64,000 nucleotides of DNA from Paraescarpia echinospica (taxonomy: Eukaryota; Annelida; Polychaeta; Sabellida; Siboglinidae). This document shows, in pieces, positions 1 through 64,000 of this stretch. Under the pieces are notes generated by a model. The model saw only the letters and a list, made by a program, of their open reading frames with translations. It was not told where the DNA came from and ran no database searches. The DNA lies in the NCBI GenBank assembly GCA_020002185.1, contig CM034532.1, positions 31,275,649-31,339,648 on the forward strand. The letters run 5' to 3'. A program made the position numbers and the translations under genes. Each line of letters begins with the position of its first letter. Position 1 is the stretch's first letter.

Positions 1-1
1 T

Positions 2-100
2 AGACCACTCGCCACTGGAAACAGGGAACTACAGAACCTTCTTGGACACGTCTTGTGTGATGAAGAGCTTGTCAAAGTGATGGCAGACTCGGTGAGAAAG
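2..100 (+). CDS. DNMT3: DNMT3 exon 1 of the window (N-terminal region, partial)
   Basis: Open in frame from base 2, encoding about 33 residues ending MADSVRK, then a GT donor at 101-102. It ends in phase 0 and the next exon starts in phase 0. An internal CAG at 32-34 could be the true acceptor, which would make the exon shorter. No domain is recognised; some invertebrate and fish DNMT3 proteins carry a calponin-homology domain near here, but I see no motif that proves it. Confidence 0.55.
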
Positions 101-3100
101 GTACAAACAGTCTTCATGTCCATTCTTCGTCTACAGATATAGCCAAGGATGTTGGCTTTGTGCTCCAGTGGTAAATTCTTTCCAAGCTTTGGGAAACTGT
201 CTTGTCATAACATCAGTGAGTGTAAGCGTGTGTGCCTGCATGCATGTGTGCCTGCAAGCGTACGTGCATGTCTGTGTATGCATGTAATACACTGCAACAT
301 TAAAAGCAGGAACATGGCTCAAAATGTTGTACACATAGGTGGCATTTTGAATAACTTAAATGATAACATATTCAAACTTGCCTTACTTACTTTGAAAGTA
401 TTAAAAAGCATGTGTGTATGAATTCATACATTCCCTTTACTGTTACTTAGTCAGTTGAATAAATATCATTGAATCAATGTCTTTAGACAAACCATAACAC
501 ACATTGACAACTTAATATTTTATCTATTCGCTGTTGATAATATGGGCATGCTTGACTAGTGCAAGGTTACAAACATTGCGGCAATCTGTGTCTGCTACGT
601 TTCCACACTGCAGCAGTCACATAATTTAGATTTCAAAATCAGTTTCAGCTTGATTTCTGTAGATGTCACAGTTAGGTGGCTTGATAGATATGAATATGTA
701 TGATCTTTTCTGACAGAAATGCGAACGACTGAAACCACTGGACATCCATAAGAGCCGTCTACGCAGCAGTCCGAAAAAGACAGAGCTTTTCCAGGTGGTG
801 GCAGTTGACGAGAAAAAAGCACGAGACGCCACTGATGATGTGGGGGCACAGGCAACGAAGAAACCAAAGTTCACCTCAATCAAATCTACCAAAGGTCTCG
901 CTTTATTTTAGTAAATTAATTTCAGGATTTGTGGTTGTGTACAATTATAAAATGGTCTGAAAATGTGTCCAAACTCTGTAAAGACTTACCTTGACAATCT
1001 CAAAAGCCAAGGGATGGGCAACATCTGGGCCAGCTAGTGTTTAAATCACCCAAACATTGGAACTTAATTATCGGTTATGATAAGTAGAAGGATTTAGCTG
1101 AGAACCTTGCATTGTATATATATAATTTACTTAACCTAACTCGAAACACAATATACATTCAAAGATAATTGGTGCACATTATACAGGAAAAATACGACTG
1201 AGAACCAATATTTCCAGTATGTAGCACACACACTACTTGTTAGACCAAACAGAAAATATTCTCTTAATGAGTCAGATATTTCTGGTGAGAATTAAATGTT
1301 GAAGCTTTCGGCAATCTAGCTACTTGATGTCACTGTTTGATCTGTTTGAAACAGACACGGAGAAAAAGATTCCAAACACAGGCAAGAAGGCAGCGGAACT
1401 GAGAATGAGAAGAGAGGAATTAAGCAAGAAATATGCAATTACCGACAGAGATTTACCCAAGACAACAAGCAGGGTTGATAATGCTAAATCTAGCGCCCAC
1501 GTAGAGGGCAAAGCAGCAACCAGGAGGTCAAGGGAAAAGGGTGTCTTGTCTGGTGAAATTTCCGGTGAGCAACATCGGGACCGCGATATTAATCGGTCAG
1601 TCATGACCTCTGATGGGAACAAGGTGACACAAAGTGAAACAAGAGAGGTATGTCTAAATTATGACACTCTTTAGAGTTCGGGTCATTTCAGTTTGTAACA
1701 CAAATATAGCAGTAGCAAGGTGGAGGGATCGATGAGATGTACATCTTGGAAAAGATAAAGTGGGGTAATAATGACGTAATGTAACAATAATCCAGCCTTC
1801 TCCAGATTAATCATAAATAAAATGTGGAAAGAATGATGTGCGAAGCCACACTAATAAACCAACTTTGGAAATTCAGAGTTACTTGCCATCTCGCACGTTT
1901 GATTAGCTACGTCTTTACAAATTGAATGAAGTCTATTATAGTTATAATGATGATAATTTTCTATTTCATGTGGACTTATGTTATAATGTATTAAACATAA
2001 TGTTTTGAAATATTGATTGTATAAATACTAAGATTTTGGTTTTTCATAAATTATTATAATTAGTGTAATTTTGGTTTTACTGGTGTTGTATATAAAAATA
2101 TTATGTATATACTTGGACATTTTTATGGAAAACAACTTTAAAAAAACTGCTTACTGTGACAATGTTATGTCGTAAAATGTTGGGTCAAATCAACACTTGC
2201 GATTGCTACAGCTTAAACTCCTAACTGCGACAATGTTATGTTGTATAATTTTGTTTTATATAACACGTGATTGTGAAGTTTGAGGAGCCACGGCTGGGCA
2301 CCCTGGTGTGGGCCAAGTTGAGTCGTCAAGCATGGTGGCCTGGCATGGTCATCAAGGGAACGTACTGCGGACTCAAGCCTGCACCACTACGACATAGCTG
2401 GGTATTCTGGTTTGGTGACCATAAAGTATCGGAGGTTGGTCCAAGTTTTGTTGCAAAAGTTTCAATATCTAACAGTTAGATGAAGAGGGAGATGCACATG
2501 GATTGTACTACTGCTGGGAAACTGTGTTGACAGTATTCATGATTAACCCTCTCAAGGCCAGATTAATGCAAATATGTGCCTGTTATTGAATCCTATTAAA
2601 TCGAGAGAATGTGCTGTGAGTGAATCGTGATATACTCGGGTTGCATGAATGCAAATAAATAAATAATTTTTGATCCGATTCAAGTAAAATTTTCACTACA
2701 TTTGAAGAACTAATTCCTGGTGTAACTAGCCAAGTATGTGACATATATGTCAATTTATTACCCAAATATGAATTGCTAAAGTTTGACAAAAATAAAATAC
2801 TTAAATAATTTTCAACAATTCATTTTTAAAAATATTTTTCATTAATAATTAGCGGTTACATGCTGCGTATGAAATGTTCATAAATTACTATGCTACAGAA
2901 TGGAAAACTAACTAAATGTCTATGGTAAATAAAACTGAAATAATTTCAGTTTTTTAGAGTGCATGTATTTTCAAAATTTTATACAAAATGGCGTTCTTTG
3001 TGATCATAGCCGTCATCCCGTCTGAACTATTAAGTTGGTGTTATATTTTAAATGCGTAATCATAGTACAAAACATTCCCCTTCGATGGCAGCGTTCGTTA

Positions 3101-6100
3101 TAAACTCGATTCGAAAATCCCATCAAAGTCAGAATTACTGGAGTTCGACATAATGACAATGTCGAGAATTACAACAAAGCTAAAAAACACCACCCGCTGC
3201 GTTGCGCGGCGCATTAATACTTCTTTACAACAAAATAGACCGCTCAAAAGTTAGCATTTAATCGTAGAAATTGCGGACGCGTGTTTTGGAATAATTCCTG
3301 GGTGCTTCCATGTTTATGCCCGCAGCAAATGTTAAACTTTAATCTCATTGGCTGAAAATCACCATTAAAATATTCACTGCGTGGCGTAAAAGAGGGACCG
3401 GAAATTGTGTGTCGCTGCGTTTGACTACAAAACCGCGTGGTGGTTGGCTCAATTTAGTGACGGAAATCGCCGTCATTTCTCACTTTTGATGATTCCCAGT
3501 GAAACTTCAATATTATTATATGCAAACTGCCGAAATAAATTGCCGTTATTGGATGACACTGTTTCGCGGTACCAGTTTAAATGTGCCCCTGTATTCGGGT
3601 TGATTCGGGCGTTCTGGCCGTGAGGCATACTCGGGTTGATTCGGGCGTTCTGACCACGAGAGGGTTAAAGAAGAGAATTCATAGAACAGATGTTCTGCCA
3701 TCTATATATTTAAAAATAATATGGTTCTCCGTCTGTCTGTGGATCTCAGTTAATTTTATATATTTTTTCAAAATTTGTCCAAGGAGTGGGGATCTTAGAG
3801 GTCACACAAAATAAAAAAGACATGTAAATATTACCTAGAAGTACATGTGGTTTTTGAGTGAGAGGCATGGTGTGGATTCTGACTGAAAGAATGTTTGCAG
3901 ATTCCCACAGAGCGGATCATTCCATTCCACGCATCATTTCAAGACCACATGCTTGGTTCCTCCAGCAAATTGTTTCAGAGAAGTGTCATGGAGGCTCTGC
4001 AGGTGAGAGCATTCAGCAATAGATGCTAAAAGAATGTAAATTGATTGTTCAAAGCCTTAATGCATATTTTCTGCGATTGATCCAAGAATTGCTGATCGGT
4101 GGAAGTTATGGAATTTGGTGTACCTGTGAAAAGAGAAGTGCATTCTGTGATATTTTTCTGAAAATAAATTTTGTGCCAAAGATCTTATACAAAATATCAG
4201 TTTATATTGCTAAACCTAAATTTGAAATATACTTAAAAGGTAGTGGATTGGATCCCTGGAGAGCTGTTGTAAAAACAAGTATTTGTAGTTAATTCTGACA
4301 GTGAAAAATACTTTTTGATGAGGGAATTTTTAAGTTGTCTGTATAAACATTGATTATAAAACAGACAGTAGGTCTTGTGTCCGGGCTCAGTTTCTCGTGT
4401 GAGACTGAAATTTTATAGACTTGCAAGTGAAGGCCCGCTAAGGTGGTTCATAGATTTATTTATATTAAAAAAAAATTCTTCCGGGAGGCCCCAGTGGAAT
4501 AGGATCCTGTCACTGATAGTGTCAGCATTCAGCAGTGACTAGTGGTGTGAGCATGTGCTATTTCTGGCTGGGTTGCCAAGCAACAAATGCCTTTGTGGCA
4601 TATTGTATAGTAGCATTTTAGCTATCCATGGGTGTCAGGGCCTCACCCAGGATCAAATATTTGCCAGTCCAAATTTTTTCCGACATGCTACAAAGCGCAG
4701 TCGGGCATGCGATCGGACACGCAATCGAATGTATTGAATGAGAATTCCTAATTTGTATGTATATTTTTTGTTCAAAGCATGTGATCCACAATTTTAATGC
4801 CACTTACAGTATAGCACATATAAGTTGTTTCATTAGAACACATTTAATTGCCACAATTTTCAAAATTATTAACAATACTATAAGAAATTAGCAAACATTT
4901 AATGTGGAATGCCAATTTTTATATACAATTAAAATGTGATAGACTATGGAAGCTTGGAATTTTGAAGCATTCGATTTGTTGTTGTACAAGTATCATATAA
5001 GAATATTAGAAATACTACAGTTCGATTTTGTTTAATTTCTAAAACAAAATATTAGATTGACAAATATTGTTTTTAATAAGTCGCCAAGCAATGGCCGTAA
5101 TCAGTTACAGTTATTAATTAAAACATTGTGTATTCATGTTGCTGTGAATGTTTCAATTGTTAAACTATAAATCAGTCAAGACATTAATTAATTTAATTAG
5201 CAAGCGACGCGTAGCTCCATGCCTTGGACCACCCAACGCGCGACGAACGGGACTCACCACGGCAATGCCCTCAAAATAGCGCAGACGTAACTAAATCTAG
5301 CACTGTCGCCATACGTTCAGCCTGAATGCTCCACTGCAGGCTGATTATCACAATCCTGTTCAAAAATGATGCGACATCGTCAAACAAAATCTAGTTTCCG
5401 CACTTGTAAATCATGTTTAATTATCACACAACATACATAATTTGAATAGTGGAAAACTGACAAATGGCATCGGTGATGCACGAAGTTGTATATCGGGCGA
5501 TAACATAGGTAAACCGACATGTTTACACTTCAACTTATCGTAACTTTTGTTTCTCTGACGGCATCAATTTCGTGTAACATCAACAGTCAGGGCTGCCTAC
5601 CTGACAAAACAATTTCCATAATGACCCCCGTCGCACCCCGCCCTGCTCCCTGGTCCACAAGGTTGCCAATCAAACCTTTCTCTGAAGTAGATACAGTGAC
5701 AAGTCCAGCATGTTGACGGTGCCTGGAATCCAGGAAGTTGCTCATTTAATCATCAAAAGTAGATATACTTTGTTTCAACATAATTATTGTGTGCTACACT
5801 GTATCGGCAGTTAACATCTTCATTAGCACTTCAAAGGGATGCTTTCTTTAGCAACATCCAATAAGTTACATTGTGTTAATTACAGCTGTCAAAGTGCCTG
5901 CATGGCCAGACATGTTCAAGTGTTTACGTCTGTAGAGCATCACCGTGAGAAAGACAGCGCCAGTGAATATAGCAACGAGCTTCTAAATTTACAACACACT
6001 GCAGGAACATTATAATTATTACTAACAATCAATGACAAAGTTAAATTGTTCTATTCAAATAAAAACCTTTCAATACAAAATTGATAGTTTTACATTGCAA

Positions 6101-9100
6101 TTACAACAATTATAATACTCATTTTATATTATTCTAAGAAATTTTATAATTATATCCATAACTTTCAGAAAACCATAACTATTTAATGTAATTTAATGGT
6201 TCTACCGAACGTCATCTTCATTTATTTTTTTCACTATATAATTCTACACCTGTACATTTTATTAATGTCTAGACACGCATTAATGACACTGATAATAATA
6301 ATAATATGCTCACGTGCCACATGCCACGTGCCAAGCAGTCATCAGCAGGCTGGTCAGTCAAAGTTGTAACATTGTACACAGGCACAGCAATGGATGAAGT
6401 CACCGTACTGACTTTGTAGAACTTGTAGTGGATTAAATATGTGTTGATAAATTGTAACAAGTGAATGAGACAGTTTCTTCAGGGCATCTCGAGCAGCAGT
6501 ATTTATAGATTTAGCAGTTCTTTAATGTATATCATTTTCTGTAGTCGGATATTTGTATTCCCGTAATACGGCGGCAGTTTCCGTAACGCCGTAAGTTGAG
6601 GTGAATTTCCGTAATGAATACGAAGAATCCGTAATGGTAGGCAGCCCTGCAACAGTGAACACCAACACATCTCCTCGTTGGTTGATTAAAAACCATACGA
6701 TCCAAATATGATTACAAGTGTGGGTTTTAGATTTGCCGCAACTTGTGTTTTTGCGAAAACCGTACCTTCGCGACGCGCTGTCAGCATGAAATTCTTAGCG
6801 CGCATTTTCGCTAAATCACTGACGACAAGTTCATAAAATAAAGGAATTATTCTAAAACCTTTATACCATTGTAAAGAATGTTATGTTGTCGTTCCAATGA
6901 TATTAAATATGTATCATTTAATGCGGACTGAACGATGTAAGGACGGCGTGACCGGTGGTTTGTCATAGTTTTGCACCAGATCTAACCAGATCCAACAGCC
7001 ACAGCGGCCGATGTGGTAATGCTAGTTAGTTACTGTGATAGTGACTGTTGTCTGTTAGTGGTCACCGGTGCCTTTGATGCGGTTACAATTACGTCTAGGA
7101 AATCGTTTGGGAACGGAAAGAGCGGGTTCTTCCCAGGCACTAATAATTACAGCAATACACTCAATTGGTGCCTGCGTAACACCACCCAATCAGTTCACTA
7201 AACTGTCCAATCGACGAGTGCTTATTGGAACTCCCTGCCCTGATTATTTGGTCTACCCAAATGTTGCCTGCTTTTCAAACAACCACCGCTAGCGGTTAGG
7301 TGACAATTACCCTAGCAAATCGAGGCTTTAATTGGTTTCTGGCGTGTGTCGGGCAGATGGCCAGGCGATCCGAGTGGTCGATTTTTAAAACCAATCTCAG
7401 ATTTTGTAACTGGCTTCGCGGCAGTTTCAATGATGCCGTAAAAATGGCATGAGCGGGCTGTCCAGCGCAAAAATACGGCATGGACGGATATGGAAGCGCC
7501 AGCCTGGCGGACCCGTCCACAATCAATTTCACCCCGTCCAAAATCGTGATTTTCGAATTTTACCCGTCCAAATGACGGGTGGACGGGTCTCTGGGTGAGG
7601 CCCTGATGGGTGTCATTTAATTACTTTGGTCTAGAGGCAGCGTTAACTGTAGAAACCATGAACAGGCATCTTTTCAAACCATGCTATACCAGGGTAACTC
7701 AGCCAGTGTGTAATGAACTACAGCTGAGTGTGTCTCCATAGGAATGCGTTAACCGTGTGCGGGTGAACACGGGTTGTGATGGCGATCTGGATGAAGACAC
7801 CTGTCTTGATTGGGCTAAATCTGGATTTCTTGTCAATGGCCGGTCAAGTGAAGATCTCATGAAGCCCAACCCAGGTAAACGACATCCTTTTTTATCTTGT
7901 ACAGTCAAACCTCACTTTATGGTCACCTCGGTAATAAAGCCACCTTGGTAATACAGCCACCTTAAGTAATACAGTCCCTCAGTAATACAGCCACCTTAAG
8001 TAATACAGCCACCTTAAGTAATACAGCCACCTTAAGTAATGCAGCCACCTTAAGTAATACAGCCACCTTAAGTAATACAGCCACTTTGATAATACAGCCA
8101 TTTTGGTAATACAGCCACCTAAAGTAATACAGCCATCTAAAGTAATACAGCCACCTTAAGTAATACAGCCACCTTAAGTAATACAGCCATCTCGCAATTA
8201 AATTCACCTCGGAACAGTCCAAAATTATTTTTGTAACAGTCAAGTAGAGGAGATTGGTCCCACTAATATAGTCACCTCGCTGTTCGCATGAATATGGCCC
8301 AGTTGCACTGTATAACATAGTTGCGTAAGTTTGTGCACTTTCAAACAGTGTTGACCTAACATTTTATACTGAAAGAATCTACGTGTTCTTCTCTTCTTTC
8401 CATGTCTGTTGGGTGAGGGCCTCAATTCTGATCTTCAGTTTCTGTTTTCTTTTTCCCTCCCTGATCTTTCCCTGCGCTGTCTCCATCAACCATCTCCACT
8501 CCCTTCTGTCTTTGCACTCATTCTCCTCCCATTTATTCTCCCGTCTCTATCTACACAGTCCTCCCATCACAGTCTAGGTTGTCCTCCCCTCCTTCCAATC
8601 AGTCTCATCAGCTTTCTTTGCCAACCATTCAGCTTTTATTCTCTCCACACGTCCAGCCAACTATGTGATCTGTGGTTATTAATAATAACAACTTAGTGAA
8701 TTTAGAATGAAAGGAGACTAGCTATAAAACTGACCTGGAGTGCAATGCAATAATGTTTACCCGACATTGTGTTGTTGCCCCAACTTGCTACGTGCAATGT
8801 ATGCTGGGTAATTGTGGTGTACGCTTTGGATAATTGTATTGATGACAAGCCAACTCGGTGAAAACCGTACTTTTACCAATCTGGTAGAAGGCTGAATGGT
8901 AACACAGTGGCAAAACGAAAAGAAACAAAGCTTGCATGAAGAGTGCTGGTAAGTCATAGTTAGCCATTGTGCGTAATATCTGGTTCTCATTCTAAGTAAG
9001 TAATTCCATTTTGTAATTTTCATTTGCAAAACAAATGTGCAAAATCATTAGAATACCCAGAGATACAGTACTTACCTTATAAACACGTAATCGGTTTAAT

Positions 9101-12100
9101 TTTTCTGAACCCTCATCAAAAATTATGTTATCATTGTTGAGCGTCACGCATTGGACTCGATCAATAAAGAGAACCCGGGTTTGAATCATGTGCTGCCATG
9201 TCGAACCATGGGCAAGTTTGTTCACTGTACGTCGCTCCAGTTCACTCAACTATATGACCTGGCCATAGACATTGGTGGATATCTGTGTATGAAGTCTTCA
9301 CGCATTAATTACAGCATGGCTGAATGCTTCCATGAGAAATTAAGATGTTATTCTGTTGAATAGGTCTGCCAGGGAGTAGTGTTGCGCTTTGAGCAGTCCA
9401 AAGGACTGGATACTGTGCTGTATATAAGAACTTACTTTATCTCCACAGATCGGCCGATACCAGAGTTTGCGATGTCGTGTATGCAAAAAATCAAGGCACA
9501 GAACGAGACTGACGATGAAGATGATGACAGCAGTGAAGATGTTAATAGGGAGGAAGCACCTTTCAGGATTGAGAAACTTCACACAAGAGGTACTTCATCC
9601 AAACAATTACCCTGGTAGTTTAAGTACTTTACCAGTGGAGCAAGCACTAATGTAAATCAGTTATATTTGATACCAGTGGGACTGAAGTACTTTTATTTTG
9701 TACTCGTGTACGTCAAAATTACTTGAGTAACTACTTGAGTACAAGTACTATGTAGAAAATAACAACTTGAATAAATGAAAAGTACTTTCCAAAGTACCTC
9801 AGTAAATGTACAAGTAAAATTCAAAGGTACAATTTTTTGTAAACTTTCAATTTGTAAGTTGTTACAGTAGGCAGTTCAAGCAAATAGTATAAAATCAAAA
9901 CAGTAACATAAAATCAGTATTAAAACAAGAGAAACAAACAGCCTCACATTACAGATACCGCTCAAAATTCTGATTCTTGCTCGGCAATTATGTCACGGAT
10001 TAGCGAGGTCTCCGTACACTAGATGGCTCAGTCTAGTAGGGTTCTTATATATCAAGGTCAAAGCATGTGAGAAAGAACGGTTATCGTGAACAAGCAACAA
10101 AGAACGAGGAAAATTTAATAAACTTTATTACAAGATATCTTCCTTTTGGTAAATATCTCGATTAACAAAATAAACAGAATAAAGAAATCCCATAACCAAA
10201 TCTTAATAGAACATAATAAACAATAACACTGAATCTTTCGATTATCAAATTCCACTTCCTTTCTAAGGTGGATTATACCGCTATACGACCAAACATTAGG
10301 CGCCAAGTGTTATCTAAGAATAACTCCCATAATATAAATACACAGTATAAGCTAGTCCTCACGGACTATCATTACAGTAATCTGTTACAACACACACATA
10401 TATATATATGTGTGAATACTTCAAGGGTAATAATACTTCACTTCAAAATCACAGATAACTACTAATCATAATACAGAAAATAATAGATACGTTCAATCAG
10501 AAAATAAACATTTACACTGGGCTATTCCCATCTCGAATATGTACGAACGTTTGTTGAAGTCAACACGCCGAGCTCAGAACACAATTGGAACGGTGTATCT
10601 CGGCCGCACGAGTGATGATGCCGGGCACTTGACGATTGCCGTCGTACGCCGCGAATTCTCGAGTCGCGTCCGTTCAATGATCGCACGGTCGCAAACGATT
10701 GCGAAGTCAGTTGAATAGGTTCAACTGAAAGATGAAACCGGGCAGTAGACGCTTACCGCTGGCCGCTACGAATTCGATCGAGAGGTCTTATCCTGTCGCA
10801 AACGATCGAGAAGTCGGATGAACGGGTTCGCGTGAATGACGACGCCTGGCAGTATATGTTTACCGCCGGCCGCTGCGAGTCGCATTCGGTCAAGCTTTCT
10901 GACGATGTCACTGTGAGACCGCTGTTCGAGGATGGCCCGCTCTAAGAATCTACTTCCTGAACAAAAGTATTAAGGAATAAATTTAATACATTACATTTAA
11001 TACAATAAATAACCTGGCGATCACTCGCCGAACTAGTAACTATCTAGTTGCACAAAAAAAATTCATGACACTTCATAGTCTCAACTAATTTGATGGAATC
11101 AACATCTATTCCATTCGGCTTAGGTAGTCTGCACCTATGTTATCTGTTCCAGGGATTGAATCTACCCGGAAACGATAGGGTTGGACTTTAAGAGCCCATC
11201 GCATAACTCGATTGTTTGTCAACTTCGCAGTGTTTAGGAATTTCAGGGATCGTTGATCACACTGCACAATGAAACTTTGCCCATATAGGTATAAGTGAAA
11301 TTTCTCGAGTCCCCAAACAGTTGCCAGACATTCTCTTTCTACCACGGAATATCGCCTTTGCGTGGGATTGAGCTTCTTGCTCACAAATGCGACTGGGAAT
11401 AAGACTCCGTTATTTTCTTGGAGTAACATTGCTCCGAGTCCGGTATAGGACGCATCTGTACGCAAGACAAAGGGTCTGTTGACGTCAGGCAATTTGAGGA
11501 TAACGCCTTACACAGGGCCTGCTTCAATTGAATGAAGGCCTTGTCCGCCTCATCATTCCAACTTACCTTGTTAGGCTGTTTTGCCTTGTGAGATCAGTCA
11601 ATGGAGCCGCGATTCTGGAATACCCATTAACAAACTTCCGGTAATATCCTGCCAAACCTAGAAAAGACCTCACTTGTTTCTTCGTGGTAGGAATGGGCGC
11701 ATTCCTAATCTTGTTTACCTTGTCTTCCTGGGTCTTCACTTCTCCTTGACCTACTTAGTGCCCCAGGAAATCGACGGATTCAAACCCAAGATAACACTTA
11801 GACGGTTTTATTGTGAGACCCGCTTGTCTCACTCGGACGATCACTGCCCGCAGTGTTGATAAGTGATCAGCCCATGTTGAGGTGTGAATCAATACATCGT
11901 CAACATAATTGGTAACACCACCGAGGCCATCTAAGAGTATGCGCATCATGCGACTGTACGATGCGCTGGCGTTGACTTGACCGAAAGGCATGACGCAGAA
12001 TTGAAACAACCCTTGGGGAGTACAAAATGCGGTTTTCTCCTTATCTTCCGGTTCCATCCTTATTTGCCAGTAGCCTTTGCAGAAATCTAGTTTGGACAAG

Positions 12101-15100
12101 TACCTATCCTGCCCCACCTCAGCCAAGATAGTATCGGGATTTGGCATAGGTTCTGCATCGAATTTAGTAACCTTGTTTAAAGGGGAAATGAAACGATTGA
12201 ACAACCACAGCCCAAACATAAGAACATACCATTTACAGTACATGTCACCATGATTTGACAAGTACAGCGTCACGGTATATTTTAAATAATTTTTCAAACA
12301 TAGCTACTATCGGCACAGGGCGCCGCCATCATGCTCCAGGGGCGTGTGGTTGTACATCCGGTTTGATTGGCGAGATGTCTCCCAAAGCTGTATACAGCAA
12401 TTCGATAGGCGACGCAGCATAGCTCTCAGAAAAACCGACTAAACGCATACAAACACATAAAAACAGAACAATTTAATGCACTGCGTGGCTACTAGATATA
12501 CTATAAGTGTTAGTAAGCAACTTTTTACATACTTCCACAGAGGATTCCAACAGAAAAAAACAAGTTATCGATGATGAATTTGACGTGTTCTCTGGCGGCA
12601 AGATTGGCAAAAGTCTGCGGTGGTCACTTTCAAACGCCGATTGCAAGCCTAAATACGAAAGTGACGAGCATAAAAAGACATTGAACGTCGAAACATAATT
12701 CTTGGTTAAAGTCACAGGTCCACCTTCAGTCGATTTGTTTACATATAACTATGCACCGATGAAGTAAAATTAAACGAAATCGACCTGGAAGCTCGACATT
12801 ATTGCCTTATTTGGAGGGTGAAGTGGCGCGTAGGAAATGACAAGCCAAAACCAGCTTGTTGTTGCCAAGGTGACTCGGCACTCACGAGTTCCGTCAGGTA
12901 TCATTACGACCACTATATAGTCCCACAGTTCTAGTTCAAAGTCTGCATATATACAAATATGACGTATGCAAAATTGAAATGAAATAAGAAATGTGAATGT
13001 AATAAAGTACAAATACGTGTGAATACTATGATATAATTGGGAATAATGAGTGCTTGTAATCTTTAGTTTACGGCAATTCGTGCCAGCGTGTTGCTACGTC
13101 TGAATACCGCAACGTCTACATCTACGAGTCTATGTTATCGACTTAGTTGCTGGTGGGGGGAATAACCTTCAAAATAATTACAAAAATAAATGTCAGCTAC
13201 CGTAGCCAGTATAACGTTTTGCGAAATAATGTCGTCATCTATTAGTCAACATTAATTAGTCACAGTCCGGACCAATCCCTGTCAATCATGTATTGTAGGC
13301 ATTGCCATTGCATTGGAATGTATTAATTTAAAAGAAATAATTAAAGACAAATATTATTGAAGTTGGACTGCTCAAATACTATAAAATGTAACCGCATTTA
13401 AATAAGTGACATTACAAGTATTTAAATCCTTAAAAATACTTGTTATACAGTCAATAGCATACAACAAAACACTATAGTCATATCTGATATAATTAGTTAT
13501 TGGCATAGTAAGTAGGTTCACATCAGTCAACTAAAGTAGGCCTAATACTAATTTATGTGTCTCAAATATTGGCTTGTAACAATGGACCCCGAATTGATGC
13601 TCCAGCTTTGAGGCGACAGTTTAGCAAGCATGCTATCATACCAAGTCTTTTCCTGATATAGATTGCATGACTGCAAACACCAATGTATGCTTTTAATAAC
13701 AACGACATTGTATATAATTGATTGACTTTTGAATGTAAGCCTAACAAGGAAAAAAGGAAATAAAGTCACAGGAAAAAGCCACAAAGATTAATAAATATAT
13801 ATTTGTATTTATAAAGTTCAAATGTTAAACACATTTGAGTGCACATGCATTTTAATCATCAAAATTAAAGATAACACACATATATCCACTAAAAAAACGT
13901 TGAAAAAGTAACTTGTAAAGCACACTTGTGCTCCAATTTTAATTAATATTTGCAAGATTGTGTCATTTTGTTCATAATATATAATGGAAGGATTTAGCAC
14001 GCGAGATGACATCGTCCCTCATGGTAATACAAATGTCACTTGTAGTGCTGTCACGTCATCGAACTGTAGTGTTAAAACATAAAGGAAGCCAGTGGTCGTG
14101 TCGCCAGTGCGACACTTTGTCGATGCAGTAGTTAATACTGACAATACTGTTGTTCCATTGAACATTCACCATGACCGTGGGTATGCAAAGTTGCCATCGC
14201 AGTCTAGCACGCCTTCTCCGACTGACCCTGACCATGGCAGTTCTGTCACTGCAGACGCCCTTCAGATGTCCCAGTCTCACTATCGCCATCTTCAGACGAT
14301 TCTGTCTGCAACAGCGAGAAGAGAAACATTGAAGCGAGTGATGCAGAATATGTTGTAGCATGTAACAGCACTATCACTGATGATGACTCAAGCGGTTCTT
14401 ACACTAATGGGAAAGAGAGAAAGTTTGTCATCTGTGAGAAAAACATCATTTCACTTTTCTGCACCTGCTAAAACACCAAACTGCAATAAACCACTTATAT
14501 CAAAGCCTAGCATCACAGTGACTGGATTTGCAGTGGTTGTGACCACAGAATGTGTTGATGGCCACTCGTTCATGTGGCACTCGCAACCCAAGATTGGTAA
14601 CATTTATGAGAATAACTTGTTGATACCAAGCGTCCTCTTCCTGACTGGACATTCATTCACTGTGTACAATTTGGTCAACCTAATGAACCTATGTGCCTTG
14701 TCACCCCGCCAGTGCTACAACATACAGTGGGCATACATACTGCCAGAGTTAGAGGACATGTGGACATGCCATTCAGAGGCCATCCTGGCCAGACAGAGAG
14801 TGGTCGCATCAGGCGATGCAAGATATGACAATCCAGGACACAACGCTACATTTGGCATTTACTTCATCATGGACACTGACAGCCAACTCATCATTGCTTA
14901 AGAAACTGTTCGGGTCACAGAGGTCAAGAACAGTTACTGGATGGAAGTGGAGGGCTTGAAACGCTGCTTGGACAACCTGACTGACCATGGGGTGAAGATC
15001 ACCACACTTGCCTCTGACAGACATCCCAGCATTAGAAAGAGAAAGAAATAAAGGTTGTTGTCTACCAAGAAAATGAGGTTGTCCCTTCGATAGGCGCAAT

Positions 15101-18100
15101 TGCCAACCACCTGTGGTATTGTGCATCAGCTTGTGGTGGTGATCCCCGCTTGATGAAGGAGATGTGGATCTCGCTCCTCCATCACATCAGGAATTCCATT
15201 CATGGACAGCAGGCGTAGAATTGTACTGGAAGTGCAGTCATGCAACGTATACACAACAAGAAGTGAAAACAACACTTAAGGTACAGAAGCCTTCACTGTC
15301 CAGAAGGCTATACTGGACTGTTGCCTACTGTATGATATAGAGAGAGTTACGAAGTGCGTTAACACTAGTGAACTGGAGAGCTTACATGCCCTCTTCCTCA
15401 AGTATGCACCCAAGTTCAGCCGTCAAGGCATCATAGCCCGACTCCACTTGGCTACCATTGACCACAACACAAATGCAAGGTAAGGCTTGTGATATCAATA
15501 GTGTTAACATTTGATGTTACAAAATAATGTATCAGTTGCTTGACAAAGATGCACACTTTAGAAATCCAGCATTGCATTAGGAAATAAACTGAAATGGCTG
15601 AACATCCCTGCCTGTACTCAATAGCAAAACCATGGTAGGAATACAGTTTCGAAAATACAAATCGCTGTACAAGAGTATGCATGCAAACAACAGATAACAT
15701 AATTAAAATTGAGGACATTTGTTTTCTGTTACTTGAATTGTTTAACTATATATCAATGGAATTGGAATGGTATGCTTTGGAATTGCTTATTGAAATATAA
15801 ACTTATGCATATATAAATTATATATATATAATATATATATATATGATTCAATAATAAATATTTGAATGTATTATGGAATTGGAATTCATTGGAAATTGAA
15901 ATTGAAAAGGATGGCAGAATTCGGAACCGATTACTAAATGACATTAGCCGTTTGATTTCGAGAGAGAGAGAGAGTTATCTACGAAGAACGATGATAGAGT
16001 ATTGTTTATAATCTAGCAATGATACACAACCATTGATGAGATCATACAAGCAAGCTGTTTGGTTTACTGTGTGCATGTTACAGCTATAGCCAGCTATTCT
16101 TCAGATATTTCTATTGTTATACTGATTTTAAATTTATCATTTGCTCAATCAGCGGGAAATGGTGAAAACAGCAGACAACAAGCTACGGTATCAGCTGCAG
16201 TATTCAAAGTCTGCTGAGTATGTAGTGAAGAAAGTGATGGCGTCAAAGGACTACAGCTTCCGAGGATAAATTCTAGAGGGCAATGCAGCTAGATGCACGA
16301 GTGGCTCAAAGCTGTGAAGTGTGCTCAAAGTTGCGACATCGAGTAAGGAGGTAACTCTAGCAGAGCATGCAGGCATCGAAAAACCAGCAAAAGAGGAGGC
16401 TGTGTCAAAGCAAACAACCCACTTTATGGAAAACTAGTTGTGTCCGTATCAATTCGGTTTAGTGCCACCGAATTGATACGACATCCAATTTCAAATGACA
16501 ATGGATTTCTATGCTTAAATAACATTGTTTGAACATCACTGGCAGAAATAGAGAAACGTTTTAGGCAAAGTGCATTCTCACTACTGTATAGGACCTCCTA
16601 AAGTAAGGAACATCCACTTGAAAGCTTGTATCCTAGTTGTGGTATGCAATGTGTTTTATTAGACACTATTCGATGTAGGGAACTTTGGGTATATGTAATT
16701 TACTGGAATAGTTTAACCAAGTCCAAACATGTTACTTATAGCGAGTTTATTTCAACAGACCACCATTTCTCAAACATCACACTGAACTGTACATGTATTT
16801 GTTCATATGACTCACTGTACACTTTTAATGTGGCTTCTAGGACGTGTGTCACAAAAATGATAAGGGCCATTACCATTAAAACTGGACTGTTGCCATCAAG
16901 TTTAGTAAAAGTGAAGTGCCATCTTACAACAAAATATATATTTTTTGTTTAATCTGTATGTTTTAGCCAGTATTATTAAAGTGTACTACAAACTAATGAA
17001 GCAGCAAAGGATTCAGCTATACGTTTTTTATATACTCATACTTCATTGTTAGTATTACATTTAACATTATCACAACACAACATCTCAAAAAGTACTTAAT
17101 AATAATAAGAACACTTATATAGTGCCATAAATATAGATAAATCCATTTGGAGGCGTTTGATAGATTTTGAAACTAGTACTACAAGTTTTGAATCTGTATC
17201 TTGAATAATAATACTTGTTTTCTTGACACATGTCCCTAGTGTTGAAAGTTGAAACCCACAATTATGTAAAACTGGAACTGTAATGGAATATTTTGTATGT
17301 AATAATTTTTGTATCACAATATTTTATCATAATGATGACCCATATCATCAATAAACGTGTTACTTATTGATGTACTATATGTGCACAGGACTGACACAGA
17401 CCCAAATTGTAATACAGTTAGATTAAAATGTGTCACAGTGTGAAGTGAATCAACTGAAAGAAACATTGAAAACTGGTGTGTGAATTTGACTAATGCATTG
17501 GCACAGTCTGCCATGTAGTCTTATTTATTTATGAATTGTTTCTCCATATGAATAAACTGTTGATATATTTCATGTTGGCTTCAGTATTACAAATCGAATT
17601 ATGAACAGGGACATGCAAGACACTTCAGATCACATTGTTGCTGCCAAAAATGGGATAAGAAGTCACCGAGTAATTCATTCTACCTTTTGGTCAATCTAAT
17701 CTTACTTATCCAGGGTTGTTATTTTCACTGTATACTCACCTGTATAGTGCAATGTCCATAGCTTAAATTTTCATAAACCCCATTCACTTCTGGATACAGT
17801 GCAGGCTGGTATAACATGTCTGTTGCCTTTTCCAAGTCTCTCCCTTGACCACAACGTGAAGTGACGATATGCGGCTAATCGAATCAATCGATATGTTCTG
17901 AAAGTTCATTTATCTGCATTAGTTTATAATAAACAACCGGTATCTTCTAATTATTGTTATACTGTCAAAACTGTGTGTTTTATCAATATCACATCATGAA
18001 TTTAGTGAATTGGTTCATTTGTTTGTGAAGGGCTGTAATAATTATGATTGTAAGACTACCTTTCATGATGTGGTCTTGATAACACACACACATAATATAT

Positions 18101-21100
18101 ATAACATTTTTGTTATATTAAAAACTCCACTTAAATATTTTTGTATCAATAATACTGATTATGCATCTATTAGTGCATGGTAGTGTGCAATTTGTCTACA
18201 TTTTTTATATAAATTAAGCAAGTTGCTTGAACACTTTTACATAGGGAATTAAACAACTGTATAAAAAGGATGCACACGTCCTGTCAAGAATAAAAGTAAG
18301 TTTATTAAGAAAATGATCAAAAATTGTTTGATGAAAATCATAGACATAGTATTTTATGAAGATTGAGTGAACCTGAACATTTGAGGTGGGAACAAGTATA
18401 ATTACTCTATTTAAGTTTGAAATAGTTATTGCTAGAATAATTATTCGATACCTGTTGAACTATGTAGTACTTGCCTACTAGCTATTGGTCGAATCAACGA
18501 GTCTGCACGCAAATCATACAATGACAACAGACCGACTTCCAAGTTCGAACACCGCCCTGTTGGTGCAAACCGTTTCGAAGTCGTCACTCATAGTCGGTAA
18601 TGACACTAAATCTAATGCAGGCATCTGTAAGGTCTGTCATACGGTGCTGTACGGCAGCTATCTCCCTACAGCACAGCAACTCGATGTGCGTCGACATTGG
18701 GACGCAGTGTCCACACAAACACTATGCGACATTATTAAGTCGCGTAACGTCTTCGTCGTCGATAGACCAACTGTCACTGTCCGACTCCCACAACTGAACC
18801 TGACCTTGGGCCGGACATTATCGGACCGTGGATCGCACACTGTCACTGGGTGAAACCCGTATGGCACAGGCCCTTTGTGTGTGTCAACCGTATCAACCGT
18901 AACTTCCGGGTGACAAGTCGAACTAGAGTCTTCATCTGTCGTATCGATTTTCTCCCCAAGTGATACGGAAGTTTTAAAAATCACTTAATAACTCGTCTCT
19001 ACCAAAATCCTTCGACGTATTTGTCAACAACAAAATAAAAATAGTCCCGGTATGCGCGTGCATCTAATATTCTGAACTTTGCTTTGAAAGCCCCGCCCCC
19101 TTCTGGTAGCTAAAATCTTCGTTCGGGAAGTGCGACTTTAACAATGATTTCATTGGTTATAAATCGTTGCCATTTAATTTCACCTTTTTATTTCGAACGC
19201 GTATACAAGTTATTTGTTGACCTATAGAACGCCTATCGTGTATAATAGGGCACCATATCTTTGTTTTCGCACAGAAATGTATACTAATGAAGTAAACCGA
19301 AAAAACCCAAAATTTAACATTGATTAAATAGGAGTGAATCAAACCATTCACTTGGAACAAAGATGGCGATACGCAGTGCTCTATAGCGACGATTTAGGCA
19401 TTTAACAAAATCGTTTTTTTAGTTTGTCTTATAAATGAATACGTTTCTGTTAACATTAATGTATACTTATATAGTATATATTTAAATATGTAGCATGAAA
19501 CAGCTGCATTTCATTTCCCCTTTAACTGGCGAAAATCTACTACCGGTCTGCATGTGGAGTCAGATTTACGAATTAGCAACAAAGGCGATGAGTACGGTGA
19601 ATGAGATGGCTCAATCACGCCCGTTTCTCGCATCTTCTCAACCTCCTGTTTTACCACTCCCAACTTGGCTAATGGAATAGGGTACGGTTTGCATCTCACG
19701 GGACTAGAGGACATTACCTCAATGGAATGGGACAAGAGACTAGTTTGCCCCGGAGTGCTCGAAAAGATGGAAGGAAATTCTTCCATTAGCTGTTTCAAGT
19801 CTCGTGTCTGATCAGGTGATAAACTATCACTCACATGGACGTCCCCAAGGTTTTCCTCTCTCTCAGGAATGGGAAAATCCTCATCAGTCTCACATTCAGG
19901 TTGTTCTTCGACAACAGCAGTTAAACCTAGCATCTCCACATTACCTCTCTCATAGTATTTCTTCATCATGTTGATGTGGAAGAGTTTACGATTATCTCCG
20001 ATCTTTACCCGAAAATCGTTTATCCCCACTCTCTCTATCACCTCATATGGACCCTTCCATTGCATGAGCAACTTGTTTGAATCAGTGGGGAGAAGGATGA
20101 GGGCTTTGTCTCCTACTTCTAGGGTTCTCACCTTGGCCTTTCGATCAAAGTGTTCCTTATACCGGTCTTGAGAATTCTTAAGATTCTCTCTAGCTAGTTC
20201 GTAAGTTGATTCTATCCGATTACGGAGATCCACTATACTGGTACGTTTCTACTAGCTCATCGTCTGGTTTCTCATTCTCCAATAACTCTCTAAGAATCAT
20301 CATAGGCCCCCTGACTGTCCTTCCATAGAGTAACTCAAAAGGGGAAAATTTCATGCTCTCCTGGGGTGCTTCGCGGTATGCAAACATGAGAGGTTCCAGA
20401 TACCGATCCCAGTCTCATGGACGTTCAGAGCACATCCGCCTTAGCATCCGTTTTAAGGTACCGTTCCATTTCTCTACCAATCCATTTGCCATGGGATAGT
20501 AAGGAGAAGAGTGGACTTGTTGGATAGAGAGTAACCTAGCTACCTCGGTCATAGTTTTTGACACGAACTGACTGCCATTATCGCTGAGTACTACTTTAGG
20601 CAGACCCACCCTTGAGAAAATCTTCAGAAGAGCCTCTGTTATCGTTTCTGTGTCGATATTCGACACTGCTACCGCTTCTGGGTATCTAGTAGCGAAATCT
20701 ACCAGGGTAAGATCCACCGATTACCTCTCTCTGTCACTGGGGTTATGGGACCAACCAAATCTATCGCTACCTTTTCAAAGGGCGTGCTTACGATGGGGAT
20801 CATTTGTACAGGAGCCTTAGGGACATTGCCTCAACTAACGGTTCTCTGACAGATGTCACATGACTGGCAGAATCTACGAACATCACCTACTATGCCTGGC
20901 CAGTAGAAGTTAAGGAGGATTCTGTCTATCGACTTCCTAATTCCCTGATGTTCAGATAGGATGGTTTCATGTTCTAACGACATGACTCGATTGCGCAACA
21001 CTCGGGGAACTACTAGTTGTTTCAGTCTCACCCTCTTTCTGAAACAAGCGATAAAGGAGCCCCCTTTTGATCACGAATTGACTTGTTTGTTCTACCTTAG

Positions 21101-24100
21101 GTTTCCCTTTAGTCACTTCAGCCAAATCAAAGCATTTCTTTAAGGTCTCATCCCCTTTTTGCTCTCTCAAGAAATCATCGGCGGATATACTCGCACCAAC
21201 AACTTGAGGCACTATCAAAGGTTTTGTGGGTTTAGAAAGGCAGCTCGCCGTTGAGCACGGGTTTCTACAGCACAACCTGTGACTGGGGTGTCATTCAAAG
21301 GGGTCTCAACAGTAACGGGGACACCATCTGACTTGGTTCCTCGAAAAGGAGAACCTTCACTGTTATCGGAACAGGGCAAATTTAGTTCATCAACGTTGCC
21401 AAAGACTAAGTCATAAACGGGGTTGTTTAGACATAGGGCTTCAATTTCTCCTGTGAAAAAGGGAGTTCTCACATAGCACCGGGCAGTTGGGACTTCAATG
21501 ACGGATCGGTCCATCAGCATAAGGACTTTGGTTTTCCCAGTTAACTGATCTTCCGGAACTAGGCTACGTCGTACAACGACTCCGTTACACCCGCTGTCAC
21601 GTAGTACTTTCACGGGGGATCCCCCCACATACCCCTCTACAACCGGTAAGTTACAACTGTTTTCATGTTGTACACAAGCACTAGCAATTACGGGGATCTT
21701 ACATCCACATTGCAAAGTGACATCAGTCCCACCCACAGGACATTGGTGACTAGGGGAATTCCGATTTAGCACAACTGCACAATTCCCAACCACTGGTTTC
21801 ATCCTTTACGGTGGAGGATTCCTATTCTGCACTCCCACTGTACACTGTCTCGCTATGTGACCTGGCCGATTACAAAGGAAACATGTATGCAGCAGAGGAA
21901 CAGGCTGCGGAAATAGGGTACCTCCCCTCCCCTGATCTACTTTTCGGGACGGGAGTGGGTTGGACTCGGTCTCTACGATTTTTCCGTTTACCGTATGATG
22001 AATGGGCATCTGTAAATGTTCTCACCAACTCTAACAAATTCTCTTTCCCCACCGGTTTGTGTTCTCTCAGAAACACGGACAGTTCCCTAGGGCACATAAA
22101 CAAGAATTGTTCTCTCAGAATGAGTTCCTTAAGGCCCTCGAAAGACTCATTAATGTTTGACAAAGAAATCAAATAATGTTCCATACGAGCAAAATACTGC
22201 GACACTGTTTCGGTGGAATTTAGAGAACAGGTGTAAAACTTCTTACGAAAATCGCCTACAGTCAGTCGGTACCATTCCAGCAATGCTTGCTTTACCTGGT
22301 CATAATCGTTGGCCACGGAGATCGGGGAACGGGAATAAACTTCCAGTGCATGACCAGTTAACAATGCGCTCAGAAATATAGCGTAATTCTCGCGGTCCCA
22401 ACCCTGGTTTTCCGCATATCTTTCAAAGCGCTGGAGATAGGCTTCAATCGAATCTCTGTCTTCTTTAAAACAGGGTAACGGAGGACTACGGACTCCCTTA
22501 GTAATGGTTGAAGCATTACTCACTGAATCTCGGTTCTCTAAGGTAGTGGCCTCGTTGTGGAGCCTGGCCATCTTTTCTTCATGCTCCATTTCACGCGCGC
22601 GTATCTCCATATCGGCTTGCCTTGCCGCCTCCTTTTCTCGGAGCTCGGCCTGGAGTGTCTCCTTCTCTATATCGACCTGGAGCCTCTCTTTCTCCGCCTC
22701 GCGAGCGGCCTGTCATTCATCATCGAACAAATGCCTGAAGTTCGGGACCTGTTAACCCTAACTTCTCGCCTAACTCAATTAATTGAGCAAGATCCATGCT
22801 TGCAAACTAGTGCAACACACGAAACAATCACTAAACGGATATCACGTTTAAGTAATACACAAGGTCAATCACCTGTAAACCACAAAAGTGCTAGCTACGC
22901 TACAACACTCCACACCATCTTCTCATAAGACTGGAATAATGAAATCGCTATACGATTTCAACCACGCCGTGTCAACTGTCAACACACGGAAATTCTGTGA
23001 GACTAATCTGCCCAATGCCAATTCGGCAATTGCAACAAGTAATTCAACTTCCTCGTACAGCTGAAAAATAACAAAGCTCCTACGTACAATAATTATACGA
23101 TTAATTCATGGTCCTTTACTGTTGCAATAAACAAGTCTAATGCCTCAAAACGTGAATGATACACTATAAATATAACGAGAAATATTGGACACAGAATTAT
23201 GTCCGGGCAGAAACGACAAGGGGCATGTGAATTACCCTACACTACAGCTACTGGAATAGATGTAGGTTTCGTCTCTAGCCACGGAACAACACTGACACTC
23301 CACGGAACCAGAGTGCAGCTAAGTTCTCAGGCATGTTCTATGTTGCCATCACGTTTTACCCGCAATTCATAGCGTTGACCGAAGTTGTTATTTTAATTTC
23401 CCCCTTGCCGGAATCCCGCGTACGAGCCCCCAATTGCGTGCTACAACTGTGGCAAGCCCGGCCACATACAGCGCGACTGCCCAGAGTCAAGCAACAAGTA
23501 CTTCAAGTGCGGTGATGCTGGCCAGACAAGGGCGCTAGTGGTGATGACGACGGTCGCAAGTGCTACAACTGTGGTGAGACAGGCCACATCTCGCGCGACT
23601 GCCCCGACGGAGGCAGCAGAGCATGCAGTAGGAGCCTCACGTATATTGTATGCATGTTGTTTGCTGACCAGGTGTGGAGCTCCCGACAACTTTGCTCACG
23701 ACTGCCCCAACAGTAGCAGTCGGCAGAACGTGCGTTGCTACCGCTGCAACAACACCGGTCACATCGCCGTTGACTGCCCCGCTGAAGCCTGAGTACTACC
23801 TCTCAGGTGCCAGCAACACATCGGAGCCGATGCGTGGACGCACACTGAAGCGGTGGCCAGACGCCGCGCTAGGATTGTGCTTACAGCGGTGTCCTCGTTT
23901 GTGTTATGCTGTGGTGGTGGTGCCAGCAGGAGAATTTTTGGCTCTCTTGCAAGTTATCAGTAGGTGATAAGTGGACTAGGTGTTTGAGCGAAATCTTTCT
24001 TAATGTGTTGTTGTGGTGGGTGGTGATTATTATACACGAGCAAAACCTCTGGCATGTTGTCGCAGTCGCAAATCTGGTGCTGTGAATCATTCAAATTATG

Positions 24101-27100
24101 GGCCGCTTTCAATAAACGCTGTCGAAGATAAAATGGGTCGGACCTTTGTTGGTCCAACACTCTGAAAAGCATGCACGTAACGTGGACCGGAAGCTAGGGT
24201 GTTTCGAGATGATCCCAGCTTGTGACTTTGGGATAGGTTGGCAAACCTTGATGTTTTTGGTGTCCCTGTGATAGTTGGCAGTGTTAACAACCTTCAGGGA
24301 GCACTTTGAGAGACGGTTAGTTTGGTGCGTACAATGGTACTGCCATTTTGAAGGTGCAGTTAGGTGGCACTATTCGGATACTGAATACTATCTGCTTTTT
24401 TTAACACACGTAAGAGGTGATTGAAGGGAGGAGAGGAGAAGGATGTATTAGGGAGATGGCAGGACACTACGTTTTATTATGCGGCAAAATTCATGATCAC
24501 ATGTTGTGTTACAGAAATACCTTGGTGCACTTTCACGGCCATATAAATATATAACTCGTACCAGTATATCCAAAGGAAACGCTGGTGTCTAAAAACAGGT
24601 TTGCACCGTTTGTTGCAAGTTGGAAAATGGAAGTGTTATCTTGGGTTTGAATCTGTCGATTTCCTGGGGCACCAAGTAGGTCAAGGAGAAATGAAGACCC
24701 AGGAAGACAAGGTAAACAAGATTAGGAATGCACCCATTCCTACCACGAAGAAACAAGTGAGGTCTTTTCTAGGTTTGGCAGGATTTTACTGGAAGTTTGT
24801 TAATGGGTATTCCAGAATCGCGGCTCCATTGACTGATCTCACAAAGGCAAAACAGCCTAACAAGGTAAGTTGGAATGATGAGGCGGATAAGGCCTTCATT
24901 CAACTGAAGCAGGCCCTGTGTAAGGCGCCTATCCTCAAATTGCCTGACGTCAACAGACCCTTTGTCTTGCGTACAGATGCTTCCGATACCGGACTCGGAG
25001 CAATGTTACTCCAAGAGAGTAACGGAGTTTTATTCCCAGTCGCGTTTGCGAGCAAGAAGCTCAATCCCACGCAAAGGCGATATTCCGTGGTAGAAAGAGA
25101 ATGTCTGGCAATTGTTTGGGGACTCGAGAAATTTCACTTATACCTATATGGGCGAAGTTTCATTGTGCAGTGTGATCAACGATCCCTGAAATTCCTAAAC
25201 ACTGCGAAGTTGACAAACAATCGAGTTATGCGATGGGCTCTTAAAGTCCAACCCTATCATTTCCGGGTAGAGTCAATCCCTGGAACAGATAACATAGGTG
25301 CAGACTACCTAAGCCGAATGGAATAGATGTAGGTTCCATCAAATTAGTTGAGACAATGAAGGGTCATGAATTTTGTGTGTGCAACTAGATAGTTACTAGT
25401 TCGGCGAGTGATCGCCAGGTTATTTATTGTATTAAATGTATTGTATTAAATGTAATGTATTAAATTAGTGTATTAAATGTATTCCTTAATATTGTTGTTC
25501 AGGAAGTAGATTCTTAGCGGGGGTTGGGGGGTAATGTAGCATTTCTGGATGTTTAAATCTACTTTCCTGAGGTTTAATTTTATAAATGAGGAAGGTCAAG
25601 CCAGTAGATAGACATATTGTTAACCAACCACCTTAGTTATGTAATTACAGCAACTCGGTTGCAGATGTGCTCAGTGAAGCGTGGTATTCTGTTGTTAGTG
25701 TTTCTAGGCAAGCAGGTGGTTTCACTGTAATCTTAGAGAGGGTGTTCCACAATGCCTAGTTTGAATTGTATACTACATTAGCCAATATAAATGATGGAAA
25801 CCTGTCATATGATGTGTAATTAGGTCTGCTTATATAAACGTTTGTTGTACGCATTTCACCATCTGGGCGCTGGCGAAGGACTGGGACAGATCCAGGGTTG
25901 AACGAGACAGGTTGCCCTGCTGCCAAGAGAATGGCAAGTCGTAAAGCGTGGTGGGAATCGTTAACGTGGGTTACGTTCCCAAGCTTTTGTGTGTGTAATA
26001 TTCAGTGTCCAGAGTGACTGTTCAATCGAGCTTCAAAGAATCCATGCCGTCACGTCAGCAGTATATTGAGACCACGTTCCGGTCGGCCCCAACGTATTTG
26101 CGTCGATGAGCGATAATCGCGATGCGTTCACCCAGCTCGGGCCATCCTCAAACAGCGGTCTCACAGCGACATCGTCAGAAAGCTTGACCGAATGCGACTC
26201 GCAGCGGCCGGCGGTAAACGTATACTGCCAGAAGTCGTCATTCACGCGAACCCGTTCATCCGACTTCTCGATCGTTTGCGACAGGACAAGACCTCTCGAT
26301 CGAATTCGTAGCGGCCGGCGGTAAGCGTCTACTGCCCGGCTTCGTCTTTCAGTTGAACGTATTCAACTGACTTCGCAATCGTTTGCGATCATTGAACGGA
26401 CGCGACTCGAGAATTCGCGGCATACAACGGCAATCATTAAGTGCTTGGCATCATCACTCGTGTGGCCGAGATACACCGTTCCAATTGTGTTCTGAGCTCG
26501 GCGTGTTGACTTCAACAAACATTCGTATATATTCGAGATGGGACTAGCCCAGTGTAAATGTCTATTTTGTGATTGAACGTATCTATTATTTGCTGTATTA
26601 TGATTAGTAGTTATCTGTGGTTTTGAAGTGAAGTATTATTACCCTTGAAGTATTCACACATATATATGTGTGTTGTAACAGATTACTGTAATGATAGTCC
26701 GCGAGGACTAGCTTATACTGTGTATTTATATTATGGGAGTTATTCTTAGATAACACTTAATCCACCTTAGAAAGGAAGTGGAATTTGATAATCGAAAGAT
26801 TCAGTGTTATTGTTTATTATGTTCTATTAAGATTTGGTTACGGGATTTGTTTATTTTGTTAATCGAGATATTTACCAAAAGGAAGATATCTTGTAATAAA
26901 GTTTATTAAATTTTCCTCGTTCTTTGTTGCTTGTTCACGATAACTGTTCTTTCTCATATGCGTTGACCTTGATATATAAGAACCCTACTAGACTGAACCA
27001 TCTAGTGTACGGAGACCTCGCTAATCCGTGACATAATTTCGAGGCTTACAGTTCCCCAATCAATAACATTGTGGTTCCCCGATTAGTGGCCATCTTGTCT

Positions 27101-30100
27101 CCTGATCAATGGCTTTGTGGTCCCCCAATCAAGGGCCTTGTGAGACACTACATTCACATTATATTGTTTTGTTTTTTTAGTGGGAAAGTTGAATGATGTT
27201 AGACAAGGAATTATCAATATCCAGGGTAAGTTATCTTGTTGATAAAATTTTGTCGAGAATAATGTAATAGTTTTTCTGATTATTTAACCAGAACTAAACT
27301 GCACATCTGCATAAATGAACTGGCATGTTATCGTTGATACTAGATATATATAGTTCTTTGTGAATTGATTCTGAAAAGATATGTACAAAAATTTGAATTT
27401 TAACACCCACTAAATTACATTCCATTGGGGTGGTTCGTAGATTTATATTTTTTCGAAATTCATTCAGGGCAGTGGGTGGGAGGGTGGGAGGATCACATAC
27501 ACAGACTTCTTTTCTCCCAGAGCAACACTATATAGTAAGTAGTTACACTGACTTGATAATTGCATGATGTGAAGTTTAAACATTTAGTGATGGTGACGTG
27601 TGGTTGTAGAAGTGTGTATCGCATGTGGAGAGGGCAGGACAGTGGTGGCACAACACCCACTTTTTGAAGGAGGCCTCTGTCAGTTCTGCAAGGTTCGTAA
27701 GACACATTCGGAATAGCTCTGAATTTTGAATAGATTTCCTTTATGAGGTCATTACTTTAGTGAAATGGTCTCCTGGGAAAATCCATCATTAAACCGAATC
27801 TGTTATTAAATATAAAAAGCTTTTTCAAAAAGCAAACGGCCGCCGCCATATCACAGAGGACACCATTTTTGGACAGTGTCCCGGTGGCGCAACCTGGTGT
27901 TGACCCTTTTCAGTCAAAAGATGACAGTGTTGATGAGTGAAATTGATTTGTGAGCACAATCTGGCTTGTGTGCTGTAGAATGTTATTGAAACGCTCTGCA
28001 GACTTACCAGAATTATATTTGTATTTTCACCTGCCCAACCAATCGTGTTAAAAATGTAGTCGATCCAGGAAGTTCTCGTGATGTGACAAAGAGAACAATT
28101 TATTTACGACCAAAAAACCCAACCTTTGCTGTTCTACTTGATCTCAAGCAATCAAAATACCAAAATGCGTTCTTTCTCAGATTCGTCTGGAATAATTGGG
28201 GGTGACAGCTTTGCCAAAAATAATTACCAAGAAAATAGAATGTCTACCTATCGTAAAATATTTCAAAAATTTTACATATTTGTGTTTTCCTTAAATTTCA
28301 TGCTACAGAAAGTTAGATACATGTAGATATATGTAGATATAAGGCAAATTGACAGTAATATACTCACTGGTTAAACATACAACAAATGTGATTTGTTCTT
28401 TGCAGGAGAGCTTAATGGAGACCATGTTTGTCCTTGGTGATGATGGCACAAATGTAAGTTTATTTACATAAATAAACACCATCAAATGAATTCTCCCACA
28501 CTATGACAGATCATATACTTTTAGAATTGTATAATTTTACATGCAAACAGTGTGTAGAATGCTTTAAAAAAAAAAAAAACGGATAATAGATTTGTTTTGT
28601 TGTATTAAAACAAAATGTAGACACTTATGGCTAATATTACTTATTGCAAACCTTCATGATTTTTGTGTGGTATATTAGTGAAATTTTATTTAGAATCACA
28701 TTTTAATTATTGGTTACTGAAAAACGACATGTTGAGTATTCTGGGAAGGCACTATACCAGGGATCGAATTTGGCCCACGGCACTACGGCACGTGGTGCCC
28801 CGATAAATTTGACTGTATCCATGGCCATAAATAGCTGTGGTTGCCCTCCTTGTAAGCCCTAGTGCCCTTCCCATGCCTGGTACCAACTAAACTGAACTTG
28901 GCAGCATTTGTCACTTGCCGTGTATCCGTCCATAAGAACAGAAATCCAAAGATGAAAGAACTCATTGCCGACTCACATAATTTTAATGAGCGCAACCATA
29001 TTGTATTTGTTTACAAGCTACATATCCGAGAACTAACTGCGCCCAGCACTCTAAGTTGCGACTGAATTGATCGCATATGCGACTGCTTTTTCTGATTGGC
29101 GACTGACACATTATGTACGGCCAACCGCTGGCAACCACACAAATTTATCTAAATTGATTATGTATGGTTGTTACTGTGTTGCAAATATTGCACAAATAAA
29201 TAAAATGAAAACGCATTAGGGAAAACTTGACAAAAAGTGGCCTTGGTGCCCTGCCTTCGAAAGAAAAGTTGGCCTTGGTGCCCTGCCCTCGAAAGAAAAG
29301 TTGGCCTTGGTGCCCTGCCCACTGGCTGTGGTGCCCCCCAAATTTTCCAGATACCAAGGCCAAAATGGCCTTGCCCTGAACAAATTCTACCCCTGTATAC
29401 GTATCAGATTTAACAGTGGAATGTGTTACGATTACACAGCACTGATTTCAGCTGGACTAGTAATGTTCAATAGATATGTCTTGAAGAAGTATTGCAATAT
29501 GAATTGGGGCGTGTACTTGAGGTGTTCTGTGTACGAAGTCGATGTATTGCAATATGAATTGGGGCATGTACTTGAGGTGTTCTGTGTATGAAGTGGGTGT
29601 ATTGGAGTATGAATTGGGCCATGTACTTGAGGTGTTCTGTGTATGAAGTGGGTGTATTGGAGTATGAATTGGGCCATGTACTTGAGGTGTTCTGTGTACG
29701 AAGTCGATGTATTGCAATATGAATTGGGGCATGTACTTGAGGTGTTCTGTGTATGAAGTGGGTGTATTGGAGTATGAATTGGGCCATGTACTTGAGGTGT
29801 TCTGTGTATGAAGTGGGTGTATTGGAGTATGAATTGGGGCATGTACTTGAGGTGTTCTGTGTATGAAGTGGGTGTATTGCAGTATGAATTGGGGCATGTA
29901 CTTGAGGTGTTCTGTGTATGAAGTGGGTGTATTGGAGTATGAATTGGGCCATGTACTTGAGGTGTTCTGTGTATGAAGTGGGTGTATTGGAGTATGAATT
30001 GGGGCATGTACTTGAGGTGTTCTGTGTATGAAGTGGATGTATTGCAGTATGAATTGGGGCCTGTACTTGAGGTGTTCTGTGCATGAAGTGGGTGTATTGC

Positions 30101-33100
30101 AGTATGAATTGGGGCATGTACTTGAGGTGTTCTGTGTATGAAGTGGGTGTATTGCAGTATGAATTGGGCCATGTACTTGAGGTGTTCTGTGTATGAAGTG
30201 GGTGTATTGGAGTATGAATTGGGGCATGTACTTGAGGTGTTCTGTGTATGAAGTGGGTGTATTGCAGTATGAATTGGGGCATGTACTTGAGGTGTTCTGT
30301 GTATGAAGTGGGTGTATTGCAGTATGAATTGGGCCATGTACTTGAGGTGTTCTGTGTATGAATTGGGGCATGTACTTGAGGTGTTCTGTGTATGAAGTGG
30401 GTGTATTGCAGTATGAATTGGGGCATGTACTTGAGGTGTTCTGTGTATGAAGTGGGTGTATTGCAGTATGAATTGGGGCATGTACTTGAGGTGTTCTGTG
30501 TATGAAGTGGGTGTATTGCAGTATGAATTGGGCCATGTACTTGAGGTGTTCTGTGTATGAATTGGGGCATGTACTTGAGGTGTTCTGTGTATGAAGTGGG
30601 TGTATTGCAGTATGAATTGGGCCATGTACTTGAGGTGTTCTGTGTATGAATTGGGGCATGTACTTGAGGTGTTCTGTGTATGAAATGGGTGTATTGCAGT
30701 ATGAATTGGGGCATGTACTTGAGGTGTTCTGTGTATGAAGTGGGTGTATTGCAGTATGAATTGGGGCATGTACTTGAGGTGTTCTGTGTATAAAGTGGGT
30801 GTATTGCTGTATGAATTGGGGCCTGTACTTGAGGTGTTCTGTGTATGAAGTGGGTGCATTGCGGTATGAATTGGGGCATGTACTTGAGGTATTCTTTGTA
30901 CGAAGTGGGTGTATTGCATTATGAATTGGGGCATGTACTTGAGGTGTTCTGTGTGTGAAGTGGGTATATTGCAATACGAATTGGGGCATGTACTTGAGGT
31001 GTTCTGTGCATGTAGTGGGTGCATTGCGATAGAATTGGGGCATGTACACTATACTTCAGCTGTTCTGGGTATGAAATGGATGTTTTGCTGCATGAACATT
31101 GGGGTATGCAGTGTCTGTGTTCTCTGTATGAAATGGGGCATATACTTCAGGTGTTCTGCGTGATCTGCGGAAATGGAGGGGAACTATTTGTGTGTGCAGA
31201 GGCTGCATGCAACAGGTGAGTTACACACCCCACCATATCTCATCGTACCTCCACCAATTAACAGTTGGCAGCATTGAATACATGTTCATCACAGATAATA
31301 TTCCATTGTCATCACACATGTATGCGCACACACACACACACTCACGCACACATATGCACTCACGTACACACGCACACACCATTGTGTACGCAATAACCAC
31401 ATGCATGACGTGAGCTGTAGTTCAGTTATAGGTGGATGTGTCTGATTGTGAAATCATAGCTGCTCTAACTATTTTCTTGTATTTCACTTGCAGATTATAG
31501 TCACACTATACTGTCACTGTGTGATACAGCCAGCCAGGCAATTTATTTTAGTGTAAAATTTAATATTATTTTATGGCATCAGTATAAGTTGGTTTGTTAA
31601 GGTGGCTTCGGTGGCCGAGACATGCTTGTTTTGAATTAATCATTTCTAATAAACGTTTTGAAGATATACTAAAAAAAATTCTCAGACTGCCTAAGATATC
31701 AAGCAATACTCTAGTCCAAAAAGAATTAAGTTTCTAGGTTGCTTAGTGACATTTCCATGCTTTTAAAACATATTAAAAATACATAAACAAAATTACCTCA
31801 AAATGGCATTTTATTTCATTTTGAGAAATACCCTGAAAGAAAAATTTGCATGTTTGTAAGCACAAATATATTTTTGACATTTGTACAGGTTTGTTTTGTG
31901 AACAAATGCATATTAAGCGTGCTACAGCTTCATACAAATGTTACAACAATGTTGAAAGACGACCAAAACTTGAAGTGTATTTTTGGTACAACCCGTCACC
32001 CATTGTAAAACAGTCCAGTGCAATTTGGCACACATGTAAGGCCAGCTTGCATGCCAAGTTATAGCTTTGTAACTATTAGTTTTAAAAATAAATTACATTA
32101 AGTAATGCTTCCTGGTTGTCATTGATAACAGACATGTCACCAGATAGGTGGGTTTTGCATAAAGTGTGACGTTTTTTTAATGGCAAGCAGTTTATTTTTA
32201 ATACAAATTGATGGAGACATCTGCTTTTGAGATATCCCTGTGTTTTCTTGGCAACAAGGCCCTGCAGTCTGTATTTGTAAAGACTAAATGTCGAATGACC
32301 TCATGTTTATGACTGGCCTACAGCCTCACATGCTAGCCTGTGTTTTGGTGGCACCTAATTGGTTAGGGGGTCAACCCGGGTTACTGACAATTGGCGACGT
32401 TGTCGAGCGTCGAACTGTGTTCGGTCGCAAAACAAGAAGACTACTGCCAGCATTGGTTATTTAACATCGCGATGCAATTATGTAATCTTCATAAAACAGG
32501 ATACTGGTATCAGAGTGTCCAGACTATATGACATGCATTCATGGAGAGTGAATTTACACTCATGGAGTGCTGGTGTGAAGCTGATGTCATCGTTTCTACG
32601 GAAACGTTATAGTTTCCAAGAATTTGAAGGGGAATTCCCCGGAGACCACAAAGTAGTAGTTTTTAAAGGATGGACTGGTGACATATGGCATTAATGCCAT
32701 GTTTTCTTTTGTAGTTCAAATGTTCATACAAACACCTACTAATGTTCTGTAAAGAAAAAAGTAAAGAAATCAACTGCCGCTCAAACCTTAATGAAATAGT
32801 ATCTATAATTGTCAATACGTTAGCAATCGTTTAGGACTTAGACTGTAGTGCAGGTATTCATGGATCAATCAACGTTTATTCTCAATTATCATTTATTACA
32901 ACTATTATTATGACAATATTGATCTAAATAAATTCCTCCCTCCCTCTCCTCTCTGTATTGCTAATTGACTAGATTGTTTCTGGGATGACAACTTATCTCA
33001 GTATGTTGAACGCCTTATTCCTACCTCGCCTTTGTGGGGCGTAGTGGTTGAGTGGTTAGAGAGCTGGACTGTCGTTCGGAGGGACTGGAAATTTCATTCA

Positions 33101-36100
33101 CCCTGCATTGCCTGTGTCTTCCAGAAGAGATGCTATAAGATGATGGTCCCTTCTGTTTGGTGTCTATGCCAGGCGAAGTAAAATATCATACACAGGGAAA
33201 TGGAAAAAACCTGTTGTGGACTCACTGAGTGGAGGAATCATCCTCAAAAACTCTATGACAGAATCATCAACAAATGCTGGTGGTCGTACAGTAGAAGAAG
33301 AAGTCCCTCGTGTGTGTTGTAGGGCATACTGCACCGGGTGTATTGCAGAGTTGACGGGAGGGTTAGAGAGCGTGGCGGCCATCAAACACACCAACCCCTG
33401 GGCCTGCTTCATGTGTGATGATGGCACTGACCCGTCCAGTCTACTCGTGAGGAAGGCGGACTGGCAGAGCAACCTGATTGCCTTGTTCCAACCATCTACC
33501 ATCCACCAGGTGCGTCCCTGTTTTGGGCACTGCCAGTCTCCATCCACACACGTGTCACGTCTCAGCAAACCAAACCGTCTCAGTCACACAGGTCATTAAT
33601 ACATTTTGTGATTTTGGCAGACATGCATATCCTATAATATATCTCAGGTTTAAATATTCAGTTTATTTCTCGACAAAGAGTACAAAAGTAATCAAATACA
33701 TTCATTACATTTATGAAGCCATAGATTAAGACACAATAAACAATAGGAGTCAAAATGTTGCTTTTATTGAGTTTGCTTCAATTTTAGTAATAAATAAAAA
33801 ACTACTGAAGATATTTCAACGGCTGATGTATCATTTTAAAGTTCAGGATGTGTGGAATACAAAAAGGTATAAACCACAACTTTGCAACTTAACACCCACT
33901 CTTCTGTTGCAGGTCATGTATATTACCCATGGCAAATCATCCTGTACAATATATTCAATAGAATTCTTAGAATGATTGGCTATAATTCTATAGAATATTT
34001 TAAAAGAAATTGAAGTGACCATAAAAGATTTAGAAACATGAACATCATTTGTGAGCCTCAGTGCCAGAGTATTTTTTATATGTATTCATTGCAAAAATGC
34101 ATTTTCTTTTAAGTCACTTAGATTGCAGTTTCGGTTGTGTTGCAGATTCCACAGGCATCTGACTTTGATGGAAGTCCAATCCGAGTGCTGTCACTGTTTG
34201 ATGGCATCGCTTCAGGTTAGTTAGCCTGCAGATTAGCCATCTGCAGTGCTGTCCTGTCATAGACAGTCATAGCTTGTCAGAGCATTGACCAGGAATATTT
34301 TAAGAATATCTTTTTCAATATTTTGTCTGTTATTAGTCTTTCACTTCCATTGCAGCTTTGTTTACTAGAAGTATCAAATATCATTATAACAACATCCTGC
34401 ATTTGGGTGTGACTGACCTGGTTTCCGTGATCAAAACCACAAGTGGGTCAAAGTACAACTCATTCAACGAACCTGTCTAGATCTAAGAAAAAAAATCAAA
34501 ATAATTCTAACAAGACATTGTGTAGGCACTGTTATTGCATTAGTTTTGGAATTGTAATATATCATATTTGTACAATACGTAACTATATTGGTTGTGGGTG
34601 AACTATATATAAATATTACACTTCTGTTCACACCCTTACCACCAACATTTGATTATTTTATTGTTTACATGTTGAAAATGGTGTATTTTCAAAATAATGG
34701 TATGTATAATTCTTGCTTGTTGTTGGACATAAATTACTTACTATTACTGGGTTAGAGAGTCAATGACAAGCCTCTGTGTTGTAGGTAAAGTAGCACTGGA
34801 TGAGCTTCGCTTTGACATCAGTACTTACTACGCGAGTGAGATCGATGACGACGCCCTGCTAGTGACCAGTGTCCAGCACGGCTCGTCCATCAAGCCACTG
34901 GGAGACATCACGAAGCTGGGAGTGACCGAGGTGGGTTGTCCCTCCCTCGTGCCTCCTGGTCATCTCTAGTTTATTTAATGTGACCTGCGGCACTCCGCGG
35001 GTCCCCAAAACAAATAGAATTTCACTAAGGCAAACAGAATATATTTAGAAGGTTTATTCACAGAGAACAACTGAGAAATAGCGTCTTATGGCAGACTAAC
35101 TAAAATTGATGACTGTTTAACTTGAACCAAAATCGAAACGGCGACTGTTATTCAGAACTCTGATATCTGTCACGGATAAAACACACATTATTATCATGCC
35201 GCAACTAAATACCACGTCCGATTTTCCTAACCAAACAGTAGCCTGTTCTCAGCCAAGGCATAATAAGAACGAACGTTAACATATCAAACGTTGGAGAAAT
35301 AAATATAGAGTCGAAGTAGCCTCATGGCTCACGACATAGAAATACACTGGTTTACTTAGAATATACGCCTCAGCCATCCTGTTGTTGCAACACCGTAGTG
35401 TAATATAACACTGGTCTCTTGATTCACATTTTCTTTATATATTTCTGTAAACCAGCAAATTACTAAAGCCTATGCTTCTAGGGTAATACAGGGTACGTGT
35501 AATACCATTAATCGCCACTATCAATGGTACATATGAGTGTGACTGTACGTACAGTCGTAATCACACACTCATCTTACTATATGACGTTCACTAATAAAGG
35601 TAGGACTTGAAAGTTACTCATTGTAAGACATCCATTACGCAGCACTAACGTTGAATATGGCAACATGAAGAACACTGCCACCAAGTGGCAACAGAGGAAA
35701 TACCAGTCTGCTTCGGGGTACTAATACCCCTCTGTTACTACTACGGTTATGCACGGAAACCTAACACCACAGTGCGATATAATGTCACCGCCGTGCTAGT
35801 TCTACAACGCATTCCACTAATCATTCTTTCTAACACAGTTTACATTCAACAACATATCCGCTAGGACAATATGCTATAAACAAGCGCTAGCTTGCTGTTG
35901 TCGGCGCCTAACTTAACTGTGGCAATCGGAGCATCCTGACACCAAGCCCATGAGTAGTTATAAGTCAATACTGCAATGGTTACGCTATTAATACACACTA
36001 CACATTCGAACGAACGAATACAACGAACGGAGTGACATACCGTCACAATGCTGCGTTACCGAACGTGCATATCTCCCTGGCAATACAAAGCGAGATCGAG

Positions 36101-39100
36101 ACAAAAGAACAAAGGTTTCCCGCCGGAAAGAGAGGCTACGTGGGAAAAGGATGACAACAAAACTTCGTCTGCGCACCCGTACTTGCCCACAGTGACTACC
36201 GCAAAGATAAGGAATTGCCATGGCAGCGCCCTATAGGGCAGTTTATGCGATTCAATAAAAGGGTTACAATTGTTTAACGTATATTCACAGCATACCGTTA
36301 TAATGGGAAATTACTGTAAAAGACTTGGGCTATTGCCAGTCACATATCAGTCACAGGGTCACATATATATATACATAATTACTCAACATATATCTTATAT
36401 ATATACTTAAGGGTCACATTAATAATATAATAATAATTTTATTTATAAAGTACCATATATCTGGAATATAGAAATTCTCCCCACAGGTGAATAAGATATA
36501 ACATTGTTAAAATATACTGTGGATATACAATTTTGCTTGCTTACATGGTAAACATATTACATAAGATATGTAAATTATTAGTCTAAATATTATAGTAAAT
36601 GTTATTTATTAATATATGTCAAATAAAATGTAATACAGGAAAATTAAAAATAAATAGGTACAAGGTTTTTAACCCTAGAAGTTACAACTGAAAATCCTCT
36701 GTAGCATACTGTTCCTATAAAAATCATAACTGCTAATATTTGTCATAAAAATATGAATGAGTTACCATTTTATTGCTAAAGGAATGCTTTATTATAATAA
36801 AATTATAATAACTATACCACATACTAAAATCATGGGGATAGTACTATCAGAACTTCATAAAAAAAACATTTCATCGTGCTCCCAGATGATTACTGAGTGG
36901 CTGTATCCACTGAGACAAATGTAGCCATATATGTTAGCTGCAAAATAACACAAAAACGAAACAAATCCGTTGAGAACTTTTATTTTTATGATTTTTTCCG
37001 ACATAAAAATAGGCCGATTCAAGCAGGCCAATCACTACCACCCTCGTTACCGTTGCAACCCATGCGCTCGCCTGGAGAAACATCACACTGCTAATTTGTA
37101 TAATTTTCACATAAAAGAACACTCCAAAGTCTTTCTAACTATCTGAACTAGTATAATAACCTTATTTATGAAAACTGTCGGGCATTTTGTGAAAATATTG
37201 ACGCAGAAACTTCAGATAATCCGAAGTAAACTTTCGAAGTAGATACATTGCTGAACAACGCTCTGCCATTTTGTTTTCGACTTTCGCTTTGGAGGGCTGA
37301 TGACACTACATTTAAACCATGGTTCTGATTCGCTGAATTGAGTCAGTCCACTGACGTAATTTTTGGCAGATCGGCCAATGACAGAGCTTTCCATCAATAC
37401 CACGTGTGCGGGGGTCTAGACTTTATGAATGGATGTGTAAATTCAGTATGCAGGACATAGTAAAATCACCAAAGACACTCCGAGGGTTAAAAGTTGTAAT
37501 GTGTATTGTGTAAACCATCCATAATAAATTAATACAATAATATAAATTAATAAAAAACTAAGACTAAAAATAAATTCAATATATTGTACGTACTATAGAT
37601 AATCAATTTCCACCCATTCCGCAGTTAATCATCCTTCTGTTTATTTTCCTGGTGAAATTGTTTATTGTGTTGGGAGAATATATTTATCTTCTTTTAATAA
37701 TTACAAAGTTTGCTCTTTTCATTTCAGCTACCAATGGTAACCTTGTTCGGGAACTAAAGGGATTTTCATTTTTCTTCTGCTCGCCAGATAGTGTGGCAAG
37801 CAGGCTATCCCCCATGTAGCTGGGTCCGTTTTCCCATCATCTTTGATTTTATGTTGGTGTTGTTTTCCAACACCAGTAACGAAATCCCACAATTTAATTC
37901 CCGATGAAGTGTACAGTGGTACAAAAGGAAATTGTAGTTATATATTGTTCTATTGCTATGTAACGGTACATGTAGTTTTTTAATGATGATGCTGCTGAAA
38001 GTACTTGTATAAGTACTTGTATAAGAGCTTAATATTATTGATCTTAATGGTATTTTACATGTTTGTATCTTACATGCCACTTACTTTAGTAAACAGAAAC
38101 CATTGGCAATTTAAAAATAAAAATGTTCTTTGTATTTTCCTGTTAGTCGTATTTATTTTATACTTGTTGGCATTTATGATGCTCTCAGATTAGTAATCTA
38201 CACAAGGTTATTTCTGACTTTCTTACGTCATCCACTTAACATGGTGACATGGTGAGTTGTTTCCACAGTTTTCTGTCTGTCATTGTAGCAGCCTAACAAG
38301 TCCCACTGAGGCCGGTGTCCCTCTGAATGGTGTCTCTTTGGGTCATGTTAGGGCGACCTCTTCTCCGAGGGCCCTAAGGTCTCAAAAGGAGAACTCTTGG
38401 CAATTTTATCATGACGCATCACATGCCCTGCAAGATGTAGACATCGTTGCCTCACGATGGTGGACATCTGTGTTAGACTGCCATACAGCTCCTGGTCGGT
38501 GATGTGATCGCACCAGGACACATTGAAGATTTTACATAGAAATCTTGTATGAGCCGTCAACTGTGTGTGTCAGTGTCCACGATTCACAACCTTATATGAT
38601 GATCGGTTCACCGTGCATTATCCAGCGCATGATCTGGTGCCCAAGCCAGGGCTTTTCTACACAGAATGTCATGTGGAGAGTTAATGCAGGAGGTATTTAA
38701 AGTTATTTCTGACCATGTATATTTGTATCTGTACAGATATCTGCCCTGGGACCCATAGACTTGTTGATTGGTGGGTCTCCCTGCAATGACCTGTCTATGG
38801 TGAACCCTACGAGGAAGGGTTTGGATGGTAAGTAACATTATTATCTACCTGTCATTGAGCTAGCATATATATATACATGCAGCACCAAACCAGGTATTAA
38901 GACACATGGGTCTGTTCTGGAAATGAGTGAAGACAGCTGTGTAGGTTATGATCCATACATTTTGTGATGTTGGCAGAAATGCACACCTTGTAATCTCATC
39001 CAATTTATTTTTGTCGACAAACAATCCAAAACTAATAAAATAAATGCGTTTACAAGAATTAAAAACAATAGGCAGTATGAGGCAAAATTACCTCATTTCT

Positions 39101-42100
39101 CAAAATGTTGCTTTTTAAAGGGTGCTTAAAATTTAGCAATAAATATAAAACTGCTGAAGATATTTTAACAAATGAGGCATTATTTTAAAGCGCGTGATCT
39201 GTGGAATCCAAACAGATACAAAACTCAGTATTTTGTGACTTAATAATGACTGCTGTGGCAGGTCATGAGTGGATATGTTAACGTTTTCCTTCTAGATGGT
39301 TTGTATCTCAGAATTTCAGCGAATAATCAACGACCCTCTGGAAGAAGAAGAATGCCTTTATTTTGGTCAAAATCCACCATCTATTAAGCTAGCTGCTCCG
39401 TGTATCGTGTCAGTTGATTTCTTTATTTTTTTCTTCATAGAACATTAGTAGGTGTCAGTATGAACATGTGTACTATTAAAAAACCAAGGCACTATCACCA
39501 TATGTCACCAATCAGTCCTTTAAAAACTAGTATTTTTAGTGTGTATGTGGAAAGTCCCTTTTCTGATTCTTGGAAACTGATGATGTTTCCATAGTGACGA
39601 TCATGTGTGCGTCAGCCCACTTCAAACATAAATTCATTCACTATGAATGCAGGGCATAATAGTCTGGTTATTCTCATGCCACTATGCTGTTGTATTATAA
39701 TTACCTAAATGCATCACGCTGTCAAATCACCAAATACTGGCGGTAGACTCTCCGACCTCAGCTGCCAGTTGCAATGACACGTGACTGACCCCAGCAGGTG
39801 TCAATCAGTCTTGTCTACCACAACAAGTGCAGCACATGGCCCTTCGTAACACATGAGACAACTTGGTGGGAAAACCTTGGGGGGAAATCTCAGTAATAGA
39901 AGTGTCTGTCAAATTGTGTTGAAATAAGCCACATGCCAGTAAAAAAAAGTCACATTTCTAAGCAAAAAAACAAGCATTTGGTGACACCCTTATACTTGTA
40001 ACAACCAGGAAGTATTACTTAATGTAACTTTTTGTAAAAACTATAATACTTACAAAGCCATAATGTGGCATATGAACGGATTTTTGTTGTCTTTCAACAT
40101 TGTAGCAAAATGTTTATAAAGCTATATCAAACTTAATATGCATTTGTTCACCAAAAAACCCGTATGAATGTCAATAACATGTTTGTACTTACAACCATAC
40201 AAATTTTTCTTTTGGGGAGTTTCTCAAAATGAAATAAAATGCCATTTTAAGGTGATTTTTGACATATTTTTTTATTGTCTCTAAACAACATAAAAAATCA
40301 ATTCTTTTTGGTCTAGAGTATTGTTTAGTATCTGAGGCAAACTCTGAGAAAAAATGGCTAGCTTATCTTCAAAACTTATATTAGAAACGATTAATTCTAA
40401 AGAAGCATATAATAGCCGGTGCAGCCACCTTAAGGGTACTTACAAGTTTTATGGCTCGGACCGTACGTTAGACGGACATAATTTGATTGTTAATAACTGT
40501 TACACTTATATTTAGTGTGATTGTTCTGAGCAGCACTATTCAGTTTTGGACATCTCACGTACATGGTAATTAACTTGCATTAATGCAATGCAACTTTCAA
40601 GTTTATGACATTATAAAAACACCTTTTGAATGAAATTCAAACAACACTTATGTGGGTAACAAAACCAATGCTTCTATTCTGGAATATACGGTAAGCTCAA
40701 AAAATTATGAGGCTGAACAGAAACATGAGACTGGCTCTCCAATCCCAGCCTCTCTCGAATTTTCCAGAATTGAAAAGGTATATTCGCTCTCGATTTTTGA
40801 AGTTTGTTTTTCAAAAATACTGCTACGGGGTTTGTGTTGACGCTACATTTTTATTCTGTCTGTTAGACACTGTCGTCGTGATTCCTTTTGACCGGTTGTC
40901 TAATTGCATGAATTCTGTGGGGTGGGGGGAGCCATTCTGAAAATTAGTTATTACAGAATTGGCCTGGTGTGGTTGGTTTCCCCACCTTTGCTGTCAGTTT
41001 TGTGTATTTGTTATGACATGTATAACTAGGTATCGACATTGTATATTATTGTAGTTATGTAATCTAGTTATACATAAAGAGTTGGCTTACTATTAAGCTC
41101 TTATACAAACATACATCTGACTTGTGTTATCAGCAAACAAGCCACGTTTCCGAGTCACGGAGTCACAACTTTATTTGGTAGTGTTGTCCTGCATAAAAAC
41201 ACCTTTTGAATGAAATTCAAATGGCATTTATGTGGGCAACAAAACCAATGCTTCTATTTTGGAATATACGGTAAGCTCAAAAAATTATGAGGCTGACGGA
41301 AACATGAGACTGGCTCTCCAATCCCAGCCTCTCTCTCGAATTTTCCAGAATTGAAAAGGTATATTCGTTCTCGATTTTTGAAGTTTGTTTTCCCACCCTC
41401 CTACCCCGTCTTCACCTGAGTATTTATATGGCTGGTGGTGTTTTTTACTTTGTGTGTTTTTGCATGTAATTTTAAATACACGGTTTCTATTAAGTTACAG
41501 TGTGTGTATAATTGTGTTCTGTGACATCATTGTTTTCTCTGATATCTCTTGCAACTATAGCCATGCATTCTGTAGCATAGTTTGTCTTACAAGATTCTGG
41601 CTAATGATAATAGTACACAGTATATATGATACATCTTCCAAGGGGTTTTAGGGCAGGGACATGTGCACATGTACCTAATGCTTTCCCCTTGTTTTTGAAT
41701 CACAGAATTTCACCTGCGTGTGGTTGGTTCCCCCACCTTTGCTGTCAGTTTTGTGTATTTATTATGACATGTATAACTGGGTATCGACATTGTATATTAT
41801 TGTAGTTATGTAATCTAGTTATACATAAAGAGTTGGCTTACTATTAAGCTCTTATACAAACGTACATCTGACTTGTGTTATTAGCAAACAAGACACGTTT
41901 CCGAGTCACGGAGTCACAACTTTATTTGGTAGTGTTGTCCCGCATAAATGTTGTTTATAAATATTCCTGGAAACCATCTTCTGTGTGTATGTTTTGCTCG
42001 TATCACTAATGTCTGTGTATTGACCGTGTAATGGCTACGTTTAAATGGAATGTTGTGGTTTCATTTCAACAACTGAATGTCATTTGTGTCGTAGGTGGAC

Positions 42101-45100
42101 CAGGATTGCTGTTCGTTGAGGTCTACAACTGAATGTCACTTGTTTTATAGGTGGAACAGCTTTGGTCTTCTTTGAGTTCTACAGCTGAATGTCATTTGTG
42201 CCATAGGTGGAACGGGATTGCTGTTCTTTGAGTTCTACAGGATACTGAATCTACTGCAGAAACTTCACCCAAACTGCCACTTGTTTTGGCTCTTTGAAAA
42301 TGTTGTGTTCATGTCAAGAGAAGACAAAACCACTATATCTAGATTTCTTGAGGTAACTATTTCCTTTTTAATAAATAGTATAACATCTTTGCTTGACAAC
42401 TGCCTTTACTATTTACCTACTTTTTATATTTTGCGTTAATGTTATCATCTTCTGACTTCTATGCAATGCTCCATGTCACCTATGCTTTGCTCTTTTCAAG
42501 TTACCCTCTAAAAGGCAGAAACCATTTTTGCTCAAAATGGATTACCTGTAGCATTTACCTTGTTACAGTTTTGTCATGTTTTCGTTATCAGATCAGACAC
42601 GTTTATTTAGATACTGCTGATGTCTGAATCATCTCTTGTATCAGTGTGAAGAAGCTTTCACAAAAACAATAGTGGTCATGGCTCAGCTAATTTAAAATGC
42701 TGTCTAGAACTGATGCCCTTTGTCTTCAACCTCTTAATATTAAACCAAAGCCGATTATGTTTGTTACCCAATAAGCTCGAAACATTGTTTGCAATTGGAA
42801 CATAAAAATAAATATTGTTTCTTTATTGATGGCACTGCATTTTTTCATAATTTTGTGTAATGTATTATATTTATTTCAGAAGTGGTGTCATTTAAAGCTG
42901 CAGATGTATCGGCTGATGTCCAAGCATTGTGCATAAAAATGTGGGAATGTTGTAACATCTTAAAAGTTTCACATGATAAACAACTACATCGTGCATGATT
43001 TTTAACATTGTAAAGTGATCATTATAATGCTAACGAGACATGAAGATGTTTGTTTGTTAAGACATTATCTTGTGTTGCAGTGTGAGCCAGCAATGTGGAA
43101 TGCTAAGTACTTTTCAGCCCAGAACCGAGCCCGGTATTTCTGGGGCAACATCCCTGGAATGTACTGGTAAGTGACCTCTCATTTAGGTTGTGTATTTTTA
43201 TGTAAAATCAACATTTGGACCCACCAAAACACTAACAGTATTGGTTGAAAGCAAACAGTGTATTGGATAGTGAAATGAAAGCAATAGTTTCATGACATGC
43301 GATGTATAATTACTGCGTTTCCCATATAATATTTAATGACAGTTTGTATTGTGTGATAAACGCCTATATAGATTTTCTTTGATATTGCTATTGTTCACAT
43401 GATGGCAGCACTTCGTACTATGTTCACACACAATGTACCATGTATAATAACATTGTAAGTTATATTTTTAATAGTCTGCCTTCTAAATAAGTAGCATATA
43501 TAAAAGAGGTAACTGTTATGAGACAAGTATTAATACGACTGTTCTAGTCAGGGTCATATTACGATAAACAAATCAACAACTGTACCTTATAAATTAAACA
43601 TGGTACATTTATTTGTTTATTTACCTGTTCGTGTGAAGTGCAGTGGCACAGTGATAGAGCATCGGGATCAATCGAAAGAACCCGGGTTCAAATCCTGTGC
43701 TGCTAAGTCAAACCTTGAGCAAGTTTGTTCACTCTACGTTGCTCCAGTCCACTCGGCTGTATGAATGATTACCTGGCTTTAGACAGTGGTGGATAGTTGT
43801 GTACGAATAGTCTTTGCAAATTAATTACAGTGTGGCTGGATACTTCCCAGAGAAGTCGAGATGGTGTTCGATTGAACAGGTCTGCCAGGGAGTAAAGTGT
43901 AAAGCACTTTGAGCAGTTCTGAGAACTGGATACTGCGTTAAATATAACACCTTACCTTTTTTAATGCACGGGGTCATGGTTACCATACAGGGTGGCACTG
44001 GGGTCTTGCCCTAACTGAGCCCAGACTTAAAGAACAAATGCCATAGGAGTGACATCACCCACACGTAATATTGACTATGCAGTTTATTTGTATGGTTATC
44101 CACGCTAGCCACGTTATATCGCTAAAAAAATGGTAGATCCACCAGTTTTCATGATGTGATAATGATAGGTGAGGTCCTGGTCTGACCTTGACATACATCA
44201 TTTTATGACAACTTAAAATCAGAAAAAAATATACCGGTAAATAACGGTCTGGCAGTAGATTTCTGGACTAAAGCGGTAGACCGTGAGAGAATCCTAAAAA
44301 AAATTAAAAAGCGTGAGTTCTGCTACCAAAGTCATGAACGTGGCACCTCTGGGTCATCTCATGTTTGTTGTGGTCATCTTGTATTCATTGTGGTCATCTA
44401 ATGTTTGTTGTGGTCATCTCGTGTTTGTTGTGGTCATCTAATGTTTGTTGTGGTCATCTAATGTTTGTTGTGGTCATCTAATGTTTGTTGTGGTCATCTC
44501 ATGTTTGTTGTGGTCATCTAATGTTTGTTGTGGTCATCTCATGTTTGCTGTGGTCATCTCATGTTCGTTGTGGTCATCTAATGTTCGTTGTGGTCATCTA
44601 ATGTTCGTTGTGGTCATCTCATGTTTGTTGTTATCATCTCATGTTTGTTGTGGTCATCTAATGTTTGTTGTGGTCATCTCATGTTTGTTGTGGTCATCTC
44701 ATGTTTGTTGTGGTCATCTCATGTTTGTTGTGGTCATCTCATGTTTATTGTGGTCATCTCATGTTTATTGTGGTCATCTCATGTTTGTTGTGGTCATCTA
44801 ATGTTTGTTGTGGTCATCTCATGTTTGTTGTGGTCATCTAAATTTCTTCATCTACATTTGAAATTTGATCCTTTGTACATACTACATATGCATTATTATT
44901 TAACTGGAATTATTGAATTGACATTTTTGTAGCCCTCCAGAATTGAGTCCCTGTCCACTGCCTGAGATTGGACTGGACAGCACCTTGATGGGAGACAGAA
45001 CAGCCGTGGTCAGTCTAGCAGGGCTCAAAGTTATTCTTTAATGGGGCACTGTAGTGTAGTGGTTAGCACACTGCTACCTCTCAAATGAGGGAATATGGTT

Positions 45101-48100
45101 ATGAATCCTTGTGCTGCTTTTTTGAAATTTTGACAATTTTGTTCATTCCATGTTGCTTTAGTTGACTCGACTATATGAATGAGTACCTGGCTATAGCAGA
45201 CCTGCCTACAATTCCGGATTGTCCGGAATCATTCCGGAAACACAAATTATGGTATTACGGCGGGGGTTGAAAATATTACAGATTCTTTCCTTATCACAAT
45301 GATTGTTAATCACTTCGATACTCCTCAAATTTAGCTTCCACTATATTCAACAGGTGACAGCATATATACGCAGCTTGTTGTGACATGGTTTTTCATTCGC
45401 TGCTTCTGGTTGTAATCTGACCAATAGGAAACAGCATTACGTTAAATTCACTTCCACGCTCAAACAAAAAGAAGTCACGTGGCATGAAATGATGGCGGAG
45501 ATCGAAATGGCACCACCACCAGCCAAGAAGAAACGTGTGTTGCAAAAGTTTATAACAGCATACTGACGGCACTCTAACCAGACATGTCTTGTGTGGACAG
45601 CGGACACAACTAGTCATGGCACTTGTGTAGAATCTGGACGTACCTCGATTTGGCCATTATAACTTGAATTTTGCCTAACTTTGATACCTCAGGCTCAGGT
45701 CATTAGACTAGTTCAGTTATTCAACATTATCCCAGGCATATTTACTTTTAAGAATATTGCGTCTTAGAGCACTTTTCAGGCGTAAATAGCGCCCCGATTT
45801 GCACCAACTTACGCCTCTATATCGTCCTTTTTACGAGCGCGATGCGATAACGCACGACTGCATCGGTGCAAACTAGCGCAAACCGGGTCACTATTTGGGC
45901 TTCAAAAATGCGCTAAGACACAATATTTGTTCTAATATAAATATGCCTGGGAGGATGTTGAATGAACGAACTACACAAGTGCCCTAGTCGCAACAGTGTG
46001 CAGTGTATAGTTCGACATGCGTTCAACTTGCAACTGTTGATTCTGAACTTAGAATTTGGAGACTACCAGGCATTGTGCACTCTGATGATTGTGTGTTTCT
46101 CTCTCTCTAGTAAAGTTACAATGTAAATCTCTGAGTAGTATTTGTTATTTGCTGTTTATTACATAATCTGGCTGTAATGTGGAATTTTGCTTGAGTCAAA
46201 TTACAATAGGTAGTATTAAACACAAAATTATTGAGGTTCTTTCAGTTGCTTAAAGTTTCACTTGAAAACACAGTAAAACAGTTCTAGTCTTTGTAAATTA
46301 GCTATGCCAATAGTGTATAGATGCATTTACATTAGAGTTACGCTTCTTCACGTTTGATTTCCACCAATGCTACTTATGAACATCTACCATACCTTGTTAA
46401 CTGGACGCTTCAAAACACCTCACAGTTTAATAGAGACAATTATGTTTTTGGTACAACTATCATCATAGTCACTGTATTAAAGGAAATAAGACATTAGCTA
46501 AAATCCTTTTTCCATGTGTACACAAAGTTTAACATTGTATGTAACATTTGACAACATTAAACAAATACAAAAAAATACATTTGTAGCATAAATTCGATTT
46601 TAAGCCCGTCTGTGAAGCGATTCCCGTGGAAAATGAAATTTTAATAAGCTAGGCGATCACGTGGTATCGTGACGTCACTTATGACACACACTCGCATCAG
46701 GCCGACCCTTTCCATGCATTCAGAGCATGTTTACAAGGATAGCTTTTGGGTCGAAACGAGCGTCAGAACGAGTTATTGTGCTATATTCCGACGTAATACT
46801 AACACTAGTCATCATAGAGGAACAAACATTTATTTTATGGTTCCACATGAATCGAATTTTATTCAAAACAACGAATGTGAATGGGCCTACAGGCTACAAG
46901 TCGACTAGGTTTCGCCGAGCTTGGGCTCGTTTTCAGAATAATTATATCGAATGCAACCAACGGGAGATAATCTACACCAATAAACATACATAGCAAACAT
47001 ATATCGTATCCAGCTACATAAAGTAACGTGTATAATTTCATAATAGCACTAGAATATCGATATATGACGGAGTTGTACAATTTATCATAACAACTTAAAT
47101 CAGTCAGAAAGTTTCCGTTGGTCCCGCTAGCTCAGTGGGTAGGCGCGTTGGTTTCTTGTCATATATTTTACAATCGGGCGACACCGGTTCAATCCTGACA
47201 GCATGCAAACCTTTGATTTTCTTTACACTTTTTTTGTTTATGTTTTCACGAAGTAATATAAACAAAATCATTTTATACTATAATGCACTGTTTGTAAATA
47301 TTTTTGTAGTAATTATTTATTCGCCACAAAAATGAAAATATGGTCATTATATATAACGATGTTTCTAAATTGTATTTATCCAGACAGATCTCAATCTGTT
47401 TTCACATATATAATTACAATATATTACCGTACAATATATTTACAATTAATAAATTATATATCCATTACATTATATTTGTTTGGATAAATAAAATTTAGAA
47501 ACATCGTTATATAATGACCATATTTTCGTTTTTGTGGCGAATAAATAGTTACTACAGAAATAAAAATTATTTACAAACAGTGCATTATAGTATAAAATGA
47601 TTTTGTTTATATTACTTTGTGAAAACATAAACCAAAAAAGTGTATAGAAAATCAAAGGTTTGCATGCTGTCAGGATTGAACCGGCGTCGCCCGATTGTAA
47701 AATAAATGACAAGTAACCAATGCGCCTACCCACTGAGCTAGCGGGACCAATGGAAACTTTCTGACTGACTTAAGTTGTTATGATAAATTGTACAACGGCA
47801 TCCCGAAAAGCGCGCCAAAAGTATGCATATTCGAAAATGTCCGGATGCACACCATAAAATGTGGAATTTCTAATTCATTGAATTTTTTGGGCTTGGTGGA
47901 CGTGGAAATAGATAGCAGGATGTAATATAACATGAATTCGAGCAATAGATGTTTTTATTCACTTTAAAGTATTACTGACAGTGGTGTTATTTTCCTGACA
48001 ATATCTGACACGGTTCTGAACTATTACTGACAGCAGGCCTATATTCCTGAAAATCAGTGTAAATGGGAAGACGGATTACTGACAGGAAGTTTTTGGGGTA

Positions 48101-51100
48101 GGCAGGTCTGCTAGGTGGATATGTGTGAACAAGTAGTCATCACACAGTATCTGCAGCACTGATGAATGTGTAAAGCAGTTTGGGCAGTTCTAATGACTGC
48201 AATCTGTGCTACATAAGAAATTACCTTTAGTTTTCATCCTTTTCTACGATTAATTAAAAGGTTGTGTTTGCTTCATCAGGCCTGTGCATATTATTCTAAA
48301 AAAGTGTCAAAAACTTGTTTTGTGAAACATGGTAACTTTGTTGCATTTTTTGTTCTTGTTAGAGTTTTTGTTTACAGATATTTCCAGTGTTAATAAACAT
48401 TGTTTACGTGAATAAATGCTACCATATTATACTTTGTAATTATTTAACATAACCTAAAAGTTACTTTATTTGTATCAAGCGTAGATTTGGAAGTTTGGTG
48501 GTACAGTAAACCACGGATATAATGAATTGCTCGGAACTAGCCAATTTATTTGTTATATTTGAAATATGTTATATCTTAAAAATACTGTATGTTAAAAAAT
48601 GTGACCAATTCATTTATTTGTTATAAGATAAATTTTTTATAAGCGAATTCGTTATGTCCGAGGTTTATTGCATTGCATTACAGCTGTTGTGCAGATATAT
48701 GATTTCTGACCGCTACAGGTTCACAAAGTTCGTACAGTGACAACTCGCAGCAACTCCCTGATGCAGGGGAAGAAAGATGACTTCTTCCCAGTGCAAATGG
48801 GCACCACGGGGGACACACTCTGGATACCAGAACTGGAAAGGTCAGTTTTTTGTGTTCTTCCTCCTTGTGGAAATGGGGTGCGGTAGTAGCCGGACTGTCA
48901 ATAAAGGGGATGGTGGTTCGATTCCACCAGCCACCATTTCTAAACTGAGGCAATTTCGTCCACCTCATATTACCGGTGTTTTTTCGGAAGAGACACAAAG
49001 CCGTTGTTCCTTTCTGTCTGGTGTCTATGCCAGGGGAAGTAATCCCAGACAGGGGGTAAATGTGTAACCTATCGTGGACTCGCAGAGTGGTAGTCTTTAT
49101 CTCCAAGCCACTGGATCTTGCTCCCAACGTTGCTTCGTGGTCGGGTGTATGAGAGACGCCGAGCAGGCAGTCTGTGCAGTATATTCACTGTATCATTGGA
49201 CCCACTTGGTCGTATACGGATGTACGTACATTCCTTCTTGTTCCCTATACAGGGGTGAGGTCAGGTGTAGTATTGTTAAACCAACTGTCCTGTTCGTTCT
49301 CTCTATAGCTTCCTGTCAGCAGCTCCCTCTCTCCATCTTTCATCCTCATCCGCTCGTCTCATGTCCCTCCTCACACAGTCCTCCCATCTCAGATGTGGCC
49401 TCCTGTGTCCTTGGTGTTGTTCCGCCTCTGCTCTCTTTGCAAAGTTGCTTGCATCCATCGTTGCCAAGTGGCCTGCCCATTTCATCTGGCTTCTCACCAA
49501 TCTTCTTGTTAGGCTGCATTCTATACCAGCACATTTTTTTTCTTATAATTAGCTCATCACTCTATTTGCCACACGTATGTGGCTAGAGTATTTTTTAGGT
49601 TTTCAAAGTTTTCCTTCTCTTGAGTTAGAGACTCCACTACAGGTCACACGTTTACCCCTTGAGTGGGATACTTCAGAGACACCAGACGTAAGGGACCAAC
49701 AGCTTACAGTCGCATACAACGAACACAGGCAATGTGAGGTGAATAAACAGTATTGTCAATGCATTGCTTAACAAACATGCACTTTTTAAATCCAGATGTG
49801 TGTCGGAAAGGCCACCATGGATGACTTCAGAAATTATACTATCTAAAAGGCATCATCGATATTTAGAGCTTGTATGGCACAAATCTTGCTCACCTTTAGA
49901 CAGGTCGCACTATTCTAAGCAATGTCACCTTTGTAACAGACAAATGGTCAAAGCTAAATCAGATTATTATACAAATATGGTCATAAATATAAGTCTGATA
50001 ATCCACGTCAGTTATGGAACTGCATCAACAACATTCTACTTAGACGGCCTGCTCCATCACTACCTGATCAGGTATCAATTAAGTCTCTATGTGACTCATT
50101 CTCTATTCATTTTAAGAAAAAAATCAGTATTATTTGTTCTGCTTTCCCAGGTGATACTTTAAGTAATGTAAATGTGGACTTTCCACAAGTAAATTCTCTA
50201 CTTGTATCATTTGAACCTGCAACAGTTGATAAAGTTAGAAAAATAATTATGTCTCCCCCCTAAATAAATCTTGTGCACATGATCCATTTCCAACAACACT
50301 GCTAGAAGCATGTCTCGATACACTAATTGGACCTGTAACAAATATTATAAATGCATAACTTTGCTCTGGCTGTTTTCCTGATGATTTACAAATACGCCCA
50401 TGTCACTCCACTTCATAAGAAGTCAACTCTACCTAAACAAGACCTAAACTGTTATAGACTTATTTCTAACCTCAGCTGTATTTCCAAAATACTAGAAAAG
50501 GTTGTAGAAAGTCGTCTAAGGACTCATATTAACACAAATGTCTTAACTAATGTGTCACAGCCAGCATATAGACTGTTTCATTCAACAGAGAGGTTCACAA
50601 TGACATTAACTTGAACATTAATAATGGTAAAGTGACAAATACAAATCGCTCCCTTAACCAACTTAGTGATTGCTTCCAAGATATCTTCCACTGGATGACT
50701 GATGGCAAATTGAAATTAAATACAAATAAAACTGAATTGATCATTATTGGTACTCCAATGCAACGTAGTAAACTGGATAGTTTTTTCCCTACGTGTATTG
50801 TGAATCAGCATATCACGCCAGCAACCTCAGTGCGGAATCTAGGAGTGGTCTTTGATAGTAACTTAAATTTCCGACAACACATCTCAAACGTGTGTCACTG
50901 CTGTTTTATCATATTCATGATCTTTGCCATATTCACTGGTATATGTCATTTTCTATTGCTAAGACTATTGCAACAGCACTTGTTATCAGCAGACTTGACT
51001 ATTGCAATTCTCTCTTTTATAATATTGCTAGCAAGGATATTTCAAAACCTCAACATGTCCAAAGAAGCTGTCTGGCAAGGGTAGTTACAAGATCTCCTCG

Positions 51101-52796
51101 TTTTTCTTGCTCTGTTCCACTTTTGAAGTCTGCAATGGCTTCCTGAATGATATCGTATAATATTTAAGATCTGCACAATTACATACCAGGCACTGCCAAG
51201 TAAGCAACCATCTTATTTGCATTCATTGGTTACTCCTGTAAGAAAACCTATCCAGCTTCAATCATCTAGTTCTGACCTAATGTTGCTGCACCACCTCTTT
51301 GGAATATGCTCCCTCTTAGGATCAGTTGAAAATATAAAAAAATTATGTTGTGAATTAAAAACTTATCTTTACAACCTTGCTTATCCACCATAGTTCCCTA
51401 GCGCCTTGACCCATCTGTTGACAACTGGAATACTGCTATGGATTTTGAGATTGACCAATCCTTTTGTTTTGATGCGCCTCTGAGCTTGGTTTCCAAGGAT
51501 TTAGGCACAATAGAAGTTATCTTAATATTATTAACAAAATTGCTCAAGTTTTGAAATGGCGGCAGATGGTGGGATTTGATCCGGGTGTGCTTTAAGTTAC
51601 GTTTTGTAGTTGGAAACAACATGGCTTGTTAACGTGCAGTAATTGGTAGGTTGAACAGTTGACCAAAGTACCTGAATACAATGGAACCTCATCAAATACA
51701 GACTCCGATAATCCACAAATCATCGTATCTGGGAGGGTGATCAGTGGCATAATCGCAAGAAGAGTAACCTTAACCATAACTATTTTCTGCTATTCACCCT
51801 AACTGGCCCTAACTATGTTTACCAATGCACTAACCATTTATTCCCATTGTTTGGTTGGTTCCAATGATTACGCACTAAATCCTAGTGCTGGAGACCATTT
51901 TATAGGAACTGAATTTCCAAGTGGTAATATACCCTATTATTTGTGTGATCATTTATATGAAAAACTCTTTAATCCTGACGCATACACTGGGGATTAAAAT
52001 GTTGAGAATAACAAGATTCCACTGTTCCAAATTTGACACGTTCTTGCTGAAAAGGTTTTAGTATCTGCAGAATAAAACTGAATCATGTTCAACTTGCTTT
52101 AAACTAAAACGATTTAAAGGGAAACGAAAGGCAATTGTACCACGCCTAAGAGTTAGTACAAACTAACCATTTGCAACTACAGTCAACAATATCACACCTG
52201 TGCTTTATTCAGAATTTGTTTTTAAAGTGGGAGATTCTAGTGAAATCTCACAGTTCCAAATGGCTGACATATTGAGACATGCTCCCGATGTTTGACCAAT
52301 AGCACCTACAGCTTCTTTGACCATGGTGCTGCGGTGAATCTCCCTGTTCCCTCAACATGTACATGAGTACGCCAGCTCATGTTTGTTTCTCGTATTCCCG
52401 TCGATTCAGAGCTACACGTGCACCAACTGTTATAGTGACATACAGTGAACCACGCGGACATAACATGTTTAGTAGTTATGGTGCAAAAACAATTAGTTAC
52501 TAATGGTTAGGTTTTGTTAACTCTTAGATGCATGGACCCAGAAAGATGCCTTTTGTTTCCCTATAGATATCATCTTTGTTCTGTCTCTCCTATATATCTT
52601 CTGCTGTAGGTTGTTTGGATTTCCTGAGCACTACACGGATGTTGGTAACATCCCCCCGACCAGACGGCAGAAGCTGATAGGCAAGGCATGGAGTGTTCCA
52701 CTTGTAAAGCATATTCTGGCTCCACTGAGGTCTTTCTACGGCTGTATCCCCGACGGACCCAGGGTGGCGCGGGAATCCGAGGTTACACATCTATGA
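2..52796 (+). CDS. DNMT3: DNMT3-type de novo DNA (cytosine-5) methyltransferase, 20 visible exons, 5' end outside window
   Basis: Enzymes of this family transfer a methyl group from S-adenosylmethionine to carbon 5 of cytosine in unmethylated DNA in the nucleus. Seen here: 20 plus-strand exons with matching phases at every junction give 817 residues in the order linker, PWWP, acidic linker, ADD (GATA-like plus PHD-like zinc fingers), catalytic domain. Exons: 2-100, 717-894, 1355-1647, 2279-2434, 3901-4002, 7742-7874, 9449-9589, 27181-27225, 27610-27692, 28406-28453, 31151-31215, 33323-33509, 34146-34215, 34785-34930, 38737-38827, 42207-42352, 43081-43166, 44933-45008, 48719-48840, 52610-52796. 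PWWP plus ADD plus a C-terminal methyltransferase is diagnostic of DNMT3A/3B rather than DNMT1, DNMT2 or DNMT3L; all catalytic motifs are present. An 18-residue tail extends past the usual DNMT3 end. Whether it is a single invertebrate DNMT3 or a paralogue cannot be told. Confidence 0.93.
101..716. other. Intron 1, no gene seen
   Basis: Contains a TG/GCATG-rich stretch near 220-290 (TGTGTGCCTGCATGCATGTG); otherwise AT-rich and featureless. Confidence 0.5.
717..894 (+). CDS. DNMT3: DNMT3 exon 2 (basic linker)
   Basis: Acceptor TTCTGACAG at 708-716, donor GT at 895-896, 59 codons plus one base. The peptide is Lys/Arg rich ([21 protein letters not shown] and [12 protein letters not shown]), typical of the disordered DNA- and nucleosome-contacting region before the PWWP of DNMT3 proteins. 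Its phase joins exactly with an acceptor at 1353-1354. Conservation is low here, so the boundaries rest on splice signals and phase. Confidence 0.65.
1355..1647 (+). CDS. DNMT3: DNMT3 exon 3 (charged linker before PWWP)
   Basis: Acceptor TTTGAAACAG ending at 1354, donor GTATGT at 1648. It encodes about 98 charged residues ([20 protein letters not shown] through [17 protein letters not shown]) with no recognised domain. Starting at 1355 gives the two bases needed to complete the split codon from exon 2; earlier AGs at 1304 and 1319 would need a different phase. It ends in phase 0, matching the PWWP exon. Confidence 0.7.
1648..2278. other. Intron 3, no gene seen
   Basis: AT-rich. A short direct repeat (TGCGACAATGTTATGTTGTA-like) occurs near 2155-2180 and 2226-2250, just before the PWWP exon. 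No other feature. Confidence 0.5.
2279..2434 (+). CDS. DNMT3: DNMT3 exon 4: PWWP domain, first part
   Basis: Encodes residues 191-242, with LGTLVWAKL, the signature AWWPG (209-212) and [13 protein letters not shown]. The PWWP domain binds nucleosomes bearing H3K36 methylation and DNA. Aligned by eye to human DNMT3A, W306, W330 and D333 correspond to W210, W234 and D237, but cage residue F303 corresponds to Gln207. The 3' end after VSE matches the human exon border, although the donor GTTGGT is weak. The acceptor TTGTGAAG at 2278 is also weak; a start a few codons earlier is possible. Confidence 0.88.
2547..3664. mobile_element. piggyBac-like non-autonomous DNA transposon in intron 4
   Basis: TTAA lies at both edges (2543-2546 and 3665-3668). 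The ends are inverted repeats starting CCCTCTC and continuing GGYCAGA, with a few mismatches over about 16 bases. TTAA target duplication with CCCT-type ends fits piggyBac-like MITEs. The interior, 1118 bp in total, has no transposase. It separates the two PWWP exons. A Kolobok-type origin is possible because that superfamily also targets TTAA. Confidence 0.65.
3901..4002 (+). CDS. DNMT3: DNMT3 exon 5: end of PWWP domain
   Basis: Acceptor ATGTTTGCAG ends at 3900; donor GTGAGA begins at 4003; 34 codons in phase 0. The peptide [17 protein letters not shown] then [11 protein letters not shown] aligns with the helical end of DNMT3 PWWP domains (SADKLVAL, SQHF and the YHAL-type helix). A second AG at 3909-3910 would break the phase and the alignment. 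Confidence 0.88.
4003..4627. other. Intron 5 proximal part, no gene seen
   Basis: AT-rich intron sequence. A stretch near 4437-4470 (AAGGTGGTTCATAGATTTAT) recurs loosely near 27427-27450 in intron 8, so it is probably a fragment of a dispersed repeat. No exon-like stretch with homology was found. Confidence 0.5.
4636..7605. mobile_element. hAT-type DNA transposon, 2.97 kb, outer element of a nested pair
   Basis: Perfect 15-base terminal inverted repeats CAGGGCCTCACCCAG (4636-4650) and its complement (7591-7605) are flanked by an exact 8-bp direct repeat ATGGGTGT (4628-4635 and 7606-7613). An 8-bp target duplication with CAGGG ends is the hallmark of hAT elements. No transposase ORF is seen, so it is non-autonomous or decayed. 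A second element occupies 5588-6649 inside it. It sits in intron 5. Confidence 0.88.
5588..6649. mobile_element. Second hAT-like element nested in the first, 1.06 kb
   Basis: Inverted ends CAGGGCTGCCTACC are at 5588-5601 and, complemented, at 6636-6649. Direct repeats CAACAGT flank it (5581-5587, 6650-6656); the seventh base is the last match, one short of the usual hAT 8-mer. The interior is AT-rich without a transposase. Its ends resemble those of the element at 45197-48110 (shared CTGCCTAC), suggesting one family. Confidence 0.8.
7742..7874 (+). CDS. DNMT3: DNMT3 exon 6: linker after PWWP
   Basis: Acceptor GTCTCCATAG ends at 7741; donor GTAAAC follows 7874. It encodes [11 protein letters not shown] then the acidic DGDLDEDT and LDWAKSGF...LMKPNP. 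The last part aligns with the short conserved IEWALGGF-type segment that follows the PWWP in DNMT3A. It ends with one base and joins the AT of exon 7 to give Asp. Confidence 0.85.
7902..8310. mobile_element. pogo/Tigger-like MITE with TA target site, filled by a minisatellite
   Basis: Ends CAGTCAAACCTC and, inverted, CAGTGCAACTGG are bordered by TA on both sides (7900-7901, 8311-8312). CAGT ends and TA duplication fit pogo/Tc1-mariner MITEs. The similarity of the ends is imperfect. It begins 27 bp after the exon 6 donor. Most of its interior is a tandem array. Confidence 0.6.
7925..8210. repeat. 18-bp minisatellite
   Basis: About 15 units of consensus AATACAGCCACCTTAAGT, with a few variants (GGTAATAAAG, CATTTTGGT, CATCTAAAG). 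The regular unit creates a low-complexity minus-strand reading frame (WLYYLR repeats) that is not a gene. Confidence 0.92.
8390..8665 (-). mobile_element. LINE 3'-end fragment (same family as 56.3-59.1 kb)
   Basis: C/T-rich plus strand with ACACAGTCCTCCCATCACAG corresponds to the RWEDCV-like C-terminal region of a LINE read on the minus strand. The same spaced words appear at 49330-49480 and 56400-56500. It is short and decayed. Confidence 0.55.
9139..9443 (+). mobile_element. tRNA-derived SINE, family A, copy 1, abutting exon 7
   Basis: Promoter B-box-like GGGTTTGAATC near 9178, then GTTCACTGTACGTCGCTCCAG, a TGACCTGGCCATAGACATTG core, GGTCTGCCAGGGAGTA and a tail GGACTGGATACTG. Copies with the same order lie at 43639-43962 and 45040-45196/48111-48232. 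The tail ends only about 6-15 bases before the exon 7 acceptor at 9447-9448. Confidence 0.8.
9449..9589 (+). CDS. DNMT3: DNMT3 exon 7: acidic linker
   Basis: Acceptor TTTATCTCCACAG ends at 9448; donor GTACTT begins at 9590. It encodes [17 protein letters not shown] followed by the strongly acidic [12 protein letters not shown] and [13 protein letters not shown]. Acidic linkers between PWWP and ADD are usual in DNMT3 proteins. Its phase fits exon 6 and exon 8 directly, across a 17.6 kb intron. Confidence 0.8.
9991..10941 (-). mobile_element. LTR of the Gmr1-like element, minus-strand copy, 5' part deleted
   Basis: The reverse complement matches 26141-27033 nearly base for base, including the GAATTCGTAGCGGCC block, TATATATGTGTG and the end CTAATCCGTGACA. 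About 620 bases present at the start of the plus-strand LTR are missing: the pol-proximal sequence ends GATTCTTAG and runs straight into CGGGCCATCC. The outer edge reads AATTA then TGTCACGG. Confidence 0.85.
11106..11510 (-). mobile_element. Gmr1-like LTR element: RNase H domain
   Basis: Reading frame with [32 protein letters not shown] and [12 protein letters not shown], ending ADYLSRME and a stop. This is a Ty3/gypsy-type RNase H with the first acidic TDAS motif. RNase H removes the RNA strand during reverse transcription. It is the last coding domain before the LTR. A frameshift separates it from upstream RT sequence near 11500-11600. Confidence 0.9.
11520..12176 (-). mobile_element. Gmr1-like LTR element: reverse transcriptase, middle and C-terminal part
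   Basis: Encodes [36 protein letters not shown] and the catalytic YVDD box, then [17 protein letters not shown]: gypsy-type RT fingers-palm motifs. The frame is broken at about 11755 and in the connection region. The upstream end is cut at the TTAA 12177-12180, where a Kolobok transposon is inserted; the N-terminal part continues at 19526. Confidence 0.9.
14380..15479 (+). pseudogene. Kolobok-type transposase, degraded main exon
   Basis: Contains [81 protein letters not shown] and [12 protein letters not shown]...[11 protein letters not shown], all in the order known for Kolobok transposases. The Asp residues in GDARYD and ASDRH are likely catalytic. It is broken by an in-frame TAA at 14899-14901, a frameshift after 15048 and stops near 15216 and 15266. 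The family's usual N-terminal THAP zinc finger is not recognised upstream. A GT donor follows at 15480. Confidence 0.88.
16153..16269 (+). pseudogene. Kolobok-type transposase, last exon
   Basis: After the AG at 16151-16152 the frame reads [19 protein letters not shown] and ASKDYSFRG to a TAA at 16267-16269. RYKxxYSK...WVxKK is the usual end of Kolobok transposases. The phase does not fit the donor at 15480 exactly, consistent with decay. Confidence 0.78.
19526..20233 (-). mobile_element. Gmr1-like LTR element: integrase C-terminal module fused to start of reverse transcriptase
   Basis: One continuous frame runs from the integrase GPY/F-type module ([16 protein letters not shown], then [11 protein letters not shown]) through an acidic spacer into RT ([38 protein letters not shown]). 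It therefore shows directly that integrase precedes RT. The frame is cut by the Kolobok insertion at 19522-19525. Confidence 0.92.
20415..20717 (-). mobile_element. Gmr1-like LTR element: integrase catalytic core
   Basis: DDE integrase core: [14 protein letters not shown] with the first Asp, [10 protein letters not shown] with the second Asp, and the Glu in [13 protein letters not shown]. It catalyses insertion of the retroelement DNA. Frameshifts separate it from the zinc-binding part upstream and the C-terminal module downstream. Confidence 0.92.
20831..21275 (-). mobile_element. Gmr1-like LTR element: integrase zinc-binding (HHCC) domain
   Basis: Two overlapping frames give [16 protein letters not shown], then [10 protein letters not shown] and CQSCDICQ, the His-His-Cys-Cys zinc finger typical of gypsy integrases, with [14 protein letters not shown] between. 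A frameshift lies near 21000. Confidence 0.88.
21276..21802 (-). mobile_element. Gmr1-like LTR element: aspartic protease region
   Basis: The frame includes [17 protein letters not shown], with the retropepsin Asp-Ser-Gly active-site triplet, and [11 protein letters not shown] later. Retropepsins cut the polyprotein during maturation. It lies after the zinc knuckle and before integrase, as expected. Confidence 0.8.
21806..22797 (-). mobile_element. Gmr1-like LTR element: gag with SCAN-like capsid and CCHC zinc knuckle
   Basis: An ATG at 22797-22795 opens [17 protein letters not shown]; stops near 22725 and a frameshift interrupt it. A coiled-coil-rich Glu/Arg stretch follows, then the capsid. 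Its C-terminal half ([35 protein letters not shown]) closely resembles vertebrate SCAN domains. After another frameshift a knuckle [14 protein letters not shown] is present near 21840-21900. Confidence 0.88.
23415..23432 (-). other. Probable primer-binding site (tRNA-Pro-like)
   Basis: The minus strand reads TGGGGGCTCGTACGCGGGAT. Its first 11 bases equal the start of the tRNA-Pro primer-binding site used by many retroelements; later bases diverge. It lies upstream of gag in the correct orientation, but the LTR expected next to it is absent. Confidence 0.55.
23436..24130 (+). pseudogene. CNBP-like CCHC zinc-knuckle pseudogene, 5' truncated
   Basis: The plus strand encodes knuckles [14 protein letters not shown], a damaged CFKCGDAG-type one, [14 protein letters not shown], one split as RAC...[11 protein letters not shown] and [14 protein letters not shown], ending AEA and TGA at 23790-23792. 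Tandem CCHC knuckles of this type make up CNBP/Byr3 nucleic-acid-binding proteins. A deletion near 23525 shifts frame. About 50 bases bordered by GT and AG (near 23630-23680) interrupt one knuckle and look like a retained intron. A possible polyadenylation signal lies near 24109. It is sandwiched between two oppositely oriented retroelement pieces. Confidence 0.8.
24631..25326 (+). mobile_element. Second Gmr1-like copy, plus strand: end of RT and RNase H
   Basis: Frame from [16 protein letters not shown] through [18 protein letters not shown] and [15 protein letters not shown] to ADYLSRME and stop. The sequence is nearly identical to the minus-strand copy at 11106-11800 but without its frameshifts. 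Homology begins sharply at 24631, so everything upstream in the element is absent. Confidence 0.93.
25517..25534 (+). other. Polypurine-tract-like sequence before 3' LTR
   Basis: GCGGGGGTTGGGGGGTAA directly precedes the LTR start TGTAGC at 25535, the position where plus-strand DNA synthesis is primed in LTR elements. It is missing in the deleted minus copy. Confidence 0.6.
25535..27033 (+). mobile_element. Full LTR of the plus-strand Gmr1-like copy, about 1.5 kb
   Basis: Starts TGTAGC after a polypurine run and ends CCGTGACA, so TG...CA bounded. The 3' part (26141-27033) is matched by the inverted LTR at 9991-10941. The outer flank TAATT mirrors AATTA at the other end. No convincing target duplication was found. 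Confidence 0.75.
27049..27155. repeat. Short degenerate tandem repeat just before exon 8
   Basis: Four or so units of about 27 bases beginning GTTCCCCAATCAAT, GTTCCCCGATTAGT, CTCCTGATCAATGG and GTCCCCCAATCAAG, with recurrent CATTGTG/CTTTGTG. It fills the space between the retroelement and the exon 8 polypyrimidine tract. Confidence 0.7.
27181..27225 (+). CDS. DNMT3: DNMT3 exon 8: start of ADD domain
   Basis: Acceptor GTTTTTTTAG ends at 27180; donor GTAAGT begins at 27226. The 45-base exon encodes [14 protein letters not shown], matching the DNMT3 segment (VYEVRQ...NIE) that leads into the first ADD zinc finger. Split codons at both ends fit exons 7 and 9. Confidence 0.9.
27610..27692 (+). 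CDS. DNMT3: DNMT3 exon 9: ADD GATA-like zinc finger
   Basis: Encodes [20 protein letters not shown] and GLCQFCK: two C-x2-C pairs separated as in the GATA-like finger of DNMT3 ADD domains, with the conserved HPLF. The ADD domain reads unmethylated H3K4 and controls the catalytic domain. Acceptor TGGTTGTAG ends at 27609, donor GTTCGT at 27693. Confidence 0.93.
28406..28453 (+). CDS. DNMT3: DNMT3 exon 10: ADD inter-finger segment (48-bp exon)
   Basis: Acceptor CTTTGCAG ends at 28405; donor GTAAGT follows 28453. Sixteen codons, [16 protein letters not shown]. The Asp-Asp-Gly aligns with the acidic DDDG of DNMT3A that contacts the histone H3 tail around Lys4. It is in phase 0 on both sides. Confidence 0.9.
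28758..29395. mobile_element. hAT-like MITE, 638 bp, in intron 10
   Basis: Inverted ends CAGGGATCGAATTTG (28758) and, complemented, CAGGGGTAGAATTTG (ending 29395), with the 5-bp direct repeat TATAC at 28753-28757 and 29396-29400. CAGGG ends fit hAT; a 5-bp duplication is known for the hAT5 group. The interior carries a triplicated 38-bp unit. Confidence 0.75.
29235..29335. repeat. Three copies of a ~38-bp unit inside the MITE
   Basis: TTGGTGCCCTGCC...TCGAAAGAAAAGTTGGCC is repeated with few changes, the last copy incomplete. Confidence 0.85.
29480..31150. repeat. 55-bp minisatellite array ending at the exon 11 splice acceptor
   Basis: About 29 units. Each carries TACTTGAG then GTGTTCTGTGTATGAAGTGG, GTGTATTGCAGTATGAATTG and GGGCATG. 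Three units are shortened to 34 bp by loss of 21 bp between two internal GTATGAA copies. Two interleaved variants (TTGGAG/GGGCC and TTGCAG/GGGGC) suggest higher-order duplication. The last units (31025-31150) are diverged and merge into the real acceptor. Because 55 is not a multiple of 3 and the minus strand lacks stops, three long repetitive minus frames (up to 530 codons) appear; they are not convincing genes. Confidence 0.95.
31151..31215 (+). CDS. DNMT3: DNMT3 exon 11: first half of ADD PHD-like finger
   Basis: Acceptor ATATACTTCAG ends at 31150; donor GTGAGT begins at 31216. It encodes [20 protein letters not shown] and N, with the C-x2-C pair and following Cys residues of the PHD-like zinc finger. 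The acceptor and first bases belong to the repeat family that fills the preceding 1.7 kb. Confidence 0.93.
31322..31385. repeat. CA-rich microsatellite
   Basis: Imperfect (CA)n with CTCACG interruptions in intron 11. Confidence 0.85.
31600..32794. mobile_element. Dispersed ~1.2-kb element, intron 11 copy
   Basis: Edges are TTAAGGTGGCT (31600) and AACCTTAA (32787-32794), suggesting TTAA-bounded ends. Blocks such as TTTCATTTTGAGAAA and GAACATTAGTAGGTGT (complemented here) recur in opposite orientation at 39400-40440. No coding capacity was recognised. Confidence 0.6.
33033..33240 (+). mobile_element. tRNA-derived SINE, family B, copy 1
   Basis: Starts GTGGGGCGTAGTGG and contains CTGGACTGTC, TTCTGTTTGGTGTCTATGCC, AGGCGAAGTAA and GTGGACTCACTGAGTGG. 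A second copy at 48868-49095 shares the same blocks in order. It ends about 80 bp before exon 12. Confidence 0.72.
33323..33509 (+). CDS. DNMT3: DNMT3 exon 12: ADD PHD-like finger, second half, and ADD C-terminal helix
   Basis: Acceptor GTGTGTTGTAG ends at 33322; donor GTGCGT begins at 33510. It encodes [25 protein letters not shown] (zinc ligands) and [16 protein letters not shown], matching the DNMT3 pattern (CVECVD, IKEDPWNCYMC, LRRREDWPSRLQ). The split Arg codon is completed from exon 11. Confidence 0.95.
33590..33925. repeat. Diverged dispersed repeat, intron 12 copy
   Basis: Shares with 38945-39280, in the same orientation, blocks such as ACATTTTGTGAT, TTGGCAGA, AAAATGTTGCTTTT, CTGAAGATATTT and GCAGGTCATG. 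Nature unknown; probably a short transposable element. Confidence 0.65.
34146..34215 (+). CDS. DNMT3: DNMT3 exon 13: catalytic motif I
   Basis: Encodes [20 protein letters not shown] and IAS. The [12 protein letters not shown] block is motif I, which forms the S-adenosylmethionine pocket, at residues 523-534. Acceptor GTGTTGCAG ends at 34145; donor GTTAGT begins at 34216. Confidence 0.95.
34785..34930 (+). CDS. DNMT3: DNMT3 exon 14: catalytic motifs II-III
   Basis: Encodes [32 protein letters not shown] and [11 protein letters not shown]. The YYASEI acidic residue (motif II) contacts the cofactor ribose and GDI corresponds to motif III. Acceptor TGTTGTAG ends at 34784; donor GTGGGT at 34931. 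Confidence 0.95.
34979..36418 (-). mobile_element. Probable solo LTR, 1.44 kb, in intron 14
   Basis: Bounded by TGTGACC and GGGTCACA with a 4-bp direct repeat TTAA on each side (34975-34978, 36419-36422). TG...CA ends and size suit a solo LTR. On the minus strand an AATAAA near 35050 precedes the end by about 70 bases, so the minus orientation is likely. A TTAA-targeting DNA transposon is the alternative. It starts 48 bp after the exon 14 donor. Confidence 0.6.
36673..37486. mobile_element. Possible TTAA-bounded MITE in intron 14
   Basis: TTAA at 36669-36672 and 37487-37490; inner ends CCCTAGAAG and, complemented, CCCTCGGAG. The inverted repeat is short, so this is a weak piggyBac-like call. 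Confidence 0.4.
38257..38690 (-). mobile_element. LINE 3'-end fragment in intron 14
   Basis: The minus strand reads [25 protein letters not shown] and [15 protein letters not shown], the typical C-terminal segment of a non-LTR retrotransposon ORF2. It is interrupted and lies just before exon 15. Confidence 0.72.
38737..38827 (+). CDS. DNMT3: DNMT3 exon 15: catalytic PC motif (motif IV)
   Basis: Encodes [20 protein letters not shown] and [10 protein letters not shown]. Cys598 in SPCNDLS is the nucleophile that attacks cytosine C6. Acceptor CTGTACAG ends at 38736, donor GTAAGT at 38828; one base is carried into exon 16. Confidence 0.97.
38945..39280. repeat. Diverged dispersed repeat, intron 15 copy
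   Basis: Direct-orientation partner of 33590-33925 with shared blocks in the same order. Confidence 0.65.
39395..40440. mobile_element. Dispersed ~1.2-kb element, intron 15 copy, inverted
   Basis: Reverse-orientation partner of 31600-32794: GAACATTAGTAGGTGTCAGT near 39437, TTTCTCAAAATGAAATAAAA near 40224 and the end GCAGCCACCTTAAGGG. Divergence is moderate, with indels. Confidence 0.65.
40611..41946. repeat. Tandem duplication in intron 15
   Basis: Copy 1 (40611-41193) and copy 2 (41194-41946) begin TAAAAACACCTTTTGAATG and end CACAACTTTATTTGGTAGTG. Both hold the near-identical tract TGTGGTTGGTT...CATAAAGAGTTGGCTTAC. The middle of copy 2 is different and longer. Two solo LTRs or a duplicated segment are possible. 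Confidence 0.85.
42071..42240. repeat. Three tandem copies of the exon 16 intron-exon junction
   Basis: Units of about 57 bases at roughly 42071-42127, 42128-42183 and 42184-42240 share CTGAATGTCAYTTGT, a TAG acceptor, GTGGAMC and TTTGAGTTCTAC. The third copy is the true exon 16 start; the first two end in an in-frame TGA after the copied exon part. Confidence 0.93.
42207..42352 (+). CDS. DNMT3: DNMT3 exon 16: ENV motif and DNMT3 dimer interface
   Basis: Encodes [29 protein letters not shown] and [14 protein letters not shown]. Glu643 of ENV binds cytosine N3; FFEFYR forms the Phe-rich interface in DNMT3A/3L. Acceptor GTGCCATAG ends at 42206, donor GTAACT at 42353. Only this third acceptor keeps the frame open. 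Confidence 0.95.
43081..43166 (+). CDS. DNMT3: DNMT3 exon 17: motif VIII region
   Basis: Encodes [20 protein letters not shown] and WGNIPGMY. [12 protein letters not shown] is conserved in DNMT3 enzymes; the Arg pair contacts the flipped cytosine. Acceptor TGTGTTGCAG ends at 43080, donor GTAAGT at 43167. Confidence 0.96.
43639..43962 (+). mobile_element. tRNA-derived SINE, family A, copy 2 (best preserved)
   Basis: Head GTGGCACAGTGATAGAGC (A-box-like) and GGGTTCAAATCC (B box), then the body and tail shared with the copies at 9139 and 45040. It ends AACACCTTACC followed by T-rich sequence. Confidence 0.85.
44351..44840. repeat. 20-bp minisatellite before exon 18
   Basis: About 24 near-identical units TGGTCATCTMATGTTTGTTG, varying mainly at one A/C position and T/C in TTTGTTG. 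The open frames across it ([15 protein letters not shown] repeats) are a by-product. Confidence 0.95.
44933..45008 (+). CDS. DNMT3: DNMT3 exon 18: variable linker before target recognition domain
   Basis: Encodes [20 protein letters not shown] and DRTAV, between GMY(C) and HKVRTV, as in DNMT3 proteins where this stretch is variable. Acceptor ACATTTTTGTAG ends at 44932, donor GTCAGT at 45009; one base completes the Cys codon from exon 17. Confidence 0.88.
45197..48110. mobile_element. hAT-like element inserted in the SINE, 2.9 kb
   Basis: Inverted ends CAGACCTGCCTAC (45197) and complement (to 48110). End sequences resemble the hAT-like element at 5588-6649. No clean target duplication is seen. 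The interior lacks a recognised transposase and contains a long palindrome at 47072-47795. Confidence 0.7.
47072..47795. repeat. Long palindrome with a tRNA-like sequence in each arm
   Basis: Arms of about 315 bp (47072-47385 and 47477-47795) are near-perfect inverted copies separated by an AT-rich centre. Each arm has TAGCTCAGTGGGTAG (A-box-like) and GGTTCAATCCT (B-box-like), at 47128-47196 on plus and mirrored on minus. The arms could be head-to-head tRNA-derived SINEs or a foldback element. Confidence 0.88.
48505..48673. mobile_element. pogo/Tigger-like MITE, ~165 bp
   Basis: Left end CAGTAAACCACGGATATAAT and right end, complemented, AATAAACCTCGGACATAACG are inverted repeats over about 22 bp. 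It ends about 45 bp before exon 19. Confidence 0.75.
48719..48840 (+). CDS. DNMT3: DNMT3 exon 19: target recognition domain
   Basis: Encodes [20 protein letters not shown] and FFPVQMG...DTLWIPELE. Arg725 in TTRSNS aligns with DNMT3A Arg836, which reads the CpG guanine. Acceptor CGCTACAG ends at 48718, donor GTCAGT at 48841. Confidence 0.95.
48868..49095 (+). mobile_element. tRNA-derived SINE, family B, copy 2
   Basis: TAGTAGCCGGACTGTC and GGTTCGATTCC (a perfect B box), then TTTCTGTCTGGTGTCTATGCC-like sequence and GTGGACTCGCAGAGTGG, matching the copy at 33033. It begins 27 bp after exon 19. Confidence 0.78.
49303..49540 (-). mobile_element. LINE 3'-end fragment
   Basis: The minus strand encodes [20 protein letters not shown] and [20 protein letters not shown], the typical C-terminus of the LINE family seen at 56.3-59.1 kb. 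Confidence 0.8.
49764..51160 (+). mobile_element. CR1-like non-LTR retrotransposon, internally deleted
   Basis: Plus-strand fragments in order: RPPWMTSEI...KRHHRYLE and [20 protein letters not shown]...[19 protein letters not shown]; then [58 protein letters not shown] and [20 protein letters not shown]. The catalytic F/YADD part of RT is missing between about 50600 and 50640, and several frames are broken. Confidence 0.88.
51161..52609. other. Distal intron 19, no gene seen
   Basis: The first ~250 bases still resemble decayed LINE C-terminus ([15 protein letters not shown] words across frames near 51285-51330). The rest shows no recognised feature. Confidence 0.45.
52610..52796 (+). CDS. 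DNMT3: DNMT3 exon 20: C-terminal motifs, stop
   Basis: Encodes [45 protein letters not shown] and a tail [16 protein letters not shown], stop TGA 52794-52796. GKAWSVP is motif X, part of the cofactor pocket. The position of DNMT3A Arg882 (SNMSRLAR) is Pro here (GNIPPTRR). Acceptor TTCTGCTGTAG ends at 52609; it completes the Arg codon of exon 19. Confidence 0.95.
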
Positions 52797-53845
52797 TGGA
52801 CACGACCCTAGTGCATAAGCATACATAGGAGCATTGCAAGGAAGACACAAACAAACAGTGATAACATTTGTTGTGGTTTTACCGTGATTAAGGAGTTGTT
52901 TCTGAGCTGAAGACTTCCTACATTCGAGTGATGCTAGATGCTGGTTCATCAGTTACACTATCAATAACGATGTGATTACGTTTAAGTTTTGTAGTGATTA
53001 AAATGGTGCCATATACAAAATGTAATAAGTTAGTATTTAACATACATGTTTCAGTAATTATTTACATATATTGTTTACATTATTTTAATTGCATATCACT
53101 GTAACTTTTCGTTATTGCATTCTTTGTGAAGAGTATGTGAATCTTGATACAAGTGCAGCTTGATAACTTATTACAGATTTTTGGACACTGACAATGCAGA
53201 TTACTTACCGGCCAACAAGCAATATGCAATATATGTTTTATCAGAATATTCTTAGCAGTTATTGAGGTTAAAATGCATTTCTTTCGTAACATACTAGTCA
53301 TACAATAGTTGTTATTATAATTATATTACTTAATATGCATTCAATTCTTTTGGACATTATAATACCTGGCAAGCTTTGTATAGGTTAGTGTTTGTGTGTG
53401 TTGTGCTTGCAGGCTAAAATTGTACACTGCAAAATAATTAGTGATGGTCATTTGTTTGCACAAGATTATTTACATGTTTCTGTAAATTAAGACGAAAGAC
53501 ATATCAAGTAGTGAAGTGTTGACATTTAAAAATCAATAGATCTCAAGTATTATTCTGTTTGTACTACTAAATTGGTATCTGTTAGAAGAAGCAGCATTTC
53601 TCTGCACCTATCGGGTAGTTCAATTATACAATTGGTGTGTGTAGTTTATATTGGCAGGATTATTGATGGACGATGCAAATTAAATAATGTCTGCTTCTTC
53701 ACAGATACATAAAACTTGTGCATAGGTCACTGTGAATTTACTTGATGTGCTTCCATGACATGTTAGTCAGTGATATCGTTTATTTTTTAATTATGATGTT
53801 TTTTATACTTTATGCCATAACAATAAAGAGTTATGATAGCCATGT
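52797..53845 (+). other. DNMT3: Probable DNMT3 3' untranslated region with polyadenylation signal at 53822-53827
   Basis: No coding sequence is seen after the stop. The first AATAAA in good context is in AACAATAAAGAG at 53822-53827, followed by TGTTGTGT-like sequence (TAGTTGTGTCGG) that could be the downstream element. Confidence 0.6.
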
Positions 53846-53849
53846 AGTT

Positions 53850-54980
53850 GTGTCGGATATTATTTTATGGAGAGAGCTTCCTGCTCCCCTCCACGTACAA
53901 ATGCGTGTAAACACCTGATGTCCATCTTGCCAAAAGAACCTTACCTCTTTTTTTTTAATTAGTTTCTTAACATATTTATGGTTATTCTTGTATAAATGAT
54001 TGTATTTGTAGTATTTTTTTTAAGAATGTATTAAATTGTTTAAACGATTTTTTTTAATGATCTCTTTTTTTAGTAACTATATTTAAGGTAATGGTATATT
54101 TTTTACATATTTATTTCTTAGTTAGCATTTTTTAATGTATAATACTATTATATACGTGTGCACGTATGTAAAGTGCACGAGGGCAATTTTAATTGATTGG
54201 GCGCTATATAAGTACTTTTATTTATTTATTAACCTAACCCTTTTTGCACATCAAACCAACCATAAAAAGGCATTTGTACATGGAGGTGTAGCATTGCTAC
54301 CAATGGTATGCCGAGTATATTTACTGACTGCATTTATAATACGTTTTCTCTTTTTGAGGTTGATCTTCATTGCTAGTTGCAGTACATGTCTTGTGTGGCA
54401 AAGAAAACATGAATGCTTCCATTCCTACAAGACGCCAATCAGACAATTCCAAAGGGGAAAAAGGAGTTCGCATTTTCCCAATGCTGACTCCAGGTGGTCT
54501 TGAGTGAGCTGAAACTACCTTTCAGTCAACCTCACCTCCATGGCATAGCATGCATTATCCCAGAAGCAATCATCAGAGAGAACATCGAGTTTATAAACAT
54601 GCACACACAGTCATAACTGAACTAGCATAAATTCCTTCATGGGCAGGTTCTTCCTGACCAATTTGCTAGAGACCATTGAGGAATGGACACAATTTCACAA
54701 AGGATTTACTACCTGGATGTCATATAACATGAAGGTACTTGGTGCAGTGATTTAAATTAAGCCACCAGTGTATTATTGGAAAGCATCCGAGAAGATTATA
54801 CAAACTCTTATGCCCTTCACACAAGGTGTAGGCTATTTTCTTGCAAATGCTTTAGCCCAGTCCATGGTAGTGACTAGGTCGCCCGTCATACATAGGTCGT
54901 ACTGTAGCCTAACCAGCAGCAGAGGAGGTAAGATATGGTCTGGTCTCCACCGCAGACACATATTGTTGGTCTAGGCCTGT
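53850..54980. other. Spacer downstream of DNMT3, no gene seen
   Basis: T-rich runs near 53940-54130, then mixed sequence with one 122-codon frame that shows no recognisable domain. Confidence 0.5.
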
Positions 54981-54988
54981 TATAGCTA

Positions 54989-55235
54989 CAGTTTTTTCCC
55001 GTTATAGCAACTCGTTAAGTTTGGCAGTCAGACTAGTCGGTTATAGCTACTTCTTTAATTATACAATTCAGGAGGGGGGAGCATTAACTATTTCAGATTG
55101 CAATGAGATTTATGCATAACATGTATCCTACTCTGAATGTAGGACAAAAAAGTAGCTATAACAGGACTAGTTTAACTGTCAAACTTAATGACTAGCTACA
55201 GCGGGAATATAAAGTAGCTATAACGGGAAGACACC
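54989..55235. mobile_element. Palindromic MITE (~250 bp)
   Basis: Left CAGTTTTTTCCCGTTATAGC and right, complemented, TCTTCCCGTTATAGCTAC are inverted. Inner blocks (TTAAGTTTGGCAGT, ACTAGTCGGTTATAGCTAC) are also mirrored, so nearly the whole element folds back. A pogo/Tigger-like origin is likely. Confidence 0.72.
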
Positions 55236-55579
55236 ATATTGTTGATGCGTCTCGTCGATGTAGTGCTGCTTCCTCCTAGTGGTCTTTGTTTGGCCGACAC
55301 CCGTGCGTAGATTTTAATGAAAGATTATGTTTCTTATTTGCAATTGTGTTTTCCACATGTCCAGTCTGATGTTGCTGGGTGATGAGTTGAGCAGTTTTAT
55401 GACGTTCGGGAAAGCTTTCAATGACTTCAATCGGTCCACAGCGTATAAATTATATTATGATTGTGTAGTTGGCGTTTTGCGTGTGTGCGCGCATAGTAAT
55501 ATTGTCGTGATCTTGCTATTATATTTTCCACACATTTATACATGTATGTTTCGCATATTTCGTATGATAGCGTGGTTTC

Positions 55580-55835
55580 AACACAGACGGGTAATGCACA
55601 CAGTCGGGTAATACACACAATCAGCGTAACACACACAATTGAACAATGCGCACAGTTGAGTAATACACGCAGTCGGACAGTACACGCAGTCAGGCAGGAC
55701 ACGCAGTCAGACAGTACACGCAGTCGGGCAGTACACGCAGTCGGACAATACATGCAGTCGGACAGTACACGCAGTCGGACAATACACGCAGTCGGACAGT
55801 ACACGCAGTCGGACAATACACGCAGTCGAGTAATA
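55580..55835. repeat. 17-bp minisatellite, locus 1
   Basis: About 15 units of CAGTCGGACARTACACG, more diverged at the left end (GTCGGGTAATACACACA). Confidence 0.93.
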
Positions 55836-56300
55836 ATAAATAAATAGTAAAATAGCATTTTTAAAGCACCATGGCTGCAGGTGACCCCGTTCAAAGGCGC
55901 TGATACAAACAGAGTTAAAAGAGTCAATATTATAACAAATAAAAATATATAAAAAAACAGCACTAAAGAGCCAAGAGCATAAAATAGCACATAAAAAGAA
56001 TGATGGCAATTTAAGAATGGTAGGCTAGTTTAAACTAGTTTAAAAGTGAATTTTATTAGTCTTAAAGCTATATCCGTATATAGTCACATTGTGTACAATC
56101 AGAAACAGAGTCTGGTGACGATCGCAACGTTCTGCTGGGCTGGTAGAAGTGGAGCAGGTCTGTGATGTAGCTAAGCGCAAGCAGATGGAGGACTTTGAAC
56201 GTCATCAGTACGATCAATACGGTACTGGGGCGTTCTTAACGCTAAGTAGTGGGGCTGCATAGCAAACCAATTGTACATTTTGTGATCAAAGCACCAAATT
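55836..56300. other. Spacer, no gene seen
   Basis: A-rich spacer between minisatellite and LINE; no supported feature. Confidence 0.5.
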
Positions 56301-56309
56301 TGATACACA

Positions 56310-59070
56310 TGCAGATTGATACATGTTGCTCTCCTCGTCGTTCCCTCCCGTCGACATTTTCTTTCTCTTCCTCCTCATTGCACTTGCTCTACTCCTCGGT
56401 CTTTTGCTCTTTTCCTCCATTCCTCTTTCCACCCCTCCAGGTCTCTCTTCACGCAATCCTCCCACCTCAGTCTCGGTCGCCCTTATCTTCTTTTCCCTCC
56501 ACTCTCCGGGTATCTGCTTTCTTTGTCATCCGTTCTTCTCCCATTCACTCTCCTGTTGTTTCTCTGTCATTGCTATAGTCTCTAGACCATACAGGTAGGC
56601 TGGTGTCACACATGTGCATAGTACCTTTCCCTTGAGTGTTCGCGATATGTGCCTGTCTCCCATCTCACCTTCTACTTTCCTCCATGCATTCGCCCCTGCT
56701 TGTATTCTCCTGCGAATGTCTGTCTCTGAGGAGCCATCTCCACATACCGCTCCACCCAGGTATACAAAACTCTCTTTGTTTTAGTTGTTTCTTCCCCCCC
56801 AGGTGTATTTCCAGTTCTTTGCTTTGTTGCCCAACCCACAGCTGTCTTCTCCGGATTCACTTTCAGTCCGTGTTTGCTGAAGATATCCTTCCACTCTATC
56901 AGTTGTTCCTGTAAATCCGTTTCCCCATCTGCTACCACTGCTAGATCTTCTGCATACAGTAATTTCTTAAGAATATCTTTCGTACCGGTCTTTCTAGTTA
57001 TCAGTTCCATCACTGCGATAAACAGTAGTGGGCTCAGGGCACTCCCCTGTCTCAAGCCAACATTCACGTTGAATTCTTCCGAGATTCCAGGTCAACACAC
57101 CACTCTGCCCTTCATTTCTTCATATATTCCTTCCACCATCCTGACCTCTGTCGCTGGGACCCCCATCCATCTCAATGTCGGCATAGCCATCTTTCTTGGT
57201 ACCGTGTCTTAAGCTTTCTACAGGTCTACAAAACCCACCGCCACACTTTCCTGTCCCTCCAACTTCTGTTCGATCAGCTGTCTCAGCGCAAACATTCCAT
57301 CAGCTCTACCTCGTCCTCTTTTGAAGCCCTGTTGTTCTTCTCCGATTTCTCCTTCCACTATTGTTCTTATCCTTCCATCCAAGATTCCCTCCAACATCTT
57401 CAGCATGTGGCTCAGCAACGTGATGCCTTTGTATTTCCCTAGGTCATGCACATCTCCTTTTCTTTTCCGTATCGGAACTATTATCCCTGTTCTCCACTCC
57501 TCTGAGATGTTTGCCTCTCTCATGCAGGTATTCAACAATCTTTTTGTCCACCAGATTCCCACGCGTTCGGCCACCTCCAGCATTTCCACTCGTACTTCAT
57601 CCATACCAGTCGCCCGTCCTTTCTTCATCTTCTTCATTGCTCTCTCTACCTCTTCATCCACAATCTCATTCACCTTTACTTCTCCCTCTACAGCACTTGG
57701 CAGATATAGTTCTTTGCTTTCTTGTTGGTTCAGCAGAGTCTTGAAATACTCTTCCCAGACCTGTAGCACATCTTTCTTGTCCGTAACTAGCTTTCCATTC
57801 TTGTCCTTAATCACTGTTCCAGTTTTTACATCTTTGCTGTCCTCATCCCTCTCTCGGGCCATCTTATAGATCATCTTCTTTCCACTGTCCTCATCTAGCT
57901 TTCTGCATAGCTCCTCTTCCATTTCTCTCTTTGCTTTAGCCACAGCTCTCCCAGCTGCCTTTTTTCTCTCCATACAGCTGCTGTATGGCAATGCCTGGTT
58001 GTCTTTCATTCCCTTTGATCCTTTTTTATTTATTTCCATACCTCTCTCTTTTCTCCAATTGCTTTTGCTACTTCTTCATTCCTCCATGTTTTATTTTTTC
58101 TATTCGAGGAAGCTCCTCTCTCACCAGATATTCTGCCACATAGCTCCTCTGCTGATCCAATGAAAGCATCCTTAAAGTGCTTTCAGTCTTCTTCCACAGT
58201 TCCTATTGTTGGCCGCAATTTCTCATACTCTGATGTCACTCTGTCTCTATATTCTCTGGCTGTGTCCCCGTGACATTTCCACCACTTAATGGTCTTTCGC
58301 CCCGCATACACACAATGAAAACGAGGGGCTTGTGCTGCGTACTCACGTGTTCACCAAGGATGACCTTACAGTCCTTCACTCACAACATTTGCTGTTTCCT
58401 CACTATCAGCAGGTCAAGCTCTGTCTTATGGTGGCCACTCATATAGGATGTTTTGTGGCTTTCCCTCTTTTGGAAAAATGACCCCGCCACTGCCAGCACA
58501 TTTCGCATCACCAACTCTACTAACTCCCGACCCTCTCGGTTCCTTGTGTCCCATCCAAATCCACCAACTGAATCCTCTTCTCCTGTTGCCGCTGTATCCA
58601 TGTGTGCATTAAAATCACCAGCTACGCACATCATCACATGCGCTTCCACCATTCCCATCATTCTCTCTAGCGCTTCCCCGAAGGCCCTTTTCTCTGACTC
58701 TGCCCTTCCTGTTTAAGGTCCATACACTGACATAATGCACACCAGCTGCTTCCTCACCATCATCCATGCAACAATGATCCTCCCTAGCCATCTCTCCACT
58801 CTCACCATCTCTCTATTGATCTCCTCCGTTACTATGATGCATACACCATTGCTCCTTCCATCTCCTCTTGCATATAGTATTTTGTACCCTCCTGCCAGTG
58901 TCCTCGCTCGGTCTCCCTTCCACTTGGTTTCTTACACGCACAACACTTCTATTCTCCTCCTTTCCATCATGTTGACCACTTCCAATGTTTTTCTCCTCAT
59001 CGTCCCCACATTGAGACTCATGCATGTATCCTTGCCATTCCATTTACTTGAGACTAAATATCAAACATAT
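56310..59070 (-). mobile_element. Near full-length non-LTR retrotransposon (RTE-like family), degraded
   Basis: Read 59070 to 56310: an AP-endonuclease start with VQ-ETKWKG-type words spread over frames near 58890-59040; GDFNAHMD and GTRNREGRELVEL-like sequence at 58380-58661; RT at 57218-58039 (GKYKGITLLSHMLKMLE, EEQQGFKRGRG, GMFALRQLIEQKLEGQE) and 56672-57067 (GLRQGSALSPLLFIAVMEL, LLYAEDLAVVADGE, where ADD is AED); then a decayed RWEDCV-type tail. Several frameshifts; clade assignment is tentative. Confidence 0.88.
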
Positions 59071-59089
59071 ATGGATATTCATATATCAC

Positions 59090-59700
59090 AACTTTGGTCC
59101 CAGACGGCAATGGTGGTCATTTTATAAAATGGTGGCCAGGCAATTTATTCTGATATTAATTGACGTTCAGAACTGTCATCTCCAAAGGAATCAGATGATT
59201 CCAAGTGGGGATACTTGACATTCTAAGCTTCTACAACATTGCTTGAAGTTATTGACAATGATTATGCCTCCATTTTACAAAATGGCGGTCAGACAATTTA
59301 ATCACAATTAATTTGTGATCAGAACTGCCATCCCCAGAGGAACTGGATGATTTCAAGTGGGGATAGTTGACATTCTATGGAAAGTGATTGACAATTATTG
59401 TTGTGTTGTTCAATAGTTAATGGATGATAAAGCAGCACTTATTTGCAGAACGAGTCTCGCTTTACTGATGCATTTGATGCTTTCTAAAACTACAAGTCAG
59501 ACTGTTGTACAGCTGAACACAGACCTTATTTAGGCCTAATACTGTCATGGCCATGGAAAACAAATGTGTCTGAAAACTAAGTCATAAAATGTCCAAATTA
59601 TTCAAATTAGAAACACCTTTCAACAAACAGCCATGCTAAACATCAATACATGTTAACAAAGATATGTAAAATTGAACTGTTCTTTATCAAATGTCAAATT
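59090..59700. other. Spacer, with a duplicated short block
   Basis: AT-rich. ATTTTATAAAATGGTGG...CAATTTATT and GATTCCAAGTGGGGATACTT near 59120-59225 recur as ATTTTACAAAATGGCGG and GATTTCAAGTGGGGATAGTT near 59270-59370, a diverged ~150-bp tandem duplication. No gene seen. Confidence 0.65.
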
Positions 59701-59840
59701 ATGTTCGCGTGTGCTCATGTGACACCAGAGTTACTTTTTTGCTTTCACAATTCCCTTTAATGACCAGGAATTCAATTCTGCGTGCACTCCTCTTCATAAA
59801 CACACAGGGCTGTGCATTCTGGTGCAGCCGTTTTGCACTT

Positions 59841-61849
59841 TCAACGCTTCAAAGCCGAGCCCCAGTTTGTCAGTGGAGGTAGCTTTGGTGCTGGTAGCAG
59901 TGCCTGGCCCCACACACGCCCTCCCTGGTAGGCCGCCCTCATGACACGCTCCTCCAAAGCTGCCTTGGTCGGTGGAATCAGATGCACATTTTTCTTATTT
60001 GCGAAGAGTTTCTTTCGTGCCTTGTCGACGTCCGTGCACGTGCTTGTTCTGTCATAAAGATTTAACAAGATTTAACAAGATTGCCATCCAGAGAATTAAC
60101 TCTAGATGGCAGGTGGACAAGGAAGCCCTTTGGCTTATCGAGAGTCCAACCCTTTTATCTACATATATCCAGCCCTTCTGAGGTATGTGTCGATTTTATT
60201 TTTAAACATATTCACACTACTAGCACCCACACAATCATCAGATAATCTGTTCCATTCATTCACAGTCCTTTGTGAAAATGAGAACTTTCTCACGTCTAAT
60301 CTACACTGCTCCTTTACTAATGTAACTTCATGTCCTCTAGTCTTTCTATCTTTCTTAACTGAAAAAAACATATTTCTATCAATATTTTCATAACAACGAA
60401 CCTCTAGATGGTGTGCATGACATCTTCTGCTAGTTCGTAAGTTGCCAGGTAACGGAAACAATTGCCAGTTCCGAATGCTAACCACGGTTCATCTTCTGGT
60501 TGAAAACCCTGGGCCACTGCCACACGGCCATAACGACGACGTCGCTGTCAACAGTCCGGATCAGTATCTAACTGTGGCCATGTTGAGCTGCGTGGGCTGC
60601 ATGCAACATCATGCGACTGTCAGCTTCTTCGTGGCTGCATGGGACGAGCGAGGCCAGATCCGGCAGTGGTGGCTTGCTGAAGACTGATTCTCCTTTAGTG
60701 ATGACAAGCTGTTTGTCCTCCTTGTTAAACCACTCGAATAGAGTTTCAGATAGGAACGTGGACAACTTTGTCTTGTTGTTGTCCACCCGGAGAAAGTTCT
60801 GGCAGTTTCCCGCAGCCACCACACGTCTTCGCACTCCTTTCCACGCATTGCTCTTGCATTGGCTTTCAGAGAATCAGCATTGTAGCTGTCCCGCACCAAG
60901 TCCAAGCGTAACACAGTTTGAAGCTTTGTGGACAGGTATGGAATGAAGATCTTCTGGGTATACTCATCAAAGTTCTTGGCTGCAGCTGGCTTCAGCATCA
61001 GCTCCATCAAGAACTACACTGATGGTGGCAGGAGCCTCAGACTGGGCTTTAGAGATGTCTTCCAAGCATGCGAGAAGATCACGTTTCATACCATGGCGGA
61101 GGCTTCCTCCATCAGAGAGTGCCGGAGGACACACCTGGTTCTCGTGTCGAAAGAATTCAACAAGGTTTCCATCCCTCATCTGGCAACCGATGTACAACCG
61201 CGAGAAGAGTTGCAAGGCATTCTTGAGAAAGGTCAATTGCTGCTTCTCTTTGCTCACACTGCGCGGAGCTGAAGTACAGAACACCGTTAGGTTGTTTCGA
61301 TGAATGACATCATAGATAGACTTGGTTCTCTCCATGAGACATTCTTTGCTATAAGACTGGAATTGTTCTTGACCAATCCTCTTAACATTCCGGACAGTCT
61401 CTACTGCAGCAGGATCTTCCACTTCCTTTGTGTCAAAGGCAACCGGGTCCATATTCTCTTCCTCAAAGGGGTTGCCAAGCTCTTCTATCAGGGTGACAAG
61501 GGAGCGGACATCTTTGGTGAATGTGGTCTGGACACTTGGCGTCTGGTCATGATGGTCCAGCAACCATCCAACGTCGTAAAGCACTGAATTTGTCGGTGAG
61601 GCCAACTACACCGCCGTCGTTGATGAAGACGTTGTTTTGTTCATGTGCTAGATCAACTGGGACCATAGAGAAAACCTTCTTCGTCTTCCGTATGGTGAAA
61701 CTGCCTGCCCTGAATTCCCTGGCTACATCTGGGTGCTTTGTTGGACGTTCAGCCATGTCCCTCAGATGTACACTGATCCAACAGACATAGTTAATGTTAT
61801 CTAAGGCATGGAACCAAGGGGCCAGTTTCGTCAGGACGTCAAGGTACAT
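59841..61849 (-). pseudogene. Decayed repeat-associated ORF of unknown function, split by a LINE
   Basis: Minus-strand fragments in order: VPVDLAHEQNNVFINDGGVV and ALRRWMVAG (61547-61849); a long open part (60967-61605); FLRVDNNKTKLSTFLSE and CSHEEADSRMMLHAAHAA (60568-60834); tail LIPPTKAALEERVMRAAYQG and GRVWGQ (59841-60068). From memory these match an abundant uncharacterised protein family of marine invertebrate genomes (AHEQNN, ALRRWM, EEADTR, PPTKAAL words). Frameshifts are present. The function is not known; high copy number elsewhere suggests a transposon passenger. Confidence 0.7.
60058..60490 (-). mobile_element. LINE 3' end inserted in the preceding ORF
   Basis: Encodes NWQLFPLPGNLRTSRRC, ARCRLDVRKFSFSQRTVNEW-like and NRLSDDCVGASSVNMFKNKI, the usual C-terminus of CR1-like LINEs. 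It ends in a short tandem tail, ATCTTGTTAA repeated (60058-60085), matching a second tail at 63970-64000. Confidence 0.85.
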
Positions 61850-62289
61850 TGTGAATTATGCCTGTCGCAGAGAACACACATAGATCAATACCAACACTAT
61901 TATAATTATTTGTTTTGATAAAAATCAATAATTAACCCTTCCATAAGCACTCCTGGACTTGTATAAGTGAATTAGCCACCGCTATCGACCCGCTGTCCTC
62001 CCCAGTAGAGCAGGCATGTAAAATATCAGTGACCGCTGGCGGCCATTTTGGAAAATGACTGCTACAGCAGCAAGGGGCCAAATCTGCGATGTCTCAATAT
62101 CCAAATCTGTTTATAATATAAATGTCTTCATATATGCCAAATTCTGTGCTTTTATCACAAAATGCACAATTCTTTTAGATATCTAGGTTATGCCGCCCCA
62201 CTAAAGGTGGTTGTCTTAGTAAATGACGTGATTTTTAATAATTATAAGCGAACATAGGAGTTTACTCAAATAGTAAGTAATTGCGTAAC

Positions 62290-63830
62290 TTTAGTTACGC
62301 TTCATGAAACCGGCCCCTGGACGGGAAGCCAATAGAAGGGTCTCTAGGAGGGGTATTATGTAGTCGTAGCGACTGGTTTTGACCACAACGCAAGCTACCA
62401 CATTCTGGACTCTGCAACTTGTCCAGCAACTGATCAGTTACTCCATAAAGGAGGTCATTTCCATATTCCAGTCGCGATATGACGAGGGAGTGAACCAGGA
62501 ATTCAGTAGCATGTTGTGTCAAACAATCTCTGGTGGAACAAATCCGATGTAGATGAAAGTATGCTGCCTATCACAGTTTTGACACTTGAGATTTCATGCT
62601 GAGCTCACTGTCAAACATCACTCCAAGGTTGCTAGCGACGGCAGTATGCTTGAAGATGCTGTCACCGCGATGACGACATCAGTCAGACTGTGCTTACTGG
62701 CCGAGCTCGGTGTAGTGATCACAGGCACTCTAGTCTTATCGTCATTCAGCTGAAGACGATAATGAGTCATCCATGCTTTAAGTTCTCCCACACATGCTTG
62801 GATGCGTGCCAATGCATTGCTAGTGTTCTTGGTCTTAAATGAGACATACAATTGAGAATCATCGGCAAAGGGGTGGAAGTCAAGTCTGTGCCGCCTAACT
62901 ATCTGCCCAATGGGTCCTGTCTAGCGTGTAAACAAAACTGGGCCAAGAACAGACCCCTGTGGCACTCCCTGGAGCAGTTCCGATGGGGCTGACTGGGTCT
63001 GGCCTGGACAGACAGTCTGAGTCCTCGAAGTCAGATATGACTCAAACCACTTAAATGTGCGACGCCGATGACACCCACGCTTCTCATGCAGGCCAACAGC
63101 AGCGTATGGTCTACAGTATCAAACGCCTCTGATAGATCAAGTAGGATCAGCACGGCACAACTTTTGTTGTCCTGGTTCAACAGTGTATCATTCTGGATTC
63201 GCATCAGTGCAGTTCCAGTACTGTGATTCGGCTTGTATGGAGATTGGAATTTTTCCTGCAGATTGTTGCGCGAGACGTGGTCAATGAGTGCAGAACCATC
63301 TTTGTTAACTTTGTGATAGAGGATATAATATTAGAAACAGGGCGGAAGTTATTCATTACGTCTTTGTCCAAGGAAGGCTTCTTGAGAAAGGGCGTCACGA
63401 GCGCAGCTTTATTTTATGTAGGCACAATTCCTGTTGGCATGGACAAGTTGACAATGTTTGTTTGTAATACTTGGTAAACGACCGTCTAAATGTTTCTTCA
63501 ACACCCATATCGGCACTGGATTGAGTGAACACGACTATGAGGGACTCTTGTTGACCAGTCGTCTTACCTCCTCTTCTGTTGCAGGCCAGAAACAGCTGAG
63601 TTTATTATCCACAGTGCCTTGGCTCTCATCAAGAGGCACGTAGTTGGGATCGGCCGTGAGTGTCAAGTTCTCCTGAATCAGTGCGACTTTGTCCTGGAAG
63701 AATGCACTGAATCTGCTATCCAGTTGTCCCAGTGAATCACCACTAGCAGGTTAGCTTCAGGCTTGATCAACAGTGCATTTTCAACATTGTACAACTGTTT
63801 GTAGTCAGATGCAGCTTCGGTGATCTTTGC
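62290..63830 (-). mobile_element. CR1-like non-LTR retrotransposon, RT part, degraded
   Basis: Minus strand, in order: VTPFLKKPSLDKDVMNNFRP-like (63204-63398); plus-strand antisense of QGSVLGPVLF-type sequence near 62930; YVSFKTKNTSNALARIQACV, LKAWMTHYRLQLNDDKT (62618-62851); SLVISRLEYGNDLLYGVTD (62295-62522). Multiple frameshifts. A minisatellite interrupts it at about 63835. Confidence 0.88.
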
Positions 63831-63834
63831 TGAG

Positions 63835-63935
63835 TAACACACGCAGTCGGGCAATACACGCAGTCAGAGAATACACACAGTAGGGCAATACACACATTCG
63901 AGTACGTAATACAGTTGGACAATACACATACTACG
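63835..63935. repeat. 17-bp minisatellite, locus 2
   Basis: Units CACGCAGTCGGGCAATA and variants (CAGTCAGAGAATACACA, CAGTAGGGCAATACACA), the same family as 55580-55835. Confidence 0.88.
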
Positions 63936-63967
63936 GTTGCTGCGTTGGCCGTTCAGCATTCACATGG

Positions 63968-64000
63968 TGGAGATTTGAACAAGATTGAACAAGATTGCCG
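63968..64000 (-). mobile_element. 3' tail of another LINE running off the window
   Basis: GAACAAGATTGAACAAGATTGC equals, with T to G changes, the tandem tail at 60058-60085, so a minus-strand LINE probably continues beyond the window. Confidence 0.5.

Follow-up and report, generated by a model that had tools for sequence, protein, structure and literature searches.

How does the spliceosome pick one splice acceptor that lies below 30 copies of itself? This question is posed by a DNMT3 gene in the window, i.e. the whole stretch of 64,000 nucleotides analysed, where a minisatellite abuts the intron-exon boundary of exon 11. According to the original prediction, about 29 units each repeat the acceptor context and the bases for Val-Phe-Cys-Val; the sequences quoted for this are indeed present and we counted 29 units. 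The repeat was described without a name, although repeats of this type have already been named 'mirages' in amphioxus. Here, we argue that the array is probably a minisatellite of the mirage type, which likely arose by tandem duplication of the exon 11 junction and is predicted to be mostly ignored by the spliceosome.

The DNMT3 gene and its array

The exons of the + strand match DNMT3, with a PWWP domain at 2282, an ADD domain at 27610-33509 and a methyltransferase domain at 34146-52796. This agrees with the gene originally named and with the placing of exon 11 in the ADD domain, but the exon said to precede exon 11 has to be corrected, since a putative 48-nt micro-exon at 28406-28453 had been overlooked. 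In the ADD domain, the spacer from CxxC to [FY]CxxC has 18 residues in 103 of 108 homologs, these being the proteins, from a total of 120, where the segment was found by a pattern that itself required F or Y. The exons flanking the array leave 16 of the spacer residues unaccounted for. A profile built from 17 homologs places the missing residues at 28406-28453 with a score of 39.8, the next-best hits scoring 3.4 within the intron and 15.2 across the entire + strand. The segment has canonical edges and is in phase 0 on both sides. Its inclusion raises the Pfam ADD_DNMT3 score from 34.6 to 48.8 bits, and human DNMT3B then aligns without gaps across the spacer. From these comparisons we infer that 28406-28453 is a micro-exon of DNMT3. 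Given its phase, exon 11 would start at 31151, with GTG, and given its end at 28453 the array-bearing intron would be 28454-31150 (2697 bp). We also considered an exon 11 extending further upstream through the open frame. This was rejected: such an extension has no acidic stretch of the DDG type, and the spacer is accounted for exactly by the micro-exon.

The array has been delimited by TRF and by direct scanning (Table 1). The CATGTACTTGAG-type starts of its 29 canonical units fall at 29510-30987 and the consensus of the unit is CATGTACTTGAGGTGTTCTGTGTATGAAGTGGGTGTATTGCAGTATGAATTGGGG. Beyond the main array lie decayed units at 31048 and 31105, followed by the junction itself (31139-31150/31151, the slash marking the splice boundary). 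Together, the stretch 29489-31138 occupies 61% of the intron. The AG is kept in all canonical units and always as GAG: as predicted, position -3 holds G in 29/29, where the junction, and also the 31048 unit, have C. These 29 G bases amount to one founder change and not to 29 events. Each unit also contains another AG besides the GAG decoy, and the motif ATTGCAG, an additional AG separate from the G at -3, is present 12 times within the array. Higher-order periods in the TRF output suggest turnover of the array in the one assembly examined (1.08 Gb, 3111 contigs).

Table 1. Positions of the DNMT3 exons and acceptor copies discussed in the text.
Feature	Position	Strand	Basis
Exon of DNMT3 with the GATA-like ADD finger (...GGLCQFCK), donor AAG/gttcgt	27610..27692	+	homology mapping
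Putative 48-nt micro-exon, acceptor tttgcag, donor AAT/gtaagt, supplying 16 spacer residues	28406..28453	+	profile scan, DNMT3B alignment; inferred
Main array with its 29 canonical units (55 bp in 25, 34 bp in 3, 61 bp in the last)	29489..31047 (end approximate)	+	TRF, direct scan
Two decayed units, the 31048 one retaining CTTCAG as in the true junction	31048..31138	+	scan, unit-versus-junction comparison
Junction stretch matching the array consensus (25 intronic, 11 exonic bases)	31126..31161	+	ungapped alignment
Exon 11, encoding the PHD portion of the ADD domain, with acceptor cttCAG and donor CAG/gtgagt	31151..31215	+	profile, domain match
Second acceptor array, with decoy exon starts at 42095 and 42151 (two additional copies)	42059..42206	+	self-comparison, TRF
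Methyltransferase exon, source of the second array	42207..42352	+	homology mapping

Copies of this and other junctions

The array consensus and the junction are identical, ungapped, at 32 of 36 positions (22/25 intronic, 10/11 exonic), and individual GAG units at 29 to 32 of the 36. The score of this match is 52, whereas the best of 1000 dinucleotide shuffles reaches 28, and so does the best among 1241 further tiles of 100 bp from the window; the excess identity between units and junction on which the original prediction depended is therefore there. The remaining part of the unit aligns with 31105-31150 (score 40, equalled by 0/1000 shuffles). The 65-nt exon 11 taken alone has no significant match to the array, 159 of 1000 shuffles being as good, and we give weight to the exonic match as an in-register extension of the intronic one.

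A second array in the gene had originally been missed. Upstream of the exon at 42207 there are two copies of its acceptor and of its first 34 bases, spaced by 56 bp. Each copy is identical to the exon start at 29/34 bases, with the intron part matching at 22/25 and 20/25, and read in frame they give 12-residue peptides resembling the exon's own start. Their acceptors are TAG, with pyrimidines at 9/17 and 10/17 positions against 9/17 at the real site. The junctions of both DNMT3 arrays read AG/GT.

We surveyed exons by self-comparison, a method able to detect both DNMT3 arrays. Acceptor-side copies were found in 2 of 13 DNMT3 exons and 3'-side copies in 0, with the reservations that one of these 3' edges is that of the last exon and that the end of PWWPb is approximate. 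Since DNMT3 was picked through the finding itself, 2/13 is no rate; a fairer figure is the 1 in 49 myosin-head exons with an acceptor-side copy (3'-side copies, 0). These 49, out of 76 matches listed, comprise 29 of 30 cut loci (L017 was dropped as too short) and 20 of 46 others; many of the matches are paralogous and hence non-independent, and an HMM match may stop short of the exon edge, so that short copies may have escaped detection. With 1 versus 0 of 49 myosin exons, the acceptor and 3' sides differ too little for a claim.

The positive myosin locus, L085 (C12:15099784-15102993), is predicted to be a third mirage. It contains ~20 units of 20 bp, TTGTGTTACAG/TACCATGTG, and the array ends at the predicted exon start TACCAAGTGTGTGG, at base 1504 of the locus. 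Its 13 decoy sites each agree with the junction at 19-23 of the 24 bases compared; the other myosin loci, scanned on one strand, reach 17 at most. A stop is met in 8 of the 13 decoys and none in the other 5. All 13 retain CAG or TAG, and acceptor loss is therefore not required for amplification. Two further repeats surfaced only in a wider search, with the coding match extended by 60 bases on either side: a 23-bp repeat at L037 and, at L078, an intronic 25-bp array ending 27 bases before the exon. On inspection neither held a boundary copy.

Origin of the array

One might think of a chance likeness, or of a dispersed repeat family that happens to adjoin the exon, and a 33-bp minisatellite at C3:48255741-48258530 does share with the array the 16-mer core TTGAGGTGTTCTGTGT, which occurs 26 times in the array and 62 times at that locus (reversed control, 0). 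This seems highly improbable to us, since the match between array and junction is far above shuffles, and a search of the whole array against the 1.08-Gb genome returned the array itself and this one other locus. The rest of the C3 unit differs, the identity being 66-72%. A presence of the repeat at many unrelated loci, which would have spoken against the original prediction, is not what the genome shows: the core is at one other place only. This is near expectation, about 0.5 sites for a given 16-mer in 1.08 Gb by simple arithmetic that ignores composition, and for this reason the sharing of the core may be due to chance. If array and junction are related, it could still be that a pre-existing minisatellite reached the exon and replaced its old acceptor, making the junction array-derived. 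The last 25 intron bases do resemble the array at 22/25, and the polypyrimidine stretch at the junction is poor. Yet the match extends 11 bases into the Val-Phe-Cys codons, and such a history is untenable at 42207, where 34 bases of an exon for the catalytic domain have been copied. Hence, we find it quite improbable that the array came first.

Most likely, to judge from sequence comparison, the junction is the older and the array is derived from it: the Phe-Cys encoded by the copied bases sits at a conserved position of the zinc finger. The order had originally been left open; on balance these codons decide for the junction. The exon 11 bases copied in the units encode Val-Phe-Cys-Val, where the Cys belongs to the PHD finger. 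A Phe or Tyr before this Cys is usual in the DNMT3 homologs compared, Bemisia (His-Cys) and Trichinella (Val-Cys) being exceptions, and for six bases drawn at random the chance of encoding Phe/Tyr-Cys is 0.002. Over positions -10 to +11, the 31048 unit is identical to the junction at 19/21 bases and most GAG units at 18/21. A likely order of events is thus a junction, early CAG copies and then a GAG founder that spread. There might also have been a mixed history, with the array later converting the intron end.

With the junction first, the initial duplication would have taken roughly the last 44 bases of the intron and the first 11 of the exon, since the other part of the unit aligns with the intron end. 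A copy with G replacing C at -3 would then have become the founder of the 29 units, which would have spread by unequal exchange or slippage, and the G is predicted to keep the decoys weak. The event would have been repeated independently at the 42207 exon and, likely, also at the myosin exon.

Splicing and relation to known mirages

Any use of a decoy would truncate the enzyme, as originally claimed. All 30 decoys (the 29 canonical units and the 31048 unit) encounter a stop codon in frame before exon 11 ends, and in 26 of the 30 this stop is the fifth codon, in line with the TGA predicted directly after the four copied codons. Leakage could therefore only lower the dose of DNMT3. Splice acceptors seldom have a G at -3 and are weak with it, and we predict that the spliceosome disregards most of the GAG copies. 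Apart from this base, the GAG decoys are no poorer in pyrimidines than the true acceptor: positions -20 to -4 hold 8/17 in the three GAG decoys compared and 7/17 at the real junction. The 12 ATTGCAG sites are untouched by the G at -3.

The same array could in principle be a working ladder of decoys, where copies compete with the real acceptor and their number tunes the amount of full-length DNMT3 or, in a variant suggested for the repeat in ABCA7, where copies alter how often the next exon is skipped. Competition and skipping taken jointly, we consider this unlikely: 29/29 decoys are GAG, against C or T at -3 in 11/11 mapped DNMT3 acceptors, and amphioxus mirages with intact signals are reported as harmless to splicing (PMC3087553, PMC3902484). 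These observations weigh more with us than the stops in all 30 decoy readings, the ATTGCAG motifs, the TAG decoys retained before 42207, the tie of the exon 11 acceptor for fewest pyrimidines among the 11 mapped (7/17), and the report that the exon-adjoining intronic VNTR of human ABCA7 changes splicing by its length (PMC5954066). Truncation upon use of a decoy can thus be kept from the original claim; a ladder at work is not what weak GAG sites and undisturbed splicing in amphioxus argue for. We therefore retain the reading of a mirage-type array that is mostly ignored.

Amphioxus mirages are described as tandem duplicates of an intron-exon boundary, whose units may carry splice signals (PMC3087553, PMC3902484). 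They affect the genes for Adh3 and the globins BflGb6 and BflGb9 (PMC3087553), to which troponin C and PGBD5 were later added (PMC3902484). The BflGb6 unit combines the 3' end of an intron with a 5' portion of exon 2 (PMC3087553). As in the DNMT3 array, each unit of these mirages contains intronic and exonic bases of the boundary (PMC3087553, PMC3902484), but the DNMT3 array counts 29 units where the two haplotypes described for BflGb6 have 6 and 3 (PMC3087553). Our case further differs by its host, likely a lophotrochozoan, by a founder acceptor turned GAG and by two arrays in one gene. No mirages outside amphioxus were found in the literature searched, which includes few subscription papers, and a search for DNMT3 with minisatellites gave nothing relevant among the matches listed. 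The IFI6 (6-16) gene holds a minisatellite of a repeated splice donor, which is likewise based on a splice signal, but on a donor and not an acceptor. The VNTR in intron 18 of human ABCA7 resembles our array in being an intronic minisatellite beside an exon with a splice signal in its unit (PMC5954066); there the signal is a donor and repeat length affects splicing (PMC5954066), whereas the DNMT3 units copy an acceptor with coding bases of the exon. The DNMT3 arrays also have in common with intron gain by tandem AG/GT duplication the tandem copying of an AG/GT stretch (PMC4974935, PMC2812944). We did not find a new intron made from an AGGT duplication at exon 11: the donor at 28454 is ~1 kb before the first array base (~29489), so donor and acceptor are not in two copies of one segment, and the array therefore sits inside an intron.

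What seems new is the presence of a mirage in a host whose DNMT3 has its nearest listed matches among nemertean and mollusc proteins, of another mirage in the same gene (42207) and, as a prediction, of one more in a myosin gene. The closest DNMT3 proteins among the best 120 of 7967 matches are those of Lineus, Gigantopelta, Pecten and Tubulanus (49-51%), with 57% identity to Tubulanus over 389 columns. In a tree of 27 DNMT3 rows, amphioxus not among them, our sequence falls outside a fully supported group of cnidarian, sea star and vertebrate proteins, and its position among protostomes is without support. An HSP70 exon of the assembly was 99% identical to one ENA protein and ~90% identical to proteins of many molluscs, annelids and arthropods, while mammals also ranked among the highest-scoring rows, and thus does not discriminate between groups; a COX1 gene was sought in the assembly and not found. 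A lophotrochozoan host is therefore likely from DNMT3. One might go further and speculate that boundary minisatellites occur genome-wide in this non-chordate host, seeded by acceptors and not donors, and that the copy number of the two DNMT3 arrays, as mutable repeats, sets how often the mRNA of this de novo methyltransferase is truncated and so tunes DNA methylation; we hold this to be rather improbable. Should the host indeed be a lophotrochozoan, mirages would come from a process that predates a single chordate group or is more widespread than it. Mirages would then be a testable natural supply of duplicate acceptors, the suggested raw material for new introns.

Boundary arrays in DNMT3 and, probably, at a myosin exon

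Besides the main array of 55-bp units at the acceptor of exon 11, the DNMT3 gene carries a second, independent array of tandem copies spanning an intron end and the start of an exon, in which both copies have an in-frame TGA immediately 3' of the copied codons. Elsewhere in the genome, at bases 829-1513 of the myosin-head locus L085, a predicted myosin exon has about 20 units of acceptor copies, which are adjoined by another array, of 46 bp and 6 units. A 33-bp minisatellite (G000:C3:48255724-48258530) has a 16-bp core in common with the main DNMT3 array.

Features of the DNMT3 gene
Feature	Position	Description
Micro-exon, 48 nt	28406-28453	Predicted exon that codes for the acidic stretch of the ADD domain
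Second boundary array	42059-42206	Independent of the main array

Open frames and other repeats within the gene

Open frames of 538, 532 and 483 aa, one per reverse frame, cross the main array (29432-31055, minus strand). All three frames stay open because the unit, read in this direction, lacks a stop codon and its length of 55 bp is not divisible by 3. A 20-bp array (24 copies, 44352-44839) lies in a DNMT3 intron, away from the mapped exon edges. Between 19511 and 25326, open frames on both strands resemble, judging translations by eye, pieces of an LTR-retrotransposon polyprotein.

The DNMT3 micro-exon

The ADD micro-exon could easily be overlooked by gene finders.
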